Below, piece after piece: positions 1-64,000 of a DNA stretch of 64,000 nt (positions are counted from its first letter, which is position 1; every line of letters begins with the position of its first letter). The translations under genes and the position numbers were made by a program. The stretch lies in the NCBI GenBank assembly GCA_963402885.1, contig OY727099.1, positions 21,099,001 through 21,163,000 on the forward strand, in the 5' to 3' direction. Origin of the DNA: Antedon bifida. Its lineage: Eukaryota; Echinodermata; Crinoidea; Comatulida; Antedonidae. The notes under the pieces were generated by a model that saw only the letters and a program-made list of their open reading frames with translations, made no database searches and was not told the DNA's origin.

Positions 1-140
1 TCTTTATTTGACAAAACATGTGAAGTGCCCATATATGGACATGATGATGTCATAACACTACCATATTTGGGCACATCACTATCATTATTCGGACATATCA
101 CACCTTTTTTCACATAGTTTGATAGTGTAGACAGAGCCTT
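1..140. mobile_element. truncated MITE, right part
   Basis: The right end reads TTTGATAGTGTAGACAGAGC followed by TTA. It matches the right terminus of the complete 159-bp element at 46810-46968, and the two share internal text (gatgatgtcat, actaccatatttg). The left end lies outside the window. It appears to be a nonautonomous DNA transposon of the family described at 46810. Confidence 0.6.
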
Positions 141-1734
141 AGTATAGTTGGCATGTAAATGTTAGGGAAATCGAAGGGCAAATATTGACTCCCTGTAATG
201 TATTGTTTTCCCTGAAAACAGTTTAAATTTAACATTTACTTTTGGGAATTTGCGACATGAGATAAGTATATTAAAAGTTAGTAATCTTATTTTATCTAAT
301 AAATTGTTTGTTTTGCCCACGTATGTTTGCTACGATTTTGCAACGACTGTATTTGTATTCAGATTCACGGGTTTGATAAAGTTAGGAGCAGTGAACGCCA
401 ACGCCACTCAGTTACGATATTCAGCAATGGCAAATATGCGAAGATCGTTTATCCCACTCTGAAAGTGAGGTCTTGACGCAATTGCAAGCTAAGAGACACT
501 GATACTTAAGTTATTCTACATATCTTCAACAGTATAAGGTTAGTAGCATTAGAAAATTCTGCTTAAAACAGTTCTTTGTTTTTACCAAGTTTTCTTTCTT
601 TTAGCCCTAAATCTGAAATTATTCAAGGCTCGAGTGTATAACATAAAAAACTTCATTTCTAGTAAATAACGCATATTTTAAGGTTTGAAAAGGAGGTGTA
701 CTCAGGGCTTTTCTTTCTGTTATTTACGTCAGTACCGTATATTGATATTAGTAGGGGTACAAACAAAACAAATCATATAAACTAGAGAGTGAGCTCGCTT
801 CGCTCGCTCCCCATCTAGGAAGTGTAGACGATGGTTCTCGGAATGATAATGACTCGAGTAAAAAGTTTTAGAAGGACATTCTGGCCTGGACGATTTCAAT
901 CGGTTACCATTATTTAAATGCTTTTGATATTCGTAAAACTAAACCTACTCACTAACCTGTTTCACAGTGTCTTAGATGATTAATAGCGTTTTACGTATAG
1001 TGTTTATTGTATATATGAAAAGTGGTAAATATGAATAACAAATGCTTGGTAAATTGTAGGCCTAGATAACAGTTCGATGAAATCTACTCAAAAATAGTAT
1101 AATTGTGTTATAAATATAATACAATATTGTGTTTATACATGTGGATGGGCGTTAATTAGATGGTATTTGGATGAGAGGGAGGGGTGGGGGGTTGGTGGTG
1201 GCGATAATTATTTTAATTGATGTTTTATTGGGGAGGTGTTCCGGCGTTTATTCAAATAAATACCATCCTAATTGGTATAATTAATACATTATTCCACGAA
1301 ACAGTGAGCCGTTTTGGCCTAAGAAGGAAGACGTTTTAGACGGCTTGCAACATGGGCAGAAGTATCCCAGGGTCCTGACGAGACACATATAGCGCATGCA
1401 TAGTATACATAAAGTCCTGGCAGCTTACTCAACAATTCTCTCGATGTAATTTTATATAATTATTTCCCACAATTTACTCCTATGTTTTATGAATATATTT
1501 AATTTGATCTTTATGTACTACAGTACTATACTTTCACACGCGCGGTCCGAAAATAAACAAAAAACCAAACGGCCAACGTTGAAACAGGGAAACCAACCAT
1601 GCAGGGAACTTGCAATGTGATTGACACACCTTACCGTCAACCCGGAAATTACTTACCGCGCGTAGAGTTAAAATTTACCGATTGAAATCAGAAAATTTCT
1701 TAAAAAAACCTTTATAATATCTTCCACAATATCG
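141..1734. other. no gene recognised
   Basis: AT-rich noncoding sequence with no long or domain-bearing frame. A short G-rich run (GGGAGGGGTGGGGGG) near 1180 could form a quadruplex. I see nothing else I can support. Confidence 0.5.
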
Positions 1735-1880
1735 TAATAGTGGAAACTAATGTTATCAAATCTACGTTTCGCGGTACATCTGAGATAGATAAGGTAGGTA
1801 TCCAAGGCGGAGATTAGTACCGAAGTTTTTCCATTGTGCTCGCCTATGTCAGAATTAACCATAATTTATATATAGAAACA
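1735..1880. repeat. 140-bp recurrent repeat, copy 1
   Basis: This block recurs at 53638-53776 and 63420-63580. The shared core includes ggtatccaaggcgga and ttgtgctcgcctatgtcaga, and ends in aattaaccataatt. All three copies are on the same strand. Copies 2 and 3 keep an open + frame across the core, but copy 1 has a stop (TAG) within it, so coding is not established. The repeat may be the end of a longer dispersed element. Confidence 0.65.
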
Positions 1881-1959
1881 AGCAGTTTCTGAGAAACCAG
1901 AAAAAAACTAAACTAAATAATTAAATTATTTGTTCAGCAGTAAGGTGGTTAGTTGTAAA

Positions 1960-2350
1960 GGTCTTCATGTTGTCATGTTACGTCACGTCTCCTCCTCCTT
2001 CTCTCGCGTGCGCTGCTGCTGCATGCTTGGATGAGAGCTGCCGCAGCTTGGCGAGACGCACTCTCTACATCCCGATCGAACAAACCTTATTTAATTTAAT
2101 TTATTTTACCATCTTTAAACGACACCAATCAAGTGAGTCCAATCTCTATTCGTAGCGTCGCTGCTGAGGCCTAGGTCTACCTAGGCCGAGTCTGATTTAC
2201 ATCTTTGGCAGGTAGTGACGATTCAATTAGCCTAGCTTCTGGTTCAAACGAATAACCATGTCAGTACAGTATTTTCGTGAGGATCGAAGAGCGACTCGAA
2301 TGAGAGAGGAGGAGGAGGAAAGCCAAAAGCAGGCGCATGCGCACAGATTG
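1960..2350 (+). promoter_or_regulatory. GC-rich patch, candidate promoter
   Basis: This is a GC- and CpG-richer island in AT-rich DNA. It has CRE-like ACGTCA text (GTTACGTCACGTC near 1978-1990) and an NRF-1-like palindrome, GCGCATGCGC, at 2333-2342. A possible splice donor (GGCAG|GTAGTG) lies near 2210. The gene 1 DED exon at 4065 begins with a splice acceptor just before its ATG, so an upstream 5'UTR exon is expected and this patch is the best visible candidate. The link to gene 1 is inference. Confidence 0.3.
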
Positions 2351-3430
2351 ATTGACTCCTTAGAAAGTAAAAATCACCAACTTGGCCCAAATGGATAGTT
2401 TTTTTAATTACGTCAATTACTCAAAATGAATTGGTCAACCCCTAAAAAACACATCAGAAATGAAAATTTGGCTTATGAAGACTCGGAAAACATAATTTTG
2501 TTGAAGAGTTGTTATCCAATTACATTTGAATACTACGAAAACCCCAGTTATATAATGCATGTCAAACAGAAGGTTCCGGGTTCGAATCTCGATATTACAT
2601 TTCCTTATCTTTATCGTTTTAAAATAATTCTTTCATTTTCAGTACTCAGAATTTGTTCTGTGCCTGTGATGTTTATATAATGGCCTAGTACGTCATTTTG
2701 TTGTCTTTCTTTTGTTGTCACGTCACCAACGTTATATATATATTAATATAATAATATAATATATATATTAATGTTTTATTAAAGAGGGAACACTAATTTT
2801 ATATTGGTGATTATTTTATTAGAGAAAACAGTACTTCAACCACAGACAGAATAAACTTTATCTGGCTTTACCTAAACACTACAAGCAAGCTTATCATAAG
2901 CGTGGTTTATTCGTACTTAGGCCTACAATATCAATAACAAATACACTTGTTGATATTCCTAGAGTGAGTTATTAATCTAAGAAAGTTTAGAATTCTCATG
3001 GTTGAATAAAAATAGGGATTGTAGACAGGCAACACTAAGAAATGCAAACACCAAGTTCAGGAGTAGGGTTTAGCATGACGCATCATGAGATCATTGTGTC
3101 ACTTTGTACACACTCTACAAAATAAAATTGAAAAACTGTCCAACTTTTCAAATCCGAAGATATAACATAAAGCAAATATGTTTTTACTTATTTACACATA
3201 CGTAAATGTACTGGCGTTAATCACTGAATCAGACTAATTCTTACATGCTACAGATTCGAATAGTGACTCATGATTTTAATTTCAAACTTATGAATTTATC
3301 ATGTTTTTATTTTTATTCTTCCAACATTTTAGAACCAGTAGGCGATTATTTGATTTGATTTTGAATTGAATTGTCCAATACATTTTAGATGATATCAAAT
3401 ATTCTAATTACAATATTATGAAAACGAAAT
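2351..3430. other. no gene recognised
   Basis: AT-rich sequence. An isolated pol III box-B-like GGTTCGAATCTC near 2579 has no convincing tRNA fold around it. An AT-only near-palindrome lies at about 2732-2775. Nothing else can be supported. Confidence 0.45.
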
Positions 3431-3990
3431 ATCGTAAATTTCAGTTGCAATCATCGGCTAATATTATAATGTTGACCTGCTTAAATAGGAAACGTATCCA
3501 AAACATACATTTTTTGGTAATTTATAATGATAAGGAATACTAAAATACTTTAATTTATTTTAATGCTCTGATTAGAATAACTAAATTTCTGTATCTGATA
3601 ATAATCTTTAAATATTTTGAACTATTTATCCCTTATTACTATAACTAAACGGTGGCTGGACGATTCAGTATTGATCATTGTAATTTGCTATAACAGTAGT
3701 AAACTATATAGTATTTGCTTTGTACCTCAGTCGTTGCATTCTTGCTTTTTGTGTTTATATTACAAAGTAAGCAAGCAAGTTCTAGATCAATTGTATTACA
3801 TCACTTCACAACAATTTTACAGGCCTATTATTAGTAATAACGAATAAAAAAATAATATACCCAGACTTGTGCACCCGCTAGCAGCGAGTAATCTGCAATA
3901 ATAACAACAATAATTTTGTATGTTGTTTTGTTTATATGGAATGTTATTCTGAAATAAAGTAATCAATCAATCAAACAAAAATAAGAATAA
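3430..3990. repeat. diverged copy of the 28-44.8 kb tandem unit
   Basis: It shares with the later array the ordered text tgtatctga, ttactataac, tttgtacctcag, caaagtaagcaagcaagttc and gatcaattgtattaca. It is clearly older and more diverged than copies at 28.3, 33.4, 37.4, 41.4 and 44.4 kb. It lies just upstream of the gene 1 DED exon, as the last array copy lies upstream of the gene 2 DED exon. A short (ATCA)n run near 3960-3975 resembles the 3' tail of a CR1/L2-type LINE. Confidence 0.65.
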
Positions 3991-4077
3991 CAATGCATAT
4001 CATGGTGACTACCTTCAGTTGTCATGTTGAACAGAAATACATTTGTAAACGTTTGTTTTTGCAGACACACGAACAAA

Positions 4078-4591
4078 ATGTCAGACAAGTTTAGAAAGTT
4101 GAAAGCTGAACTCAGTAAGCATTATGAAGGTGAAGACTACAAGTTGCTGAAATTTTGCTTATTTGATATTTTACCACTAGAAAACCTTACAGATCAAACT
4201 TCCATTGGACATGATTTATTCAATACACTTGGTGACCGTGGTGTTATGTCACATAATGATGTCAAAATTTTGTTGGAGATCACACAACTAACAGGTCCGA
4301 AAGAAGCTGAACGTCTTGTAAATCAGTACATGAAAGATAACAATATTACAAATACCGAGGAAAATAAATTGTCGTCAGACCGAAAACGACTCTTTAATGC
4401 TGTTATACAATCTGAATCTCCTGCTGCATTAAAGAGAGTTACTGCAAATTATGAACTTAAAAGGTTTAATTATACACGTCTCTGGGATGTAATATTTCAT
4501 TTGGAGAAGGAAAGCATTTTACCAGACCAGTTAAATGAGTTTGCAAGTCTTCTTGGGAAACGAGCCCAGAAAGTACTGGGCCTAAGTACCG
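4078..4591 (+). CDS. gene 1, exon with death effector domain (DED)
   Basis: This is the N-terminal exon of a DED-NACHT-LRR receptor-like protein. The first ~95 residues fit a DED: an F/L-rich first helix, the LLKFCLFD stretch, a LFNTLGDRG turn and a LLEI...AERLVNQYM last helix. DEDs mediate homotypic binding in caspase-8/FADD-type signalling. Residues ~100-170 hold a second helical block ending in KRAQKVLG. I chose the ATG at 4078 over 4024 because tttttgcag at 4056-4064 is a splice acceptor, and the same acceptor-to-ATG layout occurs in the second copy at 45982-46002. The exon ends at a GT donor (4592) in phase 1, like the paralogue. It is about 55-60% identical to the 46002 exon by eye. A CARD or other death-fold domain is the alternative. 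Confidence 0.72.
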
Positions 4592-5193
4592 GTAAATATT
4601 ATTTTTCTTGATTCCATTGTGACGTCAGAATAGTTAATTAAATCGTATTTTTCAGAGATAGAACATACAATAAATGGTTACAAAAAAAAATTTTAATTAT
4701 AAATTATTAGAAATTATAGGCCTAATATCATCACTAAGATTATGTTACTACTTGAAAGTACTATAATACAAAATGAATAAACTGAACTTAACCCGTTATT
4801 GAATTAAAGAAACCTCAAGTTGTAATGTCAATATTTGAAATGATAATGTTTAAATTTAATTCTTTTCTGATCTTTCGATATTTATTTGTTAAAGTGTTAA
4901 ACTTATTGTGTATATCAAGTAATCTGTAAAAAAGTATACTGTACACGTCTTAAACTGGTTCTGCCATTATTTAGAGTAAATTGAAGCAATCTCAGTCGTA
5001 CATAAAACCAGTGAAACAAATACAGTAAATACTAAAATTGGACATTTTTAAGAACTGTATCGGCTATTTTATTTGGCCATTCTGTTTTACATTTTTTAAA
5101 CAAGTTCAGTATTTACCGTTTACGAATCTACTAATTGGTCGATTGGTATTTAATACATTTTAAATAAATGTTTTTTGGATTTTGTTTTTACAG
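4592..5193 (+). other. gene 1 intron
   Basis: A 602-nt AT-rich intron that starts GTAAAT and ends TTTTTACAG. I see no repeat or RNA gene inside it. Confidence 0.55.
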
Positions 5194-5238
5194 ATTTTTA
5201 TGATAGTTCAACGTTACCTAATCAGGGTAGTTATGACG
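5194..5238 (+). CDS. gene 1, 45-nt linker exon
   Basis: A 45-nt exon bounded by tttttacag at its 5' side and the strong donor G|GTATGT at its 3' side. Both ends are phase 1, so it can be skipped or duplicated without changing frame. Joined to the previous exon it encodes an Asp-first, polar 15-residue linker (DFYDSSTLPNQGSYD). Exons of exactly the same length and phase occur at 15101-15145 and 48882-48926, which is the main support. No transcript evidence. Confidence 0.6.
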
Positions 5239-5531
5239 GTATGTATACTGTTTATTGTTGATAAATGGTTACTAAACGCCACAATATAATTAAAAATGTA
5301 TTTTGAGATATTATAACATTATCACTTTACAAAGCGCTTATTATAAGAACCGATTATCCTGTGATTTTTGTTTTTAGTGTATTTTTAAGATTTTGTTTTA
5401 ATTTGCCACTGATGGTGGTTCGTTTTGTTTTAGTGAGTTATTCCACAATTTCGAATCAAATGTTGAAAATGTATGTTCAATTGATGATTTGTGAACACGA
5501 AGAGCATTATCTTTTGTAACACCATGTTATA

Positions 5532-6026
5532 GAGAGTTTTCGCAATCTTACGAATGCGATAACAAAAACGGATACGTCACGCACACGTATTCGTTTTCGT
5601 AAGCCAGTAAAAAATCTGTTTCGCATGGAAACGAAATATTGAGGGCGCCGTCCAAAATATGACTGCGGTAAATTTGAGCGAAGCACAGGTACGTGTTGAT
5701 TGGTGCTTGGCTGCCTAGGCCTGGCGTAACATCAAAGCGAGTGAGGACTTTAAAAACTGTTATTTATCAAAATTGACCTAGCATTTTAGTAAATTACTTT
5801 CAATAAATCTATAATTATATTATAATCAAGAATCATTCTTGATTTAAATGCAAAATGTGCAAAATAGATCAAAAACTATAATCGTTTTGAAGTTACGAAT
5901 ATAACTGGTGATATTCGTAAACACGAATACGCTTTACGAATATGAAATGGGGATCAGCTCAAAAGTTTCATAAATGTGTGACAAATCCGTTTTTGTTATC
6001 GTATTCGTAAGGTTGCGAAACCTCCC
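5532..6026. mobile_element. MITE M1, 495 bp, TA-flanked
   Basis: Terminal inverted repeats pair GAGAGTTTTCGCAA at the left with the complement of TTGCGAAACCTCCC at the right, and the match continues through TTACGAATNCGATAAC. TA flanks both ends (5530-5531 and 6027-6028). There is no coding capacity. The TA flanks resemble a Tc1/mariner-type target but the superfamily is not proven. The same family recurs inverted at 6214-6556. Confidence 0.72.
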
Positions 6027-6213
6027 TATTGCTTAATAATTCACACATACAGACCGGCGCAATATAACACAATACAAAATTACTGTATAAAGACCAGAGT
6101 TGGCATTTATCGTTATTATTAATTTGCAAACCGTCTTATCATAAACATTGTCTTGCATGCTTGTATTACTTGAAAAAGAAAAAGAGCACAAAAGTCGGAA
6201 ATACCATATATTA

Positions 6214-6556
6214 GGGAGTTTTCGCAACCTTACGAATACGATAACGAAAACGAATACGTCACACATTTGTGAAACTTTTGAGCTGATCCCCATTTCATAT
6301 TCGTAAAGGGTATTCGTGTTGACGAATATCACCAGTAATAATTCGTGACTACAAAACGAGTATAGTTTTTGATCTATTTTGCATTTGAATCAGGAATGAT
6401 TCATGATTATAATATAATTATACTTTTATTGAAAGTAATTTACTAAAGTAATTTACTACAATTCCAGGTCAATTTTGATAAATAGCAGTTTTTAAAGTTA
6501 TTACGAAAAACGAATACGTTTTTCGTTATCGTATTTGTAAGATTGCGAAAACTCCA
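6214..6556. mobile_element. MITE M2, 343 bp, inverted relative to M1
   Basis: Same terminal repeats as M1 (GGGAGTTTTCGCAACCTTACG ends), flanked by TA. Internal text such as gagctgatccccatttcat is the reverse complement of M1's atgaaatggggatcagctc, so M2 lies in the opposite orientation, shortened by internal deletions. Only ~190 bp separate the two, so together they form a large imperfect inverted repeat. Confidence 0.72.
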
Positions 6557-6558
6557 TA

Positions 6559-7075
6559 TTTCCTCCATGGAAATACATCCGCAAATAATTCGCTCTAAAC
6601 TTAAATCAAATCAACATTTTTATCAAATACACTTTTCTAAAAGTAACTCACTGCTGGTTAGTCGAATGAGTCGTACCTATCCCGATATATTAGTTTTGCT
6701 TGCCCAATTTCTAGGCCATCTTACTGAAGATCAATATCATTATTTTAGTGTCCACGATACCGAACGTTCGATGTTCTGGCCCAGCGCGCTCGCGTTGTCA
6801 AAACAATATTTTTCTGTTGCATAGATAAGACGAAATTGTTAACTATAAAGCAAGAAATATATTTGCTAAGTATTATTGATAAATTCGACTTAAGCACAAT
6901 CAAGGATTTAAGGCAAAGTTAAAACGATTTTTTTTGCTAAGCAAGTTTCATAAATCCGGCCCCTGAACTTCAAATGTTGAACTTTACTGTTTGCTAAACT
7001 GACAACTAATGCAATTCTTTCAAAACTGGACTAGTACGAGTACCCCATGTTACCAATCTTTCAGAACAATCTTGA
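6559..7075. other. no gene recognised
   Basis: Intronic sequence of gene 1 in my model. I see no domain-bearing frame, RNA gene or repeat. Confidence 0.45.
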
Positions 7076-7391
7076 AGCTTTTGTAATTATAACTGAAGAT
7101 TTCTTTTGATACTACGCCAATGAGCGAATTATTGCAATTGTTTCATGCTCTAACATTCTGTTCCATACGTTGCAATCGGGAATACAAAGTCTTCAGCAGT
7201 TTAACCTGTGCACAAATAATTGTAAGAGAAGTACTTTCCCTTGCCATAGTGATTCTTCTTCTTTCTTGTGTGCCATTGAATTTTATATTGACACAGAGAA
7301 GTTGAATTTGTCGTTTAAGGATGGTTGAAATTGGTTATATGATTTTGTTCAGCATCGCTTTTGCTTTTGTAAGATTAAAACATAATCCAGC
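7076..7391 (-). pseudogene. decayed LINE reverse transcriptase, 3' half
   Basis: Read on the - strand, this continues the reverse-transcriptase frame broken off at 13485. The sequence directly next to the LTR reads AGLCFNLTKAKAMLNK, the usual block after the FVDD motif in non-LTR elements. Farther on, FVFPIATYGTEC matches the conserved block beyond the RT palm. The frame shifts between these blocks and has stops, so it is dead. The clade is uncertain. Confidence 0.7.
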
Positions 7392-7782
7392 TGTCATAAT
7401 ATTTATGTTCTGATTCCCTGTGTTTAGATAAGGATGCTTTAGACTAGGTCTGCTTAATTTTATTAGCCAATCAAAATCGTATAATTTTGGAGGGAAAATG
7501 TTATCCTCCTCTGAAGCCCCTAATTTGCATGTCCAGTATAAGAGTAGAATGTAATAGATATTAGAGAAGAAGAGAGAATAAGATCAAAGTAGATAGACGT
7601 ATAGATTATAGAGAAGAAAGGTCTAGACTGGTAGAAAGATGTATTAATCGAGTTACAAGAAATAAAAGTTTTAGTTGAATACAGTATACTTTTTGTATGA
7701 GAAATTATTCAGTGTCAGTGTACGTCGCGTGAATATATATACGCCTGAGAACGCTCGGAACCAACTCCATATATTCACTACA
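7392..7782 (+). repeat. 5' LTR of the Gmr1-like element
   Basis: 391 bp, TGTCATAAT...CACTACA, with no difference from the 3' LTR that I could find by eye. AATAAAAG near 7660 is a likely polyadenylation signal, and pol II start signals are expected inside the LTR. Confidence 0.93.
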
Positions 7783-8370
7783 TGGTGGCAGCGGTAAAAA
7801 TTTTTGTTTAAGAAGAAGAAGAAGAAGAAGTGACAGTGCCTACTCTACGGGCCTGTTAAATCGGTAACCAAAAAGTTAAATGGTTACGAAGATCTGGATT
7901 CCTGACAGTTTTTATACCGTTGTTTGGATATTACAACGAAGAAGAAGTACTGTTGAGCTCAAGACTGCTGGATATTCATCGGAGATATATATTCACCGAG
8001 ATCTGAAAGAAGAAGACTGAAGTAACAGAAGGAAGCCCAGTAAATTTTGAGAAGATTTGCAAAGTTGACTTTGTAAACTATTTTTATTTCGAAAGTAAAT
8101 TTTTGTACGGAGCGAACTTGGAACGATTGATTTTGTGATTTGTACTTTGTTTTTGGATATTGCATGTTGGATTTTGTATTTTGAAAGGAACGTTGTTTGT
8201 GACTCTGAAGTAAATTAATTTCTTATATTGTATTGCATTTAAAATTTTTTTGTGGATTTCATATTTTTACATATCTGAATGGAATCAAGGTAATACAAAT
8301 ACTTTTATAACATATTTTGTATACATAAGTTTACAAATTTCATTAGTAAAATTGTTATTAGCATGATAGC
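7783..8370 (+). promoter_or_regulatory. primer-binding site and untranslated leader
   Basis: TGGTGGCAGCGG begins directly after the LTR at 7783. A TGG start pairs with the CCA end of a tRNA primer; the tRNA species is not determined. The rest is an AT-rich leader with a GAA-rich run (7811-7830), leading to the gag-pol ATG at 8371. I see no separate gene in it. Confidence 0.75.
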
Positions 8371-11300
8371 ATGACAACTTTAAGATCGGGTAAAAATATA
8401 GATAAGACTATGTCAGAAAAAGATACTAGGGAAGATATGGTTGACCAAGAAGAGGTTGACCAAGTCAATGAAATGTATGATAAAATGGCTAGGGATATTG
8501 ATTTGCCCAAAATACCAGGCGGTATGCCTAAAGATATGATGCTCGAATATTTTCGAATGAAGTTCGAGGCCGAAAACAAAAAGTTAGAATTACAGTACCA
8601 ACAAGACCAATTAAGATTAGAAGCAGATATAGAGCAAAGAAAAATTGAATCACAAGAAAGAGTGAAAATGATGGAATTAGAAAATAGGTCTAGCTACAGT
8701 AATGCTAGGAATGTAGTAGATGAAATGAAGGTAAAGGTTCCTACTTTGAAGGAATCAGATGATATTGATATATATTTTAGAACATTTGAACACTTGGCAG
8801 AAGCCACAGGTTGGGATAAGAATACGTGGGCCGCTAGGTTAGCACCTGAACTGTCTGGTAAAGCTAGGACAGCCTATGCATCCTTAACCGTACAAGAATG
8901 TGTAGATTATGATACCTTAAAGAAGGCAATCTTAGAAAAGTATGATGTGTCCGCAGAGACCTACAGACTTAAATTTAGAAATTCAAACAGAGTTAAAGAT
9001 ATGTCCATCAGGGAATGGCTGAATGAGCTCTCCCATTATTTAAAATGTTGGATGAAATGTGCTAATGTAAAAGAAGATGATGCTGCAGGCATTATTGAAA
9101 TGATTATAATGGAACAGGCACTTGATAAAATGCCGGAAGACCTGAGGCTTTATCTTAGAGATAAACAAGTAAATAAGAGCTATGATATGGCTATGATAGC
9201 CGATGATTATATAGCTAATAGAGGTGGCCGTGGCTATTGGAATGCCGTAAATTCTGAAAATAAGCCTACGTATTATAAGGGCCAAGAAAATAGTAAACCT
9301 AAGAATAGTACGACTCAGAATAACCCTGGAGCTAGGCAGCAAGGATACAATAGGTATCGTGGAAGGGGAGGCAAATTCCATAACTATGGTAGAAATTTCC
9401 AACAGAGAGAACCTTCAAATGAATGGATTAATGGCCTATGCTTTAATTGTAAGGAGAAGGGACATAAAATAGGGGATTGTCCTAAGATGGTAGCAAAAGG
9501 AAAGACTAGTGACGCTAAGAAGGGCCCGAATGTGAAAGATGGCTTAAGATGTGAAGGAATAAAATCAGATAGACCCCAAGTAGTTATGGATAGTGTAGAA
9601 AATAAAATGGAGAAGTGTACACTACCAGGAAAATTAGAAGGACAGGATATAACTATGCTCAGAGACTCGGGATGTACCCAGTCAGCTGTTAGGGAAAGTC
9701 TAGTGCCTAACAAATGTTACTTGCCAGGAAAATGGGTTACGTTAAGAGGTATAGGAGGCGATATTACAGTCCCCTTAGCTGAGGTAGCTATAGAAAGTAA
9801 GATAGTGACAGGAAAAGTGATTGTAGCCGTAATCGAAGGATTACAGAGGGACATGTTATTGGGTCATGATTTGGACCAGAATTGTGGGGAAACAATGGCT
9901 AAAGAAATGTTCGTCCTAACTAGAGAGCAAGCCAGAATAGAAAATGATGCTAGAATACAAGACGAAATGATATTGTTAGGGAAAGATAGTAACTTTAAGC
10001 CGATAGAAGAGCCGCCTAAAGAAACTAATGTACAATTGTTGAAAACAGTAGTAAATGACAACAAAGTAAATAAAACTAAGTATTTAGATGATATGAATGG
10101 AACAGAAATGAATAATTTATTTGACGAAAATGAGGATATAAAAGCTAAAGATAAAACAGTCAAACGTAAAACTTATGAACAACAGCACAAGCTGAACCTA
10201 ACTAAACAAGAACTGATCAAATTACAAACTAATGATGACTCACTCAAAGGAGTGTTTGATAGGGTAGTCCCTATAGAAGAAATAGGTCAGCATAGGGTAT
10301 GTTTCTTTATGAGACAAGGTATATTGATGAGAAATTGGAGTAGTATTAAAGATAAGAATAACCAAGTGGAACAGATTGTATTACCCACTCAGTGTAGACA
10401 GGGTGTATTACACTTAGGTCATAATGTGCCATTTGCAGGTCACATGGGTGTTGAGAAAACTAAAAGTAGGGTACTGAACCAATTCTATTGGCCAGGTATA
10501 TTTAAAGATGTGGTAGTCTATTGTAAAGTCTGTAAGGAATGCCAAAAGGTAGATAAGGGTAAAAGTAAAAGGAAACATACTTTGATACCATTACCGATTA
10601 TAAGTACACCATTTAAACGTATAGCGATAGACATTGTTGGACCCTTATCTAGAACAAGCCGTAATAACAAATATATGCTTACTATAATTGACTATGCTAC
10701 GAGATATCCGGATGCTATCCCGTTACCCAATGTTAGAGCTGAAACAGTAGCCAGGGCTCTAATAGAAGTCTTTACTAGAGTAGGATTACCCGAAGAGATT
10801 GTACATGATCAAGGAACTAATTTCATGTCTTCAATTATGCAATCTATATGTAGTATGTTGGGGATTAATCAATTAAAGACTACAGTGTACCACCCCCAAA
10901 GCAATGGGCTTGTTGAAAGATTTCACGGTACATTGAAGAATATGATAAGGACACTTACAGTTAAGCAAAGAAAAAATTGGGATGACTACATACCCCCCTT
11001 TCTGTTTGCATACAGAGAAGTTCCTAGTAAAGCGACGGGCCATTCACCTTTTAAATTGCTTTATGGTAGAGAGGTGAGGGGACCCTTGAGTTTACTCAAA
11101 AGTAATTGGGTAGAGGATGAAGAAACATCTACTGATGTTATCAAATACATGTTAGACATAAGAGAAAAAATGGAGGAATTAATGAAAGATGCTAATGTAA
11201 ACAAACTTGAACAACAAGAAATTATGTCCCACAATTATAACAAGAATGCTATTGATAGAGAATTTGTAGAAGGGGACAAAGTGTTGATATTCCTTCCAGT

Positions 11301-12990
11301 AGGAAATAGTAAGTTAGACAGTAAATGGCAAGGCCCCTTCACTGTGACTAAAAAGGTCAATGATGTAAATTATGAAATATACATAGGAGGTAGAAGAAAA
11401 GAAAAACAAATTCTACATGTTAATATGTTAAAGAGATGGTATGATAAAGTAGAAATAAGTAAAGATGGTTATTATGTAGTGACAAATGTCCAGTCAATAG
11501 AAGAAGTAGACTTAAATGAAACAGTCCATGACAATGAGTTAGATAGTGAAATAGACATAGGATTGTCTTATCATCAATCGCAAACATGGAGAGATGTTAA
11601 CGTTAGTAGTAATTTAAATGATACACAAACTAAACAATTAACAGAATTGTTAAAGTACCAACAGAATGTATTCTCGGATGTACCAGGTAGAACTCACTTA
11701 GTGACACATGAAATTAAGACTAATGGTGAAATGCCTATAAGGCATAGGGCATATAGAACGCCCCAATCATTAAAGGGTAAATTGAAAGAGGAATTAGATA
11801 GTATGTTGGCTATGGGTATAATAGAACCTACAGTTAGTGCCTATGCTGCACCTATTATTGCCCTGAAGAAAGGCCAGAATCAAATTAGAATGGTGACAGA
11901 TTTTAGATCACTAAATAAGACTACACAATTTGACCCTTATGTTATGCCTCGCATAGACGAAATGTTGGATGAGGTATCATCCGCAATATACATAACTACG
12001 TTAGATCTAACTAAAGGATTTTACCAGGTGCCTCTGGATCCTAAGACCAAAGACAAATCAGCATTTATTACACAATTTGGACAGTATTGTTACAATGTAC
12101 TTCCATTTGGTATGCAAAATAGCTCTAGTACTTTCCAAAGATTAATGGATAAGGTATTACAAGGTACTGAGGGATATGCTAAGGCATATATAGATGACAT
12201 ATGTATTTATAGTCAAACTTGGAAAGATCATATTTTTCATTTGAATGATGTATTAGAAAGATTAAGTAGTGCTGGATTGACAGCAAAGCCTTTGAAATGT
12301 AAAATTGCCTATGCACAGGTAGAATTTCTGGGGCATAAGATTGGTAATGGAGAAATTAGACCCATGGTTGATAAGGTTGAGGCTGTGGAAAAGTTCCCCA
12401 GACCTCTGTCTAAGAAACAAGTCCGATCATTTCTCGGATTAACTGGCTATTACAGAAAATTTGTACAAAACTATGCCGATATTGCTAAGCCATTGATTGA
12501 TTTAACTTTAAAGAGTAAAAGTAATACCGTTAAGTGGAATGAACAATGTGAAAATGCCTTTGTAACTTTAAAGAAACGACTTACTGATGATAATGTATTA
12601 AAAGCCCCAAATTTTGATAAGATGTTTATATTGCAAACCGATGCCTCAAATTATGGCATAGGGGCAGTGCTGAGCCAAATAGATGGCGAGGGTAATGATT
12701 ATCCCATTGTGTATTTAAGTAGAAAGTTATCTGTACATGAGCAGAGATATTCTGTGCCAGAAAAAGAGTGCCTCTCTATTGTTTGGGCTATCAATAAACT
12801 TAAGTATTATCTGTATGGTTGTGAATTTCAAGTTCATACTGACCACCAGGCATTGAGATGGATGGACTCAATGAAGGGTGCCAATGTTAGACTTATGAGA
12901 TGGGCTCTGTTTTTACAAGGATATAAATTTAAAGTTATTTACAAGAAAGGATCATTAAATGGAAATGCAGATGGATTAAGCCGTGCATAA
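8371..12990 (+). CDS. gag-pol: Gag-protease-integrase-reverse transcriptase-RNase H polyprotein
   Basis: A single 1,539-residue polyprotein that would copy and integrate the element. In order: a charged coiled-coil Gag start; a Gag capsid-like region (~110-280); a CX2CX4HX4C zinc knuckle at residues ~357-370 (9439-9480); a retropepsin with active-site DSG near residue 432; an HHCC zinc domain (~680-730); an integrase core with AIDIVGP, HDQGTNF and VERFHG supplying D, D and E; a KWQGPF-type C-terminal segment; a reverse transcriptase with YIDD at 12187-12198; and RNase H with TDASNYGIG and HTDHQAL. There is no envelope gene and no internal stop or frameshift. Gag and Pol are fused in one frame. 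The domain order separates it from ordinary gypsy elements. Confidence 0.95.
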   Translation: MTTLRSGKNIDKTMSEKDTREDMVDQEEVDQVNEMYDKMARDIDLPKIPGGMPKDMMLEYFRMKFEAENKKLELQYQQDQLRLEADIEQRKIESQERVKMMELENRSSYSNARNVVDEMKVKVPTLKESDDIDIYFRTFEHLAEATGWDKNTWAARLAPELSGKARTAYASLTVQECVDYDTLKKAILEKYDVSAETYRLKFRNSNRVKDMSIREWLNELSHYLKCWMKCANVKEDDAAGIIEMIIMEQALDKMPEDLRLYLRDKQVNKSYDMAMIADDYIANRGGRGYWNAVNSENKPTYYKGQENSKPKNSTTQNNPGARQQGYNRYRGRGGKFHNYGRNFQQREPSNEWINGLCFNCKEKGHKIGDCPKMVAKGKTSDAKKGPNVKDGLRCEGIKSDRPQVVMDSVENKMEKCTLPGKLEGQDITMLRDSGCTQSAVRESLVPNKCYLPGKWVTLRGIGGDITVPLAEVAIESKIVTGKVIVAVIEGLQRDMLLGHDLDQNCGETMAKEMFVLTREQARIENDARIQDEMILLGKDSNFKPIEEPPKETNVQLLKTVVNDNKVNKTKYLDDMNGTEMNNLFDENEDIKAKDKTVKRKTYEQQHKLNLTKQELIKLQTNDDSLKGVFDRVVPIEEIGQHRVCFFMRQGILMRNWSSIKDKNNQVEQIVLPTQCRQGVLHLGHNVPFAGHMGVEKTKSRVLNQFYWPGIFKDVVVYCKVCKECQKVDKGKSKRKHTLIPLPIISTPFKRIAIDIVGPLSRTSRNNKYMLTIIDYATRYPDAIPLPNVRAETVARALIEVFTRVGLPEEIVHDQGTNFMSSIMQSICSMLGINQLKTTVYHPQSNGLVERFHGTLKNMIRTLTVKQRKNWDDYIPPFLFAYREVPSKATGHSPFKLLYGREVRGPLSLLKSNWVEDEETSTDVIKYMLDIREKMEELMKDANVNKLEQQEIMSHNYNKNAIDREFVEGDKVLIFLPVGNSKLDSKWQGPFTVTKKVNDVNYEIYIGGRRKEKQILHVNMLKRWYDKVEISKDGYYVVTNVQSIEEVDLNETVHDNELDSEIDIGLSYHQSQTWRDVNVSSNLNDTQTKQLTELLKYQQNVFSDVPGRTHLVTHEIKTNGEMPIRHRAYRTPQSLKGKLKEELDSMLAMGIIEPTVSAYAAPIIALKKGQNQIRMVTDFRSLNKTTQFDPYVMPRIDEMLDEVSSAIYITTLDLTKGFYQVPLDPKTKDKSAFITQFGQYCYNVLPFGMQNSSSTFQRLMDKVLQGTEGYAKAYIDDICIYSQTWKDHIFHLNDVLERLSSAGLTAKPLKCKIAYAQVEFLGHKIGNGEIRPMVDKVEAVEKFPRPLSKKQVRSFLGLTGYYRKFVQNYADIAKPLIDLTLKSKSNTVKWNEQCENAFVTLKKRLTDDNVLKAPNFDKMFILQTDASNYGIGAVLSQIDGEGNDYPIVYLSRKLSVHEQRYSVPEKECLSIVWAINKLKYYLYGCEFQVHTDHQALRWMDSMKGANVRLMRWALFLQGYKFKVIYKKGSLNGNADGLSRA

Positions 12991-13082
12991 ATAATATTAT
13001 AGAGGTGTTATTAGTAGATAGTTTAAAGTAAAATGGTTTTAAATGTTAAATTTTTTGGAAAGATTGACACAATCTTTTTCCC

Positions 13083-13093
13083 AAGAAGGGGAA
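13083..13093 (+). promoter_or_regulatory. polypurine tract
   Basis: AAGAAGGGGAA directly before the 3' LTR. This is the standard plus-strand primer position in LTR retrotransposons. Confidence 0.85.
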
Positions 13094-13484
13094 TGTCATA
13101 ATATTTATGTTCTGATTCCCTGTGTTTAGATAAGGATGCTTTAGACTAGGTCTGCTTAATTTTATTAGCCAATCAAAATCGTATAATTTTGGAGGGAAAA
13201 TGTTATCCTCCTCTGAAGCCCCTAATTTGCATGTCCAGTATAAGAGTAGAATGTAATAGATATTAGAGAAGAAGAGAGAATAAGATCAAAGTAGATAGAC
13301 GTATAGATTATAGAGAAGAAAGGTCTAGACTGGTAGAAAGATGTATTAATCGAGTTACAAGAAATAAAAGTTTTAGTTGAATACAGTATACTTTTTGTAT
13401 GAGAAATTATTCAGTGTCAGTGTACGTCGCGTGAATATATATACGCCTGAGAACGCTCGGAACCAACTCCATATATTCACTACA
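13094..13484 (+). repeat. 3' LTR of the Gmr1-like element
   Basis: 391 bp, apparently identical to the 5' LTR, followed by the target duplication CCAGC. Confidence 0.93.
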
Positions 13485-13930
13485 CCAGCCTTCTCACTTT
13501 CAATGCTGACTCTTTCCACAAGATTTTCTAGTTCATCTTGTGTTTCTGCTAATATGACGTCATCTACAAAGTGGAAGTTCTTAATGACCCGGCCTAAAAG
13601 TTTGACACTAACGTTTATCTCATTACTATTTCTGCATACCGATTTATACGATGGAATAATACACCCTGCAGCCTTACTCCTTGTCTAATCTTGAACCATT
13701 TTGTCAAATCATCGCTTACCTCTGCCATCTTTGCAGAGTACAAAGACTGGAAAACCCATACATGGAAATGAGTTTTATAAAACACTGTGAATAACTGTGT
13801 TAAATGCCTTCTTGTAGTCTATGAAACAGAGAGCTCCATCTCGATTTTGTTCTCTTCGTTTCTTGAATATTACATTTATAATTATTTGATCTCGTGTACC
13901 TCTAAATATGTCATGAGTTTACTGAGTATT
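13485..13930 (-). pseudogene. decayed LINE reverse transcriptase, 5' half
   Basis: Read on the - strand it encodes RGTRDQI, then FIDYKKAFNTVIHSVL (RT motif A with its catalytic Asp), and later FVDDVILAETQDELENLVE (the catalytic FVDD box), up to the point where the Gmr1-like element interrupts it. The text resumes at 7391. Frameshifts and stops lie between the motifs, so it is inactive. It is a non-LTR element; the clade is not resolved. Confidence 0.78.
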
Positions 13931-14216
13931 GTTCTAATGTTATTGATTCACCCATTCAAGTTTTAGTAAATGACCTTATTTTCTACAGACGGAGCATTCA
14001 ATCAAGGGCAACATTAAAAATCAAACTTATTTCAAGCCATAAGTTCCTTACTTTTTCTATTTCTTTTTAAATTAAAAAAAAAAAAATTTGTCTGGTTTGT
14101 ATCCTGCTAGACAGTTACTGGCCACCATGTAATATGTTACTTGAATGTGTCAAGCGGATTTTGTGTTTAAAAAAATGGCTTAAGTGCAATACTGAAGTAA
14201 GATAAGAGTAAGATAA

Positions 14217-14450
14217 TCCTGTTGGTGCAGTACACGCTGCTTACTTGGGCTCGAATCTAACCACTAGCCATCAGCGCAAGCTCGGTGGTCTAGAGGTATG
14301 AACGCCAGGCTAGTGTAGTCCCACCTGAGAACTACTTGCGATTTTTTTCGCAAGTATTCTCAAATGTACTTAGTATAAAGTACAAATTACGTCAGAGTAG
14401 GGCAAAACATATAATTATTCAACTCCCTGACGCAAAACTACAATTACAAT
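14217..14450 (+). mobile_element. tRNA-derived SINE, copy 1 (box B deleted)
   Basis: First of two head-to-tail copies starting CCTGTTGGTGCAGTAC. Compared with copy 2 it lacks ~32 nt spanning the box B region (GGTTCGAGTCC), so it could not be transcribed by pol III in the usual way. It carries the body palindrome ACTTGCGA...TCGCAAGT and the end ACTACAATTACAAT. Confidence 0.75.
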
Positions 14451-14702
14451 CCTGTTGGTGCAGTACCCGCTGCTTACTTGGGCTCGAATCTAACCACTAG
14501 CCATCAGCGCAAGCTCGGTGGTCTAGAGGTATGAACGCCAGGCTAGTGATCTGGAGGTCGTTGGTTCGAGTCCCACCCGAGAACTACTTGCGATTTTTTT
14601 CGCAAGTATTCTCAAATGTACTTAGTATAAAGTACAAATTACGTCAGAGTAGGGCAAAACATCTAATTATTCAACTCCCTGACGCAAAACTACAATTACA
14701 AT
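14451..14702 (+). mobile_element. tRNA-derived SINE, copy 2 (complete head)
   Basis: The tRNA-like head at 14513-14583 has CTCGG pairing with CCGAG as acceptor stem, a box-A-like TGGTCTAGAGGT and a perfect box B, GGTTCGAGTCC. The anticodon arm is CCAGG-CTAGTGA-TCTGG, whose loop reads AGT (Thr-like). The tail is not a tRNA, so this is a SINE rather than a tRNA gene. Related copies occur at 56437-56688 (-) and 56699-56795 (+). Confidence 0.8.
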
Positions 14703-15100
14703 CCTGTTTTTGATTGACATGAAAAGAAGTTAGGCCTGGAAATGAAAAGGAAACAAGACGTTCGTTTAATTTCCCGCCAATTACAAACAAGGGTTGCTGA
14801 ACATCTGAGTAGAGATACAAAATCCAAGGTATTTCAACATGTATAAAATGCAGTTCCGGATGCGCGAGATTGTGCAATTTAAAGTATTTCCAAATTATTG
14901 ATTAGGCATGACAATAAACGACCAACGTGAGTAAAGCGGGAATCATAAGAGAGCCTATCCATACTTGAAGATGTTGGTGGTAGAAATGTAAGGAATAGAA
15001 GAAAAAAAATAATCTTAAACAGAATGTAATACCAGGATTGATACATAAAGACACAAACATGACATGAAAGTGTTAATATCAGTACTTATTTTCTTTAAAG
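14703..15100 (+). other. gene 1 intron end
   Basis: No repeat or frame recognised. It ends in a weak pyrimidine tract and TTTAAAG, the presumed acceptor for the 15101 exon. Confidence 0.45.
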
Positions 15101-15145
15101 ATGTTCCAGCTAATCGAGCAACACATCCACGGGATTCTAATGACG
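15101..15145 (+). CDS. gene 1, second 45-nt linker exon
   Basis: Another 45-nt, phase-1 exon, ending in G|GTATGTATACC like the 5194 exon. It encodes DVPANRATHPRDSND. This clearly matches the 48882 exon of gene 2 (DTPVNPATPPKESDK) residue by residue, which argues for selection on a coding linker. The acceptor is the less usual AAAG. It sits 405 nt upstream of the NACHT-LRR exon. Confidence 0.68.
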
Positions 15146-15285
15146 GTATGTATACCAGTTGTTGATGATGGGATTGATGGTTACTGGCATTGTATTTTGA
15201 GTCATTTAAGGGATTTAACATTGTGTTTAGTGATTGCTTCATTTTTGCTAATCAAGTAAAATTTACTACTACTACTTACATTAAT

Positions 15286-15326
15286 AATTATAATATTTAT
15301 AATTTTAAATTATAAATATTATAATT
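15286..15326. repeat. perfect AT palindrome
   Basis: Two 20-nt arms (AATTATAATATTTATAATTT and its complement) around a single T, in the intron between the second linker exon and the NACHT-LRR exon. Part of the flanking text recurs at 60545-60590. Confidence 0.7.
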
Positions 15327-15550
15327 ATAATAATTAATATTATACGTGGAATTCTAATATCCTATATAAACTATTTTATTTTATTAAATGTTACCATCAA
15401 CTGGAATACAAGATACGTTTCCACAGACATGACATTTCCAAACATGATATTGGATCATGGTGATTGGATGATTATAACGCCAATATCTATGAAAGCATAA
15501 TCTGATCAAAATATAACTAGCTACTCCTAACCATAACGCTTTATTTATAG

Positions 15551-18500
15551 AAAAAATAGAAAAGTACCTGCGTGCAAGACAAAATATACTGTGTCGGAAG
15601 GAGAATGAAAAATTCACACCATCAATAATGAATAGCAGAGACACTCTCGACATTAACGTCTTCACCGAGTTGGACCTTCTCAAAGAAAATAATAACACAA
15701 GAGACAACATGCTAACAACGTTACCAGAATTATTAACTGCTATAGAAAACACACCTGGGTGTAGGGTTCTTATAGAAGGCAAGGCTGGCATTGGAAAAAC
15801 AACTCTACTAAGGTATTTGGCATACAAAACAACTGACGAGAAACAAATTGCTTTTAAAGGTAAACTTGTTTTTGTACTTTACGTGAGAGATTTGAAAAAA
15901 GGTAACAGCATCTTTGATCTTATTGAGAAACAATTTGACATGGAAGATTTCAATTTAGGTACAGGTCTAAAAAACAATCCAAAACTGATTAAACAATTTA
16001 TAAAGAAATATGACGAAACAATTGTGCTGTTATTAGATGGGTTAGATGAACTACGTTTTAAGAATGATTGCTTGATAAATATGTTTAAAGGGACAACATT
16101 AGGTAGGAGTGTTGTGTTACTTACTTCACGATCAGAAAATATAGATGAATTCGTAAAAGACTGTAATATACATGTAAGAGTAAAAGGATTTAACAGAGAT
16201 AGCATTGGGACGTATATTGAGAACCATTTTCAGCATTTTAGAAAACATGAATTGGGAATTAAACTTAAACAGGAATTACAAGTTGACACGGATGTATCTA
16301 TGATACAACGTAAATATCCATATGCATATGATTTGTGCAAAAATCCTATGTTTCTACTCTCAATTTGTATTATTTGGGAAGATAAACAAAGCCTTCCTTC
16401 TAATAACGTTGACCTTTTTAAAGAAATATTTCGCTGCAATTTGAATCATTACAACCGAAAGCATGGAAACCAGAAAAAGATTTTAAAATTTGAAAATATT
16501 CCAGAAAACTATGTACATGCTATGGTTTTATTAGGAAAATGTATGTTTAGAAATCTAAAAACAAATCAACTTACAATCGAAAAGAATGATTTAAAAGCCG
16601 AAGATAGTAATTTGGTTGAATTGGCTTTTAAACTAGGATTTGTTTACAAAATATCCTCAAATTTAAGATCTGACTCAGAGCCTGAGATTAACATGCCTAC
16701 ACACAAATCAATACTGGAATCACTAGTAGGTTTTTATGTTTACAAACGTTGTGAACAAGGAGATATGACAACTGATTTTATAAAAGATTTAAGAGACTCC
16801 ACATATCTAATTAGGGCAAATATGTTTGCAGTAGAATTTCTTGGTGCTGATGCAAATAAACTACTACAGTATTGGGTTACATGTAGCTTACCAACATATC
16901 GTCCTTTGATACACAAGTACTTGGCATGTGTTAAAGATCAACATAAGGGTAGTGTGAATAAAGCCTTAAGACATCACATGGTTAGTGGAAAATTAAATCA
17001 ACACACCGATATTATATCAAACTCATTTAATGATTGTATTGCCTACATAAAACCAAATTTAGATGTGGGTGAGCATTTTATAGATCGCATATGTCAACTC
17101 AGTAACATGCATATTAATGAGCTTGATTTGCGAAAATGGTCTAATACATTATCAATTGAAAAAAGAGGCAAATTATTTGCGCACATTGCATATTTTGTTA
17201 CACCCACACTTGACGTACATAATTACAATCTATCAGGTGATGTAATGAATGATATGGTTAGAGAGTGGTCTAACATGGGTGGTGGGTTGATAATAAACAG
17301 TCTCATTATCAGCAAAAATAATCTGAGCAGCATTAATCCTGAATTACTGCTTACTTTATTGAAGTTGTCTCCCTTTCCTCTTTCATTTGAAATGATTGAT
17401 TGTAATATATCAGGTAAAATAATAAATGAAGTCAGTAAGTGTAATGATGGAGATATTCTAACAATAAGTATGCTCAATATCGCTAAAAATAATCTCAGCG
17501 ACATTGATGGTACTTTACTGGGTACTTTCTTAAGTAAGATTCCCCAGCTGTTGAAACTTGACGTGCGTGATTGTAAACTATCAGGACGCATATTGAATGA
17601 AATGATCAGAGTATATAAGAGTGATGAATTACAAGTGATTGATATTGGAAACAATGATATCAGTGACATTGATGGTACCTCAATGGGTAATTTCTTTAGT
17701 AAGTCTCCTAAGCTGCTTGAAATTTGTATGCGTGATTGCAAATTATCAGGGGACACGATGAACAAAATAATGAGTGTGTATGCAGGAGATGAGTTACAAA
17801 CCATTGATATTGGGAATAATAACATCAGTGACATCGACGGTACTATACTGTGTGCGTTCTTGAGTAAATCACATAAGTTACATAGCATTAGCATGCATAA
17901 TTGTAAACTATCAGGTGAGACGATGACCAAAATGATGACAGGGTACGTAGGGGATGGGCATTTACAAGCGATTGATATTGGGAATAATGATATCAGTGAC
18001 ATCGATGGTACTTTGCTAGGTACTTTCTTGAGTAAATGCCCTCAGCTGCTTAAACTGTACATGTACAATTGCAAACTATCAGGTAAAGTTATGACTGAAA
18101 TGATGAAAGTGTATGGAGAAAATGAGTTACAGGAGCTTGGAATTGGGAAGAATACTATAAGTGACACTGATGGTTCTCAGTTTGGTTCTTTTTTGAATAA
18201 ATCTCCTAGATTGTGTAAGCTCTTTATGCATAATTGCAGATTGACCGGTGAGTTAATTAATGAAATAATTAGATCGTATACAAAAAATATATCAGAATTG
18301 CAAGAGCTTGATATTGGAAATGATTATAGCAGTGACAATGAAAGGCATTTATTGAGTGTTTTATCAATTAACTCTTTAAAGCTTCGTATACATGACATAC
18401 ATGAATACAAATTATCGTGTGACATAATGAAGGCGGAAAACAGCGTGTATGCTGGAGAAGAGTTGGAATTGCAGGGGCTTTATTTTAGAAATGATGTTAA

Positions 18501-21500
18501 CAGTGACATTAAATCTCAAAAGCTGATTAAACTTAAAAGTAATCGTAAAATACCAGATGATGTGTTAAATAAAAAGATACTGGACACATTTAGTGAGTTA
18601 GAACTAAAAAAGATCGAGAACAATGATATCAGTGATATTGATGGATCTTTACTAGGTGCTTTCTTGAGTAAGTGTCCTAAGCTTAGTAAACTCTCGTTGC
18701 ATGGTTGCAAACTATCCAGTGACGTAATGAATAGCATGATGGTGGTATATGAAGGAGATCAATTAGAAATGCTTGATATTGGGAATAATGATATCAGTGA
18801 CATTGATGGAAATTTACTGTGTGAATTTTTGGGTAAGTCTCCCAAGGTCAAACTTTTCATGCAGAATTGTAAAATACCATGGGGCATAATGAACAAGATG
18901 ATGAGAGTGCTTGTAGGTGATGAGTTACAAGTGATTGATATTAGGAATAACAATATTGATGGTGCATTATTGGGTACTTTTCTGAATACGTCTACTAAGC
19001 TGAAAGAACTTGTCGTAAGAAATTGTAAACTATCAGGAAAGGAATTGAATGAAATGATGAGCGTGTATGCAAACGGTGAGTTACAATTGGAGGTTTTTTC
19101 GATTGGTTATAATGAAATCAAAAACATTGATGGTACTTTACTGGGTACTTTTTTGAGTAAGTCTCCTAAGCTACATACTCTTGACTTACACAATTGTAGA
19201 CTATCAGGTGATGTGATGAATGGATTTATGAGGGCGTATACAGGAGATGTGTTAGAATTTAAAGTGCTTGTTATTTCTAATAATGATATCAGAAGCATTG
19301 ATGGCAATTTCCTGAGTAATTTCTTGAGTAAATCCCCTAAGCTGCTTGAACTTTATATGTATAATTGTAATCTATCGGGTGACGTAATGAATGAAATGAT
19401 GAGAGTATATGCAGTTGATGTGTCACAGTTACAATTACTTAATATTGCGAATAATGATATCAGAAGCATTGATGGCAATTTGTTGGGTAATTTCTTGAAT
19501 AAATCTCCTAAGCTGCTTGAACTTTATATGCATCATTGTAAACTATCGGGTGACGTAATAAATACAATGATGAGGTTGTATGTAAGAGATCAGTTGGAAT
19601 TACAAGAGCTACATATTAATGAGAATAATTTCTGTGACATTGATGGTGCTTTACTGGGTAATTTCTTGAGTAAGTCGCGTAATCTACATACTCTTCGATT
19701 AGACGATTGTAAACTATCGGGTGACGTAATGAATGAAATGATGATAGTATATGTAGGAGATCAATTAGAATTACAATCACTTGCTATTGCGAATAATGAT
19801 ATCGGAAACATTGATGGAAATTTGTTGGGTAATTTCTTGAGTAAATCTCCTAAGCTGCTTAACCTTTGCATGCAAAATTGTAAACTATCGGGTGACGTAA
19901 TGAATAAAATGATGAGGTTGTATGTAGGAGATCAGTTGGAATTACAAGAGCTACATATTAATAACAATAATTTCGGTGACATTGATGGTGCTTTACTGGG
20001 TAATTTCTTTAGTAAGTCGCGTAATCTACATACTCTTCGCTTGGATGATTGTAAACTATCAAGTGACGTAATGAATGAAATGATGAGAGTATATGTAGTT
20101 GATGTGTCAGAGTTACAATTAATTAATATTGCGAATAATGATATCGGAAACATTGATGGTAATTTATTGGGTAATTTCTTAAGTAAATCTCCTAAGCTGC
20201 TTGAACTTTATATGCATAATTGTAAACTATCGGGTGACGTAATAAATAAAATGATGAGGTTGTATGTAGGAGATCAGTTAGAATTACAATCACTTGCTAT
20301 TGCGAATAATGATATCAGAAACATTGATGGCAATTTGTTGGGTAATTTCTTGAGTAAATCCCCTAAGCTGCTAAAACTTTACATGCATAATTGTAAACTA
20401 TCGGGTGACGTAATGAATGAAATGATGAGAGTATATGTAGTTGATGTGTCACAGTTACAATTACTTAATATTGCGAATAATGCTATCGGAAACATTGATG
20501 GTAATTTGTTGGGTAATTTCTTGAGTAAATCTCCTAAGCTGCTTAAGCTTTATATGCAAAATTGTAAACTATCGGGTGACGTAATAAATACAATGATGAG
20601 GTTGTATGTAGGAGATCAGTTGGAATTACAAGAGCTACATATTAATGACAATAATTTTAGTGACATTGATGGTGCTTTACTGGGTAATTTCTTGAGTAAG
20701 TCGCGTAATCTACATACTCTTCGCATGGACGATTGTAAACTATCAGGTGACGTAATGAATAAAATGATGAGAGTATATGTAGTTGATATGTCACAGTTAC
20801 AATTACTTGCTATTTATAATAACGATATCGGAAACATTGATGGTAATTTATTGGGTAATTTCTTAAGTAAATCCCCTAAGCTGCTTAAACTTTACATGCA
20901 TAATTGTAAACTATCGGGTGACGTAATAAATAAAATGATGAGGTTGTATGTAGGAGATCAGTTAGAATTACAAGAGCTACATATTAATAACAATAATTTC
21001 AGTGACATTGATGGTGCTTTGCTGGGTAATTTCTTGAGTAAGTCGCGTAATCTACATACTCTTCGCTTGGATGATTGTAAACTATCAAGTGACGTAATGA
21101 ATGAAATGATGAGAGTATATGTAGTTGATGTGTCACAGTTACAATTACTTAATATTGCGAATAATGCTATCGGAAACATTGATGGTAATTTGTTGGGTAA
21201 TTTCTTGAGTAAATCTCCTAAGCTGCTTAAGCTTTATATGCAAAATTGTAAACTATCGGGTGACGTAATAAATACAATGATGAGGTTGTATGTAGGAGAT
21301 CAGTTGGAATTACAAGAGCTACATATTACTGACAATAATTTTAGTGACATTGATGGTGCTTTACTGGGTAATTTCTTGAGTAAGTCGCGTAATCTACATA
21401 CTCTTCGCATGGACGATTGTAAACTATCAGGTGACGTAATGAATAAAATGATGAGAGTATATGTAGTTGATATGTCACAGTTACAATTACTTGCTATTTC

Positions 21501-21936
21501 TAATAACGATATCGGAAACATTGATGGTAATTTATTGGGTAATTTCTTAAGTAAATCCCCTAAGCTGCTTAAACTTTACATGCATAATTGTAAAATATCG
21601 GGTGACGTAATAAATAAAATGATGAGGTTGTATGTAGGAGATCAGTTAGAATTACAAGAGCTACATATTAATAACAATAATTTCAGTGACATTGATGGTG
21701 CTTTGCTGGGTAATTTCTTGAGTAAGTCGCGTAATCTACATACTCTTCGCTTGGATGATTGTAAACTATCAAGTGACGTAATGAATGAAATGATGAGAGT
21801 ATATGTAGTTGATGTGTCAGTGTCACAGTTACAATTACTTAATATTGCGAATAATGATATCGGAAACATTGATGGTAATTTGTTGGGTTATTTCTTAAGT
21901 AAATCTCCTAAGCTGCTTGAACGTTATATGCCGTAA
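15551..21936 (+). CDS. gene 1, NACHT-LRR exon of an NLR receptor
   Basis: The main exon of an NLR-type cytosolic sensor. TTATTTATAG at 15541-15550 is the likely acceptor. Starting there continues phase 1 from the linker exon and stays open through the first internal ATG (15628). Counting from that ATG, FTELDLL precedes Walker A GKAGIGKTT (residues 51-59), Walker B IVLLLDGLDE (~132-141) and sensor TSR (~166-168), so nucleotide binding is expected. A helical NACHT-associated region runs to ~530. About fifty LRRs of ribonuclease-inhibitor type follow, alternating 28- and 29-residue units (NNDIGNIDGNLLGNFLSKS and NCKLSGDVMN). The frame ends TAA at 21934-21936 inside an LRR because 22 nt are missing relative to its sister repeats. 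The truncated protein would still be ~2,329 residues when spliced. Confidence 0.9.
20432..21799 (+). repeat. 684-bp higher-order LRR duplication
   Basis: Two nearly identical blocks, 20432-21115 and 21116-21799, each with eight LRRs. They share private variants such as AATGCTATCGG, ACCTTCGCATGG-type text at the same offsets and the alternation of VINTMM and VINKMM. A partial third block follows and carries a 6-nt in-frame insertion (VSVSQL). This is recent unequal exchange. Confidence 0.85.
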
Positions 21937-22247
21937 TGAATACAATGATGAGGTTGTATGTAGGAGATCAGTTAGAATTACGATCACTTGCTATTGCAAA
22001 TAATGATATCGGAAACATTGATGGCAATTTGTTGGATAATTTCTTGAGTAAATCCCCTAAGCTGCTTAAACTTTGCATGCAAAATTGTAAACTATCGGGT
22101 GACGTAATAAATAAAATGTTGAGGTTGTATGTAGGAGATCAGTTAGAATTACATGAGCTACATATCAATGACAATAATTTCGGTGACATTAATGGTGCTT
22201 TGCTGGGTAATTTCTTGAGTAAGTCTCATCATATACTCTTTGCTTAG
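21937..22247 (+). pseudogene. LRR continuation, out of frame with the main exon
   Basis: It resumes the same 28/29-residue LRRs (NNDIGNIDGNLL, NCKLSGDVINKML) after a net 22-nt deletion that moved the frame by -1. It closes at a TAG (22245-22247) just after a second, 4-nt deletion in the segment that should read SKSRNLHTL. No start signal suggests a separate gene. It is either part of a truncated allele or an assembly error in a repeat. Confidence 0.85.
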
Positions 22248-23290
22248 AAGATTGTAAACTATTAGGTGACGTAATAAATGAAATGATGAGAGTATATGCA
22301 GTTGATGTGTCACAGTTACAATTACTTAATATTGCGAATAATGATATCAAAAGCATAGATGGCAATTTACTAGGTAATGTCATGAGTAAATCTCCTAAGC
22401 TGCTTAAACTTGATATGTATAATTGTAAACTATCGGATGATGTAATGAATAAAATGCTCAGAGTATATACAAAAGATGAGTTACAATTACAAGAACTTCA
22501 TGTTTACAATAATAATGTTAGTGACATCGACGGTACTTTATTTGGTACTTTATTAAATAAGTCACCAAAGCTGTGTGTACTTAACATGAATAATTGTAAA
22601 CTGCCATGTAACGTTATAAGTAGAGTGCATGTAAGCGGCTTACAAGTGCTTGACATTGGAAATAATGATATCAGTGACATTGATGGTATTTTACTCGGAA
22701 GTACTTTGAATAACTCGTCTAAGCTGCGTACACTCAACATGAATAATTGTAAACTACAAGGTAATATAATGAATGAAATAATCAGAGAGTTTGCAAGAGA
22801 TGAGTTACAATTGCATGAGCTTTATGTTGGGAATAACTACTTCAGTGACATTGACGCTACTCTACTGTGTACTTTAGTGATTATCTCTCCTAAACTGCGT
22901 ATACTTGATATGAACAATTGCCAACTATCAGATGATGTAATGCATACACTGACCAGAGCTAAACCAAAAGAATTGCAATTGTTTACTAACAATAATGATA
23001 TCAGTGACGATGAGAGCGATAGGATTATTCGTTCCATTGATTTGTGTAATGACATATTAAGAACGTCGTCATTAGATGAGTTACCGAGCTTTCTACAACC
23101 GTTTTTGTCAAATATCAATCTGAATACTTTTCACCAGTATTTTTTGAGTAAACACAACAGTGAAATTGGAGTAAATATATTGGTTAGTGACTTAATGAAT
23201 GAAATGATGGGAGAGGTTAGATTGGGTAATATCTTAGAGCAGCTTACTCACCAGCCCGATGTGCATGATACACACATTAATTACTCATAA
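22248..23290 (+). pseudogene. terminal LRRs and C-terminal tail, third frame
   Basis: LRR reading resumes here in a third frame, and is open from about 22232 (LCLEDCKLLGDVINEMM). It runs about eleven more, increasingly diverged repeats (NNDISDIDGILLGSTLN, NNCKLQGNIMNEII) and then a non-LRR C-terminal tail ending at TAA 23288-23290. This is the natural C-terminus of the protein. The last repeats are less alike than the middle ones, as expected if exchange is concentrated in the array centre. Confidence 0.85.
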
Positions 23291-24689
23291 GATTAATCTG
23301 TGTATTACTTCATCACACTTCCTAAACATTCTTAAAGAAGTAAAATGAATATACTTGATAAAACAAAGATAATTTATGTGATTTTAACATGCCAACTTCT
23401 TTGAACAATGTGCACTCTCATATCTTATTTCCTGTCAAACATTACGATACTATTGCCTAGTAATACCGACTTTAATAATATAAAAAATAATGACATGAAT
23501 GCGTGGCGTGAAGTTGTGGAGTTAGATTTAAATATATTTAGATGTTTTGTTGCTTTCAATACTCACATGATTGTGCATTAGGCCTAATACTAAGGCACGG
23601 CTTATAGGAAACCAGAAAACAATTTCTAATTTATTTTTTATATACATTTTGTTAATATGAACCAGAAATAACATTTTAAATGATTATTACTTTAATTAAA
23701 AATACAACTTGCAAATGCTTCATGGGGTTAATTGAATGAACGCGTTCGAGTTAATAACACAAACTACGCCCTCAATTTGATTGACGGTAAAGTACATATT
23801 GTAGTTTATTATCGTTCTAAACATTGTAATTGTGTAGGCCCTAAATACGTTCAATAATATTATTGTGAATTATAACATTATATAACTATATATTATATTA
23901 AACTATATTATAATAAGTGATAATGTAACTGCATACGTTTTTAAATACATTTTTCTTTATTCAATAATAATGCATATGTGTATAATTATTAGAAAATGTA
24001 TACATTATAGTTATATTAGTGTTATATGCTGAATAGTAATACTTGTATAGAGTATTTACATGAAATAATATTTTTTTTTAGCAAACTATATATTACAGTA
24101 CTCGTTTTACTACATTTACGCTAAGTTTTCATTAATTTTTCACGTTTTATTGTTCACACACAGATCTCAGAGTAATAATATGTTACAATTTGCGTGTTAG
24201 TAAGAATAAGCTTTAGTAAGAATGTAAGATATCGTATAATATACAGGAATATGTAGTTAGAGGCAAATATGTTATAGTGTAGTTTTTTTGTACGAATATC
24301 CACAGTATAGAAAACTTTGTATAACAATTAATTAAATACGTACTTGTTAAGAAGGTTTAAATAGGTCTATGTTATACTTATTAATAGATTTTAGTTATCG
24401 TGAAGTGGCACAACACACCTTTAGTACAGTATAGTAGTAGTAGTTAGTAGTCGTACAGTATAGTAGCTAATAATAAGTTTAACTTTTATTTATTCCGTTT
24501 TAATGGGCATAGTTTGTTCATGTTTAAGAATGTTTGTTTGTATATACTATATTATAATTTATGATTGAATAATGATAATAAAAACAAATTGAAATGATTG
24601 CACAAAATGTTGTTAAATGTATACGAATCATGTCGTGGTTTATGATAAAGCAAATGAAACCAAACGTATGTAAACACAGATACAGCAAT
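23291..24689. other. AT-rich 3' flank of gene 1
   Basis: No gene recognised. ATTAAA at 23695-23700 is a possible polyadenylation signal. Short TAGTAG repeats occur near 24430-24460. Confidence 0.4.
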
Positions 24690-24921
24690 ACCATGATGAT
24701 GATGATGACGACGATTATGATGATAATAATGATGATGACTACGATGAACGATCAACGATGATGAAGACGATGAAGACGATGATGACGATGATGACGATGA
24801 TAATGATGATGATAACGATGACTACGATGAACGATCAACGATGATGAAGACGATGAAGACGATGATGACGATGATGACGATGATAATGATGATGATGATG
24901 ACGATGACGACGACGATTATG

Positions 24922-24953
<32 letters not shown>

Positions 24954-25275
24954 GACTACGATGAACGATCAACGATGATGAAGACGACGATGATGATGAC
25001 GACGATTATGATGATGATGATGACGATGACTACGATGAACGATCAACGATGATGATGATGTTGATGATGATGACTACGATAAACGATCAACGATGATGAA
25101 GACGACGATGATGATGAAGACGACGATTATGATGATGATGATGACGGTGATGATGATAATGATGACAACGATGACTACGATCAACGATGACGATGACGAC
25201 GATGATGATGATGACGACGATTATGATGATGATGATGACGATGACTACGATGAACGATCAACGATGATGATTATT
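24690..25275. repeat. GAT/GAC microsatellite with longer-period structure
   Basis: Mostly GAT and GAC triplets, punctuated by a recurring marker ACTACGATGAACGATCAACG at about 24738, 24822, 24954, 25029 and 25240. Triplet slippage has therefore been overlaid by duplication of ~75-130-bp blocks. The Asp-rich and Met-rich frames it creates are by-products. Confidence 0.9.
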
Positions 25276-25278
25276 TTA

Positions 25279-25482
25279 AGCCTGTTTTCCTGTTGACGTT
25301 ATTCGACGCTATCGTTAACAATAATCGGCGTTCTCCTACGTAATCATTGAAATGTTAACGATTTACAGGAAAAGGTACTTGCTATCGTTATCATTTCAAC
25401 TTGATTGTTTTCAAACGATCATCGTTGAACTGTTAACGACTAACGACGATAGCGTCGAATAACGTCGACAGGAAAACAGGCT
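25279..25482. mobile_element. 204-bp MITE with TTA target duplication
   Basis: Terminal inverted repeats of ~37 nt with one mismatch (AGCCTGTTTTCCTGTTGACG at the left versus CGACG at the same place on the right). TTA flanks both ends (25276-25278 and 25483-25485). A 3-bp TTA/TWA target is typical of PIF/Harbinger transposons. It has no coding capacity. It inserted at the edge of the GAT microsatellite. Confidence 0.75.
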
Positions 25483-25519
25483 TTAGTGATGAGGATGATG
25501 ATATTAGATATAATATTCA

Positions 25520-26182
25520 AAGAGCGTTTTCAGTACTCCAAAACGCTTATGGCTGTCAGCTGAACGTTTTCTATACTTTGATGATAAGCGTCTAATCAGG
25601 GTGAACTAGCTACAGGCGTATCGTAATAGCATACACAATACGCTTATACATGCTGAACGTCTCCTATACTTTGACGATAAGCTTTGAAAAGTAACTACAA
25701 CGTATACTGTAACGGTACAGTAACGGAACGACGTCTAATCAGGGTGAACTAGCTACATGCGTATCGTAATAGCATACACAATACGCTTATACATGCTGAA
25801 CGTCTCCTATACTTTGACGATAAGCTTTGAAAAGTAACTACAACGTATACTGTAACGGTACAGTAACGGAACGACGTCTAATCACGGAAAACTGCAGACG
25901 TAGCGTAATAGTATACACAGTACGCTTATTATAATACATGTCAGCTGAACGTTTTCTATACTGTGACAATAAGCTTTGAAAAGTAACTACAACGTATACT
26001 GTAACGGTACAGTAACGGAATGACCTCTAATCACGGAAAACTGCAGACGTAGCGTAATAGTATACACAATACGCTTATTATAATACATGTCAGCTGAACG
26101 TTTTCTATACTGTGGCAATAATAGGCTTTGAAAAGTAAATACAACGTATACTATAACGGTACAGTAACGGAACGACGTCAAA
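25520..26182. repeat. ~145-bp satellite, about 4.5 monomers
   Basis: Monomers are marked by GTCTAATCA near 25589, 25733, 25876 and (as CTCTAATCA) 26025, spaced 144-149 nt. Each contains the text CAACGTATACTGTAACGGTA. Two subtypes occur: the first two monomers carry GGGTGAACTAGCTAC, the last two carry CGGAAAACTGCAGAC. Confidence 0.85.
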
Positions 26183-26184
26183 CT

Positions 26185-26650
26185 ACCACTGTGCACTACT
26201 ATACCCATTTTGGTAGCACTATGGCACAGTGATAATAAATATGATTAGTTTACCACTGTGCGATCCTATGCCCTTATTGGTAGCACAGGACGCACAGTGA
26301 TAATAAATAGGATTTAGTTTACCAATGTGTGCTACTATACCCATTGGTAGCACTAGCGCACAGTGTTAATAAATATGATTAGTTTACCACTGTACGCTTC
26401 TATATCCATTTTGGTAGCACTAGCGCAAAGTGTTAATAAATAGGATTAGTTTACCACTGTGCGCTACTATACCCATTTGGTAGCAGTAGCGCACAGTGAT
26501 AATAAATAAGATTTAGTTTACCACTGTGCGCTACTATACCAATTTGGTAGAACTAGCGCACAGTGTTAATAAATAGGATTTAGTTTACAACACTGTGCGC
26601 TACTATACCATGTTGGTAGCACTAGCGCACAGTGATAATAAATAGGATTT
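26185..26650. repeat. array of seven hairpin-forming ~67-bp monomers
   Basis: Monomers start near 26185, 26252, 26321, 26386, 26453, 26520 and 26588. Each is itself an inverted repeat: CACTGTGCGCTAC pairs with GTAGCACTAGCGCACAGTG around a TATACCCATTTG loop, and AATAAATAGGATTTAGTTTA links the monomers. It directly abuts the 145-bp satellite. Confidence 0.88.
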
Positions 26651-26803
26651 ATAACTTCGTTCTTTATTTATCCAAAAATTAAAACAAATACATATAACGT
26701 TATAATATATAAAACATTTAAATAATTGCAATTAAGGAACAAACATAAAGGTACCAACTGCTACTCTTCTGCCATTTAACAAAACTTTATTGGAGACTGC
26801 ATT

Positions 26804-26935
26804 ATGCTTAGTTTCCACTAGACACGAAAGGCAATGACGTAAGCTTAACGCAATTGATTTGAACAATCACAAGCAATGTGAGCTGGTGATTTGTCAACTG
26901 GCTTGTGTTGTGTTATTAAAACCACAGGACACGTA
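26804..26935. mobile_element. decayed copy of the 27473 MITE
   Basis: GCTTAGTTTCCACTAG, AATGACGTAA, CTTAACGCAA and CAATCACAAGC appear in the same order as in the better-preserved element at 27473-27652. The right terminus is too eroded to place. Confidence 0.5.
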
Positions 26936-27028
26936 CATATGGATGAATATATAAACACAATTCGTTTGACTTGTTGGAACTGGGTTTCCTCACCATGAAC
27001 AGAAAATCGGGATAGAAACTAATAATAC

Positions 27029-27194
27029 CTTGATGGTAGAGCTGAAATGACTTGTGGCTAGTATCCATTGCAACTGAGATTGATCCAGCAGTGGCTACAG
27101 CTCTCTTTAGTTCTGTTTCGCTGCCTGACTGGACATCTGTGTAACCGGTATCAGTGATAACAACAAGGCTAGCATCAAACTTGCATTTAACATC
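27029..27194 (-). CDS. orphan cathepsin-L-like (peptidase C1) exon
   Basis: Read on the - strand, 55 codons are open between an acceptor (AACTTTAG|GATG at 27194) and a donor (CAAG|GTATTA at 27029). The product reads ...TDTGYTDVQSG, ELKRAVATAGSISVAMD and HKSFQLYHQG. This is the stretch of papain-family proteases between the active-site Cys and His: the family pattern is DTGFVDI, then KAVATVGPISVAID, then FxFYxxG. Pro is replaced by Ser in the GPIS motif. The catalytic Cys, His and Asn lie on other exons, none of which I can find nearby. It may be an isolated duplicated exon or a remnant. Domain identity is fairly sure, activity is not. Confidence 0.68.
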
Positions 27195-28019
27195 CTAAAG
27201 TTTACATTATTTTAACATACGTTATGTATGTAATACTTTAGCGGAGTATTTCTGTATTTATTAAAAACAGATTGACGCATTGAATAATAATGGACAAACA
27301 TTGGTTATAATATTAAATGTGTATAAAATGACTTTTCCTCACCTGGAATTACTTCAAGAAAATACTACAATGCCAACATGTTTTAATGTGAAAACAATAA
27401 GTATATATATATATATTGATAAGGCGGAGTTGCAACTGACGAACAAAAAAAAAAGAAATGTTTAAAGGCTTACGCTTGGTTCCCACTAGAACGTAACGCA
27501 AGGACGTAAACGCAACGCAAGCGTTTTAACCAATGACAAGCGAAGTTATAGACAGTTAGCAATCACAAGCGAATGAGCCATCGCTTGTGATTGGTCAATT
27601 CACTTGCGTTGCGTTACGTCCCTGCGTTGCGTCGCTAGTGGGAACCACGCTTCATTACTATCCCTGATAAAAATTCAAATATACAGTAAGTTTAAGCGGT
27701 TATAAGTTACGGCGTAACTGTGATATAAAGTGTTTATTTAGTCAATACTAGCATAATCAGCATACATTGTATTTCAAAAGGCATACCGATTGAATATACA
27801 GAGCCCAGCCAGACAATACACCATATCTGTGATTGATCAGTGAAATAGAACTAATACTTTGCAAAAGTGAGATATCATTATACAAACACAAACACAAAAT
27901 ACACTGCTATAGGCTTTATGATTTTTTGTTTGAATTTGTTGTCAATTATTAAAAGGAGTTATCAAGGACCATAATGTGTTAAAACAAAATTCTATTTTAA
28001 AATAGTTTTATGTTAAAAA
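27195..28019. other. intergenic, no gene besides a MITE
   Basis: AT-rich. Apart from the element at 27473-27652 I see no gene, RNA or repeat. Confidence 0.45.
27473..27652. mobile_element. ~180-bp MITE with long inverted repeats
   Basis: The left end GGTTCCCACTAG and its complement CTAGTGGGAACC at the right end are followed inward by matching ACGTAACGCA/CGCAACGCAAG text, and a central pair (CAATCACAAGCGA, TCGCTTGTGATTGG) makes nearly the whole element foldable. The exact termini and target duplication are unclear. Confidence 0.7.
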
Positions 28020-29066
28020 ATGTAAAATTGTCCTCATCTTTTGTATGTATTGACAAAGTTGGAATTCCAAAGAGATAACATAAAAGAAAGATATTTTACT
28101 ATTGACGCATATTCGTATAAGCGATTTCTGCTATAACTGCTGGTCTGCTTTAAAAAAAAGATGAAACTTGTCTAATGAATAATAATGACGAGTTATCGCA
28201 ATTTTAGTAAATAAGATTTGTTACTTTTATTCTGCTCTAATACTCTGATAAAAATAATGTCTGTATCTGAATAATAGTGGTTCAATATTGTGAATCAGTG
28301 ATTATTACTATAACCATGGACTATTGGCAGTGACCCAGGTATTTGATTTGTACCACAGTCGTTTCAATCCTGCTACTGTTGTTAATATTGCAAAGTAAGC
28401 AAGCAAGTTCTAGACCAATTGTATTACAGCACTAAAGAATTTGCAGGTCTATTATTTAAGTTACCTTGCGTGAGAAGTTTGATATGCATGATTTACATGA
28501 TACAATTATACAAATAACATGTCAGAAGTAAATATTTTCATTAAAATCACCCGTATTCTAGCAGGCTTCCCTAATTTCAATATTCTAGTAGTACACTTAG
28601 ATACATTTATGAGATCAAAGGTATTGATCAGAGAAATGGAACTGATACTCTACGAAATCAGAGCTTCATTAGAAGCATAGTTTAAGAAAAAACTATAACA
28701 AGCCCAAACACAAAGATTGGCTTTTTGTAGTTCAACAAGGTCTCAATTGGAATCTTCGACTTTTTATGTTCGTTTTTTATGTATATATTTTATTGTTAGT
28801 CTTTGTTCAAAATGTTTGAATCTGTTCTAAATTGATTTAAGGAGGAATTAAGAACCAGAATGTGGCACTTGCTATTGGTGTATTTCATGTTTGATGCGAG
28901 TAGAATAATCATGTATTAGTCTTAGATTTTACTGTAGGTCATAGACGTGACACTAACTAATTTATTTAAACATATTTTTCCTTCCGCCTCATATTATCAT
29001 TTATCATTTTTCATACAATCAGCGAAGAGACCCATACTATTCAGTTGTGATAAAGTTTATTAACCC

Positions 29067-29095
29067 TGGAATATTCTGGTACGTGTCTATAAAAG
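29067..29095 (+). promoter_or_regulatory. heat-shock-element-like pair plus TATA box (U1)
   Basis: GGAATATTCTGG (GAA-nn-TTC) at 29067-29078 and consensus TATAAAAGG at 29087-29095. The spacing recurs in U2. No gene is visible downstream, so any transcript would be noncoding. Confidence 0.3.
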
Positions 29096-29802
29096 GATAC
29101 GATAGGCTCTGCCAAATCTGTTATTAACATTCCTTTTGTTAAACATATTTCGTATGTTATTGTTGGACGTTCTTTGTAAAATACACACAGGGTTCAAGTT
29201 ACTGCATTCAAGTATTACATTAGGCCTACATCGTATGTCCTATCCGAAATTGAGGTAATAAAGTACATTGTGAATTAAAACTACATTATGGACAATTTTC
29301 AGATTTCTAAACCCAACAAAGTGATTAAATTAAAAGAGGTGTTTGTTTAATAGAAAATGAAAATGTTAAAAAAAATATTGCACTTGTTCAATTCTGTGTC
29401 GGGGAAAGTGTACTATCATCTGATTCGTGATGACCAAGGGAGATTCTACAGTTTATTAGTCAGCATTTTTATACTTGCTTTTGGGTGATTTTATTCATTA
29501 TTATACGTTCGTCTTGCTATTTTAGCAAATCATTTATGGACATAGGGGTTAGCATAACGTGTTACCTGTTTGACGCCTTTGTATTCATCAACTATTATTA
29601 TATCCTAATATCCAGGTCTTTTAAAATCTTGTTATTGTTATTTGTTTTCTTATATTTCATTGGTTGAATCTATTATTGTGATTACTACAATATCATAACG
29701 GGTATTTGTATTTAGTATCAGGAGTTCAGAATCATTTGAGATCTGAAAACCATTGATGTCAACTACGAATTATATTGTGCATACGCTACGCAACCACCAA
29801 AA

Positions 29803-29843
29803 CAGGGAAGAGTGAGACTCACTCATTTCCTCACTCTTCCCTG
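29803..29843. repeat. conserved hairpin, U1 copy
   Basis: CAGGGAAGAGTGAG pairs with CTCACTCTTCCCTG around a 13-nt loop. It is present at matching positions in U2 (34937-34976), U3 (38517-38556) and U4 (42849-42893), with changes mostly in the loop. Confidence 0.8.
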
Positions 29844-30560
29844 GTAGCAAGCTAACGTTACAGAGAAACTATACTTTGTGTTATTCTACATCATCAGAAA
29901 GAGGTTAGTGGCCTAAGATTTTGCGAAACTATTTTTTGAAAGTTGTTTGATAAATTATTGGCTCCTAAAATCCTGAAATTGAGCTATTTTTCTAAATAAA
30001 ATTAGATAAAATGAATCTAGATAATTTTAAATTAATTAACTGATTTCAGTTATAATTTATTGTAACATAAATACTAAGGTGAAACGAAAAGAGAAAATCT
30101 CTATTCAATAATATGAGTTATGTAATGTGTAACAGTAAGTTAAGTAACGATGTGGAAAAAAAACTCGCCCCAAAGAGAGACTCAAATTCAGACTCTATAG
30201 ATGATTTGGAGGAATAGGTATAGCCAACCTTACTAAATACTCAAAATGTTCAGTTACGCAATATACCCATTGAGACCCTATGCCATTCTCTGAATAAGGC
30301 TGCATGCATGCATTGACAATACCACGTCATCGTTATATTTTGTGAATTTTAATTGTATTAGGGAAAACGCTGTATTAATAATTAGACAGAATATTTTTTC
30401 GGCTTTAACATAATCTAAATACCTAACTAATATGGCATAGACAATAAAAGCTCACCATACACTAAAGGCGTTCTGTAAGAAATAGTCCGAGCATATTTTA
30501 TTATGGCGCATGGACCCAGAATCCTGGACCTATATTAGTATAAGCCTGGTATTTGATTTG

Positions 30561-31627
30561 CGTATCCGGACAACTACTCCCTGGACAATTACCACCCGGA
30601 CAACTACCACCCGGACAATGACCCCCCTAGGACAACTACCACCCGGACAATTACCCCCTATGACAACTACCCTCTAGGATAACTACCCCCTTAGGACAAC
30701 TCCCACCCGGACAACTACCCCCTACGACAACTACCCTCTAGGACAACTACCCCCTAGGACAACTACCCTCTAGGACAACTACCCTCCTAGGACAACTACC
30801 CTCTAGTCCAACTGCTATGCCCCTAGGACAACTACCCCTCTAGAACAACAACACTCTCTAAACAACCACATCTACACCTTAGGTTATAATTACGATCTTG
30901 TAAAACTTACTGAACTTCAAAACATAGGGAGAGAGATTGATCTTAAATGAAAGACTGTTTGATTGACTGGTGCAGCTAGGTAAACTGTATGTTCCTAGAT
31001 TTATATATGTTTTGAAGTTCAGTAAGTTTTACAAGATCGTAATTATAACCTAAGGTGTAGATGTGGTTGTTTAGAGAGTGTTGTTGTTCTAGAGGGGTAG
31101 TTGTCCTAGGGGCATAGCAGTTGGACTAGAGTGTAGTTGTCCTAGGAGGGCAGTTGTACTTATTTCATTTTATTCTTTTTCTACAGAACAGAACCTCCTA
31201 ATTTTAAAACCTAAAGAATAATTATATCCATGATATGTTTATGACTTATATACTTGTTTCATTTTATTCCAATTCGTTTTCTACAGCAAAGAACCTCCTA
31301 ATTTTACTTTAAATTAAAAAAAAACCTACACTATTAATCAATTGATTACATTAGACCATTTGAAAATCAATCTCTCTCTCCCCCGTTTGACAGTTCATAC
31401 ATTTCTTAGTCTTCCTATTATGAAAACATAGCTAACTGCGCCAATTGAGGAAATCGTTTTTCATAGTTTGTCCTAGAAGTTTAAAAAAAATAAATATCGC
31501 TACAGTTATTACAAAATAGACTACAAATCTTAGGTACATACGTCGATATTTTAAGAATTTTACGTCAAATATTATTAAATGTATAGTGTGGTACAACGCC
31601 CTCGTAGTCCCCTCTTCACACACAATT
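30561..31627. mobile_element. ~1.07-kb insertion private to U1
   Basis: U2 (35700-35725) and U3 read continuously through TTTGATTTGTTCCTCAGGCG, while U1 has ~1.07 kb at this point. The insert consists of a ~17-bp GGACAACTACCCCCTA minisatellite, a large inverted repeat and two copies of an AACCTCCTAATTTTA block. It has no coding capacity. It is a foldback-like or composite insertion of unknown class. Confidence 0.7.
30775..31157. repeat. 152-bp inverted repeat around a 79-bp loop
   Basis: The left arm (30775-30926) and right arm (31006-31157) are nearly perfect complements, including CTAAACAACCACATCTACAC and its complement. The outer part of each arm consists of minisatellite units. Confidence 0.88.
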
Positions 31628-31639
31628 CAGGCGTTTCTA

Positions 31640-31797
31640 TACAAAGCCGCCCAATACAAAGTCACCCCATGGCAAAGTCGCCCCAAAATAAAGTCGCCCA
31701 GACACAGTCACCCCAACGCAAAGTCGCTCCATCGCAAAGTCGCCCCAACGCAAAGTCGCCCAATCGCAAATCCCCCCATCGCAAAGTCGCCCACGGT
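31640..31797. repeat. ~16-bp minisatellite, U1 copy
   Basis: Repeats of (A)TCGCAAAGTCGCCCC with small variants. The same array, at different copy number, is at 35733-35852 (U2) and 39316-39470 (U3). The Lys/Ser/Pro/Arg-rich frames it creates differ between units and are not credible proteins. Confidence 0.85.
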
Positions 31798-32539
31798 TTT
31801 ATTTCGGTATGAAGCGCCTCCGCTAGTACGCTGTTTTAATCATATCGGTTGCGTTTGATGTCGATCGCGTTGTTACTGTCTTTGGTCGCACTAAATGTCG
31901 TATACATTATAATTTTTATCCTATTAGGCCTATATACATAATTTGTATCATACATATTAAGGTGAAATGGAAAGCGGAAAACTCTATTTTAATAATACAT
32001 GATTCACGTAATGTGAAGCAGTAAGTTAAGTAAAAAAAAAAAACTTGCCCTAAAGAGAGATTCAACACTTTCAGACTATTCTTTAGATGATTTGAAGGAA
32101 TGGGTATAGCCAACCTAGGTCAATATTCTAAATGTTCAGTTACTCAAAATAATTGTTTATGGAGATCCTACGCCATTCCCTTAAAAATGCTGCATGTATG
32201 AATTGACATTCTATTGATATATTGATATACTGAAAACTATGCACACGACCCTATACTACCTCATTTATTTTGTCGATCACAGCCTAACATATCATAATGA
32301 ATATTAATTTTATTACAGAAAGCACTGCTTTAAAAATTAAACAGAATAATATATTTTGACTTTTACAAATACCTAATATGACATTGGTTGTAATATTCGT
32401 ACTTACACTAAATGCGTCCTGGTTTATACGAACGAAGTAAGAAATGGTCCGAGCATATTTTGATATGATGGTATGGTTTAAGTTCTTGAATGTGGATGTA
32501 AAAGTGTATACACTTTATATATAAGCATATATATAAATC

Positions 32540-32705
32540 CAAAGGCAAATTACTTATAAAATGACAATGCTGTGGGTATCAGTGGCTGGGTCTCAATGGA
32601 GATACAAAAAAAAAGGGAAAAGCTAAATCAAAACGATAAAGTCAAACAGCCAGAAAAGTTAGCAGAGCTTTCGGGCAACACTAGCCCTTCATCAGTGCAA
32701 GTGCA
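32540..32705. repeat. noncoding repeat Q, U1 copy
   Basis: A block containing GTGGGTATCAGTGGCTGG, AAGCTAAATCAAAACGATAA and TTTCGGGCAACACTAGCCC. It recurs at 36600-36780 (U2) and twice in tandem at 40190-40560 (U3). Its - strand contains CTGATGA, a short stem and GAAA. The class is unknown. Confidence 0.65.
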
Positions 32706-32839
32706 TAAGCATATATATATATATATATTTATCTCTACATATTTGTTGAATTTGTAGTATGTTCACGTCCGATTTGATAGCAATAGCAATGTTTCCATTA
32801 GTATAGTACAATAAATATAATAATAATACATTTTGGAAC

Positions 32840-33165
32840 TAGTCAAATGGCCAAGCGCCGTTTACCGTACCTAAAGAGCCAACAACATCGGCAAGGGTTC
32901 GAGGCTCCTAGTTCTGATGGAGGAACAAGTCTTCTGGGATAAGGACTATAAACCGTAGGTCCAGTGTACACAGTTATAACCTGTATGCACTTTAATGAAC
33001 CCAGTTCATTATTCGAGAAGAGTAAGGGGATACCCCGGTGAACTGGTTCACAAAATAGCCCCTGTATCAGGGGGATTACCACCTATCTGATAGGATAGTG
33101 ATAAATTTACTATTGGTAATTCTTGGCCAAATTGCCTAAAGATATAAAATAAAAAAAATAAATAA
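32840..33165 (+). mobile_element. tRNA-like SINE in U1
   Basis: The head TCAAATGGCCAAGCG resembles box A of a Ser/Leu-type tRNA and AAGGGTTCGAGGCTCC contains a box B. A unique body follows (CCCAGTTCATTATTCGAG) and an A/T-rich tail. The full head (GGCCAAGCGGTTAAGGC) survives best in U3. Confidence 0.6.
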
Positions 33166-34243
33166 AAATAGTTGTACACGCGCTGCAATATAAAACTGTA
33201 AAATTGTCTTCATCTTTTGCATATATTTACAAAGTGGGAATTCCGAAGAGATAACATAAAATTAATACAATGCTGGCCTGTTTTATAAAAGTAGGAAACG
33301 TGTCTATTGATTAATAATGATGATTTATCGCAATTTTAGAAAATAAGATCTGTTACTTTTATTCTGTTTTAATGTTCTGTATCTGAATAATAGTCGTTCA
33401 ATATTGTGAATCAGTGATTATTGCTATAACCATGGACTATTGGCCTGGTATTTGATTTGTACCACAGGCGTTTCCTTCCTGCTTTTGTTATTCATATTGC
33501 AAAGTAAGCAAGCAAGTTCTAGATCAATTGTATTACAGCCCCACACAATTTGCTGGCCTATTATTTAAGTTACCTTGCGTGATAAGTTCGATATGTATAG
33601 TTTACATGATACAGTATACCAATACCATGTCAGAAGTCGATTTTCATTCATTTCCAGCCCGTTTCTAGCAGGTTCCTCTAATTTCAATAGTTCTAGTAGT
33701 AAAACTTAGATAAAGTGAGATCTAACGTACAGTATGTGATTGATCAGTGGAAATGGAACTAATACTCTTGAAAATCAGAGCTTCATTAGAAGTATCGTTT
33801 AGGAGAAACTATAAAAGGCCCACAAACACAAAGATTGGCTTTTTGTAATAGTTCAACAAGGTCTCAATTGATTCTCTCAAATGACATTTTCTTAGGATTG
33901 GAATCTTTCTAAAAAAAACGTTGGAATCTTCGACTTTTTATTTTTGTTTTTTTATGTATAAATTTCATTCTTTAGTCTTTGTTCAGAAAGTTTGAATCTG
34001 TTCTGAATCGATTTAAGAAGGAATTATGACCACGATGTGGCACTTGTAAACACCTTGTTATTGGTGTATTTCATGTTTTATGAGAGTAGAATCATCGTAT
34101 ATTAGTTTTAAGTCCTACTGTAGGTCATAGACGTGACACTAACTAATTTATTTAAACATTATTTTTCCTTGTGCCTCATTTGTATCATTTATAATTTGTC
34201 ATACAATCAGCGAAGAGAACCCCACTATTCAATTAGGAACCCT

Positions 34244-34272
34244 GGAATATTCTGGTGCGTGTCTATAAAAGG
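34244..34272 (+). promoter_or_regulatory. heat-shock-element-like pair plus TATA box (U2)
   Basis: The same pair as in U1: GGAATATTCTGG at 34244-34255 and TATAAAAGG at 34264-34272. In U4 the TATA is changed to TATGAAAGG (near 42144), and in U3 the upstream part has been deleted. Confidence 0.3.
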
Positions 34273-35732
34273 AAACGATAGGCTCTGCCAAATCTGTTGT
34301 TAAAATATTTCGTGTGTTGTTGGACGTTCTTTGTATTATAAAATACAGGCAGGTGTTAAATTTGCTGCATTTGAAGTATTAAATTAGACCTACATCGTAT
34401 GTCCTATCCGATACTGAGGTAAAAAAGTACATTGTGTATTAAAACCATAGAACATTATGGACAATTTCAGATTTCTACACCCAACAAAGTGATTAAAAGG
34501 GGTGTTTGTTTGATAGGAGTTAGCCAACATGTTAGAACAGATAATGCCCCTTGTTCAATGCAGTGTCGGGGAAAGTGTACTGTCATCTGATTCGTGATGT
34601 ACCAAAGGAGATTCTACAGTTTATTAGTCAGCAATTTTATACTTGCGTCTTGCTAGTTTAACAAACCATTTATAGACATAGGGGTCAGCATAACGTGTTA
34701 CCTGCTAGACGCCTTTGTATATTCACCAACTGTTATTATATCCTAATATCCAGGTCTTTTAAAATCTTGTTATTGTTGTTTGTTTGCTTATATTTCATTG
34801 GTTGAATCTATTATTGTGATTATTAATGCCATAAAGGGTATTTGTATTTAGTATCAGGGGTTCAGAATCATTTGAGATCTGAGAACCGTTGATGTCAACT
34901 ACGGATTATAGTGTGCATACGCTACGTAACCATCAAAACAGGGAAGTGTGAGACCCGTCTCTTCACTCTTCCCTGGTAGCAGGCTAACGTTAAAGAGAAA
35001 CTATACTTTGTGTTATTCTACATCATCAGAAAGAGGTTAGTGGCCTAAGATTTTGCGAAACTATTTTTTGAAAGTTGTTTGATAAATTATTGGCTCCTAA
35101 AATCCTGAAATTGAGCTATTTTTCTAAATAAAATTAGATAAAATGAATCTAGATAATTTTAAATTAATGAACTGATATAATTTATAATTTATTGTATCAT
35201 AAATACTAAGGATGAAACGAAAAGAGAATATCTCTATTCAATAATATGAGTTATGTAATGTGTAACAGTAAGTTAAGTAACGATGTGGAAAACAAACTCA
35301 CCCTAAAGAGAGACTCAAATTCAGACTCTTCTATAGATGATTTGGAGGAATAGGTATAGCCAACCTTACTACATACTCAAAATGTTCAGTTACGCAATAT
35401 ATCCATTGAGACACTATGCCATTCTCTGAATGCATGCATGGATTGACAATTTGCACACGACCCTATACCACGTCATTTATTTTGTCGACCGCACCCTAAC
35501 ACGTCATCGTTATATTTTGTATTATATTAATTGTATTAGAGAACACTGCATTAATAATTAGACAGAATAATATTTTCATAATCTAAATACCTAACTAATA
35601 TAACATACACAATAAAAGCTCACCACACACTAAAGACGTTCTGTAAGAAATGATCCGACCATGAACCTAGAATCCTGGACATATATTAGTATAAGCCTGG
35701 TATTTGATTTGTTCCTCAGGCGTTTCTATACA

Positions 35733-35852
35733 AAGCCGCCCAATACAAAGTCACCCCATCGCAAAGTCGCCCAGACACAGTCACCCCGACGCCAAGTCGC
35801 CCCAACGCAAAGTCGCCCAATCGCAAAGCGCCCCATCGCAAAGTTGCCCACG
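35733..35852. repeat. ~16-bp minisatellite, U2 copy
   Basis: Same monomer as in U1, fewer copies. Confidence 0.85.
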
Positions 35853-36899
35853 GTTTTATTTCGGTATGAAGCGCCTCCGCTAGTACGCTGTTTTAATGAT
35901 ATCGGTTGCGTTTTATGTCGATCGCGTTGTTACTGTCTTTGGTCGCACTAAATGTCGTATACATTATAATGTTTATCCTATTAGGCCTATATACATAATT
36001 TGTATCATACATATTAAGGTGAAATGGAAAGCGGAAAACTCTATTTTAATAATACATGATTCACGTAATGTGAAGCAGTAAGTTAAGTAACTATATGGAA
36101 AAAAAACTTGCCCTAAAGAGAAACTCAACACTTTCAGACTATTCTTTAGATGATTTGAAGGAATGAGTATAGCCAACCTAGGTCAATATTCTAAATGTTC
36201 AGTTACTCAATATAATTGTCTATGGAGATCCTACGCCATTCCCTTAATAATGCTGCATGTATGAATTGACATTCTATAGATATATTGATATACTGAAAAC
36301 TATGCACACGACCCTATACTACCTCATTTATTTTGTCGATCACAGCCTAACATATCATAATGAATATTAATTTTGATACAGAAAGCACTGCTTTAAAAAT
36401 TAAACAGAATAATATATTTTGACTTTTACATAACAAATACCTAATATGACATTGGTTGTACTGTAATATTCGTACTTACACTAAATGCGTCCTGGTTTAT
36501 ACGAACGAAGTAAGAAATGGTCCGAGCATATTTTGATATGGTATGGTTTAAGTTCTTGAATGTGGATGTAAAAGTGTATACACTTTATATATAAGCATAT
36601 ATATAAATCCACAGGCAAATTACTTAAAAAATGACAATGCTGTGGGTATCAGTGGCTGGATCTCAATGGAGATATAAAAAAAAGGGAAAAGCTAAATCAA
36701 AACGATAAAGTCAAACAGCCAGAAAAGTTAGCAGAGCTTTCGGACAACACTAGCCCTTCATCAGTGCAAGTGCATAAGCATATATATATATTATTTCTAT
36801 CTACATATTTGTTGAATTTGTAGTATGTTCACGTCCGATTTGATAGTAATAGCAATGCTTCCATTAGTATAGTACGATAAATATAATATAATAAATTTT

Positions 36900-37140
36900 G
36901 GAACGAGTCAAATGGCCAAGCGGTTACCTAAAGAGCCAGTAGGTCCAGTGTACACAGTTATAACCTGTATGCACTTTAATGAACCCAGTTCATTATTCGA
37001 GAAGAGTAGGGGGAATACCCCGGTAAACTGGTTCACAAAATATCCCCTGTATCAGGGGGATTACCAGATAGGACAGTGATAAATTTACTATTGGTAATTC
37101 TTGGCCAAATTGCCTAAAGATATAAAATTTAAAAAAATAA
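36900..37140 (+). mobile_element. tRNA-like SINE in U2, head partly deleted
   Basis: Box A text (TGGCCAAGCGGTTA) is present, but ~90 bp including box B are missing before AGGTCCAGTGTACACAG. The body and tail match U1. Confidence 0.6.
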
Positions 37141-37598
37141 ATAAAAATAGTTGTACACGCGCTACAATATAAAACTGTAAAATTGTCTTCATCTTTTGCA
37201 TATATTTACAAAGTGGGAATTCCGAAGAGATAACATAAAACTAATATAATGCTGGTCTGCTTTATAAAAAGTAGGAAATGTGTCTATTGAATAATAATGA
37301 TGATTTATCGCAATTTTAGAAAATAAGATCTGTTACTTTTTTTCTGTTTTAATGTTCTGTATCTGAATAATAGTCGTTCAATATTGTGAATCAGTTGATT
37401 ATAACTATAACCATGAACGTAAGGCTAGTATTTGATTTGTACCTCAGGCGTTTCCTTCCTGCTATTGTTATTCATATTGCAAAGTAAGCAAGCTCGTTCT
37501 TGATCAATTGTATTACAGCCCCACACAATTTGCTGGCCTATTATTTAAGTTACCTTGCGTGAGAAGTTCGATATGTATGGTTTACATGATACAGTATA

Positions 37599-37656
37599 CC
37601 AATACCATGGAGCTATAAAATTAAATCTAATTTTATAGCTCCATGCCAATACCATG
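37599..37656. repeat. 47-bp palindromic insertion in U3
   Basis: CCAATACCATG occurs twice (37599-37609 and 37646-37656) around the palindrome GGAGCTATAAAATTA-AATC-TAATTTTATAGCTCC. U1, U2 and U4 have one CCAATACCATG and no palindrome. Confidence 0.85.
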
Positions 37657-39315
37657 TCAGAAGTCGATTTTCATTCATTTCCAGCCCGTTTCTAGCAGGT
37701 TCCTCTAATTTCAATAGTTCTAGTAGTAAAACTTAGATAAAGTGAGATCTAACGTACAGTATGTGATTGATCAGTGGAAATGGAACTAATACTCTTGAAA
37801 ATCAGAGCTTCATTAGAAGTATCGTTTAGAAAAAACTATAAAAGGAAACGATAGGCCATGCCAAATCTGTTGTTAACGTTCCTTTTGTTAACAATATTTT
37901 GTGTGTTATTGTTGAACGTTCTTTGTATTATAAAATACAGGCAGGAGTTTAATTTGCTGCATTAAAGCATTACATTAGGCCTACATCGTATGTCCTATCC
38001 GATATTGAGGTAATAAAGTACATTGTTTATAAAAAATTGAACATTATGGACAATTTCAGATTTCTAAACCCAACAAAGTGATTAAAAACCGTGTTTTTAA
38101 TGAAAATGTTAGAACAGATAATGCCCCTTGTTCAATGCAGTTTCGGGGAAAGTGTACTGTCATCTGATTCGTGATGTACCAAAAGAGATTCTACAGTTTA
38201 TTAGTCAGCAATTTTATACTTGCGTCTTGCTAGTTTAACAAACCATTTATAGACACAGGGGTCAGCATAACGTGTTTACCTGTTTGAAGCCTTTATATTC
38301 ACCAACCGTTATTATATCCTAATATCCAGGTCTTTTAAAATCTTGTTATTGTTGTTTGTTTGCTTATTATTTCATTGGTTGAATCTATTATTGTGATTAT
38401 TACAATGCCATAACGGGCATTTGTATTTAGTATCAGGGGTTCAGAATCATTTGAGATCTGAGAACCGTTGATGTCAACTACGGATTATAGTGTGCATACG
38501 CTACGTAACCATCAAAACAGGGAAGAGTGAGACCTGTCTCTTCACTCTTCCCTGGTAGCAAGCTAACGTTACAGAGAAACGATACTTTGTGTTATTCTAC
38601 ATCATCAGAAAGAGGTTAGTGGCCTAAGATTTTGCGAAACTATTTTTTGAAAGTTGTTTGATAAATTATTGGCTCCTAAAATCCTGAAATTGAGCTATTT
38701 TTCTAAATAAAATTAGATAAAATGAATCTAGATAATTTTAAATTAATGAACTGATATAATTTATAATTTATTGTATCATAAATACTAAGGATGAAACGAA
38801 AAGAGAATATCTCTATTCAATAATATGAGTTATGTAATGTGTAACAGTAAGTTAAGTAACGATGTGGAAAACAAACTCACCCCAAAGAGAGACTCAAATT
38901 CAGACTCTTCTATAGATGATTTGGAGGAATAGGTATAGCCAACCTTACTACATACTCAAAATGTTCAGTTACGCAATATATCCATTGAGACACTATGCCA
39001 TTCTCTGAATGCATGCATGGATTGACAATTTGCACACGACCCTATACCACGTCATTTATTTTGTCGACCGCACCCTAACACGTCATCGTTATATTTTGTG
39101 AATATTCATTGTATTAGAGAACACTGCATTAATAATTAGACAGAATAGTATTTTTTCGGCTTTAACATAATCTAAATACCTAACTAATATGACAACAATA
39201 ACAGCTCACCACACACTAAAGGCGTTCTCTAAGAAAAGATCCGAGCATGAACCTAGAATCCTGGATATATTAGTATAAGCCTGGTATTTTATTTGTTCCT
39301 CAGGCGTTTCTATAC

Positions 39316-39470
39316 AAAGCCGCCCAATACAAAGTCACCCCATCGCAAAGTCGCCCAGACACAGTCACCCCGACGCAAAGTCGCCCCATCGCAAAGTCGT
39401 CCCAACGCAAAGTCGCCCAATCGCAAAGCGCCCCATCGCAAAGTCGCCCCATCGCAAAGTCGCCCACGGT
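39316..39470. repeat. ~16-bp minisatellite, U3 copy
   Basis: Same monomer as in U1 and U2, with its own copy number and variants. Confidence 0.85.
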
Positions 39471-40189
39471 TTTATTTTGGTATGAAGCGCCGCCGCTAGT
39501 ACGCTGTTTTAATCATATCGGTTGCGTTTGATATCGATCGCGTTGTTACTGTCTTTGGTCGCACTAAATGTCGTATACATTATAATGTTTACGGTATCCT
39601 ATTATATACATAATTTGTATCATACATATTAAGGTAAAACGAAAAGCGGACAACGCTATTTAGTAATACATGATTCACGTAATGTGAAGCAATAAGTTAA
39701 GTAACGACATGGAAAAAAAAACTCGCCCTAAACAGAGACCCGACACTTTCAGACTATTCTTTAGATGATTTGGAGGAATGGTTATAGCCAACCTAGGTCA
39801 ATATTCTAAATGTTCAGTTACGCAATATAATTGTTTATGGAGGTCCTACGCCATTCCCTTAATAATGCAGCATGTATGAATTGACGTTCTTTTGATATAT
39901 TGATATACTGAAAACTATGCACACGACCCTATACTACAACATTTATTTTATCGACCACAGCCTAACATGTCATAATGAATGTTAATTTTATTACAGAAAG
40001 TACTGCTTTTATAATTAGACAGAATAATATGTTTTGACTTTTACATAACATAAATACCTAATATGACATAGGTTGTAAATGCGTCCTGGCTTATACGAAC
40101 GAAGTAAAAAATGGTCCGAGCATATTTTGATATGGCATGGTTTAAGTTCTTGAATGTGGATGTAAAAGTGTATACACCTTATATATAAG

Positions 40190-40560
40190 CATATATATAT
40201 AAATCCAAAGGCAAATTACTGAAAAAATGAAAATGCTGTGGGTATCAGTGGCTGGATCTCAATGGAGATACAAAAAAAAAGGGAAAAGCTAAATCAAAAC
40301 GATAAAGCCAGAAAAGTTAGCAGAGCTTTCGGGCAACACTAGCCCTTCATCAGTGCAAGTGCATAAGCATATATATATATATAAATCCAAAGGCAAATTA
40401 CTGAAAAAAATGACAATGCTGTGGGTATCAGTGGCTGGATCTCAATGGAGATACAAAAATAAAGCGAAAAGCTAAAACAAAACGATAAAGTAAACAGCCA
40501 GAAAAGTTAGCAGAGCTTTCGGGCAACACTAGCCCTTCATCAGTGCAAGTGAGGGAATTT
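40190..40560. repeat. tandem dimer of repeat Q in U3
   Basis: Two head-to-tail copies joined through (AT)n. U1 and U2 have one copy each, so the dimer formed after U3 separated. Confidence 0.75.
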
Positions 40561-40782
40561 GGATAAAGTCATAGCATATGAGTTGGCAAGTGCTGCCTGG
40601 GTGGACAGGAATAAAAGAAATATAACAATAGAAACAGCGTGTTGGTATATATATATATATATATATATATTTCTCTCTACATATTTGTTGAATTTGTAGT
40701 ATGTTCACGTCCGATTTGATAGCAATAGCAATGTTTCCATTAGTATAGTACGATAAATATAATATAATACATTTTGGAACGA

Positions 40783-41105
40783 GTCAAATGGCCAAGCGGT
40801 TAAGGCAGGGGCGCCGTTTACCGTACCTAAAGAGCCAACAACATCGGCAAGGGTTCGAGGCTCCTAGTCTTCTGTGATAAGGACTATAAACCGTAGGTCC
40901 AGTGTACACAGTTATAACCTGTGTGCACTTTAAAGAACCCAGTTCATTATTCGAGAAGAGTAGGAGGATACCCCGGTGAACTGGTTCACAAAATAGCCCC
41001 TGTATCAGGGGGATTACCACCTATGTGATAGGACAGTGATACATTTACCATTGGTAATCCTTGGCCACATTGCCTAAATATATAAAATAAAAAAAAATAA
41101 TAAAA
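40783..41105 (+). mobile_element. tRNA-like SINE in U3, best preserved
   Basis: GAGTCAAATGGCCAAGCGG, TTAAGGC and GGGTTCGAGGCTCC give both pol III boxes in order. Because it sits at the same place in U1-U3 it was carried along by the tandem duplication rather than inserted three times. Confidence 0.62.
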
Positions 41106-41131
41106 ATAGTTGTACACGCGCTCCTACAATA

Positions 41132-44105
41132 TAAAACTGTAAAATTGTCTTCATCTTTTGCATATATTTACAACGTGGGAATTCCGAAGAGATAACATAA
41201 ATCTAATATAATGCTGGCCTGCTTTATAAAAAGTAGGAAACGTGTCTATTGATTAATAATGATGATTTATCGCAATTTTAGAAAATAAGATATGTTACTT
41301 TTATTCTGTTTTAATGTTCTGTATCTGAATAATAGTCGTTCAATATTATGAATCAGTGATCGTTGATTGTAACTATAACCATGAACATATTGCAGTAAGC
41401 CTGGTATTTGATTTGTACCTCAGGCGTTTTCTTCCTGCAATTGTTATTCATATTGCAAAGTAAGCAAGCACGTTCTTGATCAATTGTATTACAGCCCTAC
41501 ACAATTTGCTGGCCTATTATTTAAGGTACCTTGCGTGAGAAGTTCGATATGTATGGTTTACATGATACAGTATACCAATACCATGTCAGAAGTCGATTTT
41601 CATTCATTTCAAGTCCGTTTCTAGCAGGTTCCTCTAATTTCAATAGTTCTAGTAGTAAAACTTAGATAAAATGAGATCTAACGTACAGTATGTGATTGCT
41701 CAGTGGAAATGGAACTAATACTCTTGAAAATCAGAGCTTCATTAGAAGTATCGTTTAGGAAAAACTATAAACGGCCCACAAACACAAAGATTGGCTTTTT
41801 GTAATAGTTCAACAAAGTCTCAATTGATTCTCTCAAATAATGTTTTCTTATGATTGGAATCCTTATAAACAAAACGATGGAATCTTTAACTTTTTATTTT
41901 TGTTTTTTTTATGTAGATATTTCAGTCTTAGTCTTTGTTCAGAAAATATGAATCTGTTCTGAATCGATTTAAGAAGGAATTAAGGACCATGATGTGGCAC
42001 TTGCTATTGATGTATTTTCTTTAAACACATTTTTCCTTCTGCCTCAATTTTATCATTCATCATTTTTTATATAATCAGGGAAGAGAACCCCACTCTTCAG
42101 TTATGATAAAGTTTGTTAATCCTGGAATATTCTTGTACGTGTCTATGAAAGGAAACGATAGGCCCTGCCGAATCTGTTTCTTTTGTTAGCAATATCTCGT
42201 GTGTTGTTGGACGTTCTTTGTCAGGAGAAACAGGCAGGAGTTAAATTTTTTTTTTTAAATTTGAAGTATTATATTAGGCCTAAATCGTATGCCCTCTCCG
42301 ATATTAAGGTAATAAAGTACATTTTGTATTAAAACAATAAACATTGTGGACAATTTCAGATTTCTAAACCGAACAAAGTGATTAAAAGGGGTGTTTGATA
42401 GGAGTTAGCCAAAATGTTAAAAGAGATATTTTCTCTTGTTTATTTCAGTGTCGGGGAAAGTGTACTGTCATCTGATTTGTGATGTACCAAAGGACAGTTT
42501 ATTAGTCAGAAATGTTATACTTGCTATTCGGTGATTTTATTCATTATTATATTTCCGTCTTGCTAGTTTAACAAACCATTTATAGACATAGGGGTCAGCG
42601 TAACGTGTTACCTGTTTGACGCCTTTGTATTCATCAACCATTATTATATCCTAATATCCAGGTCTTTTAAAATCCTGTTATTGTTGTTTGTTTGCTTATT
42701 ATTTCATTGGTTGAATCTAGTATTGTGATTATTACAATGTCATAACGGGCATTTGTATTTAGTATCAGGGGTTCAGAATCATTTGAGATCTGAGAACCGT
42801 TGATGTCAACTACGGATTATAGTGTGCATACGCTACGCAACCACCAAAACAGGGAAGAGTGAGAGTGAGACTCATCTCCTCACTCTTCCCTGGTAGCAAA
42901 ACGTTACAGATAAACTCTACCTTGTATTATTCTACATCATCTGATAGAGGTTAGTGGCCTAAGATTCTACTAAACTGTTTTTGAAAAATTTTCTGATAAA
43001 TTATAGGCTTCTAACATCCTGAAATTGAGTTCTTTTTCTAAATGAAATTAGATAAAATCAATCTATATTATTTTAAATTTAATTAACTGATTTAATTTAT
43101 AATTAATTGTATCATACATTATTAAGTAAGTAACGTAAATTTATTGTCATTTGTAAATATATAAAACATTTAAATTGAAATGAATTGAACGATTTCGGAT
43201 AACAACAAATAAATAGAACTTAAACTACATGGTGAAACACCGGTCCATCCCGGCGGTACTGCTAGAACTGGTTTTGGGATTGGTAAAAAACTAAACCCAG
43301 ACGGACACCATTCCGATATTTTTAGAACTGGTTTCGGGGTTGGTAAAAAACTAAACCCCGCCGGACACCATTCCGGTATTTTAAGGGTTCGAGGAAGTAC
43401 ATACTAACGTAAAACTATTTACTAAAATAAAAATTAAATTGCACGTATTGCTTTAAGGTGAAACGAAAAAAAGAAAAACTATATTCATTAACAAATGATT
43501 TATGTAATGTGCAACAGTAAGTTAAGTAACTACTTTATGTGGAAAAAAAGTGAGACTCAAGTTCAGACTCAATATTCAAAATTTTTAGGTACGCAATTTG
43601 TCCATTGAGATCCTAGACCTAAAATAAGGCGGCATGCATCAATTGACATACGCTATTGAAAACTTTGCACACGACCCTATACTACGTCATTTATTTTGTC
43701 AACCGCATCCTAACACGTCATCAACGTTGGTGAATATTAATTTTATTAGAGAAAGCACTGCTTTAATAATTTCGACAGAATAATACCTAATAAACACTAC
43801 AAGCTAATTATTATTATCATCATTGTTTGGTTGTAATATTCGTCCTCACACTAAACGCGTTAGTGGCTTATACTAAGTAAGAAATGGTCTGAGCATATTT
43901 TAATATGTCGCCTGAGTGCTTTAAAGTGAGCCACTGGTGTATAAGTGTATACATTTTATATACAGGCCTATATAATTATATATTTTTTCTCTACGCATTT
44001 GTTGAATTTGTAGTATTTTCACGTCAGATTTGATAGCAATAGCAATATTACCATAAGTTTCATACGATAAATATTTGTACACGCGCTACAATTATTATAA
44101 AAAAC
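41132..44105. repeat. tandem array unit U4 (3.0 kb)
   Basis: A more diverged, shorter unit. It keeps the AAGCAAGCACG block and the GGGAAGAGTGAG hairpin but lacks the CGCAAAGTCGCCC minisatellite and the tRNA-like SINE. It has a private 60-bp duplication at 43264-43383. Confidence 0.8.
43264..43383. repeat. 60-bp tandem duplication in U4
   Basis: Two copies of TAGAACTGGTTT(T/C)GGG...GGACACCATTCCG, 43264-43323 and 43324-43383, with a few differences. Confidence 0.85.
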
Positions 44106-44800
44106 TAAACTTGTCCTCATCTTTCACATAATAATATATTGACAAGTTGCAATTCCGAATAGATAACATAAAACAAAGATATTTTACTTGATGACGCATA
44201 TTCGGTTTTCGTAAAGGTGATGTCTGCTAATGCTGGTCTGCTTTTAAAAAAGGGAAATGTTTCTAATGATTAATACTGATGATTATCGCAATTTTAGTAA
44301 AAAAGATATGTTACTTTTATTCTGTTATAATAGTCTGGTTAGAAAAAAAGCATGTCTATCTGAATAATATTCGTTCAATGTTGTGAATCAGTGACCGTTG
44401 ATTATTACTATAACCATGGACCTATAACAGTAAGCCTGGTGTTTGATTTGTACCACCTCAGGCGTTTCATTCCATTGTTGTTCATATTGAAAAGTAAGCA
44501 AGCAAGTTCTATAGATCAATTGTATTACAGCACCACAGGATTTGCAAGCCTATTATCTAAGGTACCTTGCGTGAGAAGTTCAGTATACAAATACCAGAAA
44601 CAGTCGGTTTTTCCAATGATATATTATTTTTCTTCCGTTTGTTTTCTAACAGCGCTCACTAGTTCTAGTAGTAAAACTTAGATTAAAAGGGAGATCGGAC
44701 GTATGTGATTGATCAGTGAAATGAAACTGTTTCATGAGTACTCTAAATATGTCGTTTTAACTATTTTGTTTAGATTAAGTTTCAATAAAATAATCTTAAG
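44106..44800. repeat. partial array unit U5
   Basis: It begins like the other units (CCTCATCTTT, ATAACATAAAAC) and contains the AAGTAAGCAAGCAAG block near 44493. It then stops matching before the gene 2 DED exon. Confidence 0.7.
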
Positions 44801-45981
44801 CGATTAACTTTGTCATAAACGAAATATGTGTTCGTATTATGTATGTTTAATTTTCACGCGGCTACAGTTCCGTAATTCGTGACTGAACAGTAAATAAAAT
44901 AAAAGAGAATCTTATCATCAGAAAGGTTATAATTGCTTTCAAAGAGCTCATTTTGCTTTTCATATCTGCTTGTATATTCAAAGGTATGTTTTGAATATAA
45001 TTAGGTGCACGGAATGATTTTCGGGGGTCAAAGTGACATTGATTGGCCAATGTGCAAAGTACCGAGCGGGAGATGGTTTCAAACAGAAAAATACTTTCTT
45101 AACTAATTTTTTCTTTGTTTGTGTGGATTTTGGGAGTTCCCTGTTTAAAAAAAAAATTGGCTACATCTATGTAATATTGTGCAATTATTTGTGAATCGTA
45201 TAATTGTTTAGGCCTAAATATAACCATATCTATCATCTTCTTGGGGTGGTCTATTAGTAAGACAAAACAAGAAACACAGATTGACTATACAGAATCAATT
45301 AGCGGATTATTTAAACAATTCAGCTTATATTAATAATAATAATAATAAATTTAGACTAATAAGCATTTAGATAAGATCGCGCAACAATCATTGATTGATG
45401 AATGAACTGAATCTCTAAATGAGCAGGAAGAATGATCGGACGTGTTTTTTAGATATTTGTGAATGAGTCTTTACAGTTGATCACACTATTGAAAAAAAAC
45501 CTTAGTGAAAGAACACAGGTTGATGAGACGATAATAAAATGTGAACAAAAAAAGAAACATTGAAATCGGAATACCACGAGGTAGTGTTCTCGGCACAGTG
45601 ACTGATGACTGAGTACTGTATTTTGTAACGTTCTAATTCATGTTTATTCAGTGCAAAATTTGTGAATGTTGGAAAGGGCATTTTAGGAGGTGTATGTTAA
45701 AGCTATATATAAAAGAGAAGTGTAGGCCTATACTGTAGCTCTGAAAACAGATCTTTTAAAAAATACATGACATTCTAAAAAATGCTTTACTTTCAGATTA
45801 ATTTGTTCGAACCCTTTATATTCCTCTAATAGAATTCTAACACGCTGTAGCCAGCTCATGACGGTAAAATACAATTAGACAGACATAAGTAGCGCAAAAT
45901 AAACCGCAAAAATAAAAAAAATACAACAAAAAACATATTCCTGATTACATTCGTCATGTTAAAATTAAATTGTTTTTGCAG
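44801..45981. other. upstream flank of gene 2 DED exon
   Basis: AT-rich, with no gene or known repeat recognised. It ends in TTGTTTTTGCAG, the acceptor of the DED exon. Confidence 0.45.
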
Positions 45982-46001
45982 ACAAATACAAGCTTTGAAA
46001 A

Positions 46002-46530
46002 ATGTCAGATCTTAAAAGTGAGTTTAGAGTGTTGAAATCCGAACTTGGTAAGCATTATGAAGGCGAGGACTACAAATTGCTCAGATTTTGCGTAAGTGAT
46101 CATCTACCAATAGCAGACCTTACTGATGCAGAATCTATTGCAAATGATTTATTCAACAAGCTCGATAGCGAAGGTGGCCCTGGTGTTATTACACCAACTG
46201 ATGTCACCCTTTTGCTGGAGATTACCAGATTAGCCGGCCCAAAAGATGCTGAACATCTTGTACGTCAGTATATAACAGATAACAATATCAAATGTACTGG
46301 TGAAAATAAATTAAAACCAGAACGAGAACGACTCTTTCGGGCTGTGAGACAATCTGGATCTCCTGCTGCGGCACGGAGGGTTGCATCAAAGTATCGACTA
46401 AAGCAATATAAAAGCCTCTGGGATGTGATACTTGAGTTAGAGAAGAAACTCATTTTACCAAAAGAGTTAAATGAGTTTGTACGTCTTCTTGGAGAACGAG
46501 CCCAGAAAGAACTCGGCCTACTTAGTACAG
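46002..46530 (+). CDS. gene 2, DED exon
   Basis: Paralogue of the 4078 exon. FRVLKSELGKHYEGEDYKLL, LFNKLDSEGG, LLEITRLAGPKDAEHLVRQY and LWDVILELEKKLILP align throughout, so the DED and the helical block after it are both kept. The splice acceptor (TTTTTGCAG, 45973-45981) and the distance to the ATG match the first copy. The exon ends at a strong donor, CAG|GTATGT, again in phase 1, after 176 codons plus one base. No stop or frameshift. Its downstream partner domain is not visible in the window, so it may belong to a DED-only adaptor or to an NLR that extends past 64 kb. Confidence 0.75.
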
Positions 46531-48881
46531 GTATGTATTTCTTCGCCTTGATTTTACTATTTATTTTAACGATGAGATAGATTTAATGATGATTTTTTTT
46601 TTCAATGACTAAAAATCTTCATTCAAAATAATAAATTGAATATAATAACTGTTACACTTCCATTAAACAGGGTTAGATTCTTTTTAAATATTTTTGATAT
46701 TGAAATTATTTGTGAAAAAAACTGTATGTAACAAAAGTTTATTTGAGTTTTTAATTGAAGATAAACCTCCATGAAAATCGATGACAATTTATGACTTTTT
46801 AATTACTTAAGCTCTGTTTACACTATCAAACTTTATGTGATAAAAAAAAAATGAGATGTGCCAATACATAAAAATGATGATGTCATATCACTACCATATT
46901 TAAGCATATCACTACCATATTTGGACACACTTTTTTTGTCAAACTAGTTTGATAGTGTAGAGGGAGCTTTAGGCTTTTCAATTTGTCGGATTTTACTTTT
47001 TCTACTGTCTATTTAATATATAGTTTAATTTTAATAATCATCCGGTATTAATCATATACAAATAGTCCCTAATTAAACAATTTATAAATGATACTAATGA
47101 TCATGAAAAGATGCAGGTGAAGCAATGACTTTCAAACAAGTATCTCCTAGTATAAAATTATAATTTGAATATCCGTGATGTTGCATTATTTTAATTACGC
47201 AATTAAAGAAATAACATTAGTGAAGAGAGCATTTTTAATGTTTATTATTTAATTCAGACTCATGTTTTTTTACGTAAGGTTCCTCATAAATATACAAAAA
47301 TAGGATGGTTTGAAAATCACGATACTGTTTTAAAATAAAACATACGCAGTATAAACATAAAAGATTAACATGCAGTATTGGTTATTAAAAAAGAAACGAA
47401 TGCATTTAGATGTTGATTTTACATAATGAACTATGTAAACGCTTGTCATACATACTCGTGATATAATGAATGATTTTGAATTTGCAAAATACGCCTCGTC
47501 TGGTCCAACACACAGTAACGAATTTTATTTACCATTATGTAAAACTAAAATCATTTATTACAAACCATTGTGTTTTCATGAACTGGTAAAATACTGCACA
47601 GCCCAGCGTGTGTATTTAATTTGTTCTTTATGTATCTTGTTTATCTTTGATTAGGTGTTGAGTGCTATGCTTTGTATTTTTTATATGCGATATTTTATGT
47701 TCAACATCAATTTATTTATATAATGAATTGTGATAATAAAGTTCAAGTTAAGTTAAAATGTTAGCACACAACCATCAATAGAGCAATATGAGTTTTTTAA
47801 GTTCCTACATAATGTTTTCTCAAACTACTAAAACAAACAAAGGAAACCAAATAGTTGCACTTTTATTTGTAAAATGACATACATTTCATCTGGTTCCAAC
47901 AATATTTTGAGTTAATCAATATGATAGGCCTATCAAGCCTATCATAACTCATTGCTGTCCATTGTGTTATTAGTGTATGTTATTCCCGGCCTCTGCTTCT
48001 TTTCCCATTAACTTTCATTCCACAAAATCATCCTCTGTAACGCTTCTTTCTTTACTTCCTTTCATTCAAATAGTATTATTACTCCACGTGTGCCCATTCT
48101 TCTTAAAACCTATTCATTTCCAAAAAATGTCATTATTTGATCCTATACATACATTTAAATAAAATTTAAATAACTCGGTTGTATATAAAATATTATATGG
48201 TTTGGTAAAGTGTGTTTTTGGTTATAAATATAATACATTTTGCGTTACAAATTGTATGCCGTTATAAGATTAATAAAAGATCATCTGGTTTCGTATTTAA
48301 ACATTGATCTCTTATCTTTGGAATTAAATCCAATCAAATCGTACACAAAACTAGTGAAATATAAGCCATAACAGACTGAATAACATATACAATTACTAGT
48401 TTTGAATAATATTAACTGAGGCATTTTCTTAAATCAAATAATTATTAATGATTTTGTAAACTAATAAGTTACTGAAAAGTGTAAGGTATTAAAAACACTA
48501 TTTTCTGATTTTTAGAAATTAGTTTTTGGAAAATATTGCCATATGTTTTTTTTAATGTAATCCATACTTATGTTTATTTTTAATTGAATATAATACATGT
48601 TACACGTTGTGTGAATGACTTCCAGTAAACAATAAACCATTGTGATTGTCTGATGATTTCAATTTATTGGATGATTATTTGCCGGTTCTTATAAATTGAT
48701 TTGATTTTGATTTACTATAGGCCTATATGTATCATCTGGTTCTAACATGAATTTAAGGTTTCAATTATTATAGGCCTATCAAGGCATATTACTCTTTTGA
48801 GCAATCCCCTGTCATACATAATGCAAGGGAATCTATTAAAATAATCATGTCTAAAAAGTTACATATTTTTCGGTTGTACAG
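46531..48881 (+). other. gene 2 intron 1
   Basis: Begins GTATGT and ends GTTGTACAG. Apart from a MITE (46810-46968) it is noncoding. Large parts are duplicated, in rearranged order, at 61140-64000. Confidence 0.6.
46810..46968. mobile_element. 159-bp MITE with TTA target duplication
   Basis: Inverted ends (TTTACACTATCAAACT at the left, AGTTTGATAGTGTAGAGGGA at the right) are flanked by TTA at 46807-46809 and 46969-46971. The paralogous stretch near 61340-61380 lacks it, giving an empty site. Same family as 1-140. The TTA target suggests PIF/Harbinger. Confidence 0.78.
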
Positions 48882-48926
48882 ATACTCCAGTTAATCCAGC
48901 AACACCTCCAAAGGAGTCTGATAAAG
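48882..48926 (+). CDS. gene 2, 45-nt linker exon
   Basis: A 45-nt phase-1 exon between GTTGTACAG and G|GTATGT, encoding DTPVNPATPPKESDK. It matches gene 1's 15101 exon in length, phase and residues (D.P.N.AT.P..S). It is a polar, Pro-rich spacer. The paralogy of such a small exon is the best evidence that both genes share a DED-linker-NACHT plan. Confidence 0.68.
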
Positions 48927-48968
48927 GTATGTAAATTATTTGTTAATGGTGATCAGTAAACAACATTA

Positions 48969-49095
48969 TTCATTCATTCAATCTTTTATTTTGGAATCTC
49001 TGGTCCATAGAAAGTAAAACTACATATAAATTAAATAAAAATAAACAAGACTAATTACTACCACTCATCTCATCTAAGAAAATGTATTTTAGGTG
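48969..49095 (-). mobile_element. LINE 3'-end fragment
   Basis: Near-identical to the 3' terminus of the LINE at 54322: TTCATTCATTCAATCTTTTA, then TCTGGTCCATAGAAAGTAAA. The ATTGAATGAATGA-type tail lies at the left, so the element points leftward. No coding part remains. Confidence 0.7.
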
Positions 49096-49724
49096 GTAGG
49101 CCGTTGATTTTAATATAATCAATGCATATATGTACTGGATACAACTTGCGAATGCTATTCCAAGCCAGTACGTATTTTTGCCTTGTTTGATAAAGATTTT
49201 ATGAATGTGATTTTGAGATTGTAAATTCTACAGTATGTGGTATCATGTAGGCTATATTTACATGTCAAAATCACGGTACTTTAATTGAATGAGTAACTTT
49301 TCACAAAGATATGTAAGAAGACTACTTACTCTGTCAAAAATGACGGAACCCCATAAAACACATGATAGATGGGCATCGCGATACGGCAGTGTATCTGTCC
49401 TCTTTTCAAAAGTACAGTATGTACTATTTCCAATTTTACTAATTGAAACAGACAAAAAATAAACTGACATAGCAAACACAACCTCTACAAATTGAAGTAA
49501 GACAATTACTTTGTTTTTTAAGTAAAGTAAATATTGTTGGATTTCAAATAATATTAAATTTTGTGAGATTAATTAAAATATTCAGTAAACAATAATTCTA
49601 AGAACATATTTATTTACTTTCAATTAGACGGTTTTTACTAATTTACTATACAGTAGAATTAGAATATTCAATGTGTATTAGGTATCAAACATTACAATTT
49701 AACTATTCAACATTTAATTTCTAG

Positions 49725-49793
49725 ATAGTAATGATGATCACGAAGAGGACGTAGATAGGCCATCGACCTCCAAAAGAGTAATTCATAGAAACG
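49725..49793 (+). CDS. gene 2, 69-nt acidic linker exon
   Basis: A 69-nt phase-1 exon after ATTTCTAG and before G|GTAATT, encoding 23 residues: an acidic start (DSNDDHEEDVD) and a basic end (STSKRVIHRN). The end matches the 30-nt exon at 56827 (SKQPVFHRK), and both are followed by GTAATTAATG. Coding status is inferred from phase and paralogy. Confidence 0.55.
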
Positions 49794-50909
49794 GTAATTA
49801 ATGGAAAGAATTTAAAATGCTTAATTAACTTTAACTTTAGATTCAGTTTTGCATATTAGAGAAACCAAACCACACTCATAAGTAGGCCTACAGCACTCAT
49901 TTTAAAATGTTTCTGTGTGAATAATAATATTGTTTTAAAATTATAATGTTTACATGTTAGTGACTGTTATTAATGCTTGTTATACGCCCCAAACAATTTC
50001 CACACTCAAGCTGCAGCGATACATGATATGAGCATTGAGCTATAAATTAGATAGCTCCATGGTATAAATATTTACTATTTACTACATGGTATAAATATTT
50101 TCTAGATGGTACGCTCGCGTCTAGGTCGTGCTCACAGCTCGAATATAGTAATTTAGCATTTAAAAAATGGCGATTTCAGGACTATAAAATACATGTCGTT
50201 TACAGGAACGAATAAATAGACACGGTGATTCGTATGTAGTCAACTACAATTTGCACCCTGGGAATTACTTCCGAAAAAAAAATTTGTCAGAAAATGAGTC
50301 AAATTTAAACAAACCCAATTGTGTTTTGTATGTAACATTAGGGTTAAGGGATGGGGAAGGGGATGGGCGCAAAGAGTAACAATTTTTAAATATATTCTTT
50401 TATCCACTCAGTATTGAAATATTTGTTTTAATGATGTATAAATAATATACCACTAATAAAACATTTGCGATGTAATACTTTGTTGAAACGGTCACTGTCA
50501 TAATCGATTGAAATATTAAAGCACATATGTAAAGATACACCACTACGACGTTTATATTTTTTTGTAATTACTAATTAATACAAACGTTGAAAAGCAACTG
50601 TCAGTAATAAAGTTTATTTGCATATGTGTTTATATATTTAACAGTACCCACAATCACAGTAAGAAATTTGCGCTTCAAATGGCGACCTAAAATGGTTAAT
50701 ATGTATTTACAGTACAATTGGCCTGTCTTCAACTTTATGATGCTGTACTCGAGCTGTCTGACCGGTTTTCAGCTATTAAAAAACAATTATCGTAGAAGGA
50801 AAACTCTCCTATTTGGGGCAAATCGTTTAACCTAATTCGTTTTAATCGTCAATAACGAATTATCTAACTCAACTTAATTAAGTAACGCGCGATTTACTTT
50901 TACGAAAAT
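49794..50909 (+). other. gene 2 intron sequence
   Basis: No gene recognised. A short foldback GAGCTATAAATTAGATAGCTC near 50037 resembles the palindrome inserted in U3. A purine-rich run lies near 50340-50370. Confidence 0.45.
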
Positions 50910-52140
50910 TTGTATATATTGTGATGTTTCATGGTGGTCCATAAATTAGGTACGCCAAAAATATCGCTTCCAGGGTAATATTAGTATATTGTGGTAGGGC
51001 AAGTTATAAGGTAACGTGGGTATTCTATGTGGGACTGTTGTTGTGAAATGCCATTAACGTTCTGATGAGGTAGTAAGAATGTGAAATGACATCAGAGGGA
51101 TGTAGATGGATGGTAACTGAACACACGAAGTTGTTGGTAAACTATACGCGTGTATTGCCTCCTTAAGGAAGGTTGTAGGCTAATTAATATAATAATTCGG
51201 CCTTCCGCCGAATGAGTGTGTGAGATTTGAACCTGTACTGAAAATAAGTTTGGTAAGATGCAAAATGTATGCCAATTATGATTGATTATGTCCCCTGTCA
51301 GTAATGATGTATGGACACTTGACACCAATCGGTGGCTATAGGAACGTAAAGGGAAAAGTTATTTGTAAACAAAATGTACATTAATTCTCCTGTAATGATG
51401 TAAAAACAATTGGTATTAGGCCTACAATTAATCACAAGAACGTAAGATGCAAATAATATAATTGTAAAGAACAGTATACTATAATATACATATTATATTA
51501 TTATATATATTATCTAAACGTTACACACAGGAGGAAACCATTAATAGGGGTCATCAATCACTGAAACAGTCTCTAACGTCATCGTACCAAGAGACCAAAA
51601 GCATAGTTTATCAAAGTGGGTGACAGTGAGCGGTGCTTTAACATTTGTATCACAATATATCATGACAACAGCATCTTGTTAATTTTGGAACAAAATGATC
51701 AACAACTTTCGTAGCCTACTTTTGTATCGGTCGTAGTTATAAATAGAGCAAGCAACAGAAATAATTGATAATATAAACAGTAAAGGTGTTTCCCTGGTAG
51801 GCCTACTAGGCCTCCTATAGTACAGTAGTAACATTGAATCGCACCTAAATTTGATTAAATGATTAATAAATAGCATAAATAATTAGTTCAATTAGCCTCC
51901 TATAGTAACATTGAATCGCACCTAAATCTGATAAAATGATTAATAAAATAACATAAATAATTAGTTCAATTAGCCTCCTATAATAACATTGAATCGCACC
52001 TAAATTTGATAAAATGATTATTAATTAGCTAATTACAGTAGTTCACGATCAGTTGAACCACTAAAATATTTGAATTTAATATTGAATGTCGCCACCAACG
52101 GCCAATTTACAGGAAGTGACGGACCCGGAAGCCAGTTGAA
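50910..52140. repeat. segmental duplicate C, copy 1
   Basis: Parallels 62305-63415 over most of its length: TTTCATGGTGGTCC, AAAATATCGCTTCCAGGGTAA, ACACACAGGAGGAAACC, GAGACCAAAAGCATAGTTTA and TGTCGCCACCAACGGCCA occur in the same order. Within it, a ~80-bp block starting CCTCCTATA is repeated three times (51811, 51896, 51974). Confidence 0.8.
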
Positions 52141-52200
52141 CAAAAACGCGAGTGTGTGAAAATAACTCTGTGATATCCACAAATTTCGATAGGTTACGCC

Positions 52201-53584
52201 ATGGATTAAAGAATAGAAGGATATGCATCGACGGTGACATCAAACGATTTTACAACGCGCTTGCCTATACTAAAGCACTGCTGCCAATCAAACAAACATG
52301 CTCATTGAACTCCGTGTCTCTAACCGCGGCCCTCTGTAAAACGCTGCGAATCAACTGTTACATTTTTTGAGACCAAAACGTAACCATGTAGAAATCGTAT
52401 GCGCAGTCTGAATGTTCTATTGACATGTCTGCGTCGATGATTAATTGACAACAAAAATATATTGCTGAATAATTCTGTTTTAGTTTCATCACAATCGGAC
52501 TACGAAAAGTTCACTTTCTTACGACTGGTAATTTTAAGTAGTTGGTAATATTAATAAAATATGCAATTTTTATATTTGAATTATCATTATTTGCCTGCCA
52601 TCTTCTGTCATTAAAAATTGCGTTAATCTATAGAATATTAAATTATGCATTTGACCATGTATGTTGTTAGCGTGGCCGGTGTTCACCCATACAACAATCG
52701 TGTTTTTAATATATGGCTAAGCAGTGGTTTCTTCATAAATCTCCTTAATTATCGATGTGATTATATTTAAATTGTAGTGCCTGGTGATTGGCTAGTGGTT
52801 ATGTCATCCACATCACATCCAATCACCGAGTCTAATTGAATGAAAACAGCGATCCCTGATCCGGGATTGGCTGGCTATGTATAGTTGCGATTCGTTACCT
52901 AGCGGTCGTTTTGAAAAGTACACGCAGGGCAAACTTAATCACGAACAAACGAAGTACCTATTATTATTCACACAAGAAGTAAGAAAACGGTGAGTATATA
53001 GATCATGATTACACGTTGTATCTACTACACTTAAGATTAGCCTAGGCCTACCTAGGCAGTATCAATGTCGGCAAATCATATGGTTTACTAGTAAGCCTAG
53101 AAGAAAAGGCCTAGGCCTAGTATCCTTGCTGATTTTGTAATTTTACATGTAGGGCTAGGCTGAGACAACAAATAGTTATTGTCTCAGATGTAGGGCTACT
53201 ACAGGTCATAAAATGCTACTTTAATGTCATAAAAACATTAGCGTAGATCAATCGCGGCAGAAACCTATACTAATTACAATTATAGCATTTACAATTCCTC
53301 ATCAGAAAGGTTATAACTAAATTCGTCGTCGTATAAATTGTTCGTCGCCGTTGTTGCTAGCGCTAAAACATCATGCCACCAAAGAACGCGCGAAAGAAGC
53401 GTAGCCAACATGTTTAAATGTCGTTGCACATGTGCAGTAAACAATATATTAGGCACGCGACCGTTTCGTTGTTACCATGCGGTTAATTAAACTGATAACA
53501 TTGTGGGCGGTCCGCGGTCTGTCGGCGAGAGTCAAGGAACCCTTGATCTCACGTCGATGCATATCCTTCTATTCTTTAATCCAT
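52201..53584. repeat. 33-bp inverted repeat 1.3 kb apart
   Basis: ATGGATTAAAGAATAGAAGG... at 52201-52233 is the exact complement of 53552-53584. The enclosed DNA contains the candidate promoter at 52785-52990. The cause could be an inverted duplication or element ends. Confidence 0.75.
52785..52990 (+). promoter_or_regulatory. candidate promoter with first noncoding exon
   Basis: Three CCAAT-type boxes (ATTGG at 52787 and 52866, CCAAT at 52819), a weak TATA-like TATGTATA near 52876 and higher GC are followed by a possible 5'UTR exon. That exon ends at the near-perfect donor ACG|GTGAGTAT (52990/52991). No ORF starts before the donor. Downstream acceptors exist at 53833 and 56827, so it could feed the small-exon chain. 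This is inference only. Confidence 0.35.
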
Positions 53585-53637
53585 GGTTACGCTAAATTGT
53601 GTCGTTGTAAAAGACAAAAATGGAACAATAGCGTAGT

Positions 53638-53776
53638 ACTACTGAAAACTAATGTTATAAAATCTACATTTTGCGGTACATCTAAGATAGAAAAGGTAGG
53701 TATCCAAGGCGGAGATTTATACCAAAGTTTTCCCATTGTGCTCGCCTATGTCAGAATTAACCATAATTAATATATA
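53638..53776. repeat. 140-bp recurrent repeat, copy 2
   Basis: See 1735-1880. The + frame reads VIKSTFCGTSKIEKVGIQGG and on to VLAYVRINHN, similar to copy 3 at 63420. Confidence 0.65.
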
Positions 53777-53832
53777 GATGTCATTGATTTAACCACTTTT
53801 AGTAATTCACTATTGCATTTTGATTTCTACAG

Positions 53833-53853
53833 ACAAAACATTAAGTCAGTTAG
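53833..53853 (+). CDS. possible 21-nt microexon
   Basis: TTTCTACAG before it and G|GTGAAG after it leave 21 nt, a multiple of three, in phase 1 (DKTLSQL). The duplicate at 58519-58539 keeps acceptor, length and donor. So short an exon is weak evidence. Confidence 0.25.
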
Positions 53854-54321
53854 GTGAAGACAACCTTGAAATTAAACTTCCGCTGTTTTTAATTTTTTTT
53901 TTTTTTATACTTTTTTTGCGATTCCTGTGCAATATTGTGTTTTGTTTTTTTACACGAAGTTCTACGGACCACCGTGTAATCTGTTTCTGTTTCAGCCATT
54001 GTATATACATAGGACTCATCTTTAAATTGTAACAAGTGATTCTAAAGCAATCTTTCAAACTTAAATTGAATATAATTATACTTTTAATATTTTGAGAACT
54101 TGAACAATTTATTTAGAAGATGAAGAGTTTTAGTTTTTAGGATGAGAGGTTCGATGCTGATTTCGATGATTTTACTGGCCACTTTACAATTTTAGGTGAT
54201 GTTTATTCCTTTTGTATAAGATTCGAGATCAAGGCAATAGAGCTGAATAAAAAAACACTTCTAATATATCGCTATGGAAAAATAAGCTGAGACGTTCACG
54301 TATGATATTGTTGAATGTTTT

Positions 54322-55854
54322 CATTCATTCATTCAATCTTTTATTTCGGAAACTCTGGTCCATAGAAAGTAAATTACATATAAATGAAATAAATAAAAAT
54401 TACTACTACTCATCTGAGGATGGCATTCCATCTGGAGAGCATCTTCGACTTAACTAAGACGTTGCTTATAATCGTTGAGATTAAAATATTTTTGCTTGCA
54501 TTAAGTCTACACATCAGGCCATATATTGTTATTCTTAACAATTCATAAAAAGAGGGAATTCTACATTCCGTAAACATGAGGCTGGCACTGCAATGTCGAG
54601 GCCTTTGCAACAACATTCAAACCATTATTGTAGCATACCTGGAGAGATCGCAAGGTACCTTGATTATAGTTGCACCATAATGTAGCGCAATACATATTAA
54701 CACAATATGTTCTAAATAAAACACATTTCACATTGATAGAACACATACTAAATTTTCTGACCAAGGAGTTGGCTCGGATACACAAAGATCTGTATTGCCG
54801 CTTTATATCAAACTCATCACATAAATCCAAGGATATAACATGACCAAGATATGTGGTTGAGTCAACATATTCTAAGCTTTTGTCATTAATGGTAATAATA
54901 TGTTTCAATTGAATACTCCGTGCCTTAGGACAGATTATCATACAAGATGATTTCTTAGCATTGTAAACAATATCATTTTTGGCCGCAAAGCATTCAGATA
55001 TTTTAATTAAATGTTGCAACCCTGATGCAGAAGGTGATATAAGCACCATGTCATCTGCATACGATAGGTTGTTAAATTTAATATTATTTAACTCACACCC
55101 TTCTTTGCTGTTGCTAAGCTTAATGATAAGGTCATTTATATACATATTATACAGATGGGGAGACATCACTCCTCCCTGTCTAACACCATTTGATACATGA
55201 AAGGGCTCTGAAAAGGATTTGCCCCATTTAACAATGAAACACTGAATATTATACCAAGCTTTTAGTACTCTAACAATTGGACGTGGAGTATCATTAATAA
55301 TTAATTTCTTAAAAAGTGACCAATGGTTCACCCTATCAAAGGCTTTAGAAGCATCGAGGTAGCATACATAGACAGGGCTACCATTACGATAGTAGTAATC
55401 AACTATTTTGTTTAAAAACAAAAATACAAGTTTCTGTACCATGGTTAGATTTAAAGGCAAATTGTCTGTCATCAGAAGTTATAGTATCACCAGATAATTC
55501 GATAAGAACATGTTCTAAAACCTTAGATATTAAACAGGCTAGGGCAATCGGTCTATAATTATCCTTGCTTGTAATGTCGCCTGACTTAGATTTTACGATA
55601 GGTACGAGAATGACATCAGTCATACCTCTTGGGACCGTACCGTTTTTTAAACAAAGGTTAAAACAAATACTAAGTAGAACTGAGAGTTTTCCACTAGCAT
55701 AGCGCAAGTGCTCACTGGACAGGCCATTACATCCAGCAGACTTACCCAGAGCTAACTTAGATATATAATCATTAATACCACGAGGGAAGACAAACAACTC
55801 ATCACTATGCATCACTATCTAGTTCATCTAAAACACATTGCTTGTTACAATCAT
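54322..55854 (-). mobile_element. 5'-truncated LINE with defined ends
   Basis: A 1,533-bp insertion into duplicate A. Duplicate B reads GAATGTTTTAAGTTTAC without interruption (59022-59038), and TTTT flanks the insert on both sides as target duplication. The - strand carries most of a reverse transcriptase and ends in a (GAATGAAT)n-like 3' tail. The endonuclease and 5' end are missing, as usual for truncated LINEs. Confidence 0.88.
54561..55815 (-). pseudogene. LINE reverse transcriptase, frameshifted
   Basis: On the - strand the first frame (55815 to ~55410) gives LALGKSAGCNGLSSEHL, VILVPIVKSKSGD, NYRPIAL and QFAFKSNHGTETCI. After a one-base shift near 55405-55425 the second frame continues VCYLDASKAFDRVNH (motif A), SNGVRQGGVMSPHLYNMYIN (motif B), SYADDMVLISP (catalytic YADD) and TTYLGHVIS, ending near 54561. 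All catalytic Asp residues are present, so only the shift and the 5' loss inactivate it. It looks like the jockey/CR1 group of non-LTR elements; the exact clade is not resolved. Confidence 0.85.
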
Positions 55855-55905
55855 TTTTAAGTTTACAAAGGAAAAGCATTCTCTACTTGCTATGTTAGTT
55901 ATGGA

Positions 55906-56036
55906 TACACTTTGTGTTTATCAAGTACAACACCAAGATACTTAAATTCGTCTACCATTTTAATATTTTGTTCGTTAATAGTGATAGCAACTGGAAGTCT
56001 TTTCATCTCATACCTCACAATATTATATAATATCAC
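55906..56036 (-). pseudogene. fragment of a second, older LINE RT
   Basis: The - strand reads RLPVAITINEQNIKMVDEFK then YLGVVLD, the conserved segment downstream of the RT active site. The same fragment is in duplicate B at 59084-59199, so it pre-dates the duplication. It is not part of the younger LINE next to it. Confidence 0.7.
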
Positions 56037-56436
56037 AACACATCTGACTGTATTCTTACAATTTGATTGGTTAATCACGCATCATTTGGAATTGGCCCTG
56101 CCAAATAACGGAAAAGTGTTTAAAATGGCTTTAGCTCTAATGCACGTCCAGGTTTTTGTAAACATTTTGAGAATTTTGCCACGCGACGTTGTTGACTGAT
56201 CGCGTTCGGAAATCATCTTGTTGTGCGCGCCGTCCTATACTGATCTACTCCTCCGCGTCTAAAGTTAGGGCACTGCTTCAATTCTTTAAAAGCCTAGCTT
56301 CCCGGCCGCGCCTAGCATTCGTCAATGATTTAAGATGGACGTTTTAAAATTAGATTTTTGTAATTGAAAATATTTTAATTTGTAAGAATATAAACAATTA
56401 TTCTATTGGGTTGTATCAAACTACTGTGGAGTAGCT

Positions 56437-56688
56437 TTGCGTCAGAGAGTTGAGTAATTGATCAGATGTTTTTGCCCTACTCTGACGTAATTTGTTCTTC
56501 ATACTAAGTACATTTAAGAATACTTGCGAAAAAATTCTCAAGTAGTTCTTGGGTGGGACTCGAATCCACGACCTCCAGATCACTAGCCTGGCTTTCATAC
56601 CTATAGACCACTGAGCTTGCACTGATGGCTAGTGATTAGATTCGAGCCAAAGTAAGCAGCGGGTACTGCACCAACAGGGTTGTAATTG
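56437..56688 (-). mobile_element. tRNA-derived SINE, antisense copy
   Basis: Reverse complement of the 14451 SINE: CCTGTTGGTGCAGTACCCGC at its start, the tRNA-like head with box B and the GCGTCAG end. It is a diverged full-length copy (box B reads GATTCGAGTCC). Duplicate B has only a remnant. Confidence 0.8.
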
Positions 56689-56698
56689 TATTAAAGAG

Positions 56699-56795
56699 TC
56701 CCACCAGAGAACTACTTGCGAATTTTTTTCGCAAGTATTCTCAAATGTATTTAGTATGAAGTACACATTACGTCAGAGTAGGGCAAAACATCTGA
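56699..56795 (+). mobile_element. partial SINE, opposite orientation
   Basis: The 3' part of the same SINE on the + strand (AGAACTACTTGCGAA to GTAGGGCAAAACATCTGA), 10 nt after the antisense copy. The two form an inverted repeat. Confidence 0.75.
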
Positions 56796-56826
56796 CTAAT
56801 TATTCCATTATTAACTATTTTCTTAG

Positions 56827-56856
56827 GCTCCAAACAACCAGTATTTCATAGAAAAG
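56827..56856 (+). CDS. gene 2, possible 30-nt exon
   Basis: Between TTTTCTTAG and G|GTAATTAATG, phase 1, coding for GSKQPVFHRK, which resembles the end of the 49725 exon. In duplicate B the same text lacks the GT donor (GAAAACAC), so that copy cannot splice here. Confidence 0.42.
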
Positions 56857-56998
56857 GTAATTAATGAACGAATAATACTGTACAGCTATACTTTTATAGA
56901 TAGATGGCTCGCCGTTTTCGCTAACATTTATTAGAATCAACGTAAAAGTAAGATATTTAAATTTTAAATGTATTATTCTGGTCGTCAAGCTTAACTGG

Positions 56999-57400
56999 AA
57001 ACTGAGGAAATTCGGAATAGGCCCTTCACAGACACACGGCAGTTAGCAGTGCAGCGCCTACCGGATCAGCAGACCGGGAGACGATCCTCTACTCTTTTCG
57101 AATAGTCTACCAAGTTCTTTAACGTGCACTCTTAAGTACACGAGACCAACAGCTTTACATCACATCCGAAGGATGAGGAAATGAGAGTAAAGCATCTTGC
57201 CTAAAGATGCAATTAGTATGGTACAGATAACCTCGAACCCATGCCTATCACATGCTGGTCCGATATTATCATTACACCATCATCACTCTCTGGTATATAC
57301 AGCACCCATCGCTCTATCTAGACGGTCTCCCATCCAGAAAGCAACCGGGCTTAACTTAATCTGACGAGAACCGGTGTTTCAACGCAGTATGACCGTATTA
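56999..57400 (-). mobile_element. 5S-rRNA-derived SINE (SINE3-like)
   Basis: On the - strand the first ~100 nt (57400 to 57298) follow 5S rRNA: ACGGTCATACTGCG, GAAACACCGGTTCTCGTCAG, AAGTTAAGC, then CTGGATGGGAGACCGTCTAG and GGTGCTGTA. These include the internal promoter A and C box regions. It then changes to a non-5S body with GTGCACGTTAAAGAACTTGG, a motif seen in many invertebrate SINE bodies. Deletions in the 5S part make a functional 5S gene unlikely. Confidence 0.8.
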
Positions 57401-58008
57401 ACGTTTCTTTCCATGCCTACTTTGTTGGTTCTAAAGGCGACTTATGTATATTCTTTAGGATCGGCATTTACTGGTGGACATTAGAAAAGCATAATTCGTG
57501 CAATATATATTATTTGTGTGTTTTTTTAAAAAAAGAAGCTTTTTGTCATTAGTTTTGGCTGAAACACATATTCAAAAGGTTTTACATCCATTAATCCATT
57601 AAAGATGTATTGTCCCCCTAAAAGAAAATGTATTCACCTGAAAAAATGGAATTTAAAGCAAAAATGGTAAAATTGGTTGCCAGCCAATAGATTTTTGGTT
57701 GAATTTAACCATTTATCATGTTATTTTATAAGTGAAAATATTATTTTTTTCCGTCTTTTTTCTACGGAAGTGATTCACTTTATTAAAACTACAAAATAAC
57801 CTATTCAAAGTCTGACTTAATTAATCTTCATTTTTCATGTTTTTGGAGGACAATACATCTTTAACCATTTAATAAAATATATTAACCGTGGATGAGTAAA
57901 AGGAAATTAACACAAATGATCACTGGACAAGCAATGCAAAGCAGTTTGTTACATATCAAAAATAAAAACAAGAAATATTGATAATCGCTTTTTTCCCTTT
58001 TTTTAAAG
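57401..58008 (+). other. gene 2 intron sequence
   Basis: No gene or repeat recognised. It ends in a strong pyrimidine tract (TTTTTTCCCTTTTTTTAAAG) before the 58009 exon. Confidence 0.45.
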
Positions 58009-58116
58009 ATTCAGATTCAAACAGCGATTTTAGTTGTAGCAGTAAAACGAAACCAAAAAAGAAAAGACATGGAGATAAACGGAAATCGGATAAACGTAAA
58101 CGGAAAAGAAAAGAAG
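58009..58116 (+). CDS. gene 2, 108-nt Ser/Asp-polybasic exon 1
   Basis: 36 codons, phase 1 at both ends, after a long T tract and before G|GTATAC. It starts DSDSNSDFS and ends in clustered Lys/Arg (KPKKKR, KRKRKRKE), which is the shape of a bipartite nuclear-localisation or nucleic-acid/phospholipid-binding tail. Exons at 59957 and 60437 share the start and basic end, so this is a tandemly duplicated exon. The function is inferred only from composition. Confidence 0.58.
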
Positions 58117-58447
58117 GTATACATTGATTGTTTTAATGGAATCAAACTTCAGTGATAATGGATATTTTTATACGTGCAACTAGACCAATAATAAGCTTTC
58201 TAAGTCGATTAGATATCTGCGCATACGAATAACTAGAGATGCCATGATATTCTTACATCAACATATCAACAAAATAAACAATAAAGCAGTTTGTTTTACC
58301 TGTAGGCCTATTACTTTTACACTGCTAACCCGTTAAAGTTGGGATGGATTTTATTTTATATCTTATTCAAACCCGAGTTCTCTGTAGCCTATTACTACTA
58401 AAATGAGCAACCCGAACCGAATTTTTCCCTTACGAAAATTTGTATAT

Positions 58448-59757
58448 CAGATGTCATTGATTCAACCACTTTTAGTAATGTACTATTGCCTTACCATCAA
58501 CAACTTTAATTTCTACAGACAAAACATTAAGTCAGTTGGGTGAAGACAACCTTTAAATTAAACTTCCGCTGTTTTTAAATTATGTTGTTTACTTTTTTTG
58601 CGATTCCTGTGCAATATTGTTTTTTGTTTATTTACGCGTAGTTCTACGGACCACCGTGTAATCTGTTTCTGTTTCAGCCATTGTGTATAAATATGATTCA
58701 TCCTTCAATTGTAACAAGTGATTCTAAAGCAATCTTACAGACTTGAATTGAATATAATTATACTTTTAATATTTTAAGAACTTGAAAAATTCATTTAGAA
58801 GATGAAGAGTTTTAGTTTTTAGGATGTCTCTTTAATGACGAGAAATGAGAGGTTCAATGCTGATTTCGATGATTTTACTGGCCAATTTACAATTTGAGAT
58901 GATGTTTATTCCTTTTGTATAAGATTCGAGATCAAGGCAATAGAGCTGAATAAAAGAACACTTCTAATAGTAATATCGCTATGGAAAAATAAGTTGAGAC
59001 GTTCACGTATGATATTGTTGAATGTTTTAAGTTTACAAAGGAAAAGCATTCTCTACTTGCTATGTTAGTTATGGATACACTTTGTGTTTATCAAGCACAA
59101 CACCAAGATTCTTAAATTCGTCTACCATTTTAATATTTTGTTCGTTAATAGTGATGGCAACTGGAAGTCTTTTCATCTCATACCTCACAATATATATTAT
59201 ATAATATTACAACACACCTGACTGTATTTCACGCATCATTTGGAATTAATCCTTTTAATCACGCATCATTTGGAATTGGCCCTGTCTAATAACGGAAAAG
59301 TGATTAATGGTGATTACTTTAGCTCTAATGCACGTCCAGGTTTTTGTAAACATTTTGAGAATATTGCCACGGGACGTTGTTGACTGATCGCGTTCAGAAA
59401 TCATCTGGTTGTGCGCGCCGTCCTATACTGATCTACTCCTCCGCGTCTGAATCTGGGGCACTGCTTTTTTAAAGGCCTAGCTTCCCGGCCTAGCATTCGT
59501 CAATGATTTACGATGGACGTTTTAAAATTAGATTTTTGTAATTGAAAATATTTTAATTTGTAAGAACATAAACAATAATATTATTCTATTGGGTTGTATT
59601 AAACTACTGTGGAGTAGCTTTGCGTCAGGGAGTTCTATGAAATACTGGTTGTATTGTACTTAGTATGAAGAACAAATTACGTCAGAGTAGGGCAACCATC
59701 TGATCAATTATTCTATTATTAACTATTTTTTAGGCTCCAAACAACCAGTATTTCATA
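58448..59757. repeat. segmental duplicate B
   Basis: The copy of A without the LINE insertion. It contains the second 21-nt microexon-like segment (58519-58539), the old LINE fragment (59084-59199, - strand), a local doubling of CACGCATCATTTGGAATT, and a short inverted copy of the exon text (TTCTATGAAATACTGGTT at 59633). Confidence 0.85.
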
Positions 59758-59956
59758 GAAAACACTTATTTTCACTGTTCCATTAAAACACCACACATTA
59801 AACTTATTATTTTGGAAGCACTCACAGTCCCATTAAACCAAAACACAAAGTATCAACGACATCCTTAAAAGAGCACTGTATGCCTACAGTAGGCCTACAT
59901 CAAAGTAAGAACAAACAATAAGTAATATTTATTGATTGTTTTTTTCATTTATTTAG

Positions 59957-60064
59957 ATTCCAATTCGAACAGTGATTCCAGGTTTAGCCGTGAATCAAAA
60001 CGGAAAAATAAAAGTCGTGAAGGTAGACGGAAAACGAAAAAACGTGAACGGAAAATAAAAGAAG
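59957..60064 (+). CDS. gene 2, 108-nt Ser/Asp-polybasic exon 2
   Basis: Same length and phase as the 58009 exon, with acceptor TTTATTTAG and donor G|GTATAT. It starts DSNSNSDSRFSRESK and continues into a Lys/Arg-dense tail (KRKNKSREGRRKTKKRERK). Equal length with different codons suggests the two exons diverged while staying open. Confidence 0.58.
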
Positions 60065-60436
60065 GTATATTTTTGTAATTAATCAAACTTCACTAATAAT
60101 GGATATTTTGAAACGTGCACTGAATAATAGGCTTTCAACTGAGTGGATTAGACATCTGCGCATACGAATAACTGGTAATGTCATCCTTATGCATTACCTT
60201 AACGAAAGAAACAATAAGGCAATTGTTTCCACATACCCATATTTTACACTACCGAGCAAAAAATAAATCCGGTAGTGTCTGTATAGATTTCCTTTTAGAA
60301 CTTATTCAGTTTATTCAGGGACTAATACAGATTGCAAACACGGGTACGTCCAACGTTGACTTAAAGAGCTGAATGAATTTTGCATCACTTAATTCATTTT
60401 GAAGTCAGAAAACGTAATTATAAAATGTACTTTAAG

Positions 60437-60511
60437 ATTCAGATTCAAACAGTGATTCTTCCAGTTTGAACAGTGAACACCAAAAGAAAAAGAGAAGATA
60501 TGAAATTGATG
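60437..60511 (+). CDS. gene 2, 75-nt Ser/Asp-polybasic exon 3
   Basis: 25 codons, phase 1, between TTTAAG and G|GTATAT. DSDSNSDSSSLNSE, then QKKKRRYEID. It is shorter than its two sisters because the basic tail is reduced. Confidence 0.53.
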
Positions 60512-60544
60512 GTATATTTACATTTCATTTTTGCTAATAAATAT

Positions 60545-60830
60545 TATTAATGTTATAATATAATGATTATTATACGTGGAATCCAGTATAATGTATATTA
60601 ATTAGTTTTAGTTACTAGTTACGTTTTCACAGACACTGTTTTAGACAGACACAAACTGTTTCAATATGATATTGGATCATAATAATAGTAATACAGCCGG
60701 AATGTACAAATTATCACAAATTACTATCAAAACAACATTTAATCAACATTAACTTGCTAATCCCAGCCGTAATGCAACTAGATATGTCTAAATGAAATGG
60801 CAGCCACCAATTAATAGTAGTATCTTTGTT
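60545..60830. repeat. truncated copy of gene 1's pre-NACHT intron
   Basis: TTATACGTGGAAT, ACGTTTTC.ACAGACA, ATGATATTGGATCAT and CTAAYCATAACGC-like text follow the order of 15340-15545. The match fades out before the position where the NACHT exon begins in gene 1, and no NACHT-like sequence follows. Confidence 0.62.
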
Positions 60831-61091
60831 TATTTTACCTTCATTATGACATTTATGTTTGAAAGGTGATATTAATTATATTTATTTTTAATTGAATATA
60901 ATAAATGTTACAAGTTCAGATCAATGTGAATCACTTCCAGTAAACAATAAACCATTATGATTGTCTGATGATTTCAATTTATTGGATGTATATTTGCCGG
61001 TTCTTACAAATTGATTAATTTTGATTCACTATTAGGCATTAATCATTACAATAATTAAACAATATCAATCATTATTTATTTTTTGATCTAG

Positions 61092-61139
61092 ATCAGAGTA
61101 AAGAACATGAAGCCAATGAAGGTAAAGCAACGAATAAAG
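61092..61139 (+). CDS. gene 2, possible 48-nt exon
   Basis: 48 nt, phase 1, between TTGATCTAG and G|GTATAT, coding for DQSKEHEANEGKATNK, a charged linker. No second copy is known, so support is only splice sites and phase. Confidence 0.42.
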
Positions 61140-62184
61140 GTATATAATAAAACGATCTTAATATCGACTACCGTAAATATTGAATTCATGAATAGAGCAT
61201 TTAAAATATTTCTTTTTAAAATATTCTTTATAATACAATTATTTGTAAAAACAATACAAAAAAATGTATGTAGCAAAATGTTATTTTAGTTTAAATAACA
61301 ATATATGAAAAATCATGGATGGGATCCATAAACATCCAAGACCTTCTCATTAATTAGTTATTGAAAGCCTTTCAATTTGTCGATTTTTACTTATTTTGCC
61401 TCTACTATCTACTTAATACATAAAGATGCAGCTGAAGCAACTAGTTTCAAACAAGTAGACACCGGTAAAGATAATTAAAAAAGTAAACCGTGATGTTGCA
61501 ATTAATGTCTTGTATTTCATTCAGATCACTAACAAATAGGATAGACAAATTACAAAAAATCTATACACATTTTTGATTTAATGAACGAATGAATTTAGAT
61601 TATGTTGAAAACGCTTGTCATACATATTCGTAATAAAAAAATGATTTTAAGTTTGCAAAATACACTCTGCATAGTATAGCATTTCAGCAGCACAAATAGA
61701 GCAAAACGAGATAATTAACTAGATTCTAAATAATATTGAATTGAACCAAACAATAGAAGAAAAATAGTTGCACTTTATTTGTAAAATAAATAACACACTT
61801 ATCATATGGTTCTAACAATAATTTAAGTTACTCAATATTATTAAAGGCCTATCAAGGAATTAGGCCTTTTAAAGCAATCCTCTGTCATACATAATGCAAG
61901 GGAATCTATTAAAATAATCGTGTCTCATATTGACTCATATTTTATTTACGCACAGTTCCTCCTAAATATACAAAAATAGAACGGTTTGAAAATTACGATA
62001 CTGTTTTAAAATAAAACATACGCAGCATAAACATTAAAGAAGATTAACATGCAGTATAGGTTATTAAAAAAAACACGAATGCATTTAGATGTTGATTTTA
62101 CATAAATCACTATCACTGAACTATGTAAACGCTTGTTATACATACTCATGATATAATGAATGATTTTGAATTTGCAAAACTAAA
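61140..62184. repeat. rearranged duplicate of gene 2 intron 1
   Basis: Blocks of 46,730-48,870 recur here in a different order: CTTTCAATTTGTCG and GATGCAGCTGAAGCAA first, then GCAAGGGAATCTATTAAAAT, then TACGATACTGTTTTAAAAT and GATGTTGATTTTACATAA. The MITE at 46810 is absent from this copy. Confidence 0.75.
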
Positions 62185-63580
62185 GGGTTCGCCTGCTTCG
62201 CTCGTGGGTGTACCCGAATGACTCTCGAAAACATGGCCAACGCCTCTGGAAATTGAGGCCCGGGTAACACCTATGCATATGACTGATGAGTAATGCATGT
62301 TGATTTTGTGATGTGTCATGGTGGTCCGTAAATTATGTACGGCAAAAATATCGCTTTCAGGGTAATGAAAAGTTACTCAATAGATTTAATTATTTGTAAA
62401 CGAAATGTACATTAATTCTACTGTAATGATGTAAAAATTTTACAGCAAACGTAAGATGCAAATAATATAATTGTAAAGAACAGTATACATAGGCCTATAA
62501 CATATATATTATATATATTATATGAACGTTACACACAGGAGGAAACCGTTAATAGGGGTCATCAATCACTGAAACAGTCTTTAACGTGACCGTACCAAGA
62601 GACCAAAAGCATAGTTTATCAAGTGGGTGACAGTTAGCGGTGCCTTCACATTTTTATCACAATATATCATGACAACAGCATCTTGTTAATTTTTGAACAA
62701 AATGATCAAAATAACAACTTTCGTAGCCTACTTATATATCGGTCGTAGTAGACACCATTTATAATTATAAACAGAGCAAGCAGCAAATAATCGATAATAT
62801 AAACACAAAAGGCGTGTCCCTGGTACCAGGCCTCCTGTAGTAACATTGAATAGCACCTAAATTTGATTACGTGATTAATACATAGCATAAATAATTAATT
62901 AAATTGCTAAAACAAATTTTATTGCACATAAAGTAAAGGCCTTTATATTGATTAGTTGAATATCTAAAACAAATAAATTGTAGTTCACCATTCAGTAAAT
63001 CACTAAAATCACATTGTAGTTCACGTAAAAGTAAAGGCCTTCAATAATAGTTAAGTTACTAAAAGAAATTGTAGTTCACGTAAAGTAAATGGCTTTAATC
63101 AATATAATTGATTAGTTGAATATCTAAAACAAGTTAATTACACTAGTTCACGATCAGTTGAATCACTAAAATCACATTGTAGTTTACGTAAAAGTAAAGG
63201 CCTTCTATAATTAAATAAATCATTAGTTACTAACTAATTAGTTACTATTAACTAACATCAAATTTTAATTAGGACGTAAAGCAAAAGCCTGTCATTTCAG
63301 CCCCCCTATTTCATAATTCAAATTATATCATTATAATATTATTATTTTCTGGACTTATCGACGAATAAAAATATTGAGTGTCGCCACCAACGGCCATTTT
63401 GCCAGAAGTCACGGGACAATGGAACAATAGCGTAATACTGAAAACTCATGTTATCAAATCTACGTTTCGCGGTACATTTGAGATAGATAAGGTTGGTATC
63501 CAAGGCGGAAATTTATCCCGAAGTTTGTTCATTGTGCTCGCCTATGTCAGAATTAACCATAATTTATATAGATACACTTC
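62185..63580. repeat. ~1.4-kb insertion carrying segmental duplicate C copy 2
   Basis: Relative to 47,480-47,510, which reads AATTTGCAAAATACGCCTCG without a break, this copy has ~1.4 kb between AATTTGCAAAA and CTTCGTCTTG. The insert contains the duplicate of 50910-52140 and ends with copy 3 of the 140-bp repeat. Short GTAGTTCACGTAAAAGTAAA blocks are repeated at 62990-63210. Confidence 0.7.
63420..63580. repeat. 140-bp recurrent repeat, copy 3
   Basis: Same core as 1735 and 53638. It is directly preceded here by TGTCGCCACCAACGGCCA, which in copy 2's neighbourhood lies 1.5 kb upstream (52088). This copy therefore looks internally deleted. Confidence 0.65.
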
Positions 63581-64000
63581 GTCTTGTCTAAAACACAGTA
63601 ACACATTTTATTTACCAATATGTAAACCTAATTAAAAGGTCAAAATCATTTAATACAAACCATTTTGTTTTCATGAACTGGTAAAATACTGCATAGCCCG
63701 GCGTGTGTATTTAATTTGTTCTTTGTGTATCTTGTTTATTTTTGATTACGTGTTGAGTGCTATGTTTTGTATTTTTACGACGCAATAGTTCACTATGTCG
63801 GTCTGTCTTTTGTTTTGATGTACAGACAAGTTTTAAAGTACATTACTTTTTGAACGCGATTTATGGCTATTGGCCTTGTTTTTATATGCATATGCGGTAT
63901 TTTATGTTCAACTTCAATTTATTTATATAATGAATTGCGATAATAAAGTTCAAGTTAAGTTAAAATGTTAGCAGCACAACCATCAATAGAGCAATAATGA
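63581..64000. repeat. continuation of duplicated gene 2 intron 1
   Basis: Parallels 47,500-47,790 (ACACAGTAAC, CATGAACTGGTAAAATACTG, GTGTGTATTTAATTTGTTCT). It has no exon and runs out of the window. Confidence 0.75.

Follow-up and report, generated by a model that had tools for sequence, protein, structure and literature searches.

In vertebrates, the sensor (an NLR), the adaptor and the caspase with its tandem death-effector domain (DED) are separate proteins. NLRs oligomerise via NACHT, and the tandem DEDs of caspase-8 form filaments, for which solved assemblies are present in the PDB. A direct combination of DED and NACHT has nevertheless been described: the sections of PMC2575513 available to us report DED-NACHT NLRs in amphioxus, sea urchin and Nematostella, a combination not seen there in vertebrates. 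These receptors were proposed to trigger apoptosis, bypassing an ASC-like hub, and one amphioxus DED-NACHT transcript was obtained by RT-PCR (PMC2575513). For the sea cucumber Chiridota heheva, excerpts of PMC8913654 mention NLRs that carry a death/DED domain or several of them. As far as the text available from PMC2575513, PMC11508797 and PMC8913654 goes, these three papers show DED-NACHT in general. The crinoid gene predicted here shares the direct DED-NACHT combination with the amphioxus, sea urchin and Nematostella receptors, but for the latter the available sections of PMC2575513 describe no tandem DED and no joint made of mini-exon cassettes. Likewise, a tandem-DED NLR or a mini-exon linker was absent from the matches listed for the open-access literature, seen in part, which is weak evidence for novelty. 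Thus the DED-NACHT kind is already known, and the new parts are likely the cassette linker and the attachment of a tandem DED to an NLR.

The DNA analysed is a stretch of 64,000 nt from Antedon bifida (the window), which is AT-rich, animal-type DNA with 33% G+C and no N. Judged from its sequence, it carries the gene of an intracellular immune sensor, a crinoid-type NLR predicted to consist of a DED exon, two 45-nt mini-exons that would encode a 30-residue linker, and a long NACHT-LRR exon (Table 1). A four-exon gene joined in phase 1, 6,990 nt long and free of internal stops, had been proposed previously. We re-derived this structure and it holds: an AG precedes and a GT follows each exon, except that the final exon closes with a stop; all joins are in phase 1; and the terminal TAA is the sole stop. 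All four include/skip combinations of mini-exons 1 and 2 (4/4) keep the frame without an internal stop. The placement of the N-terminal effector and NACHT on one transcript is based on this open phase-1 splice path and on relatives with the same order; splicing at the locus is predicted.

Table 1. Features of the window; exons are predicted from the sequence.
Feature	Position	Strand	Details
Non-coding island	3711..3831	+	79% to 44439-44556, upstream of second DED exon
First coding exon with 5' leader	4065..4591	+	Acceptor TTTTTGCAG; ATG 4078; coding part 4078-4591 (514 nt), 171 codons + 1 nt (phase 1)
Mini-exon 1	5194..5238	+	45 nt, phase 1-1, DFYDSSTLPNQGSYD; acceptor TTTTTGTTTTTACAG, donor GTATGTATAC
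Ty3/gypsy-type LTR retrotransposon, complete	7392..13484	+	Intron between mini-exons 1 and 2; class name by eye from translation
Mini-exon 2	15101..15145	+	45 nt, phase 1-1, DVPANRATHPRDSND
NACHT-LRR exon	15551..21936	+	6,386 nt; phase-1 entry; stop 21934-21936 mid LRR array
Remaining LRR array	21937..23290	+	Frames other than main ORF; 355-codon open frame 22223-23290
Second DED exon (paralogue)	46002..46530	+	529 nt, phase 1; acceptor TTTTTGCAG ends 45981
Mini-exon 3 (second locus)	48882..48926	+	45 nt, phase 1-1, DTPVNPATPPKESDK

A DED had been predicted for positions 4078-4591. The Pfam profile PF01335 indeed matches residues 5-75 of the first exon with an E-value of 1.1e-6, but the score of 29.2 bits falls short of the gathering cut-off of 35.9 bits. 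With E <= 1, PF01335 was detected in 14/14 members of the module alignment, including the two DEDs of the window. The window DED matches solved DEDs in sequence and fold. Moreover, the first-exon module matches the tandem DED of caspase-8/cFLIP in structure, the crinoid profile matches caspase-8, and two contiguous DED bundles appear to be packed as one unit. Hence the exon most likely encodes a tandem DED like that of caspase-8/cFLIP, as fold and profile matches indicate; the earlier assignment as a death-effector module stands, whereas a tandem is more likely than a single DED. Like the tandem DEDs of caspase-8, cFLIP and vFLIP, the module would be a single unit of about 170 residues with a pair of death-effector bundles, fold and profile being in agreement. 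It differs from them in preceding NACHT-LRR rather than a caspase or pseudo-caspase domain. Furthermore, RxDL, which we take to be the label for the charged last-helix signature of tandem DEDs, is not visible in the crinoid consensus when the alignment is viewed against RIDL of cFLIP. A phmmer search of the PDB with the DED exon as a single sequence gave one match (E 0.49), which is unrelated.

In the spliced protein, a profile search places the predicted NACHT domain clearly above the cut-off (PF05729, positions 15766-16236, E 1.5e-18, 67.6 bits versus 26.7). As in metazoan NLRs, the NACHT NTPase possesses Walker A (GKAGIGKT, 15778-15801) and Walker B (LLLDGLDEL, 16027-16053) motifs and is followed by C-terminal LRRs (LRR_4, E 5.1e-55, 17 stretches) in a 171/342-nt repeat array. 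This array begins at about 17488. Between 19109 and 21931 it forms a 342-nt higher-order repeat, and the eight units compared from 19124 onwards share 73-99% identity, which points to recent tandem expansion. The original prediction extended the gene to 23290. This end lies outside the 6,990-nt frame. Compared with the adjoining repeats, two short deletions part the main frame from the downstream LRR coding. If the assembly is right, 21937-23290 is not translated with the main ORF. The LRR array is cut short, and the sensing end of the window copy is accordingly either truncated or decaying.

Relatives were sought with the N-terminal 736 residues of the spliced protein, with about 8,000 candidates scored. 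Of the 33 proteins obtained, the 27 best matches, all with E 2.4e-74 or better, are NLRs of the crinoids Antedon mediterranea and Anneissia japonica; the other six are weak (E 6.4e-10 to 9.8e-4). Starting from protein P0002, again with about 8,000 candidates scored (E <= 1e-10), 35 proteins were found, all from these two species, and a third search returned one protein. The closest relative is A. mediterranea P0043, annotated by NCBI as 'NACHT, LRR and PYD domains-containing protein 14-like' (1,521 aa). Its order of DED, two cassettes, NACHT and LRR is the same as in the window and supports a single gene joining DED, NACHT and LRR, as had been proposed. A NACHT tree built from the window protein and 40 fetched relatives places P0043 as sister to the window protein (support 1.000). 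Its DED also matches PF01335 below the cut-off (E 3.5e-5). P0043 differs by a lysine-rich linker of two tandem 27-residue cassettes instead of two 15-residue ones and by a shorter protein model, of 1,521 residues compared with the 2,329 read in the window. P0027 has a DED part nearer to the window (105/166), but its NACHT is fragmentary. The gene model of Anneissia japonica P0046 has a DED, three 15-residue cassettes seen by eye, a domain resembling an OTU protease (PF02338, E 2e-6) and NACHT; the OTU-like domain is either an insertion at the linker or the result of a merged gene model.

Exchange of whole modules at the NACHT border is suggested by A. mediterranea P0036 and P0037, which are among the nearest to the window in the NACHT tree (distances of 1.08 and 1.11 versus 0.80 for P0043). 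Their NACHT is entered at the same KIExYL start, but a TIR-like module takes the place of the DED. A profile of three such N-termini matches the TIR domain of TLR2 (E 1.3e-7). Pfam TIR_2 matches the N-terminus of P0037 below the cut-off (E 7.7e-4) and gives no match in that of P0036; a whole-protein scan of both for TIR yielded nothing at E <= 0.01. The presence of differing signalling modules ahead of the same NACHT border supports the previously suggested module shuffling at the protein level.

The window contains a second DED exon 42 kb downstream, which shares 107/169 residues with the first (dN 0.229, dS 0.541); in a small DED tree both cluster with a support of 0.817. Downstream of it lies mini-exon 3, a homologue of mini-exon 2 that agrees with it in 34/45 nt and 7/15 residues (permutation p 5e-5). 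Among all phase-1 45-nt AG..GT stretches of both loci this pair stands alone, with a score of 39 versus 13 for the next. The two loci were compared by blastn (3000-7386 and 13485-17300 against 44000-64000, the retrotransposon being excluded). Conservation is colinear: besides the DED exon it comprises a pair of islands upstream and one of 75 nt around mini-exons 2 and 3 (76%, E 1.6e-9); the remaining matches are due to a dispersed repeat. The upstream islands (that of Table 1 and 3146-3200, 78% to 44147-44200) are candidates for a promoter or a 5' leader exon shared by both DED exons. To find a NACHT exon for the second locus, we ran tblastn with the window protein and 33 of the 47 fetched proteins, those of the first search (44-64 kb, E <= 1e-3), which gave the DED exon alone. 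The NACHT exon of this locus therefore lies beyond 64000 or was lost.

Mini-exon 3 was found in a scan for 30-60-nt open phase-1 frames with an AG, a pyrimidine-rich tract and a GTATGT or GTAAGT donor. By these criteria, chosen post hoc with both mini-exons of the first locus already known, a set of 100 random sequences of 64 kb from a first-order Markov model contained a mean of 0.44 candidates each (maximum 4), or 0.01 (maximum 1) of exactly 45 nt. The window has six on the + strand, three of them of exactly 45 nt, and one of 30 nt on the - strand. Besides the three mini-exons, the + strand candidates are 15110-15145, which is nested in mini-exon 2, 46495-46530, with which the second DED exon ends, and 44945-44983, which is without other support. 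A scan for phase-1 45-nt AG..GT stretches in the linker introns (6 in the first locus with the retrotransposon excluded, 16 in the second locus beyond its DED exon) yielded no convincing pair beyond mini-exons 2 and 3. With other exon lengths and a looser donor, the best stretch after these two scored 14 versus 83.

A counterpart of mini-exon 3 (DTPVNPATP) was also found in A. mediterranea P0014, where DIPVNPTIPYYNE stands directly before EKIEKYL, the start of NACHT; 5/300 shuffles reach this score. Together with mini-exon 3 itself, this stretch supports the proposed role of the mini-exons as a DED-NACHT linker. That the linkers are interchangeable, as had also been suggested, draws on a single line of support, turnover among relatives: P0043 and the window share 5/30 residues in the linker versus 96/166 in the DED and 306/546 in the NACHT part. 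Internal repeats were tested in the linkers of 14 out of 48 proteins (47 fetched and that of the window); in 30 the linker was not delimitable by rule, three had fewer than 24 residues and one had none. Repeats were found at p < 0.01 in 5/14, with P0001 and P0002 of this sample being isoforms of one gene. The five are P0043 (two 27-residue units, p 0.001), P0005 and P0034 (21-22-residue units, p 0.001 each), P0002 (units at a spacing of 24, p 0.003) and Anneissia P0044 (15-residue units, i.e. 45 nt, p 0.001). For P0015 and P0017, p lies between 0.01 and 0.03, and the other seven are not significant, among them P0001 (p 0.13), P0018 (p 0.45) and the window's own linker (p 0.60). P0019, tested apart from the 14, has a period of 15 (p 0.001). 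We infer that the linker cassettes of the relatives are separate exons. The clearest support for the skipping of a cassette comes from the annotated isoforms of one A. mediterranea gene, both NCBI gene models: P0001 (X2) lacks 67 residues of P0002 (X1), and where X1 has R and D at the borders of the missing block, X2 has a single N, which phase 1 alone of the three phases permits. The paralogues P0021 and P0042 show the same sequence in the stretches compared before and after the joint and differ there by one 16-residue insert.

The retrotransposon between mini-exons 1 and 2 accounts for most of the intron length and calls for no functional interpretation. Its LTRs (7392-7782 and 13094-13484) are identical over 391 nt, have TG..CA ends and are flanked by a 5-nt target duplication, CCAGC (7387-7391 and 13485-13489), and they enclose a gag-pol-like frame of 1,542 codons (8362-12990). 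The identical LTRs and the target duplication point to a recent insertion. Other repeats occur in the window. A dispersed repeat at 14215-14708, 56431-56805 and 59655-59713 with a tRNA-like Rfam match (14514-14581, 33.1 bits) is probably a tRNA-derived SINE. The region 28334-43079 between the DED loci contains segmental repeats 3.6-5.1 kb apart in three to four copies and CAAAGTCGCCC minisatellites. On the - strand at 54561-55818, two overlapping reverse-transcriptase-like frames seen by eye probably represent a broken LINE.

The DED exon might instead be a separate short FLIP-like gene, with the NACHT-LRR unit starting alone, e.g. at Met 15628. In the NACHT exon the reading frame reaches its first Met at codon 26, a 6-kb retrotransposon sits in the 10-kb gap, and the models of relatives such as P0008, P0020 and P0022 begin within the NACHT part and lack a DED. 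These models, however, are predictions that may miss first exons, P0043, P0001, P0004 and others read DED-linker-NACHT, and the phase-1 donor of the DED exon reads through both mini-exons and the NACHT exon without a stop. Two transcription units are therefore highly improbable. We also think it unlikely that mini-exon 1 is a false exon and mini-exon 2 alone is used: the acceptor is strong, the donor is the same as that of mini-exon 2, and a frame that is open in phase 1 and exactly 45 nt long is expected 0.01 times per 64 kb by the post hoc criteria. What speaks for a false exon is that a homologue of mini-exon 1 was found neither in the second locus, where its best pairing scores 1, nor in the relatives (271/300 shuffles reach the best score). 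With mini-exon 2 it has 3/15 residues in common, and with mini-exon 3 also 3/15.

It is quite possible, although we lean somewhat against it, that the mini-exons are linker exons of an ordinary, constitutive kind that are included every time, have a fixed length and play no regulatory role. Small symmetric exons are common in many genes, the conservation of mini-exon 2 across two loci fits a constant part, and 9/14 testable linkers of the family lack an internal repeat at p < 0.01. Evidence against such constancy comes from the skipped block in the P0001/P0002 isoforms, from the insert that distinguishes P0021 from P0042, and from the variation of the relatives' linkers in length and sequence. 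More doubtful, but still to be reckoned with, is a real gene kind whose window copy is decaying or truncated and yields no working receptor. The halt of the main frame within the array, the two deletions before the rest of the LRR coding and the recent insertion into the linker intron, marked by the identical LTRs, would agree with this. On the other hand, 2,329 codons are open, the Walker A and B motifs and the splice-site dinucleotides are intact, and 23 LRR anchors (by our own pattern) stay in frame. A retrotransposon within an intron need not block splicing, and a misassembly among the alike 342-nt repeats is possible.

Altogether, we favour with reasonable confidence a tandem-DED NLR with a mini-exon spacer and clustering-driven signalling, the LRRs being cut short in the window copy. 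The LRR end would sense a ligand, whereupon the NACHT ATPase would oligomerise. The clustered tandem DEDs may then nucleate a filament and recruit a DED-bearing caspase or adaptor, and a separate adaptor would possibly be dispensable. The mini-exons would act as a flexible spacer between DED and NACHT. Its length could be altered by duplication or skipping of cassettes, with the frame being kept because every joint is in phase 1. Only tentatively do we go further and propose a crinoid one-molecule death receptor platform, i.e. an NLR with a caspase-8-type tandem DED and a cassette-tuned spacer, that might seed a caspase filament with neither FADD nor ASC. In such a platform the phase-1 spacer might be lengthened, shortened or replaced via cassette duplication and splicing, and by setting the distance of the DED from the NACHT wheel it could determine the signalling threshold.

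If true, a tandem DED inside an NLR would give this signalling a compact form that needs no adaptor, and would be a clue to a past link between inflammasome and death-receptor signalling. The mini-exon cassettes at the joint, if true, would provide a natural test of control by linker length, with the same DED and the same NACHT but a different spacer.
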